In this document: positions 1 through 54,659 of the stretch, in pieces | Layout of the letters: each line of letters starts with the position of its first letter | How positions within the stretch are numbered: the first letter of the stretch is position 1 | From: Phycisphaerales bacterium | GTDB taxonomy: Bacteria > Planctomycetota > Phycisphaerae > Tepidisphaerales > Tepidisphaeraceae | Length of the DNA: 54,659 bases | Assembly (NCBI GenBank): GCA_020847545.1 | Contig: JADLBV010000015.1 | Coordinates: 1-54,659 of the forward strand | Direction: 5' to 3' | Program-made: the position numbers and the translations under genes | Notes under the pieces: generated by a model | The model's input: only the letters and a program-made list of their open reading frames with translations | Database searches by the model: none | Told to the model about the DNA's origin: nothing

Positions 1-60
1 CTCTCCCTGACTTCGGCGAGCTCAGTCGAGCCGTACGCAGGGAGAGGGTTAGGGAGAGGG
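1..60. repeat. GC-rich palindromic intergenic repeat, copy 1
   Basis: A stem CTCTCCCTG (1-9) pairs with CAGGGAGAG (38-46). Between the arms is a smaller self-complementary stretch rich in CGAG/CTCG. The right arm continues into a tail GGTTAGGGAGAGGG (47-60). The same architecture, a CCCTC/GAGGG stem followed by a G-rich tail, returns at 135-160 and at both ends of the xylose isomerase region, so this is one member of a dispersed small repeat family. The first arm begins at the first base of the window, so the element may extend further left. Confidence 0.7.
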
Positions 61-99
61 TCGTCTTTCGCGACATGAAGAACCTTCTCGCCAGCTCTC

Positions 100-160
100 T
101 CCCTGGGTACAGGGAGGAAGAACCCTCTCCCCAACCCTCTCCCGGGGTACAGGGAGAGGG
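100..160. repeat. GC-rich palindromic intergenic repeats, copies 2 and 3
   Basis: Two small hairpins stand side by side. The first is TCCCTG-GGTA-CAGGGA (100-115). The second has arms CCCTCTCCC (135-143) and GGGAGAGGG (152-160) around GGGGTACA. The shared loop core GGTAC and the CTCTCCC arms show common origin with the element at 1-60. The rest of 61-192 contains no gene that I can support. The hairpins lie 30 to 90 bases upstream of the first glycosyltransferase and could act on its transcript, but that is inference. Confidence 0.7.
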
Positions 161-192
161 AGTCATGCACGGCTGTTTAGCGGATAATATTC

Positions 193-1464
193 ATGAAGAT
201 TCGGGCGTTGTTGTTGGCGGATGATTGCAATCCGGATTGGCCGTCGTTGCCGGTGGTGGGGTACAAGGCATGTCGGTCGATCGCGGATCATGCGGATGTG
301 GTGGTGGCGACCCATGTGCGCAACCGCCCGCAAATTGAGCGCGATGGGATGGGCAGGGGGCGGGTGGTTTATCTGAACAATGAATATATCGCCGCGCCGA
401 TGCACAAGGCGGCGACGGCGCTGCGCGGTGGGGGGTCGGTGGGGTGGTCGACCAACATGGCGATGTATTATCCACCCTACCTGGCGTTTGAATGGGAGGC
501 GCGGAAGCGGTTTGGTCGGGAATTGAAGGCGGGGCAGTTTGATGTGGTGCATCGTGTGACGCCGATGTCGCCGACGATTCCCAGTCCGATGAGCCAATGG
601 AGTCCGGTTCCGTTTGTGTTGGGGCCATTAAACGGGGGTTTGAAATGGCCGGCGGCATTCGCGGCGGAGTTGCGACGGGAAAAAGAGTGGCTGGCGTACG
701 TTCGACGGGTCTATCGGGCGCTCCCCTTTTATCGCCCGACCTATGGCCACGCGGCCGCGATTCTGGCGGCGTTCAAGCATACGATGAATGACCTGCCGCG
801 TTCGGCGCGGGCCAAGGCGATTGATTTTCCGGAGGTGGGGATCGATCCGTCGTTGTTCAGTTCGGCCGGGCCGAGGAAAATATCGGAGCGGTGTACATTT
901 TTATTTGCCGGCCGATTGGTTCCATATAAATGTCCGGATGTGGCGGTGATGGCATTTGCGCAAAGTGCTTTGCTGCGCAAACACCAACTGCTGGTGGTGG
1001 GAGAAGGGCCGGAGCGTGGTCGGCTGGAGAAGATCATCGCGGAACATCAGTTGGGGGATTGCGTAAAATTGCTGGGCGCGGTGCCGCAGGCGAAGGTGGG
1101 GGAAATTATGCGCGAGTCGGAGGTCTTTTGTTTTCCATCGATTCGGGAACTCGGGGCGGGTGTGGTGGTGGAGGCGATGGCGTGCGGGATGTGTTGTGTG
1201 GTGGTGGATTATGGCGGGCCGGGGGGATTGATTGATGAAAATCGCGGGGTGAAGGTGGCGTTGGGGGACAAGATGCAACTGGTGGAGCGATTTGGTCGAG
1301 AAATGGAGAAGCTGGCGGAGGATTCGGCCCGACGGCGCGTATTATCGGCCGCCGCGATGGAATACGCGGTGAAGGAGTATAGCTGGGATGCCAAGGCGCG
1401 CAAGACGATTGAGGTGTATGAGTGGGTGCTGGGTCGGCGGGATGTGAAGCCGGAATTTATTTAA
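193..1464 (+). CDS. Glycosyltransferase family 4 protein
   Basis: This predicted retaining GT4 (GT-B fold) glycosyltransferase has 423 residues and would act at the cytoplasmic face on a lipid-linked glycan. The C-terminal half carries the family hallmarks: a strand-loop FLFAGRLVPYKCPDV near residue 238, which opens the nucleotide-sugar-binding domain, GEGPERGRLE near 275, and the acidic pair in ELGAGVVVEAMACG near 320 (the E-x7-E region). The N-terminal acceptor half is less conserved. There is no signal peptide or membrane segment. The ATG at 193 is the first plausible start, but the upstream bases show no strong Shine-Dalgarno sequence. It heads the polysaccharide cluster, 155 bases before the exporter genes. 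Donor and acceptor sugars cannot be told from the sequence. Confidence 0.88.
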   Translation: MKIRALLLADDCNPDWPSLPVVGYKACRSIADHADVVVATHVRNRPQIERDGMGRGRVVYLNNEYIAAPMHKAATALRGGGSVGWSTNMAMYYPPYLAFEWEARKRFGRELKAGQFDVVHRVTPMSPTIPSPMSQWSPVPFVLGPLNGGLKWPAAFAAELRREKEWLAYVRRVYRALPFYRPTYGHAAAILAAFKHTMNDLPRSARAKAIDFPEVGIDPSLFSSAGPRKISERCTFLFAGRLVPYKCPDVAVMAFAQSALLRKHQLLVVGEGPERGRLEKIIAEHQLGDCVKLLGAVPQAKVGEIMRESEVFCFPSIRELGAGVVVEAMACGMCCVVVDYGGPGGLIDENRGVKVALGDKMQLVERFGREMEKLAEDSARRRVLSAAAMEYAVKEYSWDAKARKTIEVYEWVLGRRDVKPEFI

Positions 1465-1619
1465 TGTTGTAAGTCTTGTTGTGGACTGGAATTGTGTCGG
1501 GTGATGGCCGGAAATGTCGATGGATCATTCGACTGAATCTGGTCGTGCGGCGGTGGATCGGTTAGGAACCAAATTGAATTGCAGGCGAGCGGCTTGGCGA
1601 TTTAGCCGATTGAGAAGTT

Positions 1620-2543
1620 GTGAGCAGTGGACTTATGAGCAATACGTTGACAGGCGCATCCCCCATTCCCAACCGCAATGCGCAGACGCCGGATGAGTCG
1701 GCGCTGCCGGTTTTTGACCAGGAGATGGTGATTCAGCCGCAGCGCGGATGGATCGCGGTGAATGTCAGCGAGATGTGGCGGTATCGGGAGCTGCTGTTTT
1801 TCCTGATCTGGCGGGATGTGAAGGTCCGTTACAAGCAGACGGTGCTGGGGGTGGCGTGGGCGATCCTGCAGCCGCTGTTCAACATGATCGTCTTCACGGT
1901 GATCTTTGGAAAGGTGGCCGGGCTGGAGGATCATCTGCCGGCCCATTTGAAGGGGAAGTATCCGATCTTTGTTTATGTCGGGATGCTGGTCTGGACCTTT
2001 TTCAGCACCGGTGTGACGACCGGCGGGCAGTCGCTGGTGAACAGTCAGCACCTGCTGACCAAGATTTATTTCCCGCGGTTGTTTGTGCCGCTGGCGACGA
2101 TCGGCGGGGGAATGGTGGATTTGGCGATTTCGTTCGGGTTGTTCCTGGTGTTGATGCTGATTTACCAGGTGCCGCCGGGGTGGGGGTTGTTGGCGCTGCC
2201 GGTGTTGCTGCTGTTGACGTTGATGGCGACGGCGGGGGTGGCGTTTGTGATGTCGGCGCTGACGGTCAGTTATCGCGATTTTCGGTTCATCGTCCCCTTC
2301 ATGGTGCAGGCGTGGATGTATCTGAGCGCCACGTTTTACGATGTGGCCGATGTGGGTCGTTGGCAGTTGCCGGCCTCCATCAATCCGATGTTCGGGCTGA
2401 TCGGGGCGTATCGCTCCTGTCTGCTGGGGATGGAATGGCACTGGTTGCAACTGGGAATCTCGACAACGGTCACACTGGTGATGTTTTTCTTCGGGGTGTT
2501 TTATTTCAGGAAAGTGGAACGGAAGTTCGCGGATATCGCGTGA
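1620..2543 (+). CDS. wzm: ABC-2 polysaccharide exporter permease (Wzm-like)
   Basis: This is the transmembrane half of an ABC transporter that moves a finished lipid-linked polysaccharide across the inner membrane. At 307 residues it is slightly longer than the usual 260 to 290. After a roughly 50-residue cytoplasmic lead comes the typical amphipathic ELLFFLIWRDVKVRYKQT (about 55-73), the coupling-helix region of ABC-2 permeases, and then about six hydrophobic segments. The last of these precedes a short basic tail (FRKVERKFADIA). GTG at 1620 is used here; an in-frame ATG at 1635 is an alternative start. Its ATPase partner follows after a hairpin-rich 110-base spacer. Together they define an ABC-dependent export route for this cluster. 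Confidence 0.92.
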   Translation: MSSGLMSNTLTGASPIPNRNAQTPDESALPVFDQEMVIQPQRGWIAVNVSEMWRYRELLFFLIWRDVKVRYKQTVLGVAWAILQPLFNMIVFTVIFGKVAGLEDHLPAHLKGKYPIFVYVGMLVWTFFSTGVTTGGQSLVNSQHLLTKIYFPRLFVPLATIGGGMVDLAISFGLFLVLMLIYQVPPGWGLLALPVLLLLTLMATAGVAFVMSALTVSYRDFRFIVPFMVQAWMYLSATFYDVADVGRWQLPASINPMFGLIGAYRSCLLGMEWHWLQLGISTTVTLVMFFFGVFYFRKVERKFADIA

Positions 2544-2547
2544 TGTG

Positions 2548-2613
2548 ATTTTCGATTTTTGATTGGGTGATTTTTGATTTTCAATCGCAAATCAAAAATC
2601 AAAAATCGAAAAT
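2548..2613. repeat. AT-rich nested inverted repeat between wzm and wzt
   Basis: A perfect 17-base inverted repeat has arms ATTTTCGATTTTTGATT (2548-2564) and AATCAAAAATCGAAAAT (2597-2613). Inside it, GATTTTTGATT (2569-2579) pairs with AATCAAAAATC (2590-2600), so two alternative stems compete for the same right arm. The element consists almost entirely of GATTTTTGATT/AATCAAAAATC units. It is strikingly AT-rich against the flanking GC-rich genes. It is not followed by a U-tract on the + strand, so a simple terminator is unlikely. It may be a dispersed repeat or an attenuator that balances wzm and wzt. Confidence 0.8.
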
Positions 2614-2653
2614 GTCATGGCTGACCAGACAAGAACCCGGAGAGACTGAAGCT

Positions 2654-3952
2654 ATGTCGGACACTGTGATACATGTTGAAGGATTGGGCAAGGAGTACCG
2701 GCTTGGGGTGCAGGGGTCGAGTTATCCGACGCTGCGCGAGGCGATCATGGGGGTGGCGACGGCGCCGATTCGGCGATTGAAGGCGTTGCGGCATGGGGTG
2801 GAGGAGGAAGGGGATGCTTCTTCTCATTTCTGGGCGCTGCGGGATGTGAATTTTGAGGTTCCGCGCGGGCAGGTGATCGGGATTATCGGGCGCAATGGGG
2901 CGGGCAAGAGCACATTGCTGAAGATTTTGTCGCGGATCACCGAGCCGAGTTGCGGCAAGGCGGTGTTGCGCGGGCGGGTGGCGTCGCTGCTGGAGGTGGG
3001 GACGGGGTTTCATCCGGAATTGACGGGTCGGGAGAACATTTATCTCAACGGATCGATATTGGGGATGAGGCGGGTGGAGATCGAGCGCAAGTTCGATCAG
3101 ATCGTGGCGTTTTCGGAGGTGGAGAAGTTCCTGGACACGCCGGTGAAACGTTATTCCAGCGGCATGTATGTCCGGCTGGCGTTCGCGGTGGCGGCCCATC
3201 TGGAACCGGAAATCCTGATCGTCGATGAGGTGCTGGCGGTGGGGGATGCGGAGTTTCAGAAAAAATGCCTGGGGAAGATGCAGGACGTCTCGACCGGGCA
3301 GGGTCGGACGGTGTTGTTTGTCAGCCACAACATCTGGGCGGTGCGCAGTTTGTGTCAGCAGGTGCTGTATTTGAAACAGGGTCAGATGGCGGCGATCGGG
3401 CAGACCGAAGGGGTGGTGGACAAATATCTGAAGGATGCCACGCATCAAAATGGCGTGACGATGATGCGACAGTGGGGGCCGGGGGCCGCGGAAAATGAGA
3501 ATGTGCGGATGAGGCGGGTGCAACTGACGCCGCAATCGGGGGATGGGACGATGATCCGGGTGGATACACCCGTGGACCTGGAAGTGGAGTATGAAAATCT
3601 CAAGGGGGGCACGCCGCTGGTGTTGAATCTGGCGGTGCATACGTTGGATGGGACGCTGGTCTTTGTGTCGCAAACGACCAGCGACAAGAACTGGCACGGG
3701 CGGAAGTTTGAAAAAGGGGTCTATCGCAGCACCTGCCGAATCCCGGCCAATTTGCTCAACGATGGAACCTACCGGATTCGGGCGCTGTTTCTGGATGAGG
3801 CGGTGAAACATCTTTACAACCTCGACGATGCGATGTTTTTCACGGTTCACGACATCGCGCACCGCGAGGGAAGCTGGTATGGAAAATGGCTGGGGGTGGT
3901 CCGGCCGCAATTGCAGTGGACGACGGAACTGGTGCCCGCGATCGACGCCTGA
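2654..3952 (+). CDS. wzt: ABC polysaccharide exporter ATPase with sugar-binding tail (Wzt-like)
   Basis: This is the nucleotide-binding half of the exporter, 432 residues from the ATG at 2654 (MSDTVIHVEG). A longer reading from 2567 would be translated from the AT-rich hairpin, so I rejected it. Walker A is GIIGRNGAGKST, the ABC signature is YSSGMYVRLAFAVAA and Walker B is EILIVDEVLAVGD. The ATPase domain ends near residue 255. The remaining 170 residues form a beta-rich domain (about 275-410) like the Wzt C-terminal domain, which in studied O-antigen exporters recognises the terminal modification of the glycan. This implies that the exported polymer carries a capping group added by another enzyme in the cluster. 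It pairs with the permease at 1620. Confidence 0.93.
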   Translation: MSDTVIHVEGLGKEYRLGVQGSSYPTLREAIMGVATAPIRRLKALRHGVEEEGDASSHFWALRDVNFEVPRGQVIGIIGRNGAGKSTLLKILSRITEPSCGKAVLRGRVASLLEVGTGFHPELTGRENIYLNGSILGMRRVEIERKFDQIVAFSEVEKFLDTPVKRYSSGMYVRLAFAVAAHLEPEILIVDEVLAVGDAEFQKKCLGKMQDVSTGQGRTVLFVSHNIWAVRSLCQQVLYLKQGQMAAIGQTEGVVDKYLKDATHQNGVTMMRQWGPGAAENENVRMRRVQLTPQSGDGTMIRVDTPVDLEVEYENLKGGTPLVLNLAVHTLDGTLVFVSQTTSDKNWHGRKFEKGVYRSTCRIPANLLNDGTYRIRALFLDEAVKHLYNLDDAMFFTVHDIAHREGSWYGKWLGVVRPQLQWTTELVPAIDA

Positions 3953-3993
3953 AATCCCCGCACTCAGCGATTTGTGAGGATGAGAAACACCCC

Positions 3994-5181
3994 ATGAAAC
4001 CATTGCGCGTGGCGTTTTTAGCGCCGGAATTTGTGACGGAGATGACAGGGGAAGGGGGGCTGGCCAGCTATTTGAACAAGATTGCCAAGGCGCTGATGGG
4101 CGAGGGGCACGAGGTGGAGGTGTTTACACTTTCGGAGCGTGCGCCCCAGCGGATGATGTGGGAAGGGATGATGGTGCATCGGGTGGGGCCGGTGGAGAAT
4201 TTTCCGATGCGGTTGGGGCGGAAGATCATGGAGTTCATGCCGAGGCTGGGACTGGCCAAGTCGGTGGGGTCGTTGCGGGCGGCCAATGGTTTGGCCAAAG
4301 CGTTGGAGGATCGGGAGTCGCAAAAGCGGTTTGATCTGGTGCAAAGTTCGGATTTGGGGGCATCGGGGTTGATGGTGGGAGATCGGCCGTGGCGAAGTCA
4401 CATCGTACGGTGCAGTTGGGCGGCCGATTTGTTCATGGAGACGGATTGCCGGGGGATGGATCGGGACCACCGTGTCTTGTCGATGTTGGAACGATGGTGC
4501 ATTCGGCGAGCGCGGGGCGCCTATGCGCCCAGTCGGTGTATCGCGGAACATTTTCAGAGGCGGTTTGGCATGAAGATCGGCGTGGTGCGGCCACCGTTTG
4601 TGTTGGAAAATGAAAGCACCTCTCCACCGGCCAACCTGCCGGGTCGATTTTTACTGCATATTGGGAGATTGGGCCGGCGCAAGGGAACGGACCTGGTGGC
4701 CGAAGCGCTGCTGAGGGCGTGGGAAATCGAACCGCAGATCACGATGGTGTGGGCGGGCAAGCCGCAAAGCCCGGCCGAGATCGAAAAATTGCTGAATCGA
4801 CTTGGCCAAAGGCGCTCGCAGGTGGTGACGTTGGGGCCGGTGCCTAAACCGCAATTGTTTGCGATGATGAAGCGGGCCGATGCGGCGGTGCTGCCATCGC
4901 GCGTCGATAACCTGCCCAATGCGGCGATCGAGTGTGTACAGCATGGGTTGGGTGTGATCACCATGCGGGGGGCGAGCATTGATGAGATGGTGGAGGATGG
5001 TTCCAGCGGGGCGCTGGTGGCAAAGGGTGATGTGGCGGGTTTGGCCGATGCGATGGTCCGGGTGTGGCGCCGAGAATCCAAGTGGGTGGGGAAAGGTTTT
5101 GTACGGCCCGGAATTTTGGAGGAGATGAAACCGAAGCGTGCGGTGGCGGAGTTGTTGAGGTTTGCGGGGCTTGGACATTGA
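3994..5181 (+). CDS. Glycosyltransferase family 4 protein
   Basis: A 395-residue GT-B glycosyltransferase. The start is taken at the ATG at 3994 (MKPLRVAFLAPEF), where the family's first beta strand begins. An upstream in-frame start at 3886 would lie inside wzt in another frame. The glycine-rich acceptor loop GEGGLASYLNKIAKAL lies near residue 16. The C-terminal domain opens with FLLHIGRLGRRKGTD near 225. The region LPSRVDNLPNAAIECVQHG near 300 holds the acidic position expected in GT4 enzymes. There are no membrane segments. It is 41 bases downstream of wzt and 24 bases upstream of the next transferase, so co-transcription is likely. Specificity is unknown. Confidence 0.88.
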   Translation: MKPLRVAFLAPEFVTEMTGEGGLASYLNKIAKALMGEGHEVEVFTLSERAPQRMMWEGMMVHRVGPVENFPMRLGRKIMEFMPRLGLAKSVGSLRAANGLAKALEDRESQKRFDLVQSSDLGASGLMVGDRPWRSHIVRCSWAADLFMETDCRGMDRDHRVLSMLERWCIRRARGAYAPSRCIAEHFQRRFGMKIGVVRPPFVLENESTSPPANLPGRFLLHIGRLGRRKGTDLVAEALLRAWEIEPQITMVWAGKPQSPAEIEKLLNRLGQRRSQVVTLGPVPKPQLFAMMKRADAAVLPSRVDNLPNAAIECVQHGLGVITMRGASIDEMVEDGSSGALVAKGDVAGLADAMVRVWRRESKWVGKGFVRPGILEEMKPKRAVAELLRFAGLGH

Positions 5182-5205
5182 GGATTGTGACCAGTCGTGG
5201 AAACG

Positions 5206-6204
5206 ATGGATTTGAGTTTTGTGATTTGTGCCTACAACGCCGAGCGGCGGCTGCCGGGCGTTTTGGAGGCGCTGTCGCGGCAGGAGGCGGGGTCGGTGCG
5301 CTGGGAAGTGGTGGTGATCGACAACGCCAGCAAGGACAAGACCAGCGAGGTGGCGCGGGGGTTTGAGGGGAAGATTGCAGCGCCGTTGCGGGTGATCCGC
5401 GAGGATCGGCCGGGGTTGATCGAGGCCCGGCGGCGCGGGGCGAGCGAGGCGCGGGGGAGGTATCTCTCTTTTATTGATGATGACAACATTGTGGCCGAGG
5501 ATTGGGCGAGAAGGTGCGTGGAGTTTCTGGATGCCAATCCCAAGGTGGGATTCATCGGCGGGTTGATCGAGCCGTTGTTTGAGGATCCCACCACCCGGCC
5601 GGCCGACTTTTATGAGCGATTTGCCGATGGATTGGCGATCCGGGAATTGGGGCCGGTCGCGATGAAATTGTCGCAGCCACGGAGCGATCCGCCGCCGGGG
5701 GCGGGGTTGACGGGGCGGATTGAGTTGGTTCGGCTGATCCTGCTGGAGATCGGGTGTATGCTTCAGGGGCATACGGGTGGAAAGCTGACCAACGGGGAGG
5801 ATACGGAGATGGGGCTTATCGCGCAGCGGCTGGGGTGGGAGACATGGTATGTGCCGGCGTTGCGGATGAAGCATGTGATGCCGCCGGGCCGATTAACGGA
5901 GAAGTATCTGCGGAAATTGATCGCCGATGGGGCACAGAGCGGGCCTTGGCTGGATTATCTGCGCGGCCGGGAGTCGGAGCGGTCGAGGTTGGGATATCTG
6001 GCGCAATGGGGATTGTGGCGCGTGCGCGCGGGGAAGATGGCGTTGCTGGGATGGTTGAGAAAATCGGGGCATGAGCATTCGGAACTGTATCCGTTCTGGC
6101 GCAACATGTATCACAGCCGGGCGTGCGGGTATTGGTCGATGGCGATGAACGATCCGGTGCGAAAATTGCGGCGGACGCTGCGGGATTGTGTGAGTCATGG
6201 GTGA
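5206..6204 (+). CDS. Glycosyltransferase family 2 protein
   Basis: A 332-residue GT-A inverting transferase. The opening LSFVICAYNAERRLPGVLEAL and WEVVVIDNASKDKT form the nucleotide-binding strand pair. The metal-binding DxD equivalent is FIDDDN near residue 90. A likely catalytic acidic site is GEDTEMGLIAQRLGW near 205. A GTG at 5197 would add only three residues; ATG 5206 is preferred because it sits directly at the first strand. It overlaps the next gene by eight bases (6197-6204), which suggests translational coupling. No membrane anchor is evident. Confidence 0.87.
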   Translation: MDLSFVICAYNAERRLPGVLEALSRQEAGSVRWEVVVIDNASKDKTSEVARGFEGKIAAPLRVIREDRPGLIEARRRGASEARGRYLSFIDDDNIVAEDWARRCVEFLDANPKVGFIGGLIEPLFEDPTTRPADFYERFADGLAIRELGPVAMKLSQPRSDPPPGAGLTGRIELVRLILLEIGCMLQGHTGGKLTNGEDTEMGLIAQRLGWETWYVPALRMKHVMPPGRLTEKYLRKLIADGAQSGPWLDYLRGRESERSRLGYLAQWGLWRVRAGKMALLGWLRKSGHEHSELYPFWRNMYHSRACGYWSMAMNDPVRKLRRTLRDCVSHG

Positions 6205-7114
6205 TTTACAAGGCGCATTGCGTGATTTGTCGCTGGTGACGGCGAATTTTGGGGATGGGGTGGTGCTGCGCCGGGTGTTGGAGGATTGGTTTGCGTTTGT
6301 GGGTGGCCGGCCGGGGCAGGTGGTGGTGCTGGACAACGGGAGCGACCCGCAGACCCGGCGGGCGAGCATCGAATGTTATGAGGCGGGGTTGATCGACAAG
6401 CTGGTGCTGGTCCATCCGGATCATGATGACACAGGCAAGGACAAGGCGCACATCGCCGAACACACCGCGCCGGCGATTGCGGGGCGGCCATATTTGTTGT
6501 TTTTCAAATTTGATTGTTTGCCGTTTCGCAAGGGGCATGAGAATTGGTTGGTCGAGGCGATGGGGCATCTGGATCGGCCGGACACTTTTGCGTTTGGCGG
6601 GTCATTCAATTTGCCCTCGCGGCATCATGAGGCGTGGCCGGGGTGGTATTTCAGCCATAAATGTTCGGAAAATTTTGCCCTGTTGAAACGGGAGATGTTC
6701 ATCGAGTCGATGCGGGAATATGCCGGCGAGTACATCAGTTCGGGGTTCAGGGGCGAAAATCCCGGTTCGCGCACGGGTCAGGATCGGTATCTGGTGGAGC
6801 TGGCCTGGGAGCAATACATCGAACGGCATCAAAAATACACGCTGGTGCGGGAAGAGGATGAGAGCTGGACGATATTTCACACCAATGTGCATGGACAGAA
6901 GCTGGCCGAGACGAGGGAGAAGTATCTGAGGCGCGAGGATGTGGCGCGGTACATGAACGCCGCGCCGGTCAGCCGGATACCGGGGGCGACATACTATGGA
7001 TTGAAGCCGACGCGGTGGGAGGAGATGCGGTATTTGTTTGGCGCCTCGGCGGCCGGTCCGGCTTGGAGATGGATCAAGGATAAACTGCGGCCAAGGCGGG
7101 GGACCACCTCATGA
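6197..7114 (+). CDS. Divergent GT2-like glycosyltransferase
   Basis: A 305-residue protein that starts inside the end of the preceding transferase and overlaps the following one by ATGA (7111-7114). The N-terminus DLSLVTANFGDG and QVVVLDNGSDPQTR resembles the first two strands of GT2 enzymes. An expected DxD is not clear; FFKFDCLPFRKGHE near residue 98 is the best candidate for the metal-binding turn. The middle part, rich in W, F and H (WPGWYFSHKCSENFALLKRE), is typical of the domain that holds the acceptor. The position between two clear transferases supports a role in glycan assembly. The assignment rests on weak sequence similarity plus context, so a different nucleotide-sugar enzyme is possible. 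Confidence 0.65.
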   Translation: MGDLQGALRDLSLVTANFGDGVVLRRVLEDWFAFVGGRPGQVVVLDNGSDPQTRRASIECYEAGLIDKLVLVHPDHDDTGKDKAHIAEHTAPAIAGRPYLLFFKFDCLPFRKGHENWLVEAMGHLDRPDTFAFGGSFNLPSRHHEAWPGWYFSHKCSENFALLKREMFIESMREYAGEYISSGFRGENPGSRTGQDRYLVELAWEQYIERHQKYTLVREEDESWTIFHTNVHGQKLAETREKYLRREDVARYMNAAPVSRIPGATYYGLKPTRWEEMRYLFGASAAGPAWRWIKDKLRPRRGTTS

Positions 7115-8205
7115 AAATCACCTTTGTATTGGAGGCGGCCAGCTTGGCGGGTGGGGTGCGCGTGGTGGCGATTTATGCCAAGGAATTGAGCCGGCGCGGC
7201 CATCAGGTGTGCATCGTCTCAACGCAGCGGCCACCCTATTCGACGCGGCACAAGGTGAAATCGTTATTGAAAGGGGAGGGTTGGCTTGGATATCCCCCAT
7301 TGGGGCCAACGCATCTGGATGGATTGGATGTGGAGCAGCGGGTTCTCAGTCGTCATCGGCCGGTGCGGGACAAGGATGTGCCGGATGCGGATGTGGTGGT
7401 GGCGACCTGGTGGAAGACGGCCGACTGGGTGGCCAATTTGTCCCCCAAAAAAGGGGCAAAGGCTTATCTGATCCAGCATTATGAAACATGGGGTGGTCCG
7501 CCGGGGGAGGTGGATCGGACGTGGCGGCTGCCTTTGCATAAAATCGTGATTTCAAAGTGGCTGGCGGATTTGGCGCGGGACAAGTTCGGCGATGAGCATT
7601 ATTCGTGGGTTCCCAACAGCGTGGACACGGAGCAGTTTCATGCGCCGCAGCGCGACAAGCGGCCGGTGCCGACGGTGGGGTTGATGTACGCAACGATCCC
7701 GTTCAAGGGGATTGATGTGAGTCTCAAGGCGCTGGAGTTGGCGAAGAGGGATGTTGGGAATTTGCAATTGGTGGCCTTCGGCAAGGAAGAGCCGACGGCC
7801 GAGCTGCCATTGCCGGCCGGGTCAAAGATGGTTTATCTGCCGGCGCAGGATGCGATTGCGGATATTTATCGCCAATGCGATGTCTGGCTGTGCGGCAGTC
7901 GGGGGGAGGGTTTTCATCTGCCGCCACTGGAGGCGATGGCGTGCCGGTGTCCGGTGGTCTCCACGAAAGTGGGTGGGCCGATGGATGTGATCGTGGATGA
8001 TCGCAACGGGTATCTGGTGGATGTGGAGGATGCTCAGAGTTTGGCGGATCGGCTGGTGAGGGTGCTGACATTCAGCCCGCAGCGCTGGCGGGAGATGTCG
8101 GATGCGGCCTACGCCACGGCGACGGAATACACCTGGTCACAGGCAACCGACCGGCTGGAGGGGGCGTTTGCCAAGGCGATGGAGAGACGGGGAAGTCGGT
8201 TGTAA
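7111..8205 (+). CDS. Glycosyltransferase family 4 protein
   Basis: A 364-residue GT-B enzyme. The N-terminus MKITFVLEAASLAGGVRVV contains the usual glycine-rich acceptor-site loop. A short helix after SKWLADLARDKFG precedes VPNSVDTEQF, the inter-domain linker typical of this family. The nucleotide-binding half contains CGSRGEGFHLPPLEAMACRC near residue 265, with the EGFHLPPLE acidic pair well preserved. This form (GEGFHLPPLEAM) is common in hexosyltransferases of O-antigen clusters. It overlaps the previous gene by four bases. It closes the first run of cluster genes; the next 71 bases hold a separate promoter-like box for a non-glycan cassette. Confidence 0.88.
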   Translation: MKITFVLEAASLAGGVRVVAIYAKELSRRGHQVCIVSTQRPPYSTRHKVKSLLKGEGWLGYPPLGPTHLDGLDVEQRVLSRHRPVRDKDVPDADVVVATWWKTADWVANLSPKKGAKAYLIQHYETWGGPPGEVDRTWRLPLHKIVISKWLADLARDKFGDEHYSWVPNSVDTEQFHAPQRDKRPVPTVGLMYATIPFKGIDVSLKALELAKRDVGNLQLVAFGKEEPTAELPLPAGSKMVYLPAQDAIADIYRQCDVWLCGSRGEGFHLPPLEAMACRCPVVSTKVGGPMDVIVDDRNGYLVDVEDAQSLADRLVRVLTFSPQRWREMSDAAYATATEYTWSQATDRLEGAFAKAMERRGSRL

Positions 8206-8260
8206 TCAGATTCGCACATGGGATTCTGTGGAATTTCTACCGATTTCAACGGCGCTCGCT

Positions 8261-8266
8261 TATAAT
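8261..8266 (+). promoter_or_regulatory. Candidate -10 box for the phosphoribosyltransferase/SLOG cassette
   Basis: A perfect TATAAT lies only ten bases before the ATG at 8277. A transcript started from it would have a leader of about four bases, that is nearly leaderless. No good -35 hexamer is found at the standard distance. The box separates this cassette from the upstream glycosyltransferase run and suggests independent transcription. Confidence 0.4.
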
Positions 8267-8276
8267 TCAGATCGAG

Positions 8277-8867
8277 ATGAGGATCAATCCGATTCAAATT
8301 CAAGGAGCTTGGCGACTGGGATGGTCGTTGGACGTTCACACAACATCCAGCGAATTTCTTGGCTATGACCAGAATGGTCATCCACAATTCGATACCATTC
8401 GCTCGCCGCTTGGAGAGCTTCTCTACCAATTAAAATATCGCGGCCAGCAGACCGCCCCGCAGGTTGCGGAGGTGTTGGCGGAATTTTTCGCTGACAAACC
8501 CAACGCGCTTTCCCGCATCGATGTCATCGTTCCCATGCCGGCGTCCACCCTCAGGAACATTCAACCCGTCGCCGAAGTGGCAATGGCGCTTGGCAGGAAA
8601 CTCAACAAACAGGTGGATGTCGCCGCAGTCACAAAAGTTCGTGAAACACCGGGATTGAAAAACATACAGGATGCTGAGGAGAGGCGGGAATTGCTCGACG
8701 GCGCATTCCAGGCTGAAACTTCGCGGGTAACTGGAAAAGGCATTCTTCTGTTGGATGATTTGTATCGTTCAGGCGCGACCGCCAACGCCGTCACGCTTTC
8801 GCTGGTCACCGCCGGCGCGGCACGCGTCTATTTTTTGGCCATGACCCGAACCAGGAGCAATCTATGA
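8277..8867 (+). CDS. ComF-type phosphoribosyltransferase-like protein
   Basis: A 196-residue type I phosphoribosyltransferase-fold protein. The C-terminal third holds the PRPP-binding loop signature GILLLDDLYRSGATANAV (about 155-172), with two consecutive acidic residues followed by the S-G-A-T loop. An earlier stretch IDVIVPMPAST (about 82-92) matches the conserved VIPVP-like strand of ComF proteins. The zinc-binding cysteines that open typical ComF proteins are missing; instead there is a roughly 45-residue N-terminus of unknown type. The stop codon overlaps the start of the next gene (ATGA, 8864-8867), so the two proteins are probably made together. Possible roles are a nucleotide or base-handling enzyme or a sensor. 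I do not assign competence function. Confidence 0.75.
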   Translation: MRINPIQIQGAWRLGWSLDVHTTSSEFLGYDQNGHPQFDTIRSPLGELLYQLKYRGQQTAPQVAEVLAEFFADKPNALSRIDVIVPMPASTLRNIQPVAEVAMALGRKLNKQVDVAAVTKVRETPGLKNIQDAEERRELLDGAFQAETSRVTGKGILLLDDLYRSGATANAVTLSLVTAGAARVYFLAMTRTRSNL

Positions 8868-9388
8868 CTTCTGTTTTTATCGGGGGATCAAGGCGTATCA
8901 GCCGCATGAATGCGGAGTTGTCGCGCCGATTCGACAATATCATCCAAAAGCAACTTCGCATCATCATAGGCGACGCCAATGGGTTCGACCGCCTTGCACA
9001 GGACTATTTTGCAAAACATCACTACCCATCCGTGATCGTCTACTGCACCGGCGGAATCTGCCGGAACAACGTTGGCAATTGGCCATTACATGCGGTCGAG
9101 TACGCGGGTCGGGATCGCGGTCTTGAGTTCTATACCGCCAAGGATGATGCGATGCTCCACGATGCCGATTACGGGCTGTTCGGTTGGGATGGCAAGAGCA
9201 AGGGAACATTGCGAAATATTCGCAAGATGGCGGAACAGGGAAAGCCTTCCTCCGTGTATGTTTCTCCACTCGGGAAGTTTGTGACGGTTCGCGGCCCGCT
9301 GGATGTGTCATCACTGCTTGAACAGGGTGCAAAAGAAGACGCCCGGAAAATGCCGAACGAACATTCGACCATACCCAGCCTGATTTGA
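8864..9388 (+). CDS. SLOG/DprA-like Rossmann-fold protein
   Basis: A 174-residue protein with the features of the SLOG superfamily of nucleotide-binding Rossmann folds (DprA, LOG, YspA relatives). These are an N-terminal strand with VFIGGSRRISRMN (about 4-16), where the glycine-serine-arginine motif forms the phosphate loop, and IIIGDANGFDRLAQDYF (about 36-52), which matches the G-x-A-x-G-x-D region used by these folds to hold nucleotides. A later DYGLFGWDGKSKGT (about 104-117) is the expected substrate loop. No membrane or DNA-binding domain is visible. It is translationally coupled to the upstream phosphoribosyltransferase-like gene. Both sit inside a polysaccharide cluster without obvious relation to it. 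Function unknown; nucleotide binding is the safest expectation. Confidence 0.7.
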   Translation: MTSVFIGGSRRISRMNAELSRRFDNIIQKQLRIIIGDANGFDRLAQDYFAKHHYPSVIVYCTGGICRNNVGNWPLHAVEYAGRDRGLEFYTAKDDAMLHDADYGLFGWDGKSKGTLRNIRKMAEQGKPSSVYVSPLGKFVTVRGPLDVSSLLEQGAKEDARKMPNEHSTIPSLI

Positions 9389-9415
9389 TGAAAATGTTCT
9401 GTATTTCTCATTTTA

Positions 9416-9443
9416 TTCTTCCCAAAAGAGACTGGGGGAAGAA
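9416..9443. terminator. Stem-loop after the phosphoribosyltransferase/SLOG cassette
   Basis: TTCTTCCC (9416-9423) pairs with GGGAAGAA (9436-9443) about 28 bases after the SLOG gene stop. On the + strand no U-run follows, so it is at best a weak terminator. A TTTTATT stretch precedes it. It lies between the cassette and the second run of glycan genes and so fits a transcription boundary. Confidence 0.35.
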
Positions 9444-9479
9444 GAAAATACAATCAGCCGATAAGAAAAGGGGAGTTGC

Positions 9480-10529
9480 GTGGTGATCATGAACGGACAG
9501 TCCGATAATCCGGGTGCCCGCGGGGCGTTGTTGAGCATTGTTCTGCCGGCATATAACGAGCAGGAGGTGCTGGGGAAGACCTATGCGCGGTTTACGGCGA
9601 TGGGGCCGGTGTTGGAGAAGTGGGGGTTGGATTATGAATTGTTGTTTGTGAACGATGGCAGCCGGGATGGGACGGCTGATTTGCTCAATGAATTGGCGCA
9701 GCGGGATGGGCACGTCAGGGCGGTTCATCTGACGCGGAATTTCGGGCATCAGTCGGCGATCACGGCCGGTTTGACGGTGGCGCGGGGGGATGCGGTGGCG
9801 ATCATGGATTGCGATTTGCAGGATCCGCCGGAGGTGTTGCCGCAGTTTCTGGCCAAATGGCGCGAGGGGTTTCAGGTGGTCTATGCCGTGCGCAAGAAGC
9901 GCAAGGAATGGTTTGGCAAACGCCTGGCATACTGGTCGTTTTACCGGCTTTTGGCGGCGATCAGCGACTTGAAGATTCCGTTGGACAGCGGGGACTTTTG
10001 CGTGATGGACCGCTCGGCGGTGAATTTGCTCAACAGCCTGCCGGAACGACAGCGGTTTGTGCGCGGTTTGCGGACGTGGGTGGGGTTGCGGCAGACGGGG
10101 GTGGAGTATGAGCGCGACGCCCGAGCGGCCGGCCAGCCGCAATATACGCTGGCGAAACTGATCAAGCTGGCGATGGATGGGCTGGTCAGTTTTTCATCCG
10201 TGCCGTTGAAGCTGGTGACGAGGCTGGGGATTCTGGGTGTGATCGCTGGGATGATGCTGGGGTTGTGGGGGGTGGGGGTGACGATTTATGAGTGGAGCGG
10301 CCACATTCAGGGGCGCACGCCGCGCGGGTGGGCGAGCGTGGCGTGCCTGGTGTTGTTCACCTCATCGGTGCAGATGATTTCATTGGGGGTGATCGGGGAG
10401 TATTTGTCGCGAATCTTTCTGGAAGTGAAGGGCCGGCCGACGTTTTTGATCGCGAGCATCGTGCAACAGGGCGGGCCGGGTGATACGGCCAAGCCGACGG
10501 CGGCCATTTCGCGAGGCGTCGCTCCATGA
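9480..10529 (+). CDS. Membrane-anchored GT2 glycosyltransferase (polyprenyl-phosphate type)
   Basis: A 349-residue GT-A enzyme of the dolichol/undecaprenyl-phosphate glycosyltransferase family (DPM1/GtrB-like). The N-terminal catalytic domain opens with LSIVLPAYNEQEVLGKTY, continues with LLFVNDGSRDGT and IMDCDLQDPPEVL (the metal-binding DCDLQDPPE), and includes a loop ERQRFVRGLRTWVG near residue 185 that resembles the conserved RG-R-W motif. Two transmembrane helices follow near 245-265 and 285-315. The likely role is to load a sugar onto undecaprenyl phosphate at the cytoplasmic side, to be used by a membrane transferase such as the GT39-like protein two genes on. GTG 9480 or GTG 9483 follows a GGGGAG site; ATG 9489 is a third choice. 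It overlaps the next gene by ATGA. Confidence 0.88.
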   Translation: MVIMNGQSDNPGARGALLSIVLPAYNEQEVLGKTYARFTAMGPVLEKWGLDYELLFVNDGSRDGTADLLNELAQRDGHVRAVHLTRNFGHQSAITAGLTVARGDAVAIMDCDLQDPPEVLPQFLAKWREGFQVVYAVRKKRKEWFGKRLAYWSFYRLLAAISDLKIPLDSGDFCVMDRSAVNLLNSLPERQRFVRGLRTWVGLRQTGVEYERDARAAGQPQYTLAKLIKLAMDGLVSFSSVPLKLVTRLGILGVIAGMMLGLWGVGVTIYEWSGHIQGRTPRGWASVACLVLFTSSVQMISLGVIGEYLSRIFLEVKGRPTFLIASIVQQGGPGDTAKPTAAISRGVAP

Positions 10530-11893
10530 GTTTTTTGTCCATTGGAGTGATCTTTCTGTTCGCGGTGGCGGCGACGCTGTCGTGGGGGGCGGGGACCGCG
10601 CTGGCGGTGGTCTATCTGCCGGTGCTGATATTGCTCAACATGCTGCGCGAACTGGCGTTGCCGGGGGTGCCGGACATCGGCGCCGGCAGCGCGGTGATTT
10701 ACGGGATCATGCTGGCCTCGGTGCCTCGGATCGGCGAGTCGATGGGGATTCGCCTGAACCTGGTCGATCTGCTGATCCTGGCGCTGACCGGGTCGGCGAT
10801 GATCACATCGATGATCACCGAGCATCTGTACACGGCGGTGAGCACGGCCGGGTCCTATTTTCTGACATTTGTGGGGCCATATTTTCTGGCGCGGGTGGCG
10901 TTTTCATCGGCGAAAAACCGCGAGCGGGCGTTGTGGGGAATTTTGTTCTGCGTGCCGTTGCTGGTGCTGTTCGCGATGATTGAAGTGCGTTTCTGGCCGC
11001 ATTTTTACATGGATTTGCTGAGCCGGTTCAAGATTTATCAGGAAGCCACGGATGTGGCGATGCGCCGATATGGGCTGTTTCGGGCGCAGGTGTCGTTTGC
11101 CCATCCGATCGACTTTGGCAACGCCTCGGTCATTTTGCTGGGGATGCTCTATGCCCTGGCGGGCAGCACACGGGTGGGGTTGAAGAACATGTATGTGCGC
11201 TGCGCGCTGTTGGGGATGTTGTTTTGCGCGTTGACCTCATTGAGTTTCACCAGCTACATCGCGCTGGCGGCGCTGGGGTCGATCTTTTTCGTGATGCGGT
11301 GGTTTAAGCTGGCGCGGTCGATGCTGGTGGCGGGGGTCATCCTGGGGATCGTGGGTGGGGTGATGGTGACGGGGTGGTTCATGACCGTGGACTCCACCTC
11401 CCGTGAAGGGGCGGGGGCGCTGGAAGGAAGCGTGCGGAACCGGGCGCTGATCATTCAAAGCTCGCTGGAAAAGGTGAAGAGCGCTGGGCCGTTCGGATTC
11501 GGATCAAATTTGAGTCAGGAGGAGCTGGGGATCGAAAGCGTGGACAACACCTATCTGCTGCTGATCATGCGGCAGGGGTGGGTCTACATGGCGATGTGGC
11601 TGGCGATCCCGCTGGTGCTGGCTTGGCGCGGCGGGCGGGCGCTCAAGCGGTGCGTAAACGACAATGAAATGCGGCCGGTGGTGGGGGCGCTGGCGACGAT
11701 TTTCGCGATGATGGTGGCGATGTACACGGTCTGGTTCGGCTTCACCTATGCGCTGCTCTGGATGGTGGCGCTGGGATTGACGGTGACACTGATGGACATT
11801 TGCCTGGAACGAACCCCCATGCGCCGGCCGATGCCGGTCCGATTGATGAACCGGCCAAGACAGCCCCAGATTGAGGGGGTGGGGCATGGGTGA
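10526..11893 (+). CDS. O-antigen polymerase/ligase-like membrane protein
   Basis: A 455-residue polytopic membrane protein with about ten to twelve hydrophobic segments and a large periplasmic loop between residues about 290 and 345 (STSREGAGALEGSVRNRALI), followed by a GPFGFGSNLSQE-type stretch. This layout, a late large loop with conserved basic residues and a glycine-rich stretch after it, is that of the Wzy polymerase and WaaL ligase families. Sequence alone does not separate the two. It is translationally coupled to the polyprenyl-phosphate GT2 gene before it and overlaps the next gene by eight bases. A polymerase or ligase beside an ABC exporter is unusual, since ABC-dependent pathways normally polymerise in the cytoplasm, so a ligase or a second polymer is possible. 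Confidence 0.7.
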   Translation: MSFLSIGVIFLFAVAATLSWGAGTALAVVYLPVLILLNMLRELALPGVPDIGAGSAVIYGIMLASVPRIGESMGIRLNLVDLLILALTGSAMITSMITEHLYTAVSTAGSYFLTFVGPYFLARVAFSSAKNRERALWGILFCVPLLVLFAMIEVRFWPHFYMDLLSRFKIYQEATDVAMRRYGLFRAQVSFAHPIDFGNASVILLGMLYALAGSTRVGLKNMYVRCALLGMLFCALTSLSFTSYIALAALGSIFFVMRWFKLARSMLVAGVILGIVGGVMVTGWFMTVDSTSREGAGALEGSVRNRALIIQSSLEKVKSAGPFGFGSNLSQEELGIESVDNTYLLLIMRQGWVYMAMWLAIPLVLAWRGGRALKRCVNDNEMRPVVGALATIFAMMVAMYTVWFGFTYALLWMVALGLTVTLMDICLERTPMRRPMPVRLMNRPRQPQIEGVGHG

Positions 11894-13247
11894 ACCATCG
11901 TGTTGCAGGACCAAATGGATGTTGATCGCGCTGTGCGCGCTGGGGCTGGCGCTGCGCCTGGGGGTGATTTTCAAGACGCAAAGTTACCGGTTCAATCCCG
12001 GCGCGATGGAGCATGATTCGATCGCGCGGGGGTTGCTGCATGGACAGGGGTTCAGTTTCGGGGATTTTGGGTATTACGGCCCTTCCAGCGTGCAGTCTCC
12101 ACCCTATCCTGTGCTGCTGGCGGGATTTTTCACGATTTTCGGCGAGGCGACGCCGGCGGCCTACGCGGCCGCGATGGTCTTCAACGCGCTGGTGGGGAGT
12201 TTGGCGGTCTGGCTGACGTATTTGTTGGCGCGGACGCTGGGTGGAAGCATCGGGGTGGGGTTGTTGGCGGCGGCGGCGTGCGCGGTCTGGCCAACACAGG
12301 TGTATGCATCGAACTTCGTGCAGGCGATCGATCTGATCATCGCGGCGCAGACGGCGATGGTGGTGCTGTTTTATCGGGGAGTGCGAACCGGATCGGCCTG
12401 GACGTGGGCCGCCTTCAGTCTGGTGGCGACACTGGCGGCGCTGACCGAGCCGGTGTTGCTGCCAATCGCGGCATTTACCGGGATTTTAATCCTGTTCTGG
12501 CGGGGGTTGGCATTGCGGCTGCGGATACGCAACGCGGCCATTTTGCTGGGGATGGCGCTGGTCGTGATCGGGCCGTGGACGGTGCGCAACCGGATGGTGC
12601 ATGGGGCGTGGGTGCCGATTAAAAGCACCTTCTGGGTGAACGTCTGGAAGGGGGCGAACGATTACGCCACCGGCACGGACCGGTTGAAGATCACCCCCGA
12701 ACAAAAAAAACAACTCGAAGAGCAACTCCTGACGGCCGATGACCGGCACATGAGACAGGCGGGTGCGGATGAGGCGCGGCAATATGACATGTTGACGCCG
12801 CAACAACGCTCGCGGCTCAACGGCCACACGGAGATCGAACGGGAAAAGGTGTTTCAGGAATTCGCAACGCAGTGGATATCCGCCCATCCGATGGGTTATG
12901 CGAAGCTGTGTCTGATCCGGCTGGGCAAGACGCTGTGGATCGACTGGGACAACCCCAAATCTTACAACGTGGCCTATGTCGCATCGCGGGCGATCATCGT
13001 CGTTTTGTCGGCGATCGGACTGGTCTTGGCGATCCGAAAACGGTGGTCTCTTTTGTATCCGGTCTTGTTGATCGGGTCGTGCATTTTGACCTATTCGCTG
13101 ACATTGACGGCCGCCCGGTTCAGCATTCCGTTTGAGCCGTTTCAGTTGTGCCTGTCAGCGCTGACGTTGAATTGTGCGTATATTTCAATCCGCCGGCCGG
13201 CGGCGGGTGGAGCGGTGGCGGCGGCTTCATCCGGGCAGGGCACATGA
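11886..13247 (+). CDS. GT39/ArnT-like membrane glycosyltransferase
   Basis: A 453-residue polytopic protein resembling the PMT/ArnT superfamily (GT-C fold). These enzymes use polyprenyl-phosphate sugars and transfer to acceptors on the periplasmic side. The first helix (LIALCALGLALRLGVIF) is followed by a loop with the acidic pattern MEHDSIARGLLHGQGFSFG, where the conserved acidic residue of the family sits. YGPSSVQSPPYPVLLAG matches the family's PPG/PPY stretch. Eight or more further membrane helices follow, and a soluble insert lies between residues about 265 and 330. ATG 11886 is preferred over the upstream TTG at 11871. It overlaps the next gene by ATGA at 13244. The partner for making its donor may be the GT2 protein at 9480. 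Confidence 0.72.
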   Translation: MGEPSCCRTKWMLIALCALGLALRLGVIFKTQSYRFNPGAMEHDSIARGLLHGQGFSFGDFGYYGPSSVQSPPYPVLLAGFFTIFGEATPAAYAAAMVFNALVGSLAVWLTYLLARTLGGSIGVGLLAAAACAVWPTQVYASNFVQAIDLIIAAQTAMVVLFYRGVRTGSAWTWAAFSLVATLAALTEPVLLPIAAFTGILILFWRGLALRLRIRNAAILLGMALVVIGPWTVRNRMVHGAWVPIKSTFWVNVWKGANDYATGTDRLKITPEQKKQLEEQLLTADDRHMRQAGADEARQYDMLTPQQRSRLNGHTEIEREKVFQEFATQWISAHPMGYAKLCLIRLGKTLWIDWDNPKSYNVAYVASRAIIVVLSAIGLVLAIRKRWSLLYPVLLIGSCILTYSLTLTAARFSIPFEPFQLCLSALTLNCAYISIRRPAAGGAVAAASSGQGT

Positions 13248-14443
13248 GCGAATCGCGGCAACAGGATGCGAAGGTGCTGTGCATCGTGCCGTCGATGAGG
13301 ATTCGCCACGAACCAAACGGCACGGTGACGCTGACGCGAAAATTTCTGGAGGGTGTCGAGGCGTATCGAAGAGAGTGGGGCGGCCCGGTGCGGGTAATTG
13401 CACAGGAGGGTGGGGATGATGGGCTGGACGGTGTGTCGATTCGACGTGAGGAGGTTCCGTTTGAGCTTCGGTTGATCGATTTTGCAAGCCCGGCAATGGA
13501 CGAACAATTCCGTGATGCGGCCGTGGTGTTGGGGGCATTGCATCACAATCAATTGCCGATGGTGGATCGCTGCTTGGAACATCATGTGCCGGTGGCGCTG
13601 ATCGCCGAACAGAGCGTGCGGACGCGCTGGCAGATCACCCGCGCGGAGACGGGCAATCCGCTGCTGAGGCTTCGGCGTGGCTGGTGGAACCGTGGTTTGG
13701 AAAAACGCTTTCGCGCCCTGTTGCCAAAGATTGCCGGTGTGCAATGCAACGGAACACCGACATTCAACGATTATCGCGCAATCAATCGCAATCCGCTTCT
13801 TTTTTTCGACACCCGCGTGACGGAGTCGATGCTGGTGGATGAATCGACACTGAAAATGCGATTGGATGAACTGCTGGCGGGCGGGCCGTTGCGGCTGCTC
13901 TTTTCCGGCAGACTTGTGGCGATCAAAGGGGTGGATCATCTGCCGTTGTTGGCGGTCCATCTGCGAAAACTGGGGGTGAAATTCACACTCGACATCTGTG
14001 GCGGCGGAAACCTGCAAAATCAACTGGCCGGCGAGATTCAACACCACGATTTAAGCCAACAGGTGAGATTGCGGGGTGTGCTCGATTTTGAGAAGGAATT
14101 GCTCCCGTGGGTCGGCCGACAGGCGGATTTGTTTGTCTGTTGTCATCGACAGGGTGATCCTTCCTGCACTTATCTGGAGACGATGTCGTGCGGTGTGCCG
14201 ATTGTCGGGTATGACAACGAGGCGTTCGCCGGGCTGGTGGCGCATTGCGGGGTGGGGTGGCTGTCACCGATGGACAACCCGGCCGCGTTGGCCCAAAAAA
14301 TCGCACAACTGGATCGGGATCGACCCGCTCTGGCCCAGGCGGCCGAATCATCGCTGAAATTCGCACGCGGGCATACATTTGAAACAACCATGCGAAAACG
14401 GGTGGAACATCTGGCACTGTGCGCCAAGGAGGCGGCCCGATGA
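13244..14443 (+). CDS. Glycosyltransferase family 4 protein
   Basis: A 399-residue GT-B enzyme. ATG 13244 overlaps the previous stop codon by four bases and precedes the first strand KVLCIVPSMRIRHEPNG. In-frame codons further upstream would put the start inside the preceding gene. The second domain begins with LRLLFSGRLVAIKGVDHLP near residue 215. The donor-binding acidic pair is in GDPSCTYLETMSCGVPIVG near 305. The sequence between has the usual helical linker. No signal or membrane segment is seen. The gene is tightly packed with both neighbours. Confidence 0.87.
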   Translation: MSESRQQDAKVLCIVPSMRIRHEPNGTVTLTRKFLEGVEAYRREWGGPVRVIAQEGGDDGLDGVSIRREEVPFELRLIDFASPAMDEQFRDAAVVLGALHHNQLPMVDRCLEHHVPVALIAEQSVRTRWQITRAETGNPLLRLRRGWWNRGLEKRFRALLPKIAGVQCNGTPTFNDYRAINRNPLLFFDTRVTESMLVDESTLKMRLDELLAGGPLRLLFSGRLVAIKGVDHLPLLAVHLRKLGVKFTLDICGGGNLQNQLAGEIQHHDLSQQVRLRGVLDFEKELLPWVGRQADLFVCCHRQGDPSCTYLETMSCGVPIVGYDNEAFAGLVAHCGVGWLSPMDNPAALAQKIAQLDRDRPALAQAAESSLKFARGHTFETTMRKRVEHLALCAKEAAR

Positions 14444-15405
14444 GTCATCCACAACTGGCCATCGTGATCGTCAATTACCGCACGGCCGGTCTGACGATTG
14501 ATTGTCTGCGCTCGCTGGAACCGCAGGCGTTGTCAATCGGGGCAAAAGTATTCGTCACCGACAATCTGTCAGGTGACGACTCGATCCAACGCATCAGCAC
14601 GGCCATCGCGGAAAACGGATGGTCCAACTGGGCGACATTGATGCCGCTGGAACGCAATGGCGGGTTCGCATATGGGAACAACGCGGCCATCAAAGTGTTG
14701 TTACAGTCGGACGTTCGTCCGGATTACATCCTGTTATTGAATCCAGACACGCTGGCACGGGATGAGGCGGTCGCGGCATTGCTCGATTTCATGGAAAAAC
14801 ATCCGCACATCGGGATCGCCGGCAGTCGGCTGGAAGACCCCGATGGGACACCCCAGCGGTCGGCGTTTCGGTTTCACACCATCGCCAGTGAATTTGAGGG
14901 GGGAGTGCGGTTGTCGTTGGTCAGTCGATTGTTGAAGAACAAGCTGGTGGCTCCGCCGGTGTCGGATGAGGCATGTCCAACTCAATGGCTGGCCGGGGCG
15001 AGCATGATGGTTCGTCGGCAGGTGTTTGAACAGATCGGGCTGCTGGATGAGGCATACTTCATGTATTTTGAGGAGGTCGATTTTTGCCTGCGTTCCGCCC
15101 GCGCCGGGTGGCAATGCTGGTATGTGCCGACCAGCCGGGTGGTGCATCTGGTGGGACAGGCATCGGGGGTGACCGACCCGCGCTTGCGCAAACGCCGGCC
15201 GGATTATTGGTTTGAATCGCGTCGGAGGTATTTTATCAAGAATCATGGGGCGTTGCGTGCGATGCTGGCGGATGCGGCGTGGGCGGTTGGGTTTTCATTG
15301 TGGAGGGTGAGACGGTTTTTGCAACGTCGGCCGGACAATGATCCGCCGAAATTGCTGGCGGATTTCGTTCGGCACAGTGTGTTTGTGCGAGGATTCGCGG
15401 CATGA
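14440..15405 (+). CDS. GT2 glycosyltransferase, rhamnosyltransferase-like (WbbL type)
   Basis: A 321-residue GT-A transferase. Landmarks are LAIVIVNYRTAGLTIDCL at the N-terminus, the VTDNLSGDDS strand end, NGGFAYGNNAAI near residue 75, and LLNPDT near 107 as the metal site. AGASMMVRRQVFEQIG is followed by FMYFEEVDFCLR near 210, the EEVD acidic site expected for the catalytic base. This combination of NGGFAYGNN, LNPD and FxYFEEVDFCLR is the usual pattern of WbbL/RfbF rhamnosyltransferases, but the sugar is inferred from family resemblance only. Start ATG 14440 overlaps the previous stop. Confidence 0.85.
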   Translation: MSHPQLAIVIVNYRTAGLTIDCLRSLEPQALSIGAKVFVTDNLSGDDSIQRISTAIAENGWSNWATLMPLERNGGFAYGNNAAIKVLLQSDVRPDYILLLNPDTLARDEAVAALLDFMEKHPHIGIAGSRLEDPDGTPQRSAFRFHTIASEFEGGVRLSLVSRLLKNKLVAPPVSDEACPTQWLAGASMMVRRQVFEQIGLLDEAYFMYFEEVDFCLRSARAGWQCWYVPTSRVVHLVGQASGVTDPRLRKRRPDYWFESRRRYFIKNHGALRAMLADAAWAVGFSLWRVRRFLQRRPDNDPPKLLADFVRHSVFVRGFAA

Positions 15406-15950
15406 ACGCCACCACCGACAACAATGAGCCAATCGGGCTGCTGGGGCAGATTCGCGAAGACCATGCCGCGCACGGACGCGACTGGACGCGCCCCGGATTT
15501 CGCGCGGTGGCGGCCCATCGGTTTGGGGTGTGGCGGATGAACGTACGGCCGAAGATCCTGCGCGCCCCCTTGAGCATGATTTATCGCTGGATGTACCGCC
15601 GATGCCGCAACCGGTATGGGATCGAGCTGCCGTATACCGTGAAACTGGGCCGCCGGGTCATCATCGAACATCAAAGCGGCATCGTCATTCATGGCAATTG
15701 CGAGATCGGGGATGATTCGATCATCCGCCAGGGGGTGACGCTGGGAAATCGGTCGCTGGACAAGCCGTTTGATGCGCCGAAATTGGGGTGCCGGGTAAAC
15801 GTGGGGGCGGGGGCCAAGATATTGGGCGCTGTGACCATCGGGGATGATGCGGCCATCGGGGCCAACGCCGTGGTGTTGATTGATGTGCCGGCCGGCGCGG
15901 TGGCCGTGGGAATCCCGGCAAGGCTTATCGCCGGCGGGGGCAAGCGATGA
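15402..15950 (+). CDS. Serine acetyltransferase-like hexapeptide protein
   Basis: A 182-residue left-handed beta-helix acyltransferase of the serine acetyltransferase (CysE) type. A helical N-terminus (about 1-75) precedes hexapeptide repeats from RRVIIEHQSGIVIHGNCEIGDD onwards. The conserved QGVTLGN loop is at about 107-113, with the acetyl-CoA-side turns ending in VGIPARLIAG. It lies between glycosyltransferase genes and overlaps both by ATGA. An O-acetyl modification of the polymer or its precursor is the likely role, rather than cysteine synthesis; similar proteins are common in exopolysaccharide clusters. The typical catalytic His lies in the EHQSGIVIHG region. The modification could be what the Wzt sugar-binding tail recognises, which is speculation. 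Confidence 0.85.
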   Translation: MNATTDNNEPIGLLGQIREDHAAHGRDWTRPGFRAVAAHRFGVWRMNVRPKILRAPLSMIYRWMYRRCRNRYGIELPYTVKLGRRVIIEHQSGIVIHGNCEIGDDSIIRQGVTLGNRSLDKPFDAPKLGCRVNVGAGAKILGAVTIGDDAAIGANAVVLIDVPAGAVAVGIPARLIAGGGKR

Positions 15951-16933
15951 TCGGCGTGGTGGCGATCGGACGAAACGAAGGTCAGCGGTTGATCCGTTGC
16001 CTGGATTCGATCATGGGCCGGGCGGATGCGGTCGTCTACGTCGATTCCGGTTCCACCGACCAGAGCGTCACCGCCGCCCGTCAGCGCAATGCGGTTGTGG
16101 TCAGCCTGGACATGAAGCTCCCATTCACGGCCGCCCGGGCGCGAAACGAAGGATTCGCCGCGCTTCTGCAACTCAAACCCGCGCTGGAATTTGTGCAATT
16201 TGTGGATGGGGATTGTGAAATCCAACCAAATTGGCTGGAAACCGCCCGCCGGTCGCTGAATGAAAATGAGAAATTGGCCGTGGTGTGCGGCCGCCGGCGC
16301 GAACGCCATCCGGAACGGTCCATCTACAACCGCCTGTGCGACATCGAATGGAACACACCGGTTGGAAAAGCCGATGCGTGCGGCGGAGATGCGCTGATGC
16401 GGGTCAAGGCGTTCAATGAAGTCGGCGGGTACAATCCGGCCGTGATCGCCGGCGAAGAGCCGGAAATGTGCGTGCGGCTGCGCGGGCGCGGCTGGGAGAT
16501 CGAGCGCATCGACACCGAGATGACCCTGCACGATGCGGACATGATGCGCTTTGGGCAATGGTGGAAACGGGCCACCCGCGCGGGTCATGCCTATGCCGAG
16601 GGGGCGGCGATGCATGGTCAATGTCCGTCGCGGCATTGGGTGCGCGAGGTGCGCAGCAACTGGGCGTGGGGGGTGGTCTTGCCGCTGGTTGCCATCGTGG
16701 CGGCGTGGCCGACGTGGGGGTGGTCGCTGGCATTGCTGGGGTTGTATCCACTGTTGGGGCTGAAAATTGCGCGCTCCATGCGAAAGCGGGGAATGAACGC
16801 CAAGGATGCACGGCTCTTCGCGTTGTTTTGCGTGATCGGAAAATTTCCCAACGCGCTGGGGCAGCTTCGATACACACTCTTGCACCTGCTGGGAAAGCGC
16901 AGCCGGGTGATCGAGTACAAGGGGGCGACATGA
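15947..16933 (+). CDS. GT2 glycosyltransferase with C-terminal membrane segment
   Basis: A 328-residue protein with a GT-A domain. Motifs are IGVVAIGRNEGQRLIRCLDSI, VVYVDSGSTDQSV and FVQFVDGDCEIQP (about 84-96, DGDC as metal site). A later acidic stretch IAGEEPEMCVRLRGRGWEIE (about 165-184) contains EPEMCVR, which fits the ED-x-R site of GT2 enzymes. A hydrophobic stretch near 245-272 is a likely membrane anchor. It overlaps both neighbours by ATGA. Its place in the middle of the cluster and lack of a signal peptide imply action on a lipid-linked acceptor at the inner leaflet. Donor unknown. Confidence 0.85.
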   Translation: MIGVVAIGRNEGQRLIRCLDSIMGRADAVVYVDSGSTDQSVTAARQRNAVVVSLDMKLPFTAARARNEGFAALLQLKPALEFVQFVDGDCEIQPNWLETARRSLNENEKLAVVCGRRRERHPERSIYNRLCDIEWNTPVGKADACGGDALMRVKAFNEVGGYNPAVIAGEEPEMCVRLRGRGWEIERIDTEMTLHDADMMRFGQWWKRATRAGHAYAEGAAMHGQCPSRHWVREVRSNWAWGVVLPLVAIVAAWPTWGWSLALLGLYPLLGLKIARSMRKRGMNAKDARLFALFCVIGKFPNALGQLRYTLLHLLGKRSRVIEYKGAT

Positions 16934-18135
16934 AGATCGCTTACCTGATCAATCAATATCCCCAGCCCAGCCAGAGCTTTATCCGCCGAGAAATCGCGGC
17001 GTTGGAACAACTTGGTTTGACAATCCATCGTTTCACCGTGCGGCGGTGGGATCGACAACTGGTCGATCCGGGGGATCAGGCGGAACAGCAAAAAACCCGT
17101 TGTATTCTGGATGCGGGGGCGATGGGGTTGATCCTGGCGTGCGTGCGGTTAATGGTGAGTCGGCCGGCGCGCTTCATCCGCGCGGCCGCGTTGGCCTGGC
17201 GTTGTGGACGGCGTTCCGAACGCGGCCTGATTCTTCATGGGGTCTATCTGGCCGAGGCGTGCGTGTTGGTCAAACTGCTCGTCGATTGCGGGTCAACGCA
17301 CGTTCATGCCCATTTTGGAACCAACTCCACCACCGTGGCGATGTTGGCCCATCTTCTGGGCGGGCCGGGATACAGTTTTACCTGTCACGGGCCGGAGGAA
17401 TTCGACAAACCACAGTTTATCGCACTGGGGGAGAAGATCGCCCGAAGCCGGTTCGCCGTGGCGATCAGCGAATTTGGAAAAAGCCAGATGTATCGGTGGT
17501 GTCGATACGAGGATTGGTCGAAGATTCAGATCATCCGCTGCGGTGTCGACCCGCAATTTCTCGATGCGCCGACATCCCCCATGCCAGACCATCCAAAACT
17601 GGTCTGTGTCGGACGATTATCGGAACAAAAAGGGCAGTTGCTGCTGATTGAGGCGGCCGCCCGGCTGGCGGCCAAGGGGATGCGGTTTGAGCTGGTGCTG
17701 GTTGGCGATGGGGAGATGCGGCCGCAAATTGAATCGTTGATTCAACAGCATCATCTGGCCGATCATGTACGGCTGGCCGGGTGGATGAGCGGGCAACGGG
17801 TGCGCGATGAGATTTTAAGCGGCCGGGCGTTGATCCTGCCCAGCTTTGCCGAAGGGCTGCCGGTGGTCATCATGGAGGCGCTGGCGCTGGGCCGGCCGGT
17901 CTTGAGCACCTATGTCGCGGGCATCCCGGAACTGGTTGAGCGGGGGGTGAGCGGCTGGCTGGTGCCGGCCGGGTCGGTGGATCGGCTGTGCGAGGCGATG
18001 GAAGAAGTGTTGCGCTCCTCACCATCACGACTTGCGGAGATGGGGCGCGCGGGCGCACAAAAAGTTCGACAGCATCATGATGTCGCCATTGAGGCGCAAA
18101 AGCTGGCGAAATTATTCGAGTCGGCTCTGAACTGA
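16930..18135 (+). CDS. GT4 glycosyltransferase, exopolysaccharide (WcaL/EpsF-like)
   Basis: A 401-residue GT-B transferase starting at ATG 16930. The first strand IAYLINQYPQPSQSFIRREI is characteristic of exopolysaccharide transferases of the colanic acid WcaL and PEP-CTERM-associated type. Further marks are HVHAHFGTNSTTVAM and SFTCHGPEEFD (about 120-155), KLVCVGRLSEQKGQ opening the second domain near 222, and LPSFAEGLPVVIMEALALGR with the E-x7-E pair near 300. The N-terminal extension that an upstream start at 16468 would give runs through the preceding gene in another frame and is rejected. It is six bases upstream of the amidotransferase gene. Confidence 0.9.
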   Translation: MKIAYLINQYPQPSQSFIRREIAALEQLGLTIHRFTVRRWDRQLVDPGDQAEQQKTRCILDAGAMGLILACVRLMVSRPARFIRAAALAWRCGRRSERGLILHGVYLAEACVLVKLLVDCGSTHVHAHFGTNSTTVAMLAHLLGGPGYSFTCHGPEEFDKPQFIALGEKIARSRFAVAISEFGKSQMYRWCRYEDWSKIQIIRCGVDPQFLDAPTSPMPDHPKLVCVGRLSEQKGQLLLIEAAARLAAKGMRFELVLVGDGEMRPQIESLIQQHHLADHVRLAGWMSGQRVRDEILSGRALILPSFAEGLPVVIMEALALGRPVLSTYVAGIPELVERGVSGWLVPAGSVDRLCEAMEEVLRSSPSRLAEMGRAGAQKVRQHHDVAIEAQKLAKLFESALN

Positions 18136-18141
18136 ATCACG

Positions 18142-20088
18142 ATGTGTGGAATCGCCGGCATCATCGGAAGGGTGGACGAGGCCAATCGCCAGGCGCTGTC
18201 GCGCATGAGCGCGGCCATGAAACATCGCGGTCCCGATGGGGAGGGGTTTTGGGTTTCGGATGCGGATGCGTCGGGCAATGGGTGTCTGCTGGCCCACCGA
18301 CGGCTGTCGATCCTCGACTTGAGCACCAGCGCCTCCCAGCCGATGGTCGATCCGCACACCGGACAGGTCATCGTCTTCAATGGTGAAATATACAATTATC
18401 AACAACTGCGCGATGAGTTGGCCGCGGATGGTGAGTCTTTTCAATCGACCGGCGACACGGCCGTCATGCTGCGGTTGTTGTCGTTGCATGGTGAACAAGC
18501 CATCGAACGTCTGCGCGGCATGTACGCCTTCGCATTGTGGAATTCCACGCTCCATCAACTGACGCTGGGGCGCGACCCATTGGGGATCAAGCCGCTGTAT
18601 GTCTGTGAAAATCCGGACACCAATCCCAACCGATCCTGGTCGCTGCTGTTCGCCTCCGAGGTGCGCGCGATCCTCTCATCGGGCCTGTTGGTTAAGCCCC
18701 GGCTCGATCCATCGGCCGTGGCCTCCGTGATCTGGAACGGGTTTGTCATGGGGCCGGGAACAATCGTGCGCGGGATCTCCTCGCTGTGGCCGGGCCAAGT
18801 GCAGGTCCGTGATGCGCAAGGCAAAACACAATCTTCGCGGCTTTTCTGGAACATCCCCAAACGTACGAATAACGATGCCGATGAATCGGCCGTGCGGCGG
18901 GCATTGGCCGAATCGGTCAAGTTGCACATGGTCAGCGATGTGCCGCTGGGGGTCTTCTTATCGGGTGGGATCGATTCCAGCGCCGTCGCCAACCTCGCCC
19001 AGCGGGCATCCGATCAACCGGTCAACACCTTCACATTGGCCTTTGAGGAAGAGGCATACAACGAAGGGCAATTCGCCCGCGCCATCGCCGGCGCCATCGG
19101 CACCAAACACCACGAAATCTTGTTGCGCGAAGTGGATTTTGTATCCAACCTGGACCGCGCCATCGAAAGTCTCGACCAGCCGACATTTGATGGACTCAAT
19201 TCGTATTTCATCTCCCGCGCCGTGCGCGATGCGGGATTGACGGTCGCGTTGATCGGCACCGGCGGCGATGAATTGTTCGGCGGATATAAATCGTTTCGTG
19301 AACTTCCCAAATTGCGGCATCTGGCCCGCAAAACCGGCTGGATTCCACTGCCCGCCCGGCTGATGGCAGCGCGGATGATCAACCGCATCGTCAACCGCGG
19401 CGCGGGGGATGTGGGGGCGCAAACCCGCTGGGCCAAATTGCCCGACATGCTTCGACATCACAAAAGCCTTTTGTCGTTGTATCAGTTGGCGTATGGACTT
19501 TTCCTTCCCGATTTCCAGCGTCAATTGTTAAGCGGGTCGGCCGGCGAGACGGATGTCTCCTTCGGCCTGCCGGCGGCCATGCGGCAGCGATTGGAAGAAG
19601 AAACGCACGGCCTGTCCGATTTGCAGGCGATCAGTGCGATGGAACTGCGATGTTTTCTCGGCCAGCGCCTGCTGCGCGACACCGATGCCGCCAGCATGGC
19701 CGTCTCCCTGGAAGTCCGCCTGCCGCTGGTTGATCAGGTTGTGGTGCGGGAATTGGCCAACGTCCCCGATGAGCTGCGTTATTCGCCGCTGGGACGCAAA
19801 ATGCTCCTCCGGCGGGTCGGTTTATCGGGCCTGGACCCGGCCTTGTTCGACCGTCCAAAAAGTGGATTTGTACTCCCCTTTGACCGCTGGATTCGTACCG
19901 GCCTTGGCAGGGTGATGGATCAATTGATGCGCGATCCCGCCGCCGCAACGGCCGTGTCGCTCGATGGCCGGGCCGTCTCGCGGTTATGGGACACGTTCCA
20001 ATCGGGCGGCGCGGGTATGTATTGGTCACGGGTCTGGTCGATTTATATTCTGATGCGCTGGTGTCAGCGGCATCAGGTGACGATGTAA
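18142..20088 (+). CDS. asnB: Asparagine synthase-like amidotransferase (glutamine-hydrolysing)
   Basis: A 648-residue class II glutamine amidotransferase fused to an ATP-dependent synthetase domain. The mature N-terminus begins MCGIAGIIG, where Cys2 is the glutaminase nucleophile. HRGPDGEGFW and FNGEIYN follow as standard glutamine-binding motifs. The synthetase half has the PP-loop FLSGGIDSSAVANLA near residue 272, TFTLAFEEEAYNE and GTGGDELFGGYKSF near 372. In exopolysaccharide clusters, such AsnB paralogues are thought to transfer an amino group to a sugar or glycan carboxylate rather than make asparagine. That use is inferred from position here (six bases after a GT4 gene, four before a GT2 gene). 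Confidence 0.92.
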   Translation: MCGIAGIIGRVDEANRQALSRMSAAMKHRGPDGEGFWVSDADASGNGCLLAHRRLSILDLSTSASQPMVDPHTGQVIVFNGEIYNYQQLRDELAADGESFQSTGDTAVMLRLLSLHGEQAIERLRGMYAFALWNSTLHQLTLGRDPLGIKPLYVCENPDTNPNRSWSLLFASEVRAILSSGLLVKPRLDPSAVASVIWNGFVMGPGTIVRGISSLWPGQVQVRDAQGKTQSSRLFWNIPKRTNNDADESAVRRALAESVKLHMVSDVPLGVFLSGGIDSSAVANLAQRASDQPVNTFTLAFEEEAYNEGQFARAIAGAIGTKHHEILLREVDFVSNLDRAIESLDQPTFDGLNSYFISRAVRDAGLTVALIGTGGDELFGGYKSFRELPKLRHLARKTGWIPLPARLMAARMINRIVNRGAGDVGAQTRWAKLPDMLRHHKSLLSLYQLAYGLFLPDFQRQLLSGSAGETDVSFGLPAAMRQRLEEETHGLSDLQAISAMELRCFLGQRLLRDTDAASMAVSLEVRLPLVDQVVVRELANVPDELRYSPLGRKMLLRRVGLSGLDPALFDRPKSGFVLPFDRWIRTGLGRVMDQLMRDPAAATAVSLDGRAVSRLWDTFQSGGAGMYWSRVWSIYILMRWCQRHQVTM

Positions 20089-20092
20089 ACGT

Positions 20093-21034
20093 ATGCCGAC
20101 CGATTCACCCCAAACCGGCCGCCGCTATTGCCTGATCACACCCTGTCGTGATGAGGCCCAATACGCCCGTCGCACCCTCGACAGCGTGATGGCCCAAACC
20201 ACCCCGCCGGCGCTCTGGATCATCGTGGACGATGGATCAAAGGACCAGACGCCGCAAATTCTGGAAGAGTACGCCAAAAAGGCGAGCTATATCCGCATCG
20301 TCCGTCGTGAAGACCGCGGTTTTCGCAAACTCGGCGGCGGCGTGATCGACGCGTTCTATTTCGGCTACGACCAGATCAACCCCGATGAATTTGATTTTGT
20401 CTGCAAATTCGACCTCGACCTGGAACTCCCCCCGCGCTATTTCGAAATCCTCATGCATAAAATGGAGGCCAACCCGCGCCTCGGCACCTGCAGCGGCAAA
20501 CCCTATTTCATCGGCGCCAACGACAAGCTCATCAGCGAAAAATGTGGCGATGAAAACTCCGTCGGCATGATCAAATTCTATCGCACCCGATGCTTCCAAC
20601 AGATCGGCGGCTTCGTGCGGTTTTTAATGTGGGATGGCATCGACGGCCACCGCTGCCGGATGCTCGGCTGGCTGGCCGAAAGCTACGATGAACCCGACCT
20701 GCGCTTCATCCACCTTCGCCCCATGGGAACCAGCCACAAAAACTGGTGGACCGGCCGCGTGCGCCACGGCGTCGGCCAATACTACATGGGAACCACACCC
20801 CTCTACATGATCTGCAGCGCCCTCTTCCGCATGGCCCGCCCGCCTCTGGTCATCGGCGGCATCGCCATGCTCTGGGGCTATTTCAAAAGCCTCTTCGGCG
20901 GCGGCAAGCGCTACGAAGACCCGCAATTCCGCGCCTTCGTCCGACGCTGGCAATGGGACAGCCTGCGACTCGGCAAATCCGAAGCCACCCGACGACTCAA
21001 CCAACGCCAGGCCGACCAGTGGCAACCATCTTAA
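20093..21034 (+). CDS. Glycosyltransferase family 2 protein
   Basis: A 313-residue GT-A enzyme and the last member of the cluster. It shows YCLITPCRDEAQYARRTL, IIVDDGSKDQTPQI and FVCKFDLDLELPPRYF (about 103-118, FDLDLEL as the metal site), followed by a glycine-containing acceptor region and a final membrane-like stretch (MARPPLVIGGIAMLWGYF) near 245-263. Codon choice is strongly C-ending, unlike the G-ending use of the transferases before 13 kb. It ends nine bases before the end of the oppositely oriented thioredoxin gene, so a terminator in between is not obvious. Confidence 0.85.
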   Translation: MPTDSPQTGRRYCLITPCRDEAQYARRTLDSVMAQTTPPALWIIVDDGSKDQTPQILEEYAKKASYIRIVRREDRGFRKLGGGVIDAFYFGYDQINPDEFDFVCKFDLDLELPPRYFEILMHKMEANPRLGTCSGKPYFIGANDKLISEKCGDENSVGMIKFYRTRCFQQIGGFVRFLMWDGIDGHRCRMLGWLAESYDEPDLRFIHLRPMGTSHKNWWTGRVRHGVGQYYMGTTPLYMICSALFRMARPPLVIGGIAMLWGYFKSLFGGGKRYEDPQFRAFVRRWQWDSLRLGKSEATRRLNQRQADQWQPS

Positions 21035-21043
21035 TATCGACTT

Positions 21044-21466
21044 CTATTTTCCCTTCAACCACGACAGGAAATCGGCCGAATCCATCGCCCCGCTGGCCAG
21101 CTTTTGCGGCTTTCCCTCAGGCGACAGCAGCACAAAATGCGGCACCGCCTCCACATGATAATCCAGCGCCACATCCTTGTGCTGATCGATGTCGATCTTC
21201 ACCGGCACATATTGCCGCAATGCCTCCTCGACGGCCGGATCCGCCCAGGTCGTATGCCGCAACGACTGGCACGGCCCGCACCAACTGGCCGTAAAGTACA
21301 TTAACAACGGTTTGTTGCTCTGCTTTGATTCCGTCTGGGCGGCCGACAAATCCGTCCGCCAGGGCACAATTTCATCCCCGCGCAGCCAGTTGGTCACCCC
21401 CACCACCGCGATAAACCCCACCAAAATCAAAAAAAGTCCCCAAACTGGATTGAGTTTCTTTGCCAT
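21044..21466 (-). CDS. Membrane-anchored thioredoxin-family protein
   Basis: A 140-residue protein with one N-terminal transmembrane helix (PVWGLFLILVGFIAVVGVTNW, about 8-27), which puts the thioredoxin domain outside the cytoplasm. The active site is TASWCGPCQS, the canonical CGPC dithiol. A cis-proline strand VEAVPHFVLLSPEG follows, as in thioredoxins. ATG at 21466 is chosen because it precedes the membrane helix by seven residues; an upstream in-frame start at 21538 would add an unusual hydrophilic lead. It diverges from the Rrf2 regulator, whose gene starts 178 bases away. A periplasmic thiol reductase next to cytochrome c genes suggests a role in apocytochrome thiol reduction or disulfide repair, which is inference. 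Confidence 0.85.
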   Translation of the reverse strand: MAKKLNPVWGLFLILVGFIAVVGVTNWLRGDEIVPWRTDLSAAQTESKQSNKPLLMYFTASWCGPCQSLRHTTWADPAVEEALRQYVPVKIDIDQHKDVALDYHVEAVPHFVLLSPEGKPQKLASGAMDSADFLSWLKGK

Positions 21467-21500
21467 CGCACCCCAATCTTTGGCAACCTGTGACCTAAAA

Positions 21501-21538
21501 GTCAAATTGACGAGCTGGCTCAACCACTTGAAATTCAA
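21501..21538. other. Two short palindromes upstream of the thioredoxin gene
   Basis: GTCAAATTGAC (21501-21511) is a perfect 5-1-5 palindrome. TTGAAATTCAA (21528-21538) is another. They lie in the region between the divergent thioredoxin and Rrf2 genes and resemble half-sites of a dimeric regulator. They do not match the FNR consensus (TTGAT-N4-ATCAA). No regulator is assigned. Confidence 0.3.
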
Positions 21539-21590
21539 TGATTTGGCTATAGGATGGAATTTGTTAAGAAAAAACTTGACGTACGGGCGA

Positions 21591-21622
21591 TATAATGAGA
21601 TAAAAACATGCGAATAAATGTA
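21591..21622 (+). promoter_or_regulatory. -10 box and candidate Rrf2 operator before the regulator gene
   Basis: TATAAT at 21591-21596 is followed after two bases by GATAAAAACATGCG (21599-21612) and then AATAAATGTA. The same block, with -10-like TTTAAT and GATAAGAACATGCG, recurs before the cytochrome gene at 22097-22130. An operator over the transcription start would let the Rrf2 protein repress itself. The core AACATGCG resembles, but does not equal, the NsrR half-site AAGATGCATTT. A TTGACG at 21576 is only nine bases from the -10 box and cannot serve as a normal -35. Confidence 0.55.
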
Positions 21623-21643
21623 TGAGAGACCCTTGGAGGCTGA

Positions 21644-22078
21644 ATGATCCCGTTGTCGGGCTTGTACGCCATACGAGCCTTGGCCGTACTTGGAAACAGT
21701 ACGGCGAGCGGGTACATCGCCGCGGGAAAGCTGGCGAAGATCGTCGGAGCGCCTCCAAACTATCTGGGCAAGTTGTTGCAGCTTTTGTCACGACATGGGT
21801 TGTTGATCTCGCAAAAAGGATACAGCGGCGGATTTCGGCTGGCCCGGCCGGCGGATCAAATAACACTGGGAGAAGTGGTGGAATGCCTTCAACCACTGGA
21901 ACATTGGTGGGGGTGCCTTTTAGGCCCCAAGCAATGTTCGGAAAACCAGTCGTGTGTCGTGCATGAGCAATGGAAAGCGATCCGACAGCAGTATTTGGAT
22001 TTGTTGCGGAAAACCACGGTTGCACAGGTGATTGTGGAACATCCGAATGCGGGTTTGGAGTGGCCGGTATTGGATTAA
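21644..22078 (+). CDS. Rrf2-family transcription regulator with Fe-S cysteines
   Basis: A 144-residue Rrf2/BadM-type winged-helix regulator. The helix-turn-helix region is SGLYAIRALAVLG through AKIVGAPPNYLGKLLQLLSRHG. The wing follows as ISQKGYSGGFRLARP, the standard QKG-GG-xxLARP motif. Three cysteines at residues 91, 98 and 104 are placed like the cluster ligands of IscR (92, 98, 104) and NsrR (91, 96, 102), so an oxygen-, iron- or NO-sensitive Fe-S cluster is likely. GGAGG five bases before ATG 21644 supports the start. It stands directly before the cytochrome/nar operon, and the promoters of both share a motif, so it is the likely regulator of nitrate respiration here. Confidence 0.92.
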   Translation: MIPLSGLYAIRALAVLGNSTASGYIAAGKLAKIVGAPPNYLGKLLQLLSRHGLLISQKGYSGGFRLARPADQITLGEVVECLQPLEHWWGCLLGPKQCSENQSCVVHEQWKAIRQQYLDLLRKTTVAQVIVEHPNAGLEWPVLD

Positions 22079-22096
22079 ATGATGCTTTTATCGCAC

Positions 22097-22130
22097 TTTA
22101 ATTCAGATAAGAACATGCGTAAATAAGGTA
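22097..22130 (+). promoter_or_regulatory. Second copy of the Rrf2-type operator, before the cytochrome/nar operon
   Basis: TTTAAT (22097-22102) is followed by three bases and GATAAGAACATGCG (22106-22119), then TAAATAAGGTA. The 14-base block differs by one base from the copy before the regulator gene. Spacing to the -10-like box is also the same within one base. It ends seven bases before the ATG at 22138 and therefore overlaps the expected transcription start and leader. A repressor bound here would block the nar-act operon. Confidence 0.5.
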
Positions 22131-22137
22131 AACTCCT

Positions 22138-22998
22138 ATGGCTGCCTACAGGCAAATGGGAACGGGTTGGACGGGTTTGGGGGTGTGGATTGCCCTGCTG
22201 GGGATGGGCATTATCGGACCTGGAGCGGCGTGGGGGCAGGATGCCGCGACCGATTTTCGCAACAACTGCATGAGCTGCCACACCATCGGCGGCGGCCGGC
22301 TGGTCGGGCCGGACTTGAAAGGGGTCACCGACCGCCAGGATCGACAGTGGATATTGAAATTCATCACCGATCCCAAGGCGATGATCGATTCAGGCGATCC
22401 TGAAGCGCAAAAACTGCTGAAAGAATCGGGCGGGGTCGTCATGCCGACACTGCCGCTGGGCAAGGCGCGCATTGAGGCGTTGATCGACCTGCTGGAATCG
22501 GAATCGAAACTGCCCCGGTCGAAATTCGCGGGGCAGGTGGTGAGTGACCGCCCGCTTGGGCCGGCGGATGTGGCGGCCGGAGAGAAGATTTTCACCGGCC
22601 GACAGGCTCTGACCGCCGGCGGGGCGGCCTGTTATTCGTGTCATTCGGTGGAAGGGGTGGGCGGACTTGGGGGCGGATCACTGGGGCCGGACTTAACCAA
22701 GGTATTTGAACGACTCGGCGGGCGAAAGGGCCTGACCGCGTGGCTGGGTTCGCCGGCGACACCGACGATGCAGGCGGCCTTTGGGACTCATCCGCTGGAA
22801 CAAAACGAGATCGAATCCCTGGTGGCCTATTTCCAGGCACAAACACAGTTTGCCGAGACACCCAAGCCCCGACAGATCTTTTTGGGATTGGGGCTGGCCG
22901 GCGCGTGCTTCGCGTTGTGGGGCTTGAATTCGTTGTGGAAAAGGCGTCTGGGCGGGGTCCGACGGGCCATGGTCCAAAAAGCGGCAATCAAAGGATAA
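22138..22998 (+). CDS. narC: Membrane-anchored di-heme cytochrome c (NarC-like)
   Basis: A 286-residue exported cytochrome with an N-terminal signal segment (about 12-33). Heme site 1 is CMSCH (44-48) with a possible Met ligand in [10 protein letters not shown]. Heme site 2 is CYSCH (165-169) with a possible Met ligand in [11 protein letters not shown]-terminal hydrophobic anchor ([16 protein letters not shown], about 249-264) is followed by basic residues. Thermus thermophilus has a di-heme NarC encoded just before narG and needed for its nitrate reductase; position and design match, so the symbol is given by analogy. The stop lies four bases before narG. It could pass electrons between NarGHI, ACIII and periplasmic acceptors. 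Confidence 0.8.
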
Positions 22999-23002
22999 TC
23001 AT

Positions 23003-26000
23003 ATGAGCACCGACCTGAAATGGATTCGGGACACTTCCAATCCCTCCGAGCGGAAATGGGAGGAGTTTTATCGCAACCGCTGGCAACACGACAAGGTGAT
23101 TCGCAGCACCCACGGCGTGAACTGCACCGGCGGATGTTCGTGGCAGATTTACGTCAAGGATGGGATCGTCACCTGGGAAATGCAGGCGCTGGATTATCCG
23201 ATGCTCGCCAATGGCGTCCCTCCTTATGAACCACGCGGCTGTCAGCGCGGAATCTCGTTTTCATGGTATTTGTACAGCCCGATCCGGGTGAAATACCCGT
23301 ATGTTCGCGGGGCGCTGATCGACCTTTGGAAGGCCGCGCGGGCCAAGCATGAAGACCCGGTTGAGGCTTGGCGCAGCCTGGTGGAGGATGAAACCGCCCG
23401 CAAGCGCTGGCAGACGGCGCGCGGCAAGGGTGGCCTGCGCCGGGCGGATTGGGAGACGGTGCTGGAGATCATCGCCGCCTCGACGATCCACACGATCAAA
23501 AAACACGGGCCGGACCGAATCGTCGGTTTTTCGCCGATCCCGGCGATGTCGATGATCAGCTTCGCATCGGGGGCGCGCTTCCTGCAACTGCTGGGCGGCA
23601 CGTTTCTGTCGTTCTACGATTGGTATTCCGACCTGCCGCCGGCGTCGCCGGAGGTCTTTGGCGAACAGACGGACGTGCAGGAGTCGGCCGACTGGTACAA
23701 CGCCAAATTTCTGGCGGTGATGGGGTCAAACCTGAACATGACCCGCACGCCCGACTGTCATTTCGCGGCCGAAGCCCGTCACAACGGCACGAAAATGGTC
23801 GTCTTCGCCCCGGACTTCAACCAGGTGGCGAAATACGCGGATGAATGGCTGGCGGTCAACGCCGGTCAGGATGGCGCGTGGTGGATGGCGGTCAACCATG
23901 TGCTGCTCAAGGAATTTCATCACGAGCAGCAGGTGCCGTACTTCCTGGACTACGCCAAGAAATTCACCGATGGCCCGTTGCTGGTGGAATTGAAGGAAGA
24001 AAACGGCGTGCACGAGGCCGGCCAATTGCTGCGTGCCGACCGCATCGACCGTTATTCCAAGGAAGAAAACGGCCAGTGGAAGTTCCTGGTCTGGGATCGC
24101 GCTGAAAACCGCGTGAAGATGCCGCTGGGGAGCGTGGGTTTCCGCTGGGGCAAGGAAAAAGGGAAGTGGAACCTGCAACCCAAGGATGGCATGGATGGCA
24201 GCGCCATCGACATGGAATTGACGCTGTTGAACAGCCGGGACGATGTCGCATCGGTGCGGCTGGATGATTTTGCCGAGGGCAAAAGCATCGTCCGCCAGGT
24301 GCCCGTCAAGCACATCAAGCTGGCCGATGGATCAACCGTCACCGTCACGACTGTGTACGACATCATGATGGCGCACTTTGGCGTCAGCCGGGGGTTGGGT
24401 GGTGAATATTCATCCAGTTACGACGATGATCTGCCGTACACCCCCGCATGGTCGGAAAAATTCACCGGCCTTGGCCGCGAGGCCGTGATTCGCTTCGCCC
24501 GCGAGTGGGGGCGCACCGCCGAAAAGACCAACGGCAAATGCACCGTCATCATCGGCGCGGGGATCAACCACTGGTATCACGCGAACCTGATGTACCGCGG
24601 CCCGATCACGGCATTGATGCTGTGCGGCTGCGTCGGGGTGAACGGCGGGGGTCTGGCGCACTACGTCGGCCAGGAAAAACTCGCGCCCCAGGAATCATGG
24701 TCCGCCATCGCCTTCGGCAAGGATTGGCACGGGCCATCCCGCCTGCAAAACGCGCCGAGCTGGCACTATGTCAACACCGACCAGTGGCGCTACGAAAAGG
24801 CGTTCACCGATTATCACACCGTCCCCATGCGGCAGCCGAAGGATTCGCTGGCGCAGGGACACACGATGGACACGCAGATACGGGCCGTGCGCAGCGGCTG
24901 GCTGCCGTTTTATCCGCAGTTTGACAAAAACAACCTGGATGTGGCCAAAGAGGCGCAACAGGCGGGCGCCAAGACCGATCAGGAGGTCGGTGCTTACATC
25001 GCGGGACAGCTCAAGAACAAGAAACTGAAATTCTCGGTTGAAGACCCCGATGCGCCCAGCAACTGGCCGCGGCTTTGGTTTATCTGGCGCGGCAACGCGT
25101 TGATGGCCAGCGCCAAGGGGCATGAGTATTTCCTCAAGCACTATCTGGGCACCCACCACAACTCGATCTCCAGCGAGGAGCTGGCCAAGGATTCGGTCAA
25201 GGAAGTGGCGTGGCACGAGGTGGCGCCCAAGGGAAAGATGGACCTGGTGGTGGATTTGAACTTCCGCATGGACACCTCCGCCCTCTATTCGGACATCATT
25301 TTGCCGGCGGCGACGTGGTACGAAAAGGCGGACTTGAACAGCACGGACATGCACAGCTTCGTCCATCCGCTGTCGCCGGCGGTTCCACCCTGCTGGCAAT
25401 CCAAGACCGACTGGCAGATATTCCGCTCGATCGCGCGAAAGGTTTCGGAATTGTCCGAACGGCATTTCCCCGAACCGGTTGCGGATGTGGTGGCGTCGCC
25501 GCTGTCGCACGACTCGCCGGCGGAGATCGCCCAGCCACAGATGCTGGACTGGAGCAAGGGGGAATGCGAGCCGATCCCCGGCAAGACGATGCCCTCGTTC
25601 GGCGTGGTGATGCGCGACTACCGCAATTTGTACAACCAGTACAACTCCCTGGGGCCGCGCGTGCGAGAAAAAGGACTCGGCGCGCACGGGACGCACTATC
25701 AGTGCGCCGACTTCTACGACCAGATGGTGGCGACCGGCCCGGTCAAAAACTGGGGGGGCAAGACCTACCCCTCGATCTCCGAGGACAAGGAAGTCTGCAA
25801 CACCATCCTGCACCTGGCCAGCGTCTCCAACGGCGAACTGGCGTATCGTTCCTACAAAAATATCGAGGAAAAGGTGGGCCTGCCGCTGGCGCACTTGGCG
25901 GAAAAGATGCGTAGTGTGCGGATGACCTACGAAGGGTTGCAGACCCGCCCGCACCGCGTGCTCAACAGCCCGATGTGGTCGGGACTGGTGGAGGATGGGC

Positions 26001-26641
26001 GTCCCTATTCTCCCTTCACCTACAACGTGGAAAACCAGGTTCCGTGGCGTACGCTGACCGGCCGCCAGCATTTTTATCTGGACCACCCCGCGTACATCCA
26101 ATTCGGCGAGCATGTGCCGACGTTCAAGCCCAAGCCGCTGCCGACGCAGTACGCCGACCTGACGTTCAGCGTCAAGGCGGGCAAGACCAAGATGCTCAAT
26201 TATCTGACGCCGCACGGCAAGTGGCACATCCACTCCACCTACGGCGACACCGAGCGGATGATGACGCTCTCGCGCGGCATCGAGCCGTTCTGGATCAACG
26301 ACAAGGATGCCGAGGAGATCAGCGTCAACGACAACGACTGGGTGGAGGTCCACAACGACAACGGCGTCGTGGTGACCCGCGCCGCCGTCAGCGCCCGCAT
26401 CCCGCGCGGCGTCTGCATCCAGTACCACTCGCCCGAGCGCACGCTGTCGGTGCCGCGCTCGCCGCTGCGTGGTAACAAACGGGCCGGCGGGCACAACTCG
26501 CTGACGCGCACGCGGCTCAAACCCAACCTGATGGTCGGCGGTTACGGCCAGTTCACCTTCCACCTCAATTACTGGGGCCCGGTGGGCTGCAACCGCGACA
26601 CGCATGTGCTGGTGCGAAAACTTCCGGAGTTGAACTGGTAA
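23003..26641 (+). CDS. narG: Respiratory nitrate reductase, catalytic alpha subunit NarG
   Basis: A 1212-residue molybdopterin subunit that reduces nitrate to nitrite. The FS0 cluster ligands appear as His37, Cys41, Cys45 and Cys80 (HGVNCTGGC... PRGC), the His-first pattern of true NarG. The Mo ligand Asp is D210 in [13 protein letters not shown], equivalent to Asp222 in E. coli. Long identities to NarG run through this region ([15 protein letters not shown]). No twin-arginine signal is visible at the N-terminus, so the active site should face the cytoplasm as in E. coli. It follows the di-heme cytochrome gene by four bases and precedes narH by 35. Length is close to the E. coli protein (1247). 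No nitrate transporter is encoded in the window. Confidence 0.98.
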
Positions 26642-26676
26642 GAACCAACTTGAACCCCTGATCCGAAGGTGTTGTT

Positions 26677-28167
26677 ATGAATGTGCGTTCGCAGATCGCG
26701 ATGGTGTTTCACCTCGACAAGTGCATCGGGTGTCATACCTGTTCCATTGCCTGCAAAAATATCTGGACCGACCGCGAAGGCGCGGAGTACATGTGGTGGA
26801 ACAACGTCGAAACCAAGCCGGGCACCGGTTTCCCCACCCGCTGGGAGGACCAGGACACCTACCGCGGCGGCTGGGAGGTCAAGGAGGGCAAACTCCGACT
26901 TCGCTCGGCCAACAAGGGTTATGTGCTGGGCAAGATTTTTCACAACCCCGCCCAACCGAGCATCGACGAATATTACGAACCCTGGACCTACAGGTATCAG
27001 GACCTGTTCAACGCCCCCGAAGGTTCGGACCAGCCCATCGCCCGCCCGGTCTCGAAGATCACCGGCAAGGAGATCGCCATCGAAGCCGGCCCCAACTGGG
27101 ATGACGACCTGGGCGGCTCGCCGGTCTACGCCGAGAACGACCCCAACCTCGACTCCCTCTCCGAGGAGCAGCGCGAACAACTCTTCGCGATCGAACGGCT
27201 GGTGATGTTCTATTTCCCGCGCATCTGCAACCACTGTCTCAACCCCTCATGCGTGGCGGCCTGTCCATCGGGCGCCATCTACAAGCGCGGCGAGGATGGG
27301 ATCGTCCTGATCGACCAGACCCGCTGCCGCGGCTGGCGCGCGTGCGTGTCGGCCTGCCCCTACAAAAAGGTCTTCTTCAACTGGAAAACCGGCAAGAGCG
27401 AAAAATGCCTCCTCTGTTTCCCGCGCCTGGAGACCGGACAGGCCCCCGCCTGCTTCCACTCGTGCGTGGGGCGTATCCGATACCTGGGCGTGCTGCTGTA
27501 CGATGCCGACCGCATCGAGGAGGTGGCGCTCAGCAGCGATGAGAACCTGATCGAGGCCCATCGCTCGATGATCCTCGACCCCCACGACCCACAGGTCATC
27601 CGTCAGGCCCAGAGCAACGGCGTCCATGATTCAGTCATCGAGTCAGCGCAGAAATCGCCGGTGTACCAGTTCGTCAAGGTCTGGAAAATGGCCCTGCCGC
27701 CGCACATCGAATTCCGCACGCTGCCGATGCTCTTTTATGTCCCGCCGATGTCGCCGGTGATGTCGATGCGCAAGGGGGATGTGCTGACGCAGTCCGACCA
27801 GGGCCTGTTTCATGAAATCGACAACGCCCGCGTGCCGATGCAATACCTCGCCAAGCTGTTCGGGGCCGGCCACGACGCCAAGGTGCGTTATGCACTGAAA
27901 AAACAGATGGCCATCCGATCCTATCGCCGCGCCGTCACGGTCGGCGACATCGAGCCGCACATCGCCGACCAGATGCTGCGCGAGGCCGACTGCACGCCGG
28001 CCGAGGCCGAGGCGATTTACAAGCTCACCTCCCTTTGCACCTTCGAGGAACGCTTTGTCATCCCCCCCATGCACCGCGAAGAGGCGCTGGAAATGATGGA
28101 GGACCCGATGGATCACAAGCGTGAAACCGGGTTCGGAGTGATGGACAAACCCATGAGGGGATCATGA
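26677..28167 (+). CDS. narH: Nitrate reductase iron-sulfur beta subunit NarH
   Basis: A 496-residue electron-transfer subunit carrying four Fe-S clusters. The first cluster motif has C16, C19, C22 and C26 (CIGCHTCSIAC), exactly as in E. coli NarH. The motif CRGWRACVSACPYKK shows the Trp replacing a cysteine, which gives the [3Fe-4S] cluster typical of NarH. Further cysteines occur in CNHCLNPSCVAACPSG and EKCLLCFPRLE. It passes electrons from the NarI hemes to NarG. Its stop codon overlaps the start of narJ (28164-28167). Confidence 0.98.
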   Translation: MNVRSQIAMVFHLDKCIGCHTCSIACKNIWTDREGAEYMWWNNVETKPGTGFPTRWEDQDTYRGGWEVKEGKLRLRSANKGYVLGKIFHNPAQPSIDEYYEPWTYRYQDLFNAPEGSDQPIARPVSKITGKEIAIEAGPNWDDDLGGSPVYAENDPNLDSLSEEQREQLFAIERLVMFYFPRICNHCLNPSCVAACPSGAIYKRGEDGIVLIDQTRCRGWRACVSACPYKKVFFNWKTGKSEKCLLCFPRLETGQAPACFHSCVGRIRYLGVLLYDADRIEEVALSSDENLIEAHRSMILDPHDPQVIRQAQSNGVHDSVIESAQKSPVYQFVKVWKMALPPHIEFRTLPMLFYVPPMSPVMSMRKGDVLTQSDQGLFHEIDNARVPMQYLAKLFGAGHDAKVRYALKKQMAIRSYRRAVTVGDIEPHIADQMLREADCTPAEAEAIYKLTSLCTFEERFVIPPMHREEALEMMEDPMDHKRETGFGVMDKPMRGS

Positions 28168-28703
28168 GAGCCTTGAGAATCGAAATCTACGCCGCATTGG
28201 CGGAATTGCTGGCCTACCCTGGTGAAGATTTTCACACACAGGTCAAGGCGACGGCCGCGCTCTTGCGAACCACCCAACCCGATGCGGCCGCGCATCTGGA
28301 CCGGTTCTCACAACAGATCGCCGACCAATCGCCGCAGCAATTGGAAGAATCGTATACGCGCACCTTCGACATCAACCCCGTCTGCTGTCTTGAAGTCGGC
28401 TGGCACCTGCACGGCGACAACTACGACCGGGGTGATTTCATGGTGCAGATGCGCAAAAACCTTCGCGAACTGGGACTGGAGGAGGGATTGGAACTGCCCG
28501 ATCACCTCACCCATGTATTGCCGGTCGTCGGCCGGCTGCGGGAGGACGAAGGGGATGAGCTGGCGAAAAATTCGGTCGCGCCGGCCATCGGCAAAATGCT
28601 CGAAGGTCTAGCCGGAAAAGAGAACCCGTACGAACAGGTGCTGCTGTCGGTCATGCGGCTGCTGCCACAGGCGCAGGCCGCATCTACAGGGAGTGCAACA
28701 TGA
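28164..28703 (+). CDS. narJ: Nitrate reductase assembly chaperone NarJ
   Basis: A 179-residue all-helical chaperone of the TorD/NarJ family, which inserts the molybdenum cofactor into NarG and holds back membrane docking until maturation. Recognisable are the LAELLAYPGEDF region near residue 13, the SYTRTFDINPVCCLEVGWHL stretch (about 62-81), with YTRTFD as the family hallmark, and LPDHLTHVLPVVGRL near residue 110. It overlaps narH by ATGA and narI by ATGA, so the four nar products are probably made in fixed ratio. Slightly shorter than E. coli NarJ (236). Confidence 0.95.
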   Translation: MRALRIEIYAALAELLAYPGEDFHTQVKATAALLRTTQPDAAAHLDRFSQQIADQSPQQLEESYTRTFDINPVCCLEVGWHLHGDNYDRGDFMVQMRKNLRELGLEEGLELPDHLTHVLPVVGRLREDEGDELAKNSVAPAIGKMLEGLAGKENPYEQVLLSVMRLLPQAQAASTGSAT

Positions 28704-29392
28704 GCGGCTCAATATTGGACATTTTTCTGTTTGTCGTGCTGCCCTACGCGGCGACGGCGATCTTCTTCATCGGAACAATTCGGCGCTACCGCACGCAGCC
28801 GTTTTCCTATTCCTCCCTCTCGTCGCAGTTCCTGGAAAACAAAAAGCATTTCTGGGGACTGGTTCCGTTCCATTATGGCCTGATCGTGATCCTGACCGGC
28901 CATCTGATCGGATTTCTGATTCCCCGCACGGTCCTCTGGTGGAACCGCGTGCCGGCACGGCTCTACATCCTTGAAATCAGCGCCCTGATCTTCGGCCTGC
29001 TGACGTTGATCGGGTTGATCCAGATCATCTACCGCCGATTCTCCTCCCAGCGCGTCCTCGTGGTCACCTCCGTGATGGACTGGGTGTTGTATGTTCTGCT
29101 GCTGATCCAGATCGTACTCGGGCTTTACACCGCCGTGGCCTATCCGTGGGGATCGACCTGGTTCGCGGCGCTGGCGGCCCCGTATCTGTGGTCGCTGTGC
29201 AAATTCTCACCCGATGTTTCGTTTGTCGCGCCGTTGCCCTGGATGTTCAAGGCGCACATCGTCGGCGCCTACGCCCTGATCGCGATCTTCCCCTTCACCC
29301 GACTCGTCCACCTGCTGGTTTATCCCTTGCCGTATGTCTGGCGCAAACCACAGGTGGTGCGCTGGTATTCACGGCCGGAGGGCATCCGATGA
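28700..29392 (+). CDS. narI: Nitrate reductase cytochrome b gamma subunit NarI
   Basis: A 230-residue quinol-oxidising di-heme b subunit with five membrane helices. The axial histidines stand out: PFHYGLIVILTGHLIG holds two His ten residues apart (as His56 and His66 of E. coli), and AHIVGAYALIAIFPFTRLVH holds two His eighteen residues apart (as His187 and His205). It takes electrons from menaquinol or ubiquinol and feeds NarH. Its stop codon overlaps the first codon of actA (ATGA at 29389), so nitrate reductase and alternative complex III are translationally linked. Confidence 0.97.
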   Translation: MSGSILDIFLFVVLPYAATAIFFIGTIRRYRTQPFSYSSLSSQFLENKKHFWGLVPFHYGLIVILTGHLIGFLIPRTVLWWNRVPARLYILEISALIFGLLTLIGLIQIIYRRFSSQRVLVVTSVMDWVLYVLLLIQIVLGLYTAVAYPWGSTWFAALAAPYLWSLCKFSPDVSFVAPLPWMFKAHIVGAYALIAIFPFTRLVHLLVYPLPYVWRKPQVVRWYSRPEGIR

Positions 29393-30042
29393 ATCGCCCG
29401 ATCATTCTGGTCGTGCTGTTGGTGGCGATGGGATTTGGTTTGTGGGCGGCGGTGGCCCCGCTGTCGGCGGTGCGCCTGCCGGGCGACAACCAGTTCTACG
29501 AACCCGAGCAACCCATCGCCTATTCCCATCGCCTTCATGCCGGCGAACTGGGGATCAACTGTCTCTATTGCCACGGCGCGGCCGAACATTCACGCCGGGC
29601 CGGCGTCCCCGCCGCCAGCACCTGCATGAACTGCCACAAATACGTCACCTCGACGATCAGCGCCAAACGCGCTGAGGATGAACTGGCACAAAAGGAAAAC
29701 CGCTCCCCCCGGCGCATCGTCTCCACCGAACTGGCCAAACTCTACGATGCCATGGGCCTGGATGAGCACATGAACGTGGACCCCAAGCGCAAACAGCACC
29801 CCATCGAGTGGACCCGCATCCACCACCTTCCGTCGTTTGTCACCTTTGACCACAGCCGCCACGTCAACGCGGGCGTCACCTGCCAGACCTGCCACGGCCC
29901 CATCGAAACCATGGAACGTGTCCGCCAGATTCCCGACCTGACGATGGGATGGTGCGTCAACTGCCATCGCGACGTCAATGCCAACGGCGTCAACGGCAAA
30001 CCGGTCCAGGCCTCGACCGATTGTATTTCGTGCCACCAATAA
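29389..30042 (+). CDS. actA: Alternative complex III pentaheme cytochrome ActA
   Basis: A 217-residue membrane-anchored cytochrome with five CxxCH heme sites: CLYCH (58), CMNCH (79), and CQTCH, CVNCH and CISCH in the last third. An N-terminal helix (IILVVLLVAMGFGLWAAVA) anchors it. Five hemes is the number known for ActA in Rhodothermus, Roseiflexus and Flavobacterium complexes. The start at 29389 overlaps the narI stop by four bases; an in-frame start 243 bases earlier would lie inside narI and is rejected. ActA is thought to deliver electrons from the complex to a periplasmic cytochrome c. Confidence 0.93.
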   Translation: MNRPIILVVLLVAMGFGLWAAVAPLSAVRLPGDNQFYEPEQPIAYSHRLHAGELGINCLYCHGAAEHSRRAGVPAASTCMNCHKYVTSTISAKRAEDELAQKENRSPRRIVSTELAKLYDAMGLDEHMNVDPKRKQHPIEWTRIHHLPSFVTFDHSRHVNAGVTCQTCHGPIETMERVRQIPDLTMGWCVNCHRDVNANGVNGKPVQASTDCISCHQ

Positions 30043-30057
30043 GCCCCGGGAGTTACG

Positions 30058-33000
30058 ATGTCCGACATCGACAACAAGCATTACTGGAAAGCCCCCGCCG
30101 GCCGAAACGGCGCCGAAGGGTATCAACTCAAGGTCATCAACGAATTTCCCGAGGAACTGGACCTCAAGGGCGAATCGGAAGGGATCAACCGCCGCAGCTT
30201 TCTGAAGGCGACCGGCTTCGCCTTCGCCGGCGCCGTGGTGGCGCAAATGACCGGTTGCAGCCGACCCCCCGAACTGAAAATCATCCCCTTCCTCGAACAA
30301 CCCGAAGAAATCATCCCCGGCCGCGAATATTGGTACGCCTCCACCTGCCACGGATGCAGCGCCGGTTGCGGCATCCTCACCCGCAATCTGGACGGCCGGC
30401 CGATCAAACTCGAAGGCAACCCCCATCATCCCCTCTCCAAAGGGGGCCTGTGCGCCGTCGGCCAGGCGTCCATCCTCCCGCTGTATGACTCGCATCGCCT
30501 TCGCGTCCCCATGATGGGCAACAAGGAGGCCACCTGGGCACAGGTCGATCAGGCGATCACCACCCAACTGGCCGACCTCCGTAAAAAAGGCGCCGCGGTT
30601 CGATTTTTATCCTCCACCGTCAACAGCCCCACACTGCGTCGATCCATCCGCGAATTTCTGGCCGATTTCCCCGGCGCACGGCACATCCAATACGATGCGC
30701 TCTCCTCCTCCGCCATCCAAAGCGCCCATCAGACCACCCACGGCGCGCGCATCTTGCCCCATTATCGATTTGACCGCGCCCGCATGATTGTCAGCTTTGA
30801 TGCGGATTTTCTGGGGACATGGATTTCACCCGTTGAATTCACCCGCGACTATGCCGCCGGCCGGTCGTTGCAAAGCACACCCCCCACGATGTCGCTGCAT
30901 GTGCAACTTGAGTCGCGCATGTCGTTGACCGGATCATCCGCCGACCGGCGGCATGTCGTCACGCCACGGGAATGTGAAGGCATGGTGGCATTGCTCGCCG
31001 GCAAAATCGCCAAATTGGCCGGCCAATCCAGCGCCGTCATCGCGGAGACAAATCCGCATTTCACCGCCATCATCGACGAACTGGCCGACCAGCTCTGGCA
31101 TCATCGCGGCCAGAGCCTCATCATCAGCGGCAGCAACCAGACCGCCACACAGGTCCACATCAACCGAATCAACCATCTGCTGGGCAACGAAGGTCAGACC
31201 ATTGATCTGACCGCTCCCTCACAACAACGCATGGGGGATGATGGCGAGCTTGAAAAACTCCGCCAGGAAATCGCCGCCGGCAAAGTCGCCGCCCTGTTCA
31301 TTCTCAACGCCAACCCCGCCTACGACCTGCCCGATTTCGCCGAATTTACCCAGCAGGTTCAGCAGGTTCCCCTGATCGTCAGCTTCGCCGACCGCCTCGA
31401 CGAAACCGCGAGTCTCGCTCACTTTGTCTGCCCCGATCACCATTACCTCGAATCCTGGCATGACCAGGAACCGGTCGCCGGTTTGATCACCATCACACAG
31501 CCCTCCATCAACCCCCTGCATCAGACCCGCGCCGTCGTCGAAAGCCTCTCCCTCTGGCACGGCAAGCCGGTCGACGCCCACACCTTCATGCAGCAAACCT
31601 GGCAACAGGAAATTCTCAAACGTCAAAACACCCACAGCCAGTTTCAGCCCTTCTGGGATCAGGCCCTCCAGATGGGCTTCGTGCAGGTCAAACCCGATGC
31701 GACCACCCCAAAATCCTTCAACGCATCGGCCGTGGGCAATGCGGCCACCACCCAACCATCCGTGCCTTCGGGGAAGCTGGCACTGGTGCTTTACCCCACC
31801 ATCGGAATGCTCGATGGCCGCCACGCCCACAATCCCTGGCTGCTCGAATTGCCCGACCCCGTCACCAAGGTGACGTGGGACAACTACGCCTCCTTCTCCC
31901 CCGCAACCGCCGATGCGCTGGGAATCAAGGAAGGAGATGTTGTCCGCCTCACGGACGACCAGATCAAAATCGAACTCCCCGCCCATCTGCAACCGGGCCA
32001 AAACGACCAATCGGTCGCCGTTGCACTCGGTTACGGCCGCAAGGGAACCGACCGGTTCGCCTTCATCGGCCCGCAATGGCTTGAATCCAAACCAACCGTT
32101 GAACCGGGCCACCTGATCGGCCAAAACGCCGCGATTTTCCTAGCCCGACAGAACAACCAGACCCTCTATTCCACCCGCTCGGTTCAGGTCCAACGCACCG
32201 GCGCCCGCCACGAACTGGCCTGCACCCAACTGCATCACTCCATCGATGTGCCGGCCAACCTGGCCACACCGGCCGAGCGCCGCCGGCCCATTGTCGAGGA
32301 GACCACCCTCGCCGCACTGATCAAAGACCCACATGCCGGCGCTCATCATCAGGAACTGTTCCCTTCCCTATGGGCGCCCGATCATAAATATCCCGGCCAC
32401 AAATGGGGCATGTCCATCGACATGAACGCCTGCACGGGTTGTTCGGCCTGCGTCGTCGCCTGTCAGATCGAAAACAACATCCCGATCGTCGGCAAGGATG
32501 AAATCGCCCGCCAGCGCGAGATGTATTGGATGCGAATCGACCGCTATTACACCTCCGAGGGGGATGATACGGATGTCGCCCACCAACCGATGCTCTGCCA
32601 GCATTGCGAAAACGCCACCTGCGAAACCGTCTGCCCCGTGCTCGCCACCGCCCACAGCTCCGAAGGCATCAACATGCAGGTCTACAACCGCTGTGTCGGC
32701 ACCCGCTACTGCGCCAACAACTGCGCCTACAAGGTTCGCCGGTTCAACTGGTTCAACTACGCCCATGAGGATCAGATGCAGAACATGATCCTCAACCCCG
32801 AGGTCACCGTCCGTGACCGCGGCGTCATGGAAAAATGCTCGTTCTGCATCCAACGCATCTCCAACGCCAAGGCCCGCGCCAAGGAAAACGGCGTGCCCCT
32901 CGCCGACGGCGATGTCAAAACCGCCTGCCAGCAATCCTGCCCGGCGCAGGCGATCGTTTTCGGCGACCTCAACGACCCCAACAGCCAGGTCTCGAAAATG

Positions 33001-33114
33001 AGGGCCAATGGACGCGCCTACCGCGTGCTGGAAGAACTGAAAGTGGAACCATCCATCGACTATCTGCGAATCGTCCGCAACCGTCCGCAACAATTGGAGG
33101 ACTCACATGTCTAG
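30058..33114 (+). CDS. actB: Alternative complex III molybdopterin-like/Fe-S subunit ActB
   Basis: A 1018-residue fusion of a molybdopterin-oxidoreductase-like domain and an NrfC-type Fe-S domain, as in other ACIII ActB proteins. A twin-arginine signal [14 protein letters not shown] (about 43-56) and a following lipobox-like AQMTGC suggest export and possible lipid attachment. The first domain opens with [13 protein letters not shown] near residue 95; in known ACIII the Mo cofactor is absent from this fold. The Fe-S domain (about 781-985) has [35 protein letters not shown] and CQQSCP groups, enough for four clusters. It overlaps actC by eight bases. Confidence 0.95.
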
Positions 33115-34504
33115 TGCTTATTCGGTCTTGCGACAACCTCTGGTTGAAGGAGACCGCACGGTTGCGCAGGTGACGGCGGACATCTCCGCCCCACTCGAAC
33201 GCCGCGCCGGCGCGATGTGGTGGATCACCTTCGGCATCGTCTTCTCGATGCTTGTGCTGGGACTGGCCGCCATCACCTATCAGGTCGCCACCGGCATCGG
33301 CACCTGGGGCCTCAACCGCACCGTCGGCTGGGCCTTTGACATCACCAACTTCGTCTTCTGGATCGGCATCGGCCACGCCGGCACCGCCATCTCCGCCTTT
33401 TTGTTTCTGCTCCGCCAGCGCTGGCGCACCTCCATCAGCCGGGCCGCCGAGGCTATGACCATCTTCGCCGTCATGTGCGCCGGCATCTTCCCGCTCATTC
33501 ACATGGGCCGCCCGTGGTTCGCCTACTGGGTCTTGCCCTATCCCAACACCCGCGGCTCCCTGTGGGTCAACTTCCGATCCCCGCTGCTGTGGGACGTCTT
33601 TGCCATCAGCACCTATTTCACCATCTCCGCGGTCTTCTGGTACCTGGGGCTTGTGCCGGACTTGGCAACCCTTCGTGACCGCTTCGCCCCCCTTGCCAAA
33701 AACGGCCCCCTGGGCGCCAAACTGCGCTATCGCCTCTATTGCATCCTCAGCCTTGGCTGGAATGGATCGGCCAAAACCTGGAACAGTTACGAATCCCTCT
33801 ATCTGCTCCTGGCCGGCCTGGCCACGCCGCTGGTCGTCTCCGTCCACTCCATCGTCAGCTTCGACTTCGCCACCTCGGTCCTTCCCGGCTGGCACACCAC
33901 CATCTTTCCACCCTATTTCGTCGCGGGGGCCTTGTTCTCCGGGTTCGGCATGGTGCTGACGCTCATGCTCATCGCGCGCAAGGTCGTCCACATGGAAAAT
34001 TACATCACCCGCGGCCACATCGACGCCATGTGCAAGATCGTCATCGCCACCGGCGGCATGGTCGCCCTCGCCTACATGACCGAAATTTTCATCGCCTGGC
34101 AGTCGGGCAATCTCTATGAACGCTTCGCCTTCGCCAACCGCGCCTTCGGGCCTTTCGGGTGGGCCTACCGGATCATGGTCTTCTGCAACGTCTTCGCGCC
34201 ACAGTTGTTGTGGATCCGCAAAATCCGCCACAATCTACTGTTGGTCTTCATCCTCTCCATCTTTGTCAACATCGGCATGTGGTTTGAGCGGTTCGTGATC
34301 ATCGTCACCTCGCTGCACCGCGATTTCCTCCCCTCAAGCTGGGCACACTACACCCCATCCCTGATCGAAATCGCCACCCTGATCGGGAGCTTCGGCCTCT
34401 TTTTCACCGCCTTCCTCCTCTTTTGCCGACTGCTCCCGATGATCAGTATTTCCGAAGTCAAAGGCGTGCTGAATTACGGCCGCCGCAATGGAGAACACCA
34501 ATGA
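33107..34504 (+). CDS. actC: Alternative complex III NrfD-like quinol-binding subunit ActC
   Basis: A 465-residue integral membrane protein of the NrfD/PsrC family with about ten helices. After a 35-residue N-terminal lead the first helix begins near [17 protein letters not shown]. Family stretches are [17 protein letters not shown] and [16 protein letters not shown]. In ACIII structures this subunit binds menaquinol at the periplasmic side and forms the membrane core with ActF. The gene overlaps actB by eight bases and actD by ATGA. Confidence 0.96.
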
Positions 34505-35067
34505 GCCGCCAACTCTTCACCGCGGCCTTTGAGCGCGAGGAAGACCTGCTCCACGCCGTCGCCGACCTGCGACAGGCGGGATACGTCTTCAAGGACGCTT
34601 ATACCCCTTACCCGGTTCACGGATTGCCCGAGGCGATGGGACTGCGCCCTTCGCGCCTGCCGTGGGTCTGCTTTTTGTGTGGATTGACCGGCGGCATTTT
34701 TGCCCTTTTGGCACAGCTTTATCTTTCGGCCGTCGACTGGCCCATCAACATCGGCGGCAAACCCTGGAATTCCAGCCCCGCCTTCATCCCCATCACCTTT
34801 GAAATCACCGTCCTGTCGGCCGGGATCGGCTCACTGCTGGCGTTCCTGCTGCGATACAAACTCCTGCCCGGCCGACAACCTTCGGTCCTGGAAGAAGGGT
34901 GCAACGACAACCTGTTTGTCCTGGCCATCCCCGAACACAACGCCACCTTCAACCCCCAGGAATTGAAAATCATCTGCAATCGCCACCACGCCATCCGCAC
35001 CGATCAACGCATCGAACCCGATGGCCAAACCAAACCCACACCCGCCCAACAACGAGGAGCCGCCTGA
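34501..35067 (+). CDS. actD: Alternative complex III subunit ActD (DUF3341)
   Basis: A 188-residue membrane subunit with two helices (about 58-78 and 98-120) and a small soluble N-terminal ferredoxin-like fold that begins [35 protein letters not shown] near residue 35 is the DUF3341 hallmark. ATG 34501 overlaps the actC stop (ATGA), while an upstream in-frame start at 34423 would be inside actC. ActD has a structural role in the complex; no cofactor is expected. Confidence 0.94.
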
Positions 35068-35696
35068 TGAAAACCGGTAAATGGATCACCCCTCTGGCGG
35101 TGCTGGTGCTGATCCTCCTGATCGGCGGATGGATGCTGCGCCCCGATTATTCCCGCCGAAATTACGACTTCCTCCCTGACATGGCCTATTCACCGGCCTA
35201 TGCCTCCCTCTCGGCCAACCCCAACTTCCCCGATGGCAAAACCGAACAACGCCCCGTCCCCGGAACCATCGCACAGGGGTATCCACCCTTCCACTACAAA
35301 GCCACCCCCGAAGACGCCCGCCGGGCCGGTCTGGAACTGACCAATCCCTTCCCCTCCACCGACGCCCTGGCCCTTCAGCGCGGCGCCACCGTCTATTCCA
35401 TCTATTGTCAGGCCTGTCACGGCGCCACCGGCGCCGGCGACGGCACGGTCGTCCAACGCGGATTCCCGCCACCCCCTTCGCTCCTGGCCGACAACGCCCG
35501 GCAGATCAAGGATGGACAGATGTACCACCTCATCACCCTCGGCCAAAACAACATGCCCTCTTACGCCGCACAGGTGATGCGCGACGACCGCTGGAAAGTG
35601 ATCCTCTTTATCCGTTCGCTACAGGCCGCCGCCGTCCCGGCCGCCCCCACAACCACCAACGCGACAACCACCGCTACCGAACCGTCCGCCAAATAG
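35067..35696 (+). CDS. actE: Alternative complex III monoheme cytochrome c ActE
   Basis: A 209-residue exported cytochrome with a single heme site CQACH (114-118) and a likely distal Met in NNMPSY (near 163). The N-terminal hydrophobic stretch (PLAVLVLILLIGGWML) is a signal or anchor. The stretch DMAYSPAYASLSANPNF matches the ActE N-terminal region that wraps on other subunits. The stop of actD and the ATG of actE share one base (TGATGA). The C-terminus is a low-complexity Ala/Thr tail. Confidence 0.93.
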   Translation: MKTGKWITPLAVLVLILLIGGWMLRPDYSRRNYDFLPDMAYSPAYASLSANPNFPDGKTEQRPVPGTIAQGYPPFHYKATPEDARRAGLELTNPFPSTDALALQRGATVYSIYCQACHGATGAGDGTVVQRGFPPPPSLLADNARQIKDGQMYHLITLGQNNMPSYAAQVMRDDRWKVILFIRSLQAAAVPAAPTTTNATTTATEPSAK

Positions 35697-35704
35697 GAAA
35701 CCTC

Positions 35705-36877
35705 ATGACCACGATGCAACTGCCCACGTTCATCCCCCGCCCCGCGCTGCTGACCCGGCTGCGACTGCTGATCGCCCTGGGCGTCATCGGCACGCTGGTC
35801 GGCCTGATCGCCGCGCCCAAATTGACCCTCGGCGGCCTGCTGCTTGGCGCGTGCTACAGTCTTGGCATGGGGCTGGGCGCGATGGTCATCATCTCCCTCA
35901 GTTACATCACCAAGGCCGGCTGGAGCACCGCACTGCGCCGAATCCCCGAATCCATGGCCGCCACGCTTCCACTCACCTGCCTGATCCTTCTGATCATCCT
36001 GGCCGCGGGGTTTTATCAGCTCTATCCCTGGTTCAACAGCCACGAACATGGCCACGCAGATGCCTCGCTGACACTGTGGCGCAAGCCCGCCTTCTTTCTG
36101 GCCCGCGCCGCCGGCTGCATGATCATCTGGCTGATCTTTTCCTTCGCCATCCTGCGAAATTCACGCAAACAGGACCTCAGCGGCGACCTCCGCCTCACCC
36201 ATCGCAACGTCGGCCTTTCGGCCGTGTTCCTCTTTGCCCTGGCGATCACCCTCTCGCTGGCCACCTTTGACTGGTTTATGAGCCTCCAGCCCCACTGGAT
36301 CAGCACCATGCTGGGCGTCTATCACTTTTCCGGCCTGTTTCAGTCGGCCATCGCCGCGATGATCGTCATCACCATCCTGCTGCAACGCGCCGGCCTCCTG
36401 CAACAGATCGTCAAACCCGCCCACCTGCACGACCTGGGCAAATACCTCTTTTGCTTCACCACCTTCTGGGGCTACATCTGGTTCTGCCAGTACATGCTGA
36501 TCTGGTATTCCAACATCCCCGAGGAAACCTCCTACTTCATCCTCCGCCACAACGGCCCCTGGCTGGCCGTCGCCTATGTCACGGTCGCGATGAACTGGGC
36601 CATCCCCTTCTTCGGACTCCTCTCCGCCACCACAAAACGCAACGACCGCCTGCTTTTCAAACTCGCCGTGATTGTGCTGATCGGCCACTGGATCGACCTC
36701 TACGGCATCATCGTCCCCTCGCTGGCGGGCGATGCCACCATGATCGATTTCTGGTCGGTCCTCCCCAGCCTGATCCTGCTGCCGATCTTTGTCCTGGGCA
36801 TGATGCGGGCTTTGCGCGCGTCACCGCTGATGCCGGCCCGCGACCCCATGCTGGTCGAGAGCCTGCATCATCATTAA
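35705..36877 (+). CDS. actF: Alternative complex III NrfD-like subunit ActF
   Basis: A 390-residue polytopic subunit with about ten helices, the second NrfD-like core protein of ACIII. ATG 35705 (MTTMQLPTFIPRP) sits eight bases after the actE stop; the longer in-frame reading from 35405 would run through actE. Typical marks are SLSYITKAGWSTALRRIPE near residue 60, FDWFMSLQPHWISTMLGVYHFSG (shown in parts: ATFDWFMSLQPHW and MLGVYHFSG), and IWFCQYMLIWYSNIPEET near 260. No oxidase, Sco or further cytochrome gene follows; the next gene is on the opposite strand. Confidence 0.95.
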   Translation: MTTMQLPTFIPRPALLTRLRLLIALGVIGTLVGLIAAPKLTLGGLLLGACYSLGMGLGAMVIISLSYITKAGWSTALRRIPESMAATLPLTCLILLIILAAGFYQLYPWFNSHEHGHADASLTLWRKPAFFLARAAGCMIIWLIFSFAILRNSRKQDLSGDLRLTHRNVGLSAVFLFALAITLSLATFDWFMSLQPHWISTMLGVYHFSGLFQSAIAAMIVITILLQRAGLLQQIVKPAHLHDLGKYLFCFTTFWGYIWFCQYMLIWYSNIPEETSYFILRHNGPWLAVAYVTVAMNWAIPFFGLLSATTKRNDRLLFKLAVIVLIGHWIDLYGIIVPSLAGDATMIDFWSVLPSLILLPIFVLGMMRALRASPLMPARDPMLVESLHHH

Positions 36878-36903
36878 CCCTGTTTTGCTCGCTTAAAATT
36901 CGT

Positions 36904-37842
36904 TTACCCGACCCGCTGCAATTTGGTCACCCGGCCATCGGAGATCCATTCCACGCAGAAAATGTTCCCCGCGCGGTCCCAGATCGCCATGTGCGGCGAA
37001 TTGAATTTCCCGATCAGCCGCTGTTCGTGGGGCACATTGGGCCACCCGGCCGCCTTTTCAATCCCCGGATTTTCCCCCAGTTGAGTCACAAGCCGATTGT
37101 CCTTGTCAAAAATCGTCAATCGGCCATACAAATCAGGGATCAACAAATCGGTCCCACGAATGTCAAAATGGCAGGGATACAGCAGGTCGTGATTGACAAT
37201 CGAAAGGGGTTTGCCATCCAAAGTGAGATACTGCAATCGCACATTCTGTCGATCCGCCACCAGCAACAAAGGCTTGCCGGAACGTGAATCGATCGTCACC
37301 CCATGCGAACACTTGAATTCGCCCGGCCCGGTGCCCGGCTTGCCAATGGTGCGGATGTAATGTGCGTTTTTGTCGTATTGATGGATATAAAACAACCCAT
37401 ACCCATCGGCGACATAAAAATCACCGTTGGGGGCAATGGCGATGTTGGTCGGCTTGTATTCATCCTTGTTGGCATAGACGCCCGATTCCTTCGGATACTC
37501 CAGTTGGAAAAGCACTTTGCCATCCAAAGTGGTCTTGATCACCCGCCGGCGGCCTGGATCGGCGAAATAGAAAAACTCCTCCCCATTCTCCTTGCTGTAT
37601 TGCATCCCATGCGCACTGCCTTCAAACAGGTCGCCGCCCCATGAACGGATGAATTTCCCATCGGCGTCAAACACCGCCACCGAATCAATGGAGGTGTTGT
37701 GGATGTGAATCCGCCCCTGCGTATCCTCCGCGACGCTGTGGGTAAACCCAAACTGCTTGCCGGCCGGCAGCTTCGCCCAGTTGTCAACCCAGCGATAAGT
37801 ATGGCTCCCGCTCCCGACGATATCATTGTTTTTGTTGTTCAT
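36904..37842 (-). CDS. NHL-type six-bladed beta-propeller protein
   Basis: A 312-residue propeller of the NHL/peptidylglycine-lyase-like type. Blade strands recur, for example FTHSVAEDTQGRIHIHN, FIRSWGGDLFEGSAHG, PTNIAIAPNGDFYVADG, YIRTIGKPGTGPGEFKCSHG and FNSPHMAIWDRAGNIF. The G-x-G-x-G-EF pattern is a classic NHL element. No signal peptide is visible, so it may be cytoplasmic despite its neighbours; an internal twin-arginine signal is also missing. It is the last gene of a four-gene set on this strand, 44 bases after the 1234-residue secreted protein. Function unknown. Confidence 0.8.
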   Translation of the reverse strand: MNNKNNDIVGSGSHTYRWVDNWAKLPAGKQFGFTHSVAEDTQGRIHIHNTSIDSVAVFDADGKFIRSWGGDLFEGSAHGMQYSKENGEEFFYFADPGRRRVIKTTLDGKVLFQLEYPKESGVYANKDEYKPTNIAIAPNGDFYVADGYGLFYIHQYDKNAHYIRTIGKPGTGPGEFKCSHGVTIDSRSGKPLLLVADRQNVRLQYLTLDGKPLSIVNHDLLYPCHFDIRGTDLLIPDLYGRLTIFDKDNRLVTQLGENPGIEKAAGWPNVPHEQRLIGKFNSPHMAIWDRAGNIFCVEWISDGRVTKLQRVG

Positions 37843-37886
37843 GGCGGGGTACGTTATGCGGATTACATTCTCAGGTCAAACGATTT

Positions 37887-40800
37887 TTACTGGACTTTTG
37901 CGCCGCATTTGGTGCAGAACTTGGCCCCCGGCGTCAGTGGAGCGCCGCAATGGGTGCAGAATTTGGGTGTTTTCTGATTGGAATTGTCGGCCGGCGGGGC
38001 GGGTGGCGGTGTCTCTGGTGCCGACGGCGATTGCGACGAAGGGGGCAGTTTGGACGCATCAAACACCACGGATGTGGTGCCCTTTGTGTTGATCCAGAAT
38101 TCACCCTCAAACGTCGATCCGGCATATTCCGTCGAAAAATGATATTTCCCTTCGGGCAACGATTCGGAATCGCCGAATTTGCCCCGATAGACCTCGCGGC
38201 CTTTGCTATCGGCAACGATAAATATCTCCGGCGTCCCCAGCACCGCGGCGCGCAATTCCTGCAACAGCGAGTCCGACTTTTCCGCCACCCAATAATGACC
38301 CCGGCCGGCAATCGCCATGTTCTGCAATTGCTCGGTCCAGTCGGGGCGGTTGATGTTGAATCCCACGATGTGAAAATCAACCCCTTTGATGTTGGCGATT
38401 TTGGTCGCGACTTTCACCGGATCCTGTCGCGGCTGGCTGTCCTCGCCGCCGTCGGTCAGCAGCACCAGCGTGAACGGGCGATCCTCGCGGCCAGCGCCCA
38501 GATCGCCGGCCGCCTGTTGCAGACTGAATGCCAGCGGCGTCTTGCCTCTGCAACGCAGGCTTTGCAACTTCTGTAAAAACACCTTTTTGTTCAATGTCCC
38601 CATCGGCAGGACCAGCTCCGTGTCCTGATCCGCATCCTTTTCGATGGCGCTTTTTCGATGACCATACACGCGCAGCGCCACCTGGGAATCATCAGGCAAT
38701 TCGTTGATCATCGCAGCCACCGCATCCCGTGCGATGTCGAACTTGCGCTTGCCGTCGATCTCCTCCAGCATCGACCCCGAGGCATCCAGAATGATGTACA
38801 GTGTCGTCGGTTTGGCGACGACGGCGGTCTTGAGCGTGCCGTTGCCGCCGCGCGGACGTTCGACATTGAGCGTCGGCGTGGCGCGGGTCAAAAACAGCAG
38901 CGCAAAACTGGTCGCCAGGCGCGGGTCCGCCTCATTCCCCTTGCCCATCCAGCTTCCATCGGGCTTTTGCTGATCCACCAGGTATCGCGCCCCCAGCGGA
39001 TACCATTCGTGTCGGCCGATGAATTCGATGCCGAGAATCTGCCCCACCCGTTCCAGCGAATAAATGTAATAGTAATCCCAGATGCCGCTTTTGGGATTTT
39101 CAGAGACGCTGAAATTTTGCGCCGCCCACGCCAGTCCGCGCGTAATCGCCGGATCGTCCGCTGGTTTGGCCTCACCCAATTCATGCCGATTGATCGCGAT
39201 CGCGCAGATGCCGGCACAACTCATCGAACCATACGAAGAACCATCCGACCGGCCGTGATACGCCCAGCCCCCTTCCTTGTTCTGGCGGGTGCGATAGGCC
39301 TCCAGGTTTTTCATCCATGTCGCCGCCGGCAGTCGGATTCCGCTGCGCGAGGCCGAATGCAGACCCAGCAACGCGAATTGCGACACCGAATTGTCCCCAT
39401 CCTGTCCCTTGTCCCAATCCGTCTGCCGCGTCCATTGTTCGCCGGCCGAGCCGGGGCCTTCCAACGGCGTGCCACCAGAAATCCGAAGCACTCGATCTTC
39501 ATCCGCGTTTTTAAACAGCTCCTTGGGCACGTTTGTGTTGTATGTCCAGGTCCCTTCCTTCCCCTGTGCCTCCAGCAGATAGCGCGTTGCCTGTTTGAGC
39601 TTGGGATAAAAGGCCGGATCGCCATAACTCTCAATCAACATGCACAGCAAACCTCCCTGATATCCTCCCAGGTGGCTGGCATCGATCTTGGTTAAATAAC
39701 TTCGCAGCGCCGCGTTAAAATCCGGAAACCTCTCATGCGCCTTGGCATGCACCAGCGCCAGTGCGCACAACACATGCTCCTGTCGGTCGCCAAAATAATC
39801 CGGCTTGTCGGCCCTGTCCTCTTTTTTCAGATATTCCCACAAAAATGCGGCCCCCCGGTCAATCGCCTCGTTCACCTGCTCGGCCTTGAGGCCGACACCG
39901 GCCAGACCCTTGGGTTCGAGCGGAGGTTCAACCACAGACGGCGGGGCAACGGGTTCATTTTTCGCCGCCGGCGGTTGTACGGGCGGAACAGGTTTGACCT
40001 GTTCAGCCTGCGCCTGTTCGGACTTGGCTGGCGGCTCCTGTTCTGGCGGGGTGGAATCGGGGATGGCCGCATGATCCTCTGTCTGAGCCTCTGCCGATTC
40101 ACCGCCCGCCGCGATCGGCTGCAACAACATCACCTTTCCCGGACCCGTCGGCGAAAGGTACGCCAGCCGGGGCTTGGTTTGATCCTCCCCGATGGCATAT
40201 ACCACCTCAAACGCCCGCTGTTCGCCGGCCGGAATCCACAACAACTCCATCGGAGGATGCACGGCTTTTAGCGATGCCGGGTCGTATGTTGTCTGTTGGC
40301 CCGATTGCGAGACATACAGCAATTGTTGGCTGGTCTGGAAAAATTCCCCCTGTTTGTTCAGGTTTTTCACCAGCAGGTCCAAAACCAGAAATCGACTCCC
40401 CTGCGGCGTTTGCACCCCGACAAATTCCGTCGCCGTTTTCTGACTTGTCACCGTGACGGCGAACAGGCCATCCTCGGTTGAAACGATCGGTGTCACCTTG
40501 AGCGGAAGCGGCCGTGTGCCTTCCACCGCCAGCGTGATTCCCGTTGGCCGCAGGGTTTTGCCGTTGATGGCGGCATTGGGAAAATCGAGACGCAGCTCCA
40601 GCGATTGAGATTTATCAGGCACCAGGAAAACCGCCGTCCCGCCGGTGAACAGATCCGGCAAAAATCGCGGCTCGGCCTCCAAGATTCCAATGGGCATCGA
40701 CCCATACGCATACACCCCGTCAACAACCAGTTGCAAATATTGTCGGGACTCCTTCCAATCCGCCACCGTGCCGATTTTCATCTTCTGACCTGGTTTGGCC

Positions 40801-41591
40801 TTGGGATCAAACGCGGTGGCATCCGCATCAAATGTGAACAAGCTGCGAGCACGCAAATCAACCTGAAAATAAGTCATTCCCTCAGGTGCTTTTTGCCCAT
40901 CCAGATCGGCCAACCGCTGAACACCAAATACCCCCGCCTCCACCACCTCATTTTTCCCAAGCGGCGAGATCGACCGGGCCGGTTCTCCCATCCCATCTTT
41001 GGGCGCCATCAGCGGGAGTGTGATATGTCCGTGCGCAAAATCGTAAAAATGCAATTCCAGACTTTTGATTCCCTTGGGAACCATGAACAGCGCGTTGCCC
41101 CGCAGTTCATCACCCAACCGCCCCAGTCTCATGTCCTTCAACGGCAGCAATCCCGGATAATCCCCCTCCACCAGCCGAAGCAAACGTTGTCCATCCGCCA
41201 CCAAATACAAATGATCCGCCAGATGCGGAATCACATATTCGGTCGGTATTTTATTCCCGTACACAACCGACAGTGGAATCTGATTCTCCCAAGTCGTATC
41301 CAGCACCAAAACCTGTCGGCCCGCCGGCGGAATCAATGAGCCATAGGTTTCCCTCGGCGTCAGTGAATGTACCGTCAGCTGCACGCCGCGATTGGCGCCG
41401 ACGGCTTCCAACGTCTCGGTCCGGCCCAACTCCATCGCGCTTGGCAATGGTTTGGCAGTCTCCCCGCCCGCCGGCGGCTTCGACTCCCGCACCGCATCCC
41501 GAAATGGTGAAGGATCGGGTTTTTGCTGCGTCCACCCCAGCGTCCCCACTCCCATCGCCCACAACATCACGCCACAGATGATTGTCCGCAT
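37887..41591 (-). CDS. Giant secreted vWA/toroid protein with zinc-ribbon tail
   Basis: A 1234-residue protein with a signal peptide (about 1-21). Three related beta-rich units of about 130 residues fill roughly 50-480 (each contains a strand such as VLVLDTTWENQ or FLVLDLLVKNLN). A Pro/Glu/Ala-rich linker runs from about 500 to 560. An alpha/alpha-toroid domain like squalene cyclase or prenyltransferase proteins covers about 570-915 (GDNSVSQFALLGLHSA, GGWAYHGRSDGSSYGSMSCAG). A von Willebrand A domain follows with the MIDAS motif DASGSM near 935. The extreme C-terminus is a double-CxxC zinc ribbon (FCTHCG... FCTKCG). It probably acts in the envelope as an adhesion or scaffold protein. No catalytic claim can be made for the toroid. 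Confidence 0.75.
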   Translation of the reverse strand: MRTIICGVMLWAMGVGTLGWTQQKPDPSPFRDAVRESKPPAGGETAKPLPSAMELGRTETLEAVGANRGVQLTVHSLTPRETYGSLIPPAGRQVLVLDTTWENQIPLSVVYGNKIPTEYVIPHLADHLYLVADGQRLLRLVEGDYPGLLPLKDMRLGRLGDELRGNALFMVPKGIKSLELHFYDFAHGHITLPLMAPKDGMGEPARSISPLGKNEVVEAGVFGVQRLADLDGQKAPEGMTYFQVDLRARSLFTFDADATAFDPKAKPGQKMKIGTVADWKESRQYLQLVVDGVYAYGSMPIGILEAEPRFLPDLFTGGTAVFLVPDKSQSLELRLDFPNAAINGKTLRPTGITLAVEGTRPLPLKVTPIVSTEDGLFAVTVTSQKTATEFVGVQTPQGSRFLVLDLLVKNLNKQGEFFQTSQQLLYVSQSGQQTTYDPASLKAVHPPMELLWIPAGEQRAFEVVYAIGEDQTKPRLAYLSPTGPGKVMLLQPIAAGGESAEAQTEDHAAIPDSTPPEQEPPAKSEQAQAEQVKPVPPVQPPAAKNEPVAPPSVVEPPLEPKGLAGVGLKAEQVNEAIDRGAAFLWEYLKKEDRADKPDYFGDRQEHVLCALALVHAKAHERFPDFNAALRSYLTKIDASHLGGYQGGLLCMLIESYGDPAFYPKLKQATRYLLEAQGKEGTWTYNTNVPKELFKNADEDRVLRISGGTPLEGPGSAGEQWTRQTDWDKGQDGDNSVSQFALLGLHSASRSGIRLPAATWMKNLEAYRTRQNKEGGWAYHGRSDGSSYGSMSCAGICAIAINRHELGEAKPADDPAITRGLAWAAQNFSVSENPKSGIWDYYYIYSLERVGQILGIEFIGRHEWYPLGARYLVDQQKPDGSWMGKGNEADPRLATSFALLFLTRATPTLNVERPRGGNGTLKTAVVAKPTTLYIILDASGSMLEEIDGKRKFDIARDAVAAMINELPDDSQVALRVYGHRKSAIEKDADQDTELVLPMGTLNKKVFLQKLQSLRCRGKTPLAFSLQQAAGDLGAGREDRPFTLVLLTDGGEDSQPRQDPVKVATKIANIKGVDFHIVGFNINRPDWTEQLQNMAIAGRGHYWVAEKSDSLLQELRAAVLGTPEIFIVADSKGREVYRGKFGDSESLPEGKYHFSTEYAGSTFEGEFWINTKGTTSVVFDASKLPPSSQSPSAPETPPPAPPADNSNQKTPKFCTHCGAPLTPGAKFCTKCGAKVQ

Positions 41592-41647
41592 GGTCTACTC
41601 CCGTCGAGCGTATTTCTCCCCTCATGAAACCAAAGCAAACAAAACCC

Positions 41648-43984
41648 TCACGTCAGCAATATCGCACCCGATATCCCCAGGTTCACATAAAAAATAATAC
41701 CAAGCACTTTTGGCCCAGCTCCACCCACCACGCCCAGCACGCCGGTATACATACTGATGGTGCACGCCAGAAATTTCACCAGATTGACCCATTGTCTGTC
41801 GCGGTCAGGGTTCGCCGAAGCATCCTTCACCGCGGAGATGAAGCAAATCAGTCCTCCGGCCAATTGCTGCAACAAGGCGTTTTCCACCAATGCTCCGCCA
41901 TATCCGCCGCTGCTGCGCCCCACCACCGATCCGGTCAGAGGATCGATCGACCACCACACCCCGGCCTCCTGACCCGCCGGCAGCAGAAGTTGTCGCGTCG
42001 GTTCACACGCGGCCACATACTTGCGATCCGCCTCCGACAACGGCAACGTCTCGGCCTGGCCGCCATCAAATACCCGCCATTCACCCCCCGGCTGACCGGC
42101 CGCCTCCAGCCCGTCGATGGCCGTGCGCACCTTCCCCTCCGGGCTGATGGTTCGCAGCAATCTCATCTCCACCACCGTATCAAACACCCCTTGGCACATC
42201 GCCGCCTCGATCGCCGCCGGTTGCTCATCGGCGGTTCGCGGCACCATCGTCAGCGTGTTGTCCAGAATATCGATCCGTGACTGATCGCACGTGTGTCCGG
42301 TGGACAAACTCATGCAAAACCGCCGCTCCGCCACCGTGATCTGCGGCCGATCCCACAAGAGCGCCCCGGCCGGATGTTCCTTCAATGACCGCGCCAAGGC
42401 CGCCTGCCGAATCACCGCCATCTGCATCAGCAGGCCGGGATAAGGTGCAACCGATCGGCCAACCAACTGGTCAATCGAAATCTCCCCTTTTTGGCTTTTC
42501 ATCAAATCCACCACCGGCTGCAAGGTATCGACGCCGTGCCGGGTGGCTCCATATGAAGCCAGTTCGGCCGATATCACCTGCGGTTGGATCAACACTTCCC
42601 AATCCATCAGCGGACTGAACTGGTGATTCCCCTTGACCTGCTCGGCCGTCAACAACGTGCGCTGCTGCACTGTCGCCGGTGCCTGTGGCCCCTGTGTGCC
42701 GACATCCATCGACAACGAAACAAACCCCGGCCCCTTGGCCTCTTCGCCCCCGCCGCCAAGCCCTCCGCCAAATACCCCGCCAATCGCCGACCCCAGTTCC
42801 TTTGCCCCCTGCACCCGTCCATCGGCCGAAACATCGTACAGGTTCCCATCCAGATCAAAGACGCGCGAGCCATACTGCCTCGAACCCACCTGGATCACCG
42901 CTTGGAATTTCTTGATGTTCGCCAACAGCTTGATGCGCTCCTCCGGCTTCATCTCCAGCAACTTCGACGGCGCCGGCAGCGCATCGGCCGGGCGAATGCT
43001 GAACGCCACCGGTTCATACATCGCATCGCACGCATCCACCTCCACCGCCAGAATCTCCTGCGCCTCGGCCGGTTCGACGGCCTGATATTTCAACTTGAAC
43101 GTGACCTTGTGGCGATCCTTGGAGAAATCCTTTTGTTCCTCCCCACCCTGCGCATACGACTTGCCCGCTTGTGCATCCGCAAAACTCGGATCCAAATCCT
43201 GCCACTGCCCCTCCTTGTCCTTCACCTGCACCCACGCATGATGCCGGGCACGCTCCACCAACTGTTTGGCCCACGCCTGCGCATCTTGTCCCAGTTTCAT
43301 CTTGTTGCGCTGCACCTGGTCGGCCAGATTCCTGGCCACCAAATCCGCCTGCGCATCGGCCTCTTGTTGAAACAGCTCCGCCTGCTTCCGCACATCTCCC
43401 GCGAATTGGGCGATTTTTGCCTCATCCAATCCCGTCTTTTGTGAAAACTCTCGCAGCGCTTCGGGACTGTCCGAACTGACCATGAAATCCCCCAACGGAC
43501 CAGCCAGTGGGTCGCGCGACAAAAATTGCTGTACCAGTTTTTCCGCCGATGCTTCGTCTAGCATCGCCGTGACGATCCGGCAGGGATAGCCGGATGATTC
43601 CAGCATCCCCTTGAGCAGCAACGACTTGTCGATGGCATTGGCCGAACGCGCCGACAACGCCCCGCGCGCCCCGCGCAATACACCCGAATACGGCTCATAC
43701 GCCACCTGGTCGCGCACAAACGCGAACAATTTGGTCGCATCATGCCCCAACAGCGCCGACTGCGCGGGAACATCCGATGGATTGGCCCCCGGCTTTTGCA
43801 ACTCCTGCCGCGCCAACTCCAATATCCGGCCCATCACCTCAACGGCTTTGTCCACCGGCACCGTTTCGGTCGCCGTTCCCGCCGGCGTCTGCGGCTGACC
43901 CACCGCCCCCGACCACGCAAAACACAACACCGCCGTAAACACCAGCCGCGAAAGCCGACAAATCGGATCGTATGAAAGCCGCAT
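41648..43984 (-). CDS. Secreted transglutaminase-fold protein lacking the catalytic Cys
   Basis: A 778-residue exported protein (signal segment about 10-29). A transglutaminase-like core occupies roughly 75-270: SANAIDKSLLLKGMLESSGY (114-133) corresponds to the catalytic-Cys helix, but the Cys position is Ala117. The His and Asp of the triad remain in HAWVQVKDKEGQWQDLDPSF (near 248 and 263). The rest, about 270-740, is long and without a family I recognise, and a hydrophobic stretch ends the protein (VLGIIFYVNLGISGAILL). ATG at 43984 is used; the upstream in-frame start at 44020 lies on a terminator-like hairpin. Loss of the nucleophile suggests a binding or structural role. Confidence 0.72.
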   Translation of the reverse strand: MRLSYDPICRLSRLVFTAVLCFAWSGAVGQPQTPAGTATETVPVDKAVEVMGRILELARQELQKPGANPSDVPAQSALLGHDATKLFAFVRDQVAYEPYSGVLRGARGALSARSANAIDKSLLLKGMLESSGYPCRIVTAMLDEASAEKLVQQFLSRDPLAGPLGDFMVSSDSPEALREFSQKTGLDEAKIAQFAGDVRKQAELFQQEADAQADLVARNLADQVQRNKMKLGQDAQAWAKQLVERARHHAWVQVKDKEGQWQDLDPSFADAQAGKSYAQGGEEQKDFSKDRHKVTFKLKYQAVEPAEAQEILAVEVDACDAMYEPVAFSIRPADALPAPSKLLEMKPEERIKLLANIKKFQAVIQVGSRQYGSRVFDLDGNLYDVSADGRVQGAKELGSAIGGVFGGGLGGGGEEAKGPGFVSLSMDVGTQGPQAPATVQQRTLLTAEQVKGNHQFSPLMDWEVLIQPQVISAELASYGATRHGVDTLQPVVDLMKSQKGEISIDQLVGRSVAPYPGLLMQMAVIRQAALARSLKEHPAGALLWDRPQITVAERRFCMSLSTGHTCDQSRIDILDNTLTMVPRTADEQPAAIEAAMCQGVFDTVVEMRLLRTISPEGKVRTAIDGLEAAGQPGGEWRVFDGGQAETLPLSEADRKYVAACEPTRQLLLPAGQEAGVWWSIDPLTGSVVGRSSGGYGGALVENALLQQLAGGLICFISAVKDASANPDRDRQWVNLVKFLACTISMYTGVLGVVGGAGPKVLGIIFYVNLGISGAILLT

Positions 43985-44021
43985 GATGATACCTCTTGTT
44001 ATTCGCAACCCACCATCCAAA

Positions 44022-44053
44022 AGCCGCCGGCCCCATTTCTGGAACCGGCGGCT
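44022..44053 (-). terminator. Hairpin after the CsgG-like gene
   Basis: AGCCGCCGG (44022-44030) and CCGGCGGCT (44045-44053) form a nine-base GC stem with a 14-base loop. On the - strand the stem ends in TTTTGG. It lies 30 bases after the CsgG-like stop and immediately before the transglutaminase-like gene, so it is a plausible partial terminator that lowers expression of the downstream genes. Confidence 0.55.
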
Positions 44054-44082
44054 GAATCATATCGATGCATCCGATGGGATTT

Positions 44083-45018
44083 TTACCCGACCTTCGCCCC
44101 GCAATTCGGGCAAAACTTCACGCCCGCCGGCACTTCTTTGCCGCATTCGGGGCAAAAATGCTTCGCCGCTGCGGGTGGCTCGGCCGGAGGTGTCACCGCC
44201 GGGGCGGCCGGCGCAACCGGCGCCGCCGGTACCGCGGTTTGCGCCTCGGCCGACTGGTTTTCCGGACTACGCAAAAACTTGTCAATCTGCGACAAAGACT
44301 TCTTCACCGCATCATCCAGCGCCAACCGCAAAATCTTCCCCTTGTTGTCCTCGTTAAGCTGAATATCCGCATCCGCCTCGGCGCTGGCGCCCAGAATGTC
44401 CAACCCGATCGCGCTGGCCGAATCCGTCTTCTTGTATTCGCTGAAATTGCTCACAACCACCTCGCCGGTGGTCGGATTCACCAGCCGGATGTCCACGCCA
44501 CAGGATGTCGTGATGTCGATCTCGGTTTTCTTGTAATCCGCCCCACCAAACAATCCGCCCACCTGCGCCAATCCAAACCCGCGGCTCTTGCGCTCCGTCT
44601 TCACCGCAAGGTTTGTCACCTTGCCGATCAGCAGAAAATCAACCCCGCGCACCTGGCCCGGCTTGGCCAGTTCGCCCGGCCGGACGATCCCTTCCATGTT
44701 TTGCTCATCCAGCAGCTTCTGCAACTGCGCCCGCTCGATCACGCGAAATCGATCGGTCAGGTGCAGCAGCGATGTCATCTGGTCGGCCGCCAGTTCATTC
44801 ACATCACCACCCGCCATGTTGCCCTGTGCCTGCACGCTGAACTGCGGCACACCCACGCGCGGCCGGTTCACACCCTGCGGCCCCGGCGGATATTTGCCAA
44901 CATTTTCCGTCAACGCATCGCGCTGGGCCGTTTCACTGGAACTGGCACAACCGCTCCAAAGCGCCACGCCGCCCAGCAACACCATCACCAACGGAAGCCT
45001 CATGCCCAAAACCTTCAT
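44083..45018 (-). CDS. CsgG-like lipoprotein with zinc-ribbon C-terminus
   Basis: A 311-residue lipoprotein with a short signal and lipobox LWSGC (Cys about 23). The CsgG/curli-assembly domain runs from about 45 to 235, with VGVPQFSVQAQGN, FRVIERAQLQKLLDEQN and VDFLLIGKVTNLAVKT as the recognisable strand and helix pieces. CsgG itself makes a nonameric outer-membrane pore in E. coli; whether this one does is unknown. A proline/alanine linker leads to a double CxxC zinc ribbon (FCPECG... FCPNCGAKVG), closely like the tail of the 1234-residue protein in the same cluster. GGAG six bases before the ATG at 45018 fixes the start against ATG 45024. Confidence 0.82.
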   Translation of the reverse strand: MKVLGMRLPLVMVLLGGVALWSGCASSSETAQRDALTENVGKYPPGPQGVNRPRVGVPQFSVQAQGNMAGGDVNELAADQMTSLLHLTDRFRVIERAQLQKLLDEQNMEGIVRPGELAKPGQVRGVDFLLIGKVTNLAVKTERKSRGFGLAQVGGLFGGADYKKTEIDITTSCGVDIRLVNPTTGEVVVSNFSEYKKTDSASAIGLDILGASAEADADIQLNEDNKGKILRLALDDAVKKSLSQIDKFLRSPENQSAEAQTAVPAAPVAPAAPAVTPPAEPPAAAKHFCPECGKEVPAGVKFCPNCGAKVG

Positions 45019-45121
45019 ATTCATCTCCAAAAAGTATACCCACAAACCGCCATCGACTTGCGATACGCGCCATTCGATCGTGACATATAAGCAGACCCAA
45101 CAAACAGCCTACTGTCAAGTT

Positions 45122-46072
45122 TTATATTGGATTCACCACGTTCTCCGGCCGACCTGCCATAAATGCCGCGACATTCCGCACCGTCGTCTCCATCAATCTC
45201 CGCCGTGCCGCCAGTGTCGCCCAGGCGATGTGCGGTGTGATGATGCAGTTTTTTGCCCCCAACAGCGGGTTGTCCCCCTTCATCGGCTCGGCCGACACCA
45301 CATCCACCGCCGCCCCGCCCAATCGATCCTCATTCAACGCCTCGGCCAAATCCTTCTCATTGACCAACCCTCCCCGCGCGGTGTTGATCAACAACGCCGT
45401 CGGCTTCATCAACCTCAACAATTCCCGATTCACAAACCCCGTATTGGCCGGTGTTTGCGGACAGTGTAAAGAAATCACGTCCGACCTCGAAAACAACTCC
45501 TCCAACGACACCCGATCCCCCCGCGCCGCCGACACCGAAGCACTGCCCGCCAAAACCTTCATCCCAAACGCCTCGGCGATCTGCCCCACCCGCCGGCCGA
45601 TCCGCCCAAACCCCACAATTCCCATCGTCTTTCCTGACAATTCAATCAGCGGATGTCGCCAAAAACAAAAATCCGCGCTTCGGGTCCACTCCCCATCATG
45701 CACCAGCGCATCATGCGCCCCAACCCGATGACACAACTCCAACAACAATGCAAACGTGAACTGCGCCACCGATTCGGTGCTGTAGGTCGGCACATTACAC
45801 ACCACAACCCCTTGTAGTCGCGCCGCCTCGATATCCACGATGTTGTATCCCGTCGCCAATACCGCGATCAGTTTCAACTTCGGCAATTGTGCCAATGTCG
45901 TCGACGACAACGGGACTTTGTTCGTCAGCACCACCTCCGCGCCGGCCGACCGTTCGACAATCTGATCAACCGGCGTCCGGTCATAAATCACCACCTCCCC
46001 CAACGCGCGCAACGAACCCCACGGGTTGTCGCCGGGGTTCAGCGTGTAACCATCGAGAACTACGATTTTCAT
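45122..46072 (-). CDS. D-2-hydroxyacid dehydrogenase (glycerate dehydrogenase-like)
   Basis: A 316-residue NAD-dependent enzyme. NAD-binding GFGRIGRRVGQIAEAFG with preceding MGIVGFG lies near residue 150. The catalytic triad appears as Arg in LLINTARGGLVNE (near 232), Glu in VDVVSAEPM (near 261) and His in ITPHIAWATLAARR (near 285). ATGYNIVDIEAA near 74 is the usual substrate-side loop. This family reduces hydroxypyruvate or glyoxylate, or oxidises D-glycerate. It starts four bases after the barrel-like gene upstream on this strand and is probably co-transcribed with it. It may process a product of sugar acid degradation, which is inferred from context. Confidence 0.9.
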   Translation of the reverse strand: MKIVVLDGYTLNPGDNPWGSLRALGEVVIYDRTPVDQIVERSAGAEVVLTNKVPLSSTTLAQLPKLKLIAVLATGYNIVDIEAARLQGVVVCNVPTYSTESVAQFTFALLLELCHRVGAHDALVHDGEWTRSADFCFWRHPLIELSGKTMGIVGFGRIGRRVGQIAEAFGMKVLAGSASVSAARGDRVSLEELFSRSDVISLHCPQTPANTGFVNRELLRLMKPTALLINTARGGLVNEKDLAEALNEDRLGGAAVDVVSAEPMKGDNPLLGAKNCIITPHIAWATLAARRRLMETTVRNVAAFMAGRPENVVNPI

Positions 46073-46076
46073 TCAC

Positions 46077-47663
46077 TTATTTTAGCGAATCTTCGACACG
46101 AACATCAGTTTGCTCCGCCCCGACATAAAATCGCAGCAACTGGCACATGGATGTCGTATCCCAGATTTTGATCCACCCACCATTGAGCGTGACCAATTCC
46201 TCCCCATCCTGACGATCCACATCACCCATCGCCATGGCCCGCACACCATGGCCGACCTCATAAGGCATCACGGAGGTGGATTCGATCGAACGCAGCGACC
46301 ATCCCGCGATTCGGAGCTTGCTTTTGGCCTTGCCGGCCGAGGGGTTCACCGCCGCCCATGTCAAAGGCTTGTCGGTGTCGATCCGTTTGCCGGTCATTGG
46401 ATCCCACGCCAGAACCGTCTTGCCATCGGTGGTCATAATAAACTTCGGCGCGGTGGCCTTGGGGTTGGCCACCGAATCCTCCTGCCTGCTGGACCAGGTC
46501 CAGTCGCCGGCGTCCAATGCCGCGTTGGCCTGTGTCCAATAGACCATCATCGCGTCGATCCACTGCTGTTTGTCGGCCCACGGCTGCGGCTGGGTCCAGT
46601 CCGTCCAGATCCAATACCCATCGGCATACGCGGCGCTGTTGAACGACTGCCGCACCGTAAATCGAAACTGCGTACCATCCTTCGGCCCCGGCGACTGCGG
46701 ATAATGCCCGCTGAGCAGCACGGCGGGATATCCGCGATGGCGCGCATCCCGCGACATCTCGGCCGCCGTCACCAGCGACCATTTCAACCCCTTGGCATCC
46801 GGCTCATCCGCATCATACCCCCCCTCAAACGCATTGCTCCAGATCGTGCGTCCATACAGCGTGGCATCCAGATCAAGCACCGGCGCGCGGTCGGTGGCGA
46901 CATTGCGCATGATCGTTTCCTTGAACGCCCCCCATCCATACACCCCGATCTGAAACGAGGGATTGATCGCATCAATCGCCCGCCGAAGATTGCGGGCCTG
47001 CTCACCCACGCGCCTGGCCTGGCTTTCGATGTACAAGGCCAACACCTGTTGTTTGTTCAGATAATCCCGGCGCTGGTCGGCCTGCGGCAGGGGATTGGGA
47101 ACCGGCTTGCCCATCTCGCGGAAAAACGCCGCGAAGGTTGCATCATCATAGGTCTCGCAAAACCCTTCCGTGCTGTTCGCATCATAAATTTCAAAATCCA
47201 GCAGCGCCCCTTTGAAATTGGTGTATGTCCGCGACAACTTTGCCTGCTCGGCGATCTGTGCCGTCACCTTCGCCCAGCCGGCCGGGCTGTATGGCAGCGT
47301 ATACCGCGTGGTTTTCCCCTGATACGTCACCGTGCGGTCCACCTGATCATCCTTCTCGGCGTCCGCCATCCCCAGATTCCAGGTCATCGCCGCCAACCCC
47401 GCCTTCGACGCCCCCATGCAATATCCCGGCACATCCTCCAGCCACATGTTCACCACCACGGTGAACCCCGCATCGGCCAGTTGGCGAAAATCCTTCTCGC
47501 TCAGCCTCCCATGTCCGGGATAGGTCTTGGTCACAAACAACCGCGCGCCCGCTCCGACACTCTGGCCGACATGATCCGCCGCGCGCGCACCCATCGCCAT
47601 GCCGCAGGTCATCACCGTCACAAACAATGTCCTTACGACACGAAAAACAAATCCATTTCCCAT
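46077..47663 (-). CDS. Secreted protein of unknown function, barrel-like with FG-GAP-like end
   Basis: A 528-residue exported protein (signal about 8-30, cleavage near ARAADH). I do not recognise a family with certainty. The first part has a repetitive strand-helix pattern as in TIM-barrel glycoside hydrolases: FRQLADAGFTVVVNMWLED, GALLDFEIYDAN (about 148-159, with DFE candidate catalytic residues) and FQIGVYGWGAFKETI. GYWIWTDWTQPQPW adds aromatic residues suited to sugar binding. The last 90 residues include AMAMGDVDRQDGEELVTLNGG, which resembles an FG-GAP/VCBS calcium-binding strand. ATG 47663 follows a GGAAG site; an earlier start at 47708 would overlap the pilin gene. Role in polysaccharide breakdown is likely but unproven. 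Confidence 0.55.
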   Translation of the reverse strand: MGNGFVFRVVRTLFVTVMTCGMAMGARAADHVGQSVGAGARLFVTKTYPGHGRLSEKDFRQLADAGFTVVVNMWLEDVPGYCMGASKAGLAAMTWNLGMADAEKDDQVDRTVTYQGKTTRYTLPYSPAGWAKVTAQIAEQAKLSRTYTNFKGALLDFEIYDANSTEGFCETYDDATFAAFFREMGKPVPNPLPQADQRRDYLNKQQVLALYIESQARRVGEQARNLRRAIDAINPSFQIGVYGWGAFKETIMRNVATDRAPVLDLDATLYGRTIWSNAFEGGYDADEPDAKGLKWSLVTAAEMSRDARHRGYPAVLLSGHYPQSPGPKDGTQFRFTVRQSFNSAAYADGYWIWTDWTQPQPWADKQQWIDAMMVYWTQANAALDAGDWTWSSRQEDSVANPKATAPKFIMTTDGKTVLAWDPMTGKRIDTDKPLTWAAVNPSAGKAKSKLRIAGWSLRSIESTSVMPYEVGHGVRAMAMGDVDRQDGEELVTLNGGWIKIWDTTSMCQLLRFYVGAEQTDVRVEDSLK

Positions 47664-47704
47664 GTATGCTTCCTTTTCATCTGCCGGAAATGGCAGTATC
47701 GACA

Positions 47705-48343
47705 TCAATAATCAATCACCATCCACTTGTGATATTCCAACTCAGAAAATGCTTTGTGTTCGACATGCCCGTCGAGATAGGCGATGTTCTGTCCTCGCGC
47801 ATGGGTCTCGGCGAGCATCCCCCCAATCTCTGTCATGGGTTTGCCGCAATAAATGCCCTGAATCCAAATGCAATTCCAGAAATACCACCCGTACGATTCA
47901 CTGAACGTAATGACCTGCGGCGAGCGCAATCCACCCGTATGCACCGGCGTATCCGTCCCATATCCCGTCCAGTCACTGTGCCCCAGCGCGGCATTGTACG
48001 CATAGGTGCGCAACGACTCCTGCGGTCCAATGGCCGGATCACCATCGCTGGTGGGACAACGATCGCCGGGATATTTGTATCCGCCCCGATCAAAAAAACC
48101 CTGCCATCGCGTGTCCACCGGCGAACTGGAGATGTTGGTGCGCGGGAATTTCTGTTTGTGGTCGTTGAGATACAACGACAACGCCAAATTGAGCTGGCGC
48201 ATGTTCGATGAACATTGCACCGCGACGGCTGATTTTCTCGCCTTTTGTAGCGACGGCAGCAATATCGAGATCAAAAGCGCGATAATGCCTATGACGACCA
48301 GCAATTCCACAAGGGTAAACGCTCTGCGTCGGCTCAGGGACAT
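47705..48343 (-). CDS. Type II pseudopilin-like protein (prepilin N-terminus)
   Basis: A 212-residue protein with a class III prepilin signal. Basic [19 protein letters not shown] precedes a continuous hydrophobic helix [17 protein letters not shown]. The cleavage site lies before FTLVELL (Ala in place of the usual Gly) and the Glu at +5 is present. The C-terminal [18 protein letters not shown] matches the [10 protein letters not shown] tail found in many planctomycete pseudopilin-like proteins. These large families usually have many copies per genome and no assigned role. GGAGGT seven bases before ATG 48343 supports the start. It overlaps no neighbour; the barrel-like gene follows after 41 bases. 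Confidence 0.9.
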
Positions 48344-48419
48344 GCCAACCTCCGTCAAAAATCCCCCCAAAAGACTTCCCGACGCAGTTAAGCATCGGAA
48401 AGCCGAATAAATCCACCGA

Positions 48420-49097
48420 TCACACCAGCCGGCGACGCCGTCCCAGCAGCATCAGTCCCGCGCCGATCAGGCCCAGACTGGCCGGTTCGGGAACCGCGGT
48501 TGTGGCGGTAAGGGTAAATTCATCGATGCCATTCACCCCGCCCGATCCTTCCTGAACTATCCACAAGTCCAGCCCAACCTGCCCAGGGATGCTGTTGTCC
48601 CAAGCGGCCAAGGGAACTGAGTTTGTCATCGAGGTGAATCCCGCGCCGCCTGTCGTCACCGGCGAGAGCGAATACCAACTGCTGTTGACATAATCCAAGA
48701 ACCGAGCCCTCACACCAGCGCCATTCATGACCGTATTGAGTGTGATCGAGGTCACATTGGAATCATCCACCGGCAGGATGAACCGATATTCGATATACAT
48801 CGTGGCGTCTTCCAGCAGCACGGTATTGGCGACGCCATCATATTGATACCCACGATAATCATAGGTTTTTGCCGCCCATGAACCCAGATCATTTTGAGTA
48901 TGCCCGCCACCGTTTTCATCCCGCCAGGTGAATCCTTCATTAAAAACATAAGTTCCCGACGCCGGCGGCGACTCGGTCATGGTGACCACCGCGCCAGGAG
49001 TCGCATCGTACAGCACATACGCCTGCGCCGAATTGACCGCCATCGAACCCAAAACCGCCGTCGTCGCGATCGCGACATATTGATTGAACACCTTCAT
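48420..49097 (-). CDS. PEP-CTERM sorting-signal protein
   Basis: A 225-residue secreted protein. The signal peptide is about 1-26 ([17 protein letters not shown]). The C-terminus has the full tripartite sorting signal: [18 protein letters not shown] and a basic tail RRRRLV. The body (about 30-195) is beta-rich with many Thr, Ser and Gly residues; no enzyme motif is seen. The signal is processed by an exosortase and often linked to exopolysaccharide. No exosortase is encoded in the window. AGGAG before ATG 49097 supports the start. Confidence 0.92.
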
Positions 49098-49148
49098 GGC
49101 ACTCTCCTATGGAAATGAGACACTTCCCCCTGACATTACATGTATTCA

Positions 49149-50252
49149 TCAGGTGGTGTTGCGTACCAGCAACTCCACCGGCAACTTGCGATCATATTTT
49201 CTCTGTTCTTCCTCCTTACTGGATTGACAGGCCCTTTGTTCCACCCACCTTCCGATCTGGCGGCCCATCTGCTCCAGATCCATGCGAATCGTGGTCAATT
49301 GCGGGTGATAAAACGACGAAACCTTGAAATCGCCATAACCCATGACAGCTACATCATTTGGAACCGAAAGCCCCAACTCTTCCAGCCGCTTGATCGCCCC
49401 ATAGGCCAACAGATCGCCGCCGCAGAAAATGGCCCGCGGACGCGGGTTTTTCGACATCAAGCCATCCACACAGCGATACCCCTCATCCTCACCATAGCCG
49501 GCCGCCGTGATACTCCCCACCAACCTCATCGAAGGCTGCTCGGCCACCGCCTTGGCAAACGCCTCCTGACGTACATGGCCGGCCGGACTGAATTGCGGCG
49601 CGATCGTCGCCACGTTTTGATATCCACGCTCAAAAAAATGCCTCGCGGCCAGCAACCCACCCAGTTGTTCATCAAAATAAATCTGCGCCGCGCCCAACCC
49701 CTCCAACCGATTTCCATACACCATCAACGGCACACCCAGCGACAACATGCTCAAGATGAATGGCTTGCTGTCGAAACTGCCATAGGGATAAATGATCGCG
49801 GCCGGATTGTGTTTGCGGATGTCTTCCAGCTCAGTTTCCGGATCGTGCCCCCAGTCGTTGATCAGCACCACCTGCCGCAACCCCGCCTGCCGCAACCGCT
49901 CGCCCAACGCCCCGATAATCCGCCCGAAAAAGACGTCCTCGCGTAAAAACTGCCAAGATTGATGCCCCAAAAGCAAGACTGTTGAGCTGGCCTGACCCGT
50001 CTCCACCGGCAGGCTTTTGAAAAATGTCCCCTTGCCAACGCGCCGATCCAAAATCCCTTCCCGCACCAGCTCTTCCAGCGCCCGCCGGGCCGTGGTGACG
50101 GAAATCCCAAGGTCTTTCATCAAAACCGCTTCGGTGCAAACCTTGTCACCCGGCTTGGCGCCGGTCCGCAAAATGTGCTGGTAAATCTCCTGCTTCGCCT
50201 GCTTGTATTTGGCGTGCCCTTGAACCGTCGAAATTTGCCGTAACCTGGACAT
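49149..50252 (-). CDS. GntR-type DNA-binding, LacI-type ligand-binding transcription regulator
   Basis: A 367-residue regulator. An N-terminal winged helix (YKQAKQEIYQHILRTGAKPGDKV... TARRALEELVREGIL, about 15-75) is of GntR type. It is followed by GKGTFF as the wing end. The C-terminal part (about 85-367) is a periplasmic-binding-protein-like sugar sensor as in LacI/GalR and AraR (TVLLLGHQSW, RAIFCGGDLLAYGAIKRL, VAVMGYGDF). Such hybrid regulators usually respond to sugars. A TTGACA promoter with a palindrome on its -10 box lies upstream, and the same palindrome precedes the sialidase-like gene, so it most likely represses both. Confidence 0.93.
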   Translation of the reverse strand: MSRLRQISTVQGHAKYKQAKQEIYQHILRTGAKPGDKVCTEAVLMKDLGISVTTARRALEELVREGILDRRVGKGTFFKSLPVETGQASSTVLLLGHQSWQFLREDVFFGRIIGALGERLRQAGLRQVVLINDWGHDPETELEDIRKHNPAAIIYPYGSFDSKPFILSMLSLGVPLMVYGNRLEGLGAAQIYFDEQLGGLLAARHFFERGYQNVATIAPQFSPAGHVRQEAFAKAVAEQPSMRLVGSITAAGYGEDEGYRCVDGLMSKNPRPRAIFCGGDLLAYGAIKRLEELGLSVPNDVAVMGYGDFKVSSFYHPQLTTIRMDLEQMGRQIGRWVEQRACQSSKEEEQRKYDRKLPVELLVRNTT

Positions 50253-50277
50253 TGGAAATATGACTCCAACAGTTATA

Positions 50278-50316
50278 GCTTTATAGCTATAATACTATGA
50301 TTCGAGAGGATGTCAA
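50278..50316 (-). promoter_or_regulatory. Promoter and operator of the GntR/LacI regulator gene
   Basis: On the - strand TTGACA (50316-50311) is followed after 16 bases by TATTAT (50294-50289). The operator GTATTATAGCTATAAAGC (50295-50278) overlaps the -10 box. Compared with the site before the sialidase-like gene it matches in 14 of 18 positions. A transcript would start near 50282 with a leader of about 30 bases. Autorepression is the natural reading. Confidence 0.75.
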
Positions 50317-50346
50317 GAAAATTTTTTCACTTGTTTTGTTCTTGGA

Positions 50347-51510
50347 TCATCGCTGATGCAAAAGCCATTGTTCGTCAAAAATCGCCACGTCTAAATCGCT
50401 GCTCATTGGCCGAGTATCGTGATAATGGGAAATCGCCAGCACGATGCGCCCATCATCCAGTTGAACGACCCCATGATTGCTGAGTTGATGCGTACCCGTT
50501 TCATCCGCAATCATTCGCGGCTCCCCCCAGCTTTTTCCATGATCCTGTGAAATAGCCGCCGAAAGCGGATGCCGGGGATGCTGACTTGTAGACGAGATGT
50601 TGTTCCAAACAACCAACAAATTTCCACTATGAAGCTTGATCATCCGTGACATTGACTCCGGCGATGGTAATGCCGAAGGCCCGGAGACCGCCCAGGATTC
50701 TCCACCATCTTCCGAATGTGTCTGATAAATAAAGCCGCTGGTGGTGCGGAATAGACAAAACAATTGATTGGGCGCTGCTTCGACCAATTGAACCTCCGAT
50801 ACTCCCAACCGAATATCCGCATGAATCTCTCCTCCACGTTTCCAAGATTGGCCTTGGTCATCTGAGTATAGACACACCGCGGTCCAGTGTTGTGAGGCAA
50901 AGCCTGAACCTTGCAGGTCCGATCGGGCAGGATCGAGAAATGAAAAGGCCGCCACAATCCGGCCATTGGCCAATTCCATCACCTGATCCAGCATGCCGAA
51001 ACACCCCAGGCCGGGTAGTTCCCTGCCGCCCGTGATTTGCTGATATGCCAACTCCTGCCCGTACTCGAAACTGCGGCCGCCGTCTGTTGATTGCCGCAGA
51101 TAAAATCGACTCCGGCATTTGAAATAATTGCTATGAGCGGTGACAACCCGGCGATTGGGATCAACTTGTATCTCATCCATCAACATGCAGGTCACAAACA
51201 TCAACGCCCGGCTTGTGTTTCGAAGACGCAATAACCGCAAGTTCATCCGTCCGCTGGAATGATCCGCCAGATAGACCTGCGGATTCGTCCATGTCATTCC
51301 ACGGTCTGTCGAGATCGAATAAAGCAAAATGCCATCGTTGGAGCACTCATCAAAATCGTAAGCCGACCAGATCATTAACAAATCATTATTCGGGAAAATG
51401 TAAAATTCCGGATTCTGATGATAATCCGCCCCAATACCCCCGCGAATAAACGAAAAATACTCGAGCTTGCCAGGCGAATATGCAAGCGGTGCGATTCGGG
51501 CAATATTCAT
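50347..51510 (-). CDS. Sialidase/BNR-repeat glycosidase-like protein
   Basis: A 387-residue six-bladed propeller protein with five Asp-box motifs (S-x-D-x-G-x-[ST]-[WF]): STDRGMTW, STDGGRSF, SDDQGQSW, SEDGGESW and SQDHGKSW. These loops fold the blades of sialidases and related proteins. No signal peptide is visible, so the protein is probably cytoplasmic. Catalytic Arg and Tyr of true sialidases cannot be assigned safely. Start ATG 51510 is chosen because an earlier in-frame start at 51549 would lie upstream of the promoter box. It lies upstream of the regulator gene on this strand and shares its operator. Confidence 0.85.
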   Translation of the reverse strand: MNIARIAPLAYSPGKLEYFSFIRGGIGADYHQNPEFYIFPNNDLLMIWSAYDFDECSNDGILLYSISTDRGMTWTNPQVYLADHSSGRMNLRLLRLRNTSRALMFVTCMLMDEIQVDPNRRVVTAHSNYFKCRSRFYLRQSTDGGRSFEYGQELAYQQITGGRELPGLGCFGMLDQVMELANGRIVAAFSFLDPARSDLQGSGFASQHWTAVCLYSDDQGQSWKRGGEIHADIRLGVSEVQLVEAAPNQLFCLFRTTSGFIYQTHSEDGGESWAVSGPSALPSPESMSRMIKLHSGNLLVVWNNISSTSQHPRHPLSAAISQDHGKSWGEPRMIADETGTHQLSNHGVVQLDDGRIVLAISHYHDTRPMSSDLDVAIFDEQWLLHQR

Positions 51511-51529
51511 CAGTAAATTCCTAGCAATC

Positions 51530-51569
51530 GTATTATGGTTATAATACACTAATTATGCTGGACATTCAA
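51530..51569 (-). promoter_or_regulatory. Promoter and operator of the sialidase-like gene
   Basis: On the - strand TTGAAT (51569-51564) and TATTAT (51546-51541) are 17 bases apart. The palindrome GTATTAT-GGTT-ATAATAC (51530-51547) covers the -10 box and the expected start point near 51534. It is the same motif as the operator of the GntR/LacI regulator gene, so the gene is a likely target of that regulator. Confidence 0.75.
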
Positions 51570-51584
51570 ATATTTTGAGAAGTT

Positions 51585-53039
51585 TTATTGTGAAAATTGC
51601 TCCGGCTCATGGAATAATCGCTCTGCCGGGATGGGTTGTTCCTCGCGGTTGATCGGTGTGATCCAAGCGAGTTTGATTTTGGCCGTGCCGGTTGTATCCC
51701 AGAATTCGACCGTGATGGGGTGAAAACCTTCGCTCAGATAGACCGTCACCGAACGCCCTCTGCGGGTGTGGGTCAGGTCGGGGGCGTCGATCAGCAGTTG
51801 GTCGTTCAGACGTAGTCGAGCGCCGGTGTTGGCGACCAGCACAAAGGTATAGTTGCCGGCGGCGGGTGGATGCAGCAGGCCGGTCCAGCGGATGGAAAAA
51901 TGATCCCTGGATAGCAGCGGATCGGGGGATTGAGTGCCAAAATCAAAGTCGATTTGCCCATCGACACGGATTTTGACACCCTTGCCAAACCCATCATCGG
52001 CAAACAACTCGGCCATCAACCCCTGCCGCAGGTCGCGAAGGTGAACCTCCTCGGCATCCATCTCCGCCAACCGTTTTTCGACCAGCGACAAACTGAATCC
52101 GGACAACCCCGAGCGAGACTTACGATACCAGTCGGCCGCGTGAAGCCGATAATTTCGACGGATCAACCAGGGACCATCCGGGGCCAAATCCCACCATCCA
52201 TGACCCACGCGCATCTGTGCCGTGGCGTCGGCGGGATTGGTCAGTTCCGCCTCGGCCGCCGACCGATTGGCGTTATCCGATCCGCCGGCCAACATCGGCA
52301 ATCCGCGATGCCACTCCCCTTTGACCGCGCATAAAAAAATCCCCGCCTCAGTCCGACCGGCCGGATCGTCACTCCCCTGGGCCAGCCGAGCCAAAATCGG
52401 CTGGACCTCCTGATACCGGTTTCGCAAAAAAAGCAGCTCCTTTTGTCGCTGCTGAATCTCCTTCACCAATGGCAAATTCCTGCATCGTCCGGCCGCCGAC
52501 TCGGCCATCGACGCCAGTTCCACCGCGTCATCGTACTGATCCTCCATGACCGCCAGATCAATGCAGCGCAGCGCCGCCCGTGACAGCGCTTCCAACTCCA
52601 CCCCCTGCGCGATCGGCTGGGCGATGCGCAACACCGACCGCCGCAATGTCAGCCGCGACACCTCATATTCATCCGCCAACGCCTCAATCGTCCGCCATGC
52701 CGTTGAAAGGTCGGCCACGCCGGCGGACAAATCGGCCGATTCACGCAGCAGGACAAACCGATCCACCGGTTCATCGTTCGTATGCAATCCCAGATTCAAT
52801 AACTTGCGCCCCAGCGCCTTTCGTGCGACGACGGAACGATCCGCATAGTCGGCCGCAAAAACCTGATGCACCAAACGAAGCGATTTGTCCTGATCCGCCT
52901 GCGTTGGAATGGGAAGTCGAACGGATGGGACAATGGATGGAGAGGTGGCTGGCCGACTCGCGGCCTTTGGTGGTCCGGCCATCGCGGCCGCGCCACCCAT
53001 GTACAGCAACACAATGGCCAGTCTCAATCGCGACGGCAC
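51585..53039 (-). CDS. Secreted PA14-domain protein
   Basis: A 484-residue exported protein. The GTG start at 53039 has GGAGG six bases upstream. The signal segment (LRLAIVLLYMGGAAAMA) is short. Residues about 50-280 are helical, with TPR-like charged pairs. A PA14 domain follows from about 330 to 475: LMAELFADDGFGKGV, FSIRWTGLLHPPAAGNYTF, LRLNDQLLIDAPD and FHPITVEFWDTTGTAKIKLAW. PA14 domains usually bind glycans or occur as inserts in glycosidases. Here it stands alone, so it is a carbohydrate-binding or scaffold protein at best guess. The sialidase-like gene follows after 74 bases. Confidence 0.85.
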   Translation of the reverse strand: MPSRLRLAIVLLYMGGAAAMAGPPKAASRPATSPSIVPSVRLPIPTQADQDKSLRLVHQVFAADYADRSVVARKALGRKLLNLGLHTNDEPVDRFVLLRESADLSAGVADLSTAWRTIEALADEYEVSRLTLRRSVLRIAQPIAQGVELEALSRAALRCIDLAVMEDQYDDAVELASMAESAAGRCRNLPLVKEIQQRQKELLFLRNRYQEVQPILARLAQGSDDPAGRTEAGIFLCAVKGEWHRGLPMLAGGSDNANRSAAEAELTNPADATAQMRVGHGWWDLAPDGPWLIRRNYRLHAADWYRKSRSGLSGFSLSLVEKRLAEMDAEEVHLRDLRQGLMAELFADDGFGKGVKIRVDGQIDFDFGTQSPDPLLSRDHFSIRWTGLLHPPAAGNYTFVLVANTGARLRLNDQLLIDAPDLTHTRRGRSVTVYLSEGFHPITVEFWDTTGTAKIKLAWITPINREEQPIPAERLFHEPEQFSQ

Positions 53040-53141
53040 CGGTGCCTCCGGGCGACCATCCTATCGGCCCAAGGATCGCCCGGACAATGAAATCCACCTG
53101 CCGCGACAGCGGGATTCCAGGGTAATCGCAATTATATTTAC

Positions 53142-53170
53142 TCCCTCCCCCGGGAATACCGGGGGAGGGA
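53142..53170. repeat. GC-rich palindromic intergenic repeat, copy 4
   Basis: TCCCTCCCCCGG (53142-53153) pairs with CCGGGGGAGGGA (53159-53170), a perfect 12-base stem with a five-base loop. It sits in the 199-base gap between the PA14 gene and the xylose isomerase gene, both transcribed leftwards. In this position it may also end the xylose isomerase transcript, but no U-run follows on the - strand. The rest of 53040-53238 holds no gene I can support. Confidence 0.75.
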
Positions 53171-53238
53171 ATAAAGGGGCTCTGCGAGCATTATGAATGC
53201 CGCTAAAAATATAAATGCGATTGCTCTGAGCGAGGTTC

Positions 53239-54405
53239 CTACCTGATTCCCAGCAAAACCTCGTTGGTCAACTGGTCCAGCTTTTCATAAAGCAGGGGGG
53301 CCTGGGCCAGTTTTTTGTAGTTCAACGGTTCGGCCAACAGCTTTTTGGCGTTGGCGGGGGAGAATTTTTTGGTCAGTTTCGACAGGCCGGCATCCTCCAC
53401 GTTGATCTGCTTCAGCAACGACTGGATTTGCTTGTCGGCGTTCCAGCGTCGGGCCTTTTCACGCAGGATCATGTAGTTGCGCATGCTGCCGGCCGCGAAG
53501 TTTTTGACATCCGCATAATTGGACTGGCGATAGGCGTGGGAATCAAAATGTCGCGGGCCGTTGTACCCGTAATCTTCCAGCAGCTTGACCAGGAAAAACG
53601 CCGATTTGAAATTAACCGAAGCGAAACGGAAATCCTGATCGTATCGGCCCATCTCCTGATCATTGAGGTCGACATGGAACAGTTTTTTCAGTTCCAGCGC
53701 CTGGGCGACATGGTGGACGAAATTCAATCCCGCCATTGTCTCATGGGCAAATTCCGGGTTGACGCCGCACATGTCGGGATGGTCCAGCGTGGGGATCAGC
53801 GCCAGGTATGAGCCGGTCACCGCGAAATACATGTGCCCGCGCGGCTCGTTGGGTTTGGCTTCAAAGGCAAATCGATAACCATAACGCTGCTTGAGGCTGT
53901 ATTCGCACAGAAAATTGATCGCCTCGCGGAAACGCTTAATCGACTCGATCGGATCCTTGGTGGCATCCGATTCGGTCCCTTCGCGGCCACCCCAGAAGAC
54001 GTAAATTTTTGCCCCGCACTCGGCCCCCAGGTCCATCGCGCGCATCGTCTTTTGGATGGCATAGGCACGGATGCGAGCGTTGTTGCTGGTAAAGGCCCCA
54101 TCCCTGAAAACAGGCTCCGAAAAGAGGTTGGTCGTCGCCATCGGAGCGACCAGCCCGTTGACACGCATCGCCTTTTTGAAATCGCGCACAATCCGGTCAC
54201 GTTCGGCCTGTGAGGCGTCGATGGGAACCAGGTCGTTGTCGTGAAAATTCACTCCATACGCCCCGACTTCACCCAGCAGATTGCAAACCTCCACCGGCGA
54301 AATCGACTCCCGCACCGGCCCGCCAAAGGGGTCTCGGCCGATATTTCCCACCGTCCACAAACCAAAGGTGAATTTCAATTTCGGATCGGGTTCAAAATTG
54401 GCCAT
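53239..54405 (-). CDS. xylA: Xylose isomerase (class I type)
   Basis: A 388-residue metal-dependent isomerase converting D-xylose to D-xylulose (also D-glucose to fructose). Its length and motifs match the shorter actinobacterial type. The catalytic His is in VNFHDNDLVP (near 53). YVFWGGREGTE, FEAKPNEPRGH (Glu and Lys metal and substrate ligands, near 180), GVNPEFAHETMAGLNF (near 215), DLNDQEMGRYDQDFRFA with three metal-binding acidic residues (near 245-260) and HFDSHAYR (near 287) follow in order. ATG 54405 with AAGGAA upstream is preferred over the in-frame codon at 54504. Its codon use is strongly C-ending, as for a well-expressed gene. No xylulokinase gene is nearby. Confidence 0.95.
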   Translation of the reverse strand: MANFEPDPKLKFTFGLWTVGNIGRDPFGGPVRESISPVEVCNLLGEVGAYGVNFHDNDLVPIDASQAERDRIVRDFKKAMRVNGLVAPMATTNLFSEPVFRDGAFTSNNARIRAYAIQKTMRAMDLGAECGAKIYVFWGGREGTESDATKDPIESIKRFREAINFLCEYSLKQRYGYRFAFEAKPNEPRGHMYFAVTGSYLALIPTLDHPDMCGVNPEFAHETMAGLNFVHHVAQALELKKLFHVDLNDQEMGRYDQDFRFASVNFKSAFFLVKLLEDYGYNGPRHFDSHAYRQSNYADVKNFAAGSMRNYMILREKARRWNADKQIQSLLKQINVEDAGLSKLTKKFSPANAKKLLAEPLNYKKLAQAPLLYEKLDQLTNEVLLGIR

Positions 54406-54592
54406 CGTGATTCCTTGTTTTGCATGGAAAACCCTGCGAGCAAACGATTGCCCTCTGGGTACAATCCTTGGCGAAAGTATCCACGAAAGCTGTTTCTGAA
54501 TCAAGTTTGAGTAAGTGTGTCGTTTTCATATCCAGGGCAAACGCATTTGTATTTTTTTACGGCATCCATGACACAGGCTGAGCCTCTTTATC

Positions 54593-54630
54593 CCCTCCCC
54601 CGGTACGCCGGGGGAGGGTAAGGGTGGGGG
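54593..54630. repeat. GC-rich palindromic intergenic repeat, copy 5
   Basis: CCCTCCCCCGG (54593-54603) and CCGGGGGAGGG (54608-54618) form an 11-base stem around TACG. A tail TAAGGGTGGGGG follows (54619-54630), as in the copy at 1-60. It lies upstream of xylose isomerase. The rest of 54406-54659 shows no gene; an AT-rich stretch with ATTTTTTTAC near 54551 may hold part of a promoter but no clear hexamers were found. Confidence 0.75.
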
Positions 54631-54659
54631 TTTTCCCTCAAATTTGCCGAAATGGACCC

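What the first reader, a model, noticed from the sequence alone, without database searches (positions are those of the whole stretch)
8261..9388. Phosphoribosyltransferase-SLOG two-gene cassette embedded in a polysaccharide cluster
A ComF-like PRPP-fold protein without its zinc finger is coupled by ATGA to a SLOG/DprA-like nucleotide-binding protein. It has its own TATAAT and a hairpin on the far side, and splits the glycosyltransferase run. SLOG and phosphoribosyltransferase folds are both known in nucleotide-based conflict or signalling systems. The pair could be a small nucleotide-signalling or defence module, or a modified-base or cytokinin-like nucleotide pathway.
Basis: partly seen in the sequence, partly recalled or inferred. 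Interest (0 to 1): 0.62.

Follow-up and report, generated by a model that had tools for sequence, protein, structure and literature searches.

The report
Mobile phosphoribosyltransferase–SLOG toxin–antitoxin-type pair
Two small overlapping genes, found on plasmids, prophages and in anti-phage gene islands of many bacteria, look like a stripped-down toxin–antitoxin defence pair related to the known ShosTA and PsyrTA systems, and have landed by chance inside a sugar-polymer gene cluster here.

Summary
The two genes are real: a 196-aa ComF-like phosphoribosyltransferase (8277-8867) overlaps by ATGA a 174-aa SLOG/DprA-like protein (8864-9388). A same-genus genome is collinear across the region at 83-89% identity but lacks just this ~1.24 kb, so the cassette looks recently gained and the polysaccharide context is incidental. 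The pair is a widespread, patchy, mobile family on plasmids, in prophages and in genomes of several phyla. It occurs in 33 of 5,426 E. coli genomes, including the validated P2 defence hotspot (gpQ-gpA) and an island beside Septu and Hachiman. Full-length PRTases have the SLOG gene directly downstream, with one variant exception, whereas intact SLOG genes often follow a broken or missing PRTase, as expected of toxin and antitoxin. Some SLOGs carry antitoxin-type HTH domains. All 17 PRTases tested match the PsyrT and ShosT toxin models. The predicted folds match ShosT (Z 11.7) and the Rossmann domain of ShosA/DprA (Z 11.4-11.9). The SLOG partner is about half the size of ShosA, and the window copy does not match the ShosA or PsyrA models. 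Best reading: a minimal ShosTA/PsyrTA-like toxin–antitoxin and anti-phage module, a new variant of a known kind. Toxicity and defence were not tested.

The parts
8277..8867 (+). PRTase gene: predicted toxin/effector, 196 aa, ComF-like phosphoribosyltransferase without zinc finger; PRPP loop ILLLDDLYRSGAT at residues 156-168
   Evidence: PADLOC PsyrT 2.3e-17 and ShosT 9.6e-11; family alignment invariant D160, D161, G166, K53, Y54, R93, K128; AF2 pLDDT 95.8; fold match HpComF Z 16.1, PurF Z 12.0, ShosT-PRPP 8zvc Z 11.7
8864..9388 (+). SLOG gene: predicted antitoxin/sensor, 174 aa, single Rossmann SLOG domain (residues 1-155) with a low-confidence tail; conserved F5, G8, GDAxGxD (36-42), RNN (67-69), KD (93-94), WDxxSxGT (108-115)
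   Evidence: AF2 pLDDT 89.5; Foldseek top hits HpDprA and ShosA 8zva; VIA YpsA Z 13.1, DprA 11.9, LOG 11.8, ShosA 11.4, ThsA 10.0; conserved columns
8196..9433 (.). foreign insert: interval absent from the same-genus relative G869 (about 100 bp of unrelated spacer there); boundaries approximate
   Evidence: blastn collinearity 192-8195 and 9434-18982 at 83-89%; two glycosyltransferases adjacent in G869 and close in G870; GC3 0.59-0.61 versus 0.68-0.82 in neighbours
9416..9443 (.). weak inverted repeat at the junction; not an intrinsic terminator; 3' arm is host leader sequence
7111..8205 (+). flanking glycosyltransferase group 1, host gene, not part of the module
   Evidence: PF13692 9e-25; 88% identical orthologue in G869
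9480..10529 (+). flanking glycosyltransferase family 2, host gene, not part of the module
   Evidence: PF00535 6e-32

Best explanation
A minimal, mobile toxin-antitoxin-type anti-phage / plasmid-maintenance module of the ShosTA-PsyrTA kind. Shown here: a conserved two-gene operon; intact PRPP-loop and SLOG motifs; co-evolution; mobile-element and defence-locus contexts; decay of the PRTase gene beside intact SLOG genes; structural relation to ShosT and ShosA. Inferred: (1) the PRTase uses PRPP-Mg and is toxic when free, by PRPP consumption or phosphoribosyl transfer to a base or nucleic acid (target unknown); (2) the SLOG protein binds and restrains it; (3) the SLOG pocket, of the type that binds ssDNA in DprA, AMP in LOG or ADP-ribose compounds in ThsA and TRPM, perceives an infection product and releases the PRTase, which arrests the cell; (4) on plasmids the pair also acts as an addiction module, and in some lineages an HTH on the SLOG adds autoregulation.
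For: All 17 PRTases tested hit PADLOC PsyrT and ShosT. PRTase model matches ShosT with PRPP, SLOG model matches ShosA and DprA. PRTase-anchored viral scan: 19/19 loci have the SLOG gene directly downstream, from a 4-bp overlap to a 12-bp gap. Genome-anchored: 6 of 7 genomes. Asymmetric decay: intact SLOG with PRTase broken by stop, frameshift, deletion, truncation or IS in L009, L011, L014, L018, L026, L059, L074 and absent in L012; PRTases without SLOG are truncated in L069, L070. SLOG fusions to antitoxin HTH (PF21716, 7.5e-23). Located in the P2 gpQ-gpA hotspot (hotspot defined in PMC9122126), just before ogr in another P2-like prophage, beside PtuA and HamAB, beside parDE/parA/R-M. Mirror-tree r = 0.87, Mantel p = 2e-4. 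Precedent: RqlH PRTase domain is genotoxic, needs D663, is bound and restrained by DprA-like RqlI (PMC4670107); a DprA+PRTase pair protects against T7 and lambda (PMC9122126).
Against: No toxicity, neutralisation, complex or phage data for this family. Most searches were anchored on SLOG, which undersamples lone PRTases; some broken PRTases in MAGs could be assembly errors (but L018, L026, L074 are complete plasmid records). One genome (G784) has the PRTase fused to a ~330-aa domain with no SLOG. SLOG-only relatives exist on Mesorhizobium/Shinella plasmids. The PRTase domain of RqlH alone was not toxic in E. coli. No complex prediction was possible.
Confidence: 0.74

Rival explanations
1. A stand-alone ComFC-DprA-like pair for handling incoming single-stranded DNA (DNA uptake or plasmid establishment), not a toxin.
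For: Closest solved fold of the PRTase is HpComF (Z 16.1) and the SLOG resembles DprA; ComFC and DprA both handle ssDNA in transformation (established knowledge); carriage by conjugative plasmids (55 of 96 PLSDB records) could suit establishment of entering DNA.
Against: No zinc finger, no helicase, no DprA C-terminal domain; prophage and P2-hotspot locations; PRTase decays while SLOG stays, which an ordinary cooperative pair does not predict; HTH fusions of antitoxin type.
Confidence: 0.1
2. A nucleotide-signalling pair: the PRTase makes a modified nucleotide from PRPP that the SLOG senses or processes.
For: PRPP loop and SLOG phosphate-binding motifs both conserved; SLOG fold matches ThsA and TRPM ADP-ribose sensors and LOG.
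Against: No third effector gene was seen travelling with the pair; LOG motif PGGxGTxxE absent; TA-like decay asymmetry.
Confidence: 0.1
3. A pure plasmid/prophage addiction module with no anti-phage role.
For: Next to repA, parA, parDE on plasmids; recombinase genes adjacent.
Against: Presence in the validated P2 defence hotspot and beside Septu and Hachiman.
Confidence: 0.2
4. Part of the polysaccharide cluster (nucleotide-sugar metabolism).
For: Physical position only.
Against: Absent from the otherwise collinear cluster of a same-genus genome and from a same-family genome; annotated relatives elsewhere are not in polysaccharide loci.
Confidence: 0.01

Closest known systems
ShosTA toxin-antitoxin / anti-phage system (PADLOC PDLC03961/PDLC03962; PDB 8zva-8zvd)
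   Same: Two genes, PRTase toxin plus DprA/SLOG-fold partner; both folds matched; both kinds occur in the P2 hotspot; ShosT HMM hit 9.6e-11
   Different: ShosA is ~300 aa and DprA-like, and the ShosA model does not hit the window SLOG; ShosT of PfAC02a carries extra domains (annotated HAD; CxxC pairs at the C-terminus); in L042 the gene order is antitoxin first; here PRTase 196 aa first, SLOG 174 aa second
PsyrTA / RqlHI
   Same: PRTase domain most similar by HMM (2.3e-17); toxin gene first, partner overlapping downstream
   Different: PsyrT has an N-terminal RecQ-like helicase, absent here; PsyrA is a longer DprA-like protein
ComFC/GntX competence-type PRTases
   Same: Fold (HpComF Z 16.1), TIGR00201 9e-13
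   Different: No zinc finger; distinct conserved N-terminal beta region; next to SLOG in nearly all cases
DprA, YpsA, LOG, ThsA SLOG proteins
   Same: SLOG Rossmann fold, Z 10-13
   Different: No DprA C-terminal domain, no LOG motif, own RNN and WDxxSxGT signature; no Pfam SLOG family reaches its cut-off for the window protein
Type III-A retron PRTase effectors
   Same: 4 of 17 members hit a PRTase_III-A model
   Different: No reverse transcriptase annotated next to the pair in the plasmid and E. coli loci read

Membership tests
ShosTA | PRTase effector related to ShosT | tested here: met
   HMM 9.6e-11, 17/17 members, fold Z 11.7 over 167 residues
ShosTA | ~300-aa DprA-like ShosA partner recognised by the ShosA model | tested here: not met
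   Window SLOG no hit at E<=10; 3 of 21 members only weakly, best 0.0026; 174 aa; the Rossmann domain fold alone matches, Z 11.4
ShosTA | Toxicity of ShosT neutralised by partner | not testable with these tools
   needs expression experiments
ShosTA | Anti-phage activity | not testable with these tools
   only indirect: P2 hotspot and defence island
PsyrTA/RqlHI | RecQ-like helicase fused to C-terminal PRTase | tested here: not met
   ORF1 is 196 aa and matches only model positions 538-686 of 689
PsyrTA/RqlHI | DprA-like PsyrA/RqlI partner | tested here: not met
   window SLOG no hit at E<=10; 2 of 21 members weakly, best 0.0053; hhalign of the SLOG alignment A3 against PsyrA of L079 prob 1.9
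ComFC | N-terminal four-cysteine zinc finger | tested here: not met
   no cysteine in ORF1; own-genome ComF has it
LOG phosphoribohydrolase | PGGxGTxxE motif | tested here: not met
   WDGKSKGTLRN in the window; PGG and the final Glu not found at these columns across the family
Toxin-antitoxin systems (general) | Toxin gene not kept intact without antitoxin gene | tested here: met
   exception G784 fusion variant; SLOG-anchored sampling bias
Toxin-antitoxin systems (general) | Partner proteins form a complex | not testable with these tools
   only single-protein models available

The most novel reading that the evidence does not exclude
An unrecognised, cross-phylum PRTase-SLOG immune family in which a bare SLOG domain without the DprA tail acts as a nucleotide- or ssDNA-gated switch for a PRPP-dependent effector. 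This would be the minimal form of the ShosTA/PsyrTA design, with swappable regulators: HTH-fused SLOG, SLOG with a long C-terminal extension (L008), and a beta-rich domain fused directly to the PRTase (G784).
Probability: 0.45. Interest if true: 0.68.

Novelty: new variant of a known kind. Interest (0 to 1): 0.52.

Why it matters
If true, toxic-PRTase immunity extends to a small, mobile cassette that model-based defence finders are likely to miss, because the window's partner protein does not hit the known antitoxin models. The cassette is carried by Klebsiella and Enterobacter plasmids and by E. coli prophages, so it may contribute to phage resistance and plasmid persistence there. Its minimal size makes it a tractable system for two open questions: what toxic PRTases do with PRPP, and what DprA/SLOG antitoxins sense.

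Tried and rejected
Phage-genome collection search with the SLOG gave no match, and with the PRTase only weak hits. PADLOC ShosA and PsyrT models used as markers across genomes were too broad (they rang in nearly every genome, presumably on ordinary DprA and RecQ), so they could not give a clean count of reference systems. Own promoter and terminator hairpin: rejected. Cytokinin/LOG pathway: rejected on motif. Polysaccharide function: rejected by the empty site. Alignment A1 was too diverse for a pattern scan; a closer subset worked. The PRTase tree keeps the family together (45/84) and PsyrT, ShosT and ComF separate, but the reference branches are very long, so it does not say which is the nearest sister. 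Prediction of the complex was not available. The library search returned no paper describing the ShosTA structures, and supplementary files (Rousset 2022 hotspot table, DefensePredictor system list) could not be read, so prior testing of this exact pair cannot be excluded.

Full report
Observation. Two + strand ORFs, 8277-8867 (196 aa) and 8864-9388 (174 aa), overlap as ATGA between two glycosyltransferase genes. ORF1 is a ComF-type phosphoribosyltransferase (TIGR00201 9e-13) with an intact PRPP loop and no cysteine; ORF2 is a small SLOG protein. The GC and GC skew of the interval differ from the neighbours (GC3 0.59-0.61 against 0.68-0.82). The claimed promoter is a lone TATAAT without a -35, and the hairpin is not better than chance.

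Insertion. A same-genus genome (G869) is collinear with the window from 192 to 18982 at 83-89% identity except for 8196-9433, which is missing; there the two glycosyltransferases are separated by only 139 bp. In a same-family genome (G870) the two glycosyltransferases are also close together. The cassette is therefore most simply a recent gain, without a recognisable integrase. Its place among glycosyltransferases says nothing about function. In the phylum only 2 of 294 sampled genomes, the window's own included, carry the SLOG.

Family. Relatives of the SLOG lie in GTDB genomes assigned to several phyla (14 loci), on 96 PLSDB plasmid records and on IMG/VR contigs (25 loci, four of them distant). 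In most loci where enough sequence is held, the PRTase is directly upstream with a 4-bp overlap or a gap of a few bases. A PRTase-anchored scan of viral contigs gave 19 of 19 loci with the SLOG downstream (16 of these contigs were already in the SLOG-anchored set). PRTase-anchored genome samples gave 4 of 289 and 3 of 274 genomes; 6 of these 7 have the SLOG, and one (G784) has the PRTase fused to a beta-rich domain instead. The two proteins' distance matrices correlate at r = 0.87 (Mantel p 2e-4), and both genes are under purifying selection in close pairs.

Toxin-antitoxin signature. The PRTase gene is broken or gone beside an intact SLOG in L009 (internal deletion), L011 and L014 (only the last 15-26 residues left), L012 (none found), L018 (premature stop), L026 (frameshift), L059 (truncated) and L074 (IS3 insertion). 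The only PRTases without SLOG, apart from G784, are truncated (L069, L070). The sampling is biased towards SLOG-containing loci, and MAG errors may account for some breaks, but three cases (L018, L026, L074) are complete plasmid records. Some SLOGs carry C-terminal HTH domains, two of them matching the addiction-module antidote family PF21716.

Context. On plasmids the pair sits near repA, parA, parDE, recombinases and restriction systems in several records. In E. coli, 33 of 5,426 genomes carry it, and all 33 listed places fall on two annotated genes. In CFSAN061762 it lies between the P2-family portal gene and the replication endonuclease, which is the hotspot where Rousset et al. found validated defence systems, among them a DprA+PRTase pair active against T7 and lambda (PMC9122126). 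In STEC409 it lies just before ogr in a P2-like prophage. In strain 1105 it lies next to PtuA (Septu) and near HamA/HamB (Hachiman).

Fold and relations. AlphaFold2 gives pLDDT 95.8 for the PRTase and 89.5 for the SLOG. The PRTase matches HpComF (Z 16.1), PurF (12.0) and ShosT with PRPP (11.7). The SLOG matches YpsA (13.1), DprA (11.9), LOG (11.8), ShosA (11.4) and ThsA (10.0), rows that are partly tied; Foldseek ranks HpDprA and ShosA at the top. All 17 PRTases tested hit the PADLOC PsyrT and ShosT models, whereas the SLOGs hit ShosA/PsyrA only weakly in a few members and not in the window. A profile comparison of the SLOG alignment with a DprA-like ShosA (L042) gave 85% probability over 115 columns, and with a PsyrA no significant match. 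The PRTase tree keeps the family apart from PsyrT, ShosT and ComF but is limited by long branches.

Mechanism. By analogy with RqlHI, where the PRTase domain is needed for genotoxicity, depends on its PRPP-pocket aspartate, and is bound by the DprA-like RqlI (PMC4670107), the PRTase is taken as toxin and the SLOG as antitoxin and sensor. This step is inferred. What the SLOG senses and what the PRTase modifies are not known.

Verdict. A real, mobile, conserved two-gene module, most likely a minimal ShosTA/PsyrTA-like toxin-antitoxin and defence system: a new variant of a known kind. It is not filed as a member of ShosTA or PsyrTA because the defining partner (and for PsyrT the helicase) is absent. 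Prior experimental testing under another name cannot be excluded: DefensePredictor lists a validated system with a PRTase that could not be inspected (PMC13092281).

Noticed in passing
L115 (G784:C117) 454-2055 and L116: PRTase of the same family fused behind a ~330-aa beta-rich domain without Pfam match, in two nearby copies without SLOG; possibly another regulator of the same effector.
   Followed up: partly
L008 6001-7242 (Fibrobacter): SLOG with a ~230-aa C-terminal extension lacking any Pfam match, containing an LRHGLVH stretch reminiscent of HEPN proteins.
   Followed up: partly
L071 3001-3534, L073 3001-3537: SLOG-only subfamily on Mesorhizobium/Shinella replicons near DUF2493 and DUF736 genes, without PRTase.
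   Followed up: partly
L076 (Klebsiella pneumoniae IncFIB/IncFII plasmid) 3417-4555: The pair lies downstream of repA on this Klebsiella plasmid (22 Klebsiella plasmid records carry the SLOG), a likely unrecognised maintenance module.
   Followed up: no
L074 (Enterobacter cloacae pCRE37_1) 1007-3552: IS3-family insertion inside the PRTase gene with intact SLOG, beside a restriction-modification system.
   Followed up: yes
L129 6870-8653 (E. coli P2-like prophage): RelA/SpoT-domain protein plus ParA-like ATPase pair next to the PRTase-SLOG pair in the P2 hotspot; only weak matches to PADLOC candidate systems.
   Followed up: partly
L064-L067: Distant phage-contig SLOGs (28% identity) without adjacent PRTase.
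   Followed up: no

Follow-up and report, generated by a model that had tools for sequence, protein, structure and literature searches.

Nitrate reductase and alternative complex III genes encoded together with a NarC-type cytochrome in a Phycisphaerales bacterium and other phyla

Alternative complex III (ACIII) is best known from aerobic and phototrophic chains, in which it takes the part of complex III. In haloarchaea, nar operons include a module that resembles complex III, made of Rieske and cytochrome b genes; these are bc-type parts beside a periplasm-facing NarG and not ACIII. According to the available parts of the published reports, the ACIIIs of Rhodothermus (ACIII-caa3) and Flavobacterium (ACIII-aa3) have an oxidase as neighbour (PMC5928083, PMC8552683), and for the cytochrome domain fused to Flavobacterium ActA a role as electron shuttle towards the oxidase was proposed (PMC8552683). 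ACIII feeding nitrite, iron or N2O reduction has also been proposed (Caldithrix PMC5317091, MBNT15 PMC9386147, PMC9270275), in the text available without link to a nar operon, and nar is reported to be absent from Caldithrix abyssi (PMC5317091). In the Thermus cluster narCGHJIKT, the gene of the diheme cytochrome NarC precedes narGHJI and is followed further on by nitrate transporter genes; for Thermus alone, NarC is reported to bind NarI and to be required for the maturation of Nar, and it was proposed as an electron bridge that replaces complex III (PMC7694296). Finally, Suarez et al. (2023) described 13 instances, in Oslofjord tunnel MAGs, of nar upstream of a six-gene cluster (5-haem cytochrome, mbd, nrfD, actD, ccoP, ccoII), read as an NrfAH-like nitrite reductase or a part of electron transport and, in the available text, not called ACIII (PMC10732223). 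The arrangement studied here, whose possible supercomplex or periplasmic electron branch struck the initial annotation as new, was thus already in print under another reading; the NarC bridge, the separate grouping of these ACIIIs and their spread beyond Planctomycetota and KSB1 are absent from the available part of that account. MAGs named as in that study (OFTM5, OFTM389) are among our loci (L064, L081).

The nar-act locus and its products

The window, the whole stretch of 54,659 nucleotides that was analysed, is a single contig of the draft genome of a Phycisphaerales bacterium, which comprises 162 contigs. Positions 22138-36877 comprise narC-narGHJI-actABCDEF, with an Rrf2 gene just upstream:

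21644..22078, + strand: Rrf2-family regulator gene (Pfam PF02082, 100.8 bits)
22079..22137, + strand: leader with putative operator GATAAGAACATGCGTAAATAAGG, resembling the rrf2 leader (pattern match)
22138..22998, + strand: narC, membrane-anchored diheme cytochrome c (2 CxxCH; Thermus match)
23003..26641, + strand: narG, nitrate reductase alpha subunit (TIGR01580, 1543.7 bits, cut-off 1084)
26677..28167, + strand: narH, beta subunit (TIGR01660, 663.2 bits, cut-off 524)
28164..28703, + strand: narJ, chaperone (TIGR00684, 64.5 bits, cut-off 59.35)
28700..29392, + strand: narI, dihaem b membrane subunit (TIGR00351, 131.2 bits, cut-off 105.55)
29389..30042, + strand: actA, pentahaem cytochrome c (5 CxxCH; alignment)
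30058..33114, + strand: actB, fused molybdopterin-like and Fe-S subunit (PDB 6f0k_B, R. marinus ActB, E 1.4e-194)
33107..34504, + strand: actC, NrfD-like quinol-binding subunit (PDB 6btm_C, 6f0k_C)
34501..35067, + strand: actD (PF11821, the ACIII-specific Pfam model, 170.1 bits)
35067..35696, + strand: actE, monohaem cytochrome c (PF13442; 1 CxxCH)
35705..36877, + strand: actF, NrfD-like membrane subunit (PDB 6btm_F, 6f0k_F; without Pfam family)

Coordinates and profile and PDB matches bore out the gene positions and identities claimed initially, together with the heme counts (2, 5 and 1 CxxCH motifs in narC, actA and actE) and all four ATGA overlaps, at narH/narJ, narJ/narI, narI/actA (29389-29392) and actC/actD. 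The Rrf2 gene was missing from that earlier gene list. Further overlaps join actB to actC (8 bases) and actD to actE (1 base), and between narC and actF no gap exceeds the 35 bases at narG-narH; ATGA overlaps per se are ordinary in operons. No intervening terminator had been noticed, and terminator-like sites between 20900 and 38000 are indeed at chance level (16 seen, 17.3 expected). The gene that follows actF in the window is of a different kind and lies on the opposite strand. The concern that an artefact of assembly or binning might have joined unrelated operons at this junction has a practically negligible probability and is rejected, since the sibling genome G016 (locus L006) shows identical gene order with the identical ATGA weld of narI and actA, and dozens of other assemblies have the same order.

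Among NCBIfam models, the Rrf2 protein matched only the superfamily TIGR00738, below the NsrR and IscR cut-offs; it carries a CX6CX5C cysteine cluster and is probably a redox, NO or Fe sensor of the operon. Of the 28 loci whose sequence reaches 1 kb or more upstream of narG, 20 have an rrf2 gene ahead of it in the same orientation. The window has two copies of the pattern ACATGCG[AT]A[AT]A, a putative operator, one in the rrf2 leader (21606) and one in the narC leader (22113); in L006 both leaders are similar, with the exact pattern only before narC, and L010 has a variant.

All four Nar proteins score above their NCBIfam cut-offs, as expected of a membrane-bound NarGHI, and NarG has E. coli NarG as its best PDB match. 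In NarI the four haem histidines are conserved and E. coli Lys86 is replaced by arginine, as in all 71 NarI rows (duplicates included: L048, L064 and L083 equal L010, L013 and L016) and in Thermus. Loss of the NarI quinol site is thus unsupported. For a narK elsewhere in the window genome, searches with two narK genes gave nothing beyond a weak match to an MFS protein, at 32.6 bits and with one of the two queries.

The best PDB matches of ActB, ActC, ActD and ActF are solved ACIII subunits, and ActA and ActE were assigned from their place in the operon, their haem counts and their similarity to the other ACIII of the genome (ActA 33% identical to the oxidase-linked ActA, ActE 35% identical to the other ActE). 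The genes thus form an actABCDEF set with pentahaem ActA and monohaem ActE, like the Rhodothermus and Flavobacterium ACIIIs in subunits, haem counts and key residues but with a nitrate reductase in place of the oxidase neighbour (PMC5928083, PMC8552683). Among the quinol-site and coupling residues named in PMC5928083, ActC H139, D169, S245 and D253 (R. marinus numbering), ActD E122 and ActF Y284 are conserved; by alignment, these sites are intact. The published hypothesis that such genes encode an NrfAH-like, ammonium-forming nitrite reductase was drawn from HHpred and the position downstream of nar (PMC10732223), and it can point to weak NCBIfam matches that stay under the cut-offs, ActA to NrfH with 21.8 against 134.2 bits and ActB to NrfC with 92 against 377.6 bits, and to ActC being of the NrfD family. 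We reject this identity as highly improbable given the ACIII chains as best PDB matches, the lack of any NrfA match to an act protein in Pfam and NCBIfam searches, and a separate NrfA-family protein beside a quinol-linked NrfH (above its cut-off) elsewhere in the genome (G000:C130).

Recurrence and grouping of nar-linked ACIII

Loci were retrieved by ActA similarity alone, and 80 are named among the matches listed. Nar genes precede actA in at least 62 of these, across about 12 phyla going by the record titles; 9 loci end less than 3.4 kb upstream of actA and 9 are without nar, six of which are Bacteroidota ACIIIs. Within a sample of 397 genomes of the class, 12 carry this nar type, with act next in 10 and a contig end in 2. 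The proposed coupling of Nar and ACIII is therefore conserved, but the direct weld is not its usual state: a search for narI immediately before actA, as initially suggested, finds the narrow junction in 15 of 65 distinct loci with both genes complete (window not counted; duplicates L048, L064 and L083 left out), and narK-like transporter genes stand between the two in the other 50. Unlike these loci, Thermus has no act genes next in the plasmid region examined. An anion channel gene was noticed near loci in a clustering of flanking ORFs that was spoiled by antisense shadow ORFs.

In phylogenetic trees the nar-linked ACIIIs group together, apart from the sampled other ACIIIs (support 99 for ActB and 91 for ActC), most of which are oxidase-linked; the tree sets leave out the same three duplicates, L053, L057, L059 and proteins outside length limits. 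The group includes four rows with unclear or no nar context; L087 and L100 are nar-group ACIIIs without nar, and L059 also lacks nar. The trees cover 17 of 48 other ActD places, 15 of them with an oxidase-scoring COX1 nearby (L135 and L137 without). Among the matches listed, such a COX1 lies within 9 kb downstream of 33 of the 48 other ActDs versus none of the 55 nar-linked ActDs that were verified; at 38 of these 55 the contig extends 9 kb downstream. The other ActDs include three 29-bit matches (G420 C44, G420 C26, G400 C57), and G429 C4, G439 C378, G430 C127, G400 C125 and C57, and G422 C192 are counted with them; the 55 places are 56 minus G411, and G411 C355, G404 C152, G420 C1, G434, G348 and G277, where the operon contig ends before actD, are in neither group.

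The window genome encodes both ACIII kinds, nar-linked and oxidase-linked, and gave no bc-type cytochrome b match; its COX1-family genes sit on other contigs than nar-act, and oxygen reductase genes, which would mark an ACIII-oxidase pair, are absent just downstream of act in the window. No bc-type cytochrome b was matched in 8 of the 62 nar-act genomes, each with at least two ActDs. The nar-linked ActD is the sole ActD in 20 of the 62, and therefore it would not be nitrate-dedicated there, unless bc serves the rest. Co-inheritance with narI was r 0.50 for nar-linked ActB versus 0.27 for other ActB, over 14 genomes and with a bootstrap interval that includes zero.

Candidate electron routes through NarC

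By sequence and position, the diheme cytochrome corresponds to NarC of Thermus: the two are 34% identical over 75%, each lies immediately upstream of narGHJI, and NarC adjoins nar genes in 28 of 28 assessable loci. A C-terminal helix (244-285) is predicted by a structure model of low confidence (mean pLDDT 63.6), used for the helix only. In a profile search, Flavobacterium ActA was the best PDB match of NarC, through its N-terminal domain (E 2.1e-16), so that the mobile cytochrome domain fused to ActA there (PMC8552683) resembles the first haem domain of a separate protein here. A SCO1-fused cytochrome domain came out nearly equal (E 2.7e-15), and with the single window sequence as query it outscores the ActA domain. 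Cytochrome c domains are promiscuous in matching.

Among possible acceptors, COX1-family enzymes occur in at least 60 of the 62 nar-act genomes (among the matches listed) and quinol-type NOR, an enzyme independent of ACIII, in 30 (in G398 by a weak match); this count covers the quinol type, and outside G345 score and length were the sole grounds for classing COX1-family matches of about 160-260 bits as NOR-like. In G345 a qNOR adjoins the act genes, where the NCBIfam search gave no match. NosZ was found in 10 of the 62, with a model that gave no match in any control genome, full-length NirS in one (G427; other PF02239 matches are partial or weak), and NirK in none above cut-off and in 18 below it. 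On these counts a general link of nar-act to denitrification is rejected, and the periplasmic branch towards nitrite, NO or N2O reduction envisaged initially fails as a general rule. In the window genome itself, where co-occurrence with nirK, nirS or nosZ had been suggested as a check, NosZ, NirS and quinol-type NOR were without match, and a NirK-like candidate (G000:C5) scored 155 bits against a cut-off of 296. Its two COX1-family proteins have oxidase subunit I as best NCBIfam match, one just above and one below cut-off; both carry YSHPAV, which we take to be an oxygen-reductase signature, and look like oxidases, not NOR.

We tentatively favour, with a probability just short of even, a nitrate-conditioned module in which NarCGHI and a dedicated ACIII are placed under one Rrf2-type regulator and NarC links both. 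We infer its co-transcription, regulation, docking and electron direction. NarGHI would oxidise menaquinol and reduce nitrate on the cytoplasmic side, and ACIII would oxidise menaquinol of the same pool and translocate protons. Electrons would pass through the ActA/ActE haem wire to NarC, which would sit on NarI as a periplasmic electron junction and serve whichever acceptor the species has, that is NarI and nitrate, a NirK-like protein, a cytochrome-c-type NOR, NosZ or an oxidase. The early suggestion that the encoded cytochromes could link Nar and ACIII gains from the constant adjacency of NarC and its relation to both Thermus NarC and the ActA-fused domain.

Co-regulation could also be the whole matter, with Nar and ACIII working independently on a shared quinol pool, both being wanted at low oxygen, and ACIII reducing ordinary soluble carriers that supply any oxidase or N-oxide reductase the cell has. 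The upstream Rrf2 gene, the near-universal COX1-family enzymes and the genomes with a sole, nar-linked ActD, which may serve other cytochrome c acceptors, are consistent with it, and since the four haem ligands are all present in NarI, nitrate reduction may not require ACIII. We nevertheless regard it as somewhat unlikely, for it is a specific ACIII group that sits with nar, NarC is invariably present, and besides Nar none of the acceptors searched for is constant across genomes. That ACIII mainly feeds NarI via NarC, placing nitrate downstream of a proton-pumping complex III much as an oxidase does for oxygen, appears unlikely to us in spite of the NarC-NarI contact in Thermus (PMC7694296). 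The resemblance of NarC to the ActA-fused domain and the Lys86 to arginine replacement speak for it, as do G438 and G439, genomes of completeness not given, without COX1-family (among the matches listed), NosZ, NirK or quinol-NOR matches. Against it, quinol oxidation by NarI may persist because arginine keeps the charge, the haem b potentials of E. coli NarI are low, so that electrons entering from cytochrome c would have to go uphill, and many genomes have other acceptors. Its extension to a Nar-ACIII respirasome in roughly a dozen phyla, passing electrons from ACIII through NarC to NarI and gaining more protons than Nar does when fed by quinol, is likewise doubtful. A module running in reverse, with a nitrite oxidoreductase and ACIII driving reverse electron flow to quinone, recalls a similar cytochrome-containing cluster reported for Nitrobacter (PMC7694296) but is very unlikely: NarG is a narG equivalog that scores 1274 bits with E. 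coli NarG and 111 bits with entry 7b04, a nitrite oxidoreductase (not Nitrobacter-type), and the presence of NrfHA in this genome points to nitrate ammonification.

The ACIII identity corrects the published guess of a nitrite reductase for these genes, and a large ACIII group neighbouring nitrate reductase challenges the picture of ACIII as a complex of aerobic and phototrophic chains. NarC, proposed in Thermus to replace complex III (PMC7694296), is here supplied with one and gains a second possible partner, the predicted bridge being NarC between ActA/ActE and NarI. If ACIII does feed Nar, the energy yield of nitrate respiration would be underestimated in many uncultured bacteria.

Gene content and putative regulation of the operon

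The draft genome (3.75 Mb, 162 contigs, 95.6% complete) contributes the window as one contig, on which the nitrate reductase (Nar) and alternative complex III (ACIII) genes are preceded by a regulator gene.

Features of the window
193-21034: surface polysaccharide cluster with several glycosyltransferase families, a hexapeptide transferase and an asparagine-synthase-like gene
10526-11893: Wzy-like O-antigen ligase within this cluster
21644-36877, plus strand: rrf2, narC, narG, narH, narJ, narI, actA, actB, actC, actD, actE, actF
24695-26605, minus strand: 636-aa ORF antisense to narG, probably a shadow ORF of high-GC DNA; similar antisense ORFs in relatives disturbed ORF clustering
37887-41591, minus strand: 1234-residue protein downstream of the operon, carrying a von Willebrand A domain and, at the C-terminus, a zinc ribbon

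From rrf2 to actF the successive spacings are 59, 4, 35, -4, -4, -4 (narI/actA), 15, -8, -4, -1 and 8 bases. NarG, NarH, NarJ and NarI passed their NCBIfam cut-offs and ActD that of the Pfam ACIII model, and the best matches of ActB, ActC, ActD and ActF were solved ACIII subunits. Haem motifs number two in NarC, five in ActA and one in ActE. The text on Rhodothermus ACIII in PMC5928083 proposes ActC H139, D169, S245 and D253, ActD E122 and ActF Y284 as residues for quinol oxidation and proton coupling; all six were found in the window ActC, ActD and ActF in alignments to the solved subunits, read by eye.

The leaders of rrf2 and narC have GATAARAACATGCGWAWAWA in common, and its core pattern occurs twice in the whole window, once per leader. 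In the sibling genome the core is exact before narC and altered before rrf2, and a variant precedes narC in a further locus (L010). The regulator matches the Rrf2 superfamily and scores below the NsrR and IscR equivalog cut-offs of NCBIfam. We infer that the shared pattern is a putative operator and the Rrf2 protein a putative sensor.

Spread of the nar-act pairing and placement of its ACIII

Among 397 genomes sampled from the class (Phycisphaerae, Planctomycetota), 31 had a NarI-family match. The places examined were all 16 with a strong match (the window and 15 others) and 3 of 22 with a weaker one. Twelve genomes have nar of the same type as the window; act follows nar in ten of them, and in G348 and G277 the contig ends before that point. 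Three contigs (G336, G274, G315) start within nar, so narC is out of view there. The other four strong places (G302 twice, G251, G393) carry a different nar type, with no act in the sequence examined there. Beyond the class, searching by ActA alone (alignment A1) gave at least 80 named loci. Among the 80 listed, nar precedes actA in the same orientation in 62, the sequence ends at most 3.4 kb upstream in nine, and nar is missing in nine (six Bacteroidota ACIIIs, L059, L087 and L100). The nar-act loci are labelled Planctomycetota, Acidobacteriota, Zixibacteria, Ignavibacteria, Hinthialibacteria, Bacteroidetes, Hydrogenedentota, Fimbriimonadaceae, Chlorobi, Verrucomicrobiia, KSB1, Calditrichota and, for one MAG, 'Deltaproteobacteria'. 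Some of these labels may be binning errors, given that in the ActC tree L096 groups with L082 (Thermoanaerobaculia) and L110 with L103 (Calditrichota).

Trees were calculated from 81 rows for ActC (quick search) and 86 for ActB (FastTree). In both, the nar-linked proteins group together (support 91 for ActC and 99 for ActB), along with four rows whose nar context is unclear or absent; two of these, L045 and L051, end just upstream of actA, and the other two, L087 and L100, extend more than 6 kb upstream with no nar there. Both latter loci also encode an ActE ORF of 565-607 residues with four haem motifs (L087:11886-13583, L100:12937-14760). Other ACIIIs fall outside the group in both trees, among them the second ACIII of the window genome itself (contig C161), which adjoins an oxidase; this outside set is a sample made up of seven Bacteroidota loci and 17 second ACIIIs, of which 15 have an oxidase nearby. 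The narC-narGHJI-actABCDEF arrangement, which the initial annotation had read from the sequence alone, is confirmed, and the case is stronger than was then thought because the pairing is conserved and has its own group of ACIIIs.

We surveyed 62 nar-act genomes (12 from the class and 50 of the named loci). ActD is present in all, in two or more copies in 37. None of the 55 position-verified nar-linked ActDs has an oxidase-scoring COX1 (>300 bits) within 9 kb, 38 of them having 9 kb of downstream contig; for the other ActD places such a COX1 lies at most 9 kb downstream in 33 of 48, with assignments partly hand-corrected. A quinol-type NOR lies near two nar-linked ActDs (G345, G409); in G345 (contig C48; L030:2154-4589, minus strand) its gene follows actF in the same orientation, a placement found in no other case. 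No bc-type cytochrome b was matched in eight of the 62 genomes, the window genome among them; each of these eight has two or more ActDs.

The arrangement has been published before: the relevant passages of PMC10732223 describe 13 instances in Oslofjord tunnel MAGs, for which the authors considered either an NrfAH-like nitrite reductase or a complex of electron transport unlike those described. Oxygen reductase genes lie downstream in five of those instances, whereas none was found near the nar-linked ActDs here. ACIII feeding anaerobic acceptors is likewise proposed in passages of PMC5317091, PMC9386147 and PMC9270275, and the portion of PMC11266412 on Phycisphaerae mentions both ACIII and narGH without joining them. 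The excerpts of open-licence PMC literature searched held no description of a dedicated ACIII encoded with nar.

The initial annotation had singled out the direct narI-actA junction. Across 65 distinct loci in which narI and actA are both complete (window excluded, three duplicates taken out), actA lies within 133 bases of narI in 15; the remaining 50 have an interval of 1258-3621 bases with a narK-like match inside in every case. The 4-base overlap occurs in two of the 15, the sibling L006 and L071 (an Acidobacteria MAG). Given this spread of distances, the overlap is one end of a continuum and its specific form is incidental. Pfam assigns two such narK-like genes of L015 to the MFS transporters. 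A SLAC1-type anion channel accompanies the narK-like genes between narI and actA in L054 (8832-9935), and SLAC1-family genes also adjoin act genes of the nar group upstream of actA at a contig end (L053:1-1098) and downstream of actF (L062:17514-18656); perhaps these are nitrate or nitrite channels.

NarC and the destination of electrons

The window diheme cytochrome has a match in Thermus, a cytochrome likewise encoded directly upstream of narGHJI, and NarC is present in all 28 loci with at least 1 kb upstream of narG, two of which (L008, L011) end before act. The passages of PMC7694296 on Thermus report NarC as a Nar subunit that binds NarI in two-hybrid assays, and propose it as an electron bridge while complex III is repressed. 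A profile of 18 NarC sequences ranked Flavobacterium ActA first among solved structures, through its N-terminal cytochrome domain (6btm_A, E 2.1e-16), by a small margin over a SCO1-fused cytochrome (2.7e-15); with the window NarC alone as query, the SCO1-fused cytochrome came ahead of the ActA domain. In the section of PMC8552683 concerned, that ActA domain is proposed as a mobile carrier that takes electrons from ACIII to the oxidase. Furthermore, six Bacteroidota ORFs found by NarC similarity combine a NarC-like domain and ActA in one frame, with six haem motifs in five of them and seven in one. The likeness and the fusions together suggest that NarC is the separate-protein counterpart of the mobile ActA domain and plays its part, placed between ACIII and NarI and in contact with both; such cytochrome domains are promiscuous, so this part is putative.

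All four haem histidines of NarI are kept. E. coli Lys86, part of the quinol site, is replaced by Arg in all 71 nar-act rows and in Thermus. These features are compatible with quinol oxidation by NarI and equally with its absence.

A branch toward nitrite, NO or N2O reduction had also been envisaged, with co-occurrence of nirK, nirS or nosZ elsewhere in the genome as a check. Searches of the window genome matched neither NosZ, NirS nor quinol-type NOR, and its NirK-like protein, a weak match, reached 155 bits against a cut-off of 296. This multicopper protein (G000:C5:68954-69733, L122) is followed by frames resembling IscA/HesB and SufT genes (translation read by eye). The genome has two haem-copper proteins with the look of oxidases and an NrfHA pair (G000:C130, L147:5184-7218), NrfH above its cut-off and NrfA above that of Pfam and below that of NCBIfam. 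The pair indicates a potential for nitrate ammonification, so the organism could probably reduce nitrite from quinol without ACIII. The sibling genome has a NosZ match (G016:C3:14807-15019) that the window genome lacks, so two members of one genus may differ in their N2O potential.

The 62 nar-act genomes yielded NosZ in ten, full-length NirS in one, NirK above cut-off in none and quinol-type NOR in 30 (one weak), so that none of these four N-oxide reductases is constant. COX1-family enzymes are found in 60, with none matched in G438 and G439. The constant partner of the nar-linked ACIII is Nar itself, but the genomes were chosen that way. Together, the inconstant reductases and the constant Nar lead us to favour a module with NarC at the junction. 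That ACIII electrons are routed mainly via NarC into nitrate appears unlikely. In the favoured module NarC would be a junction for electrons between ACIII and acceptors, and the operon would encode the complex III of a nitrate-conditioned respiration, with NarC as its likely link to Nar.
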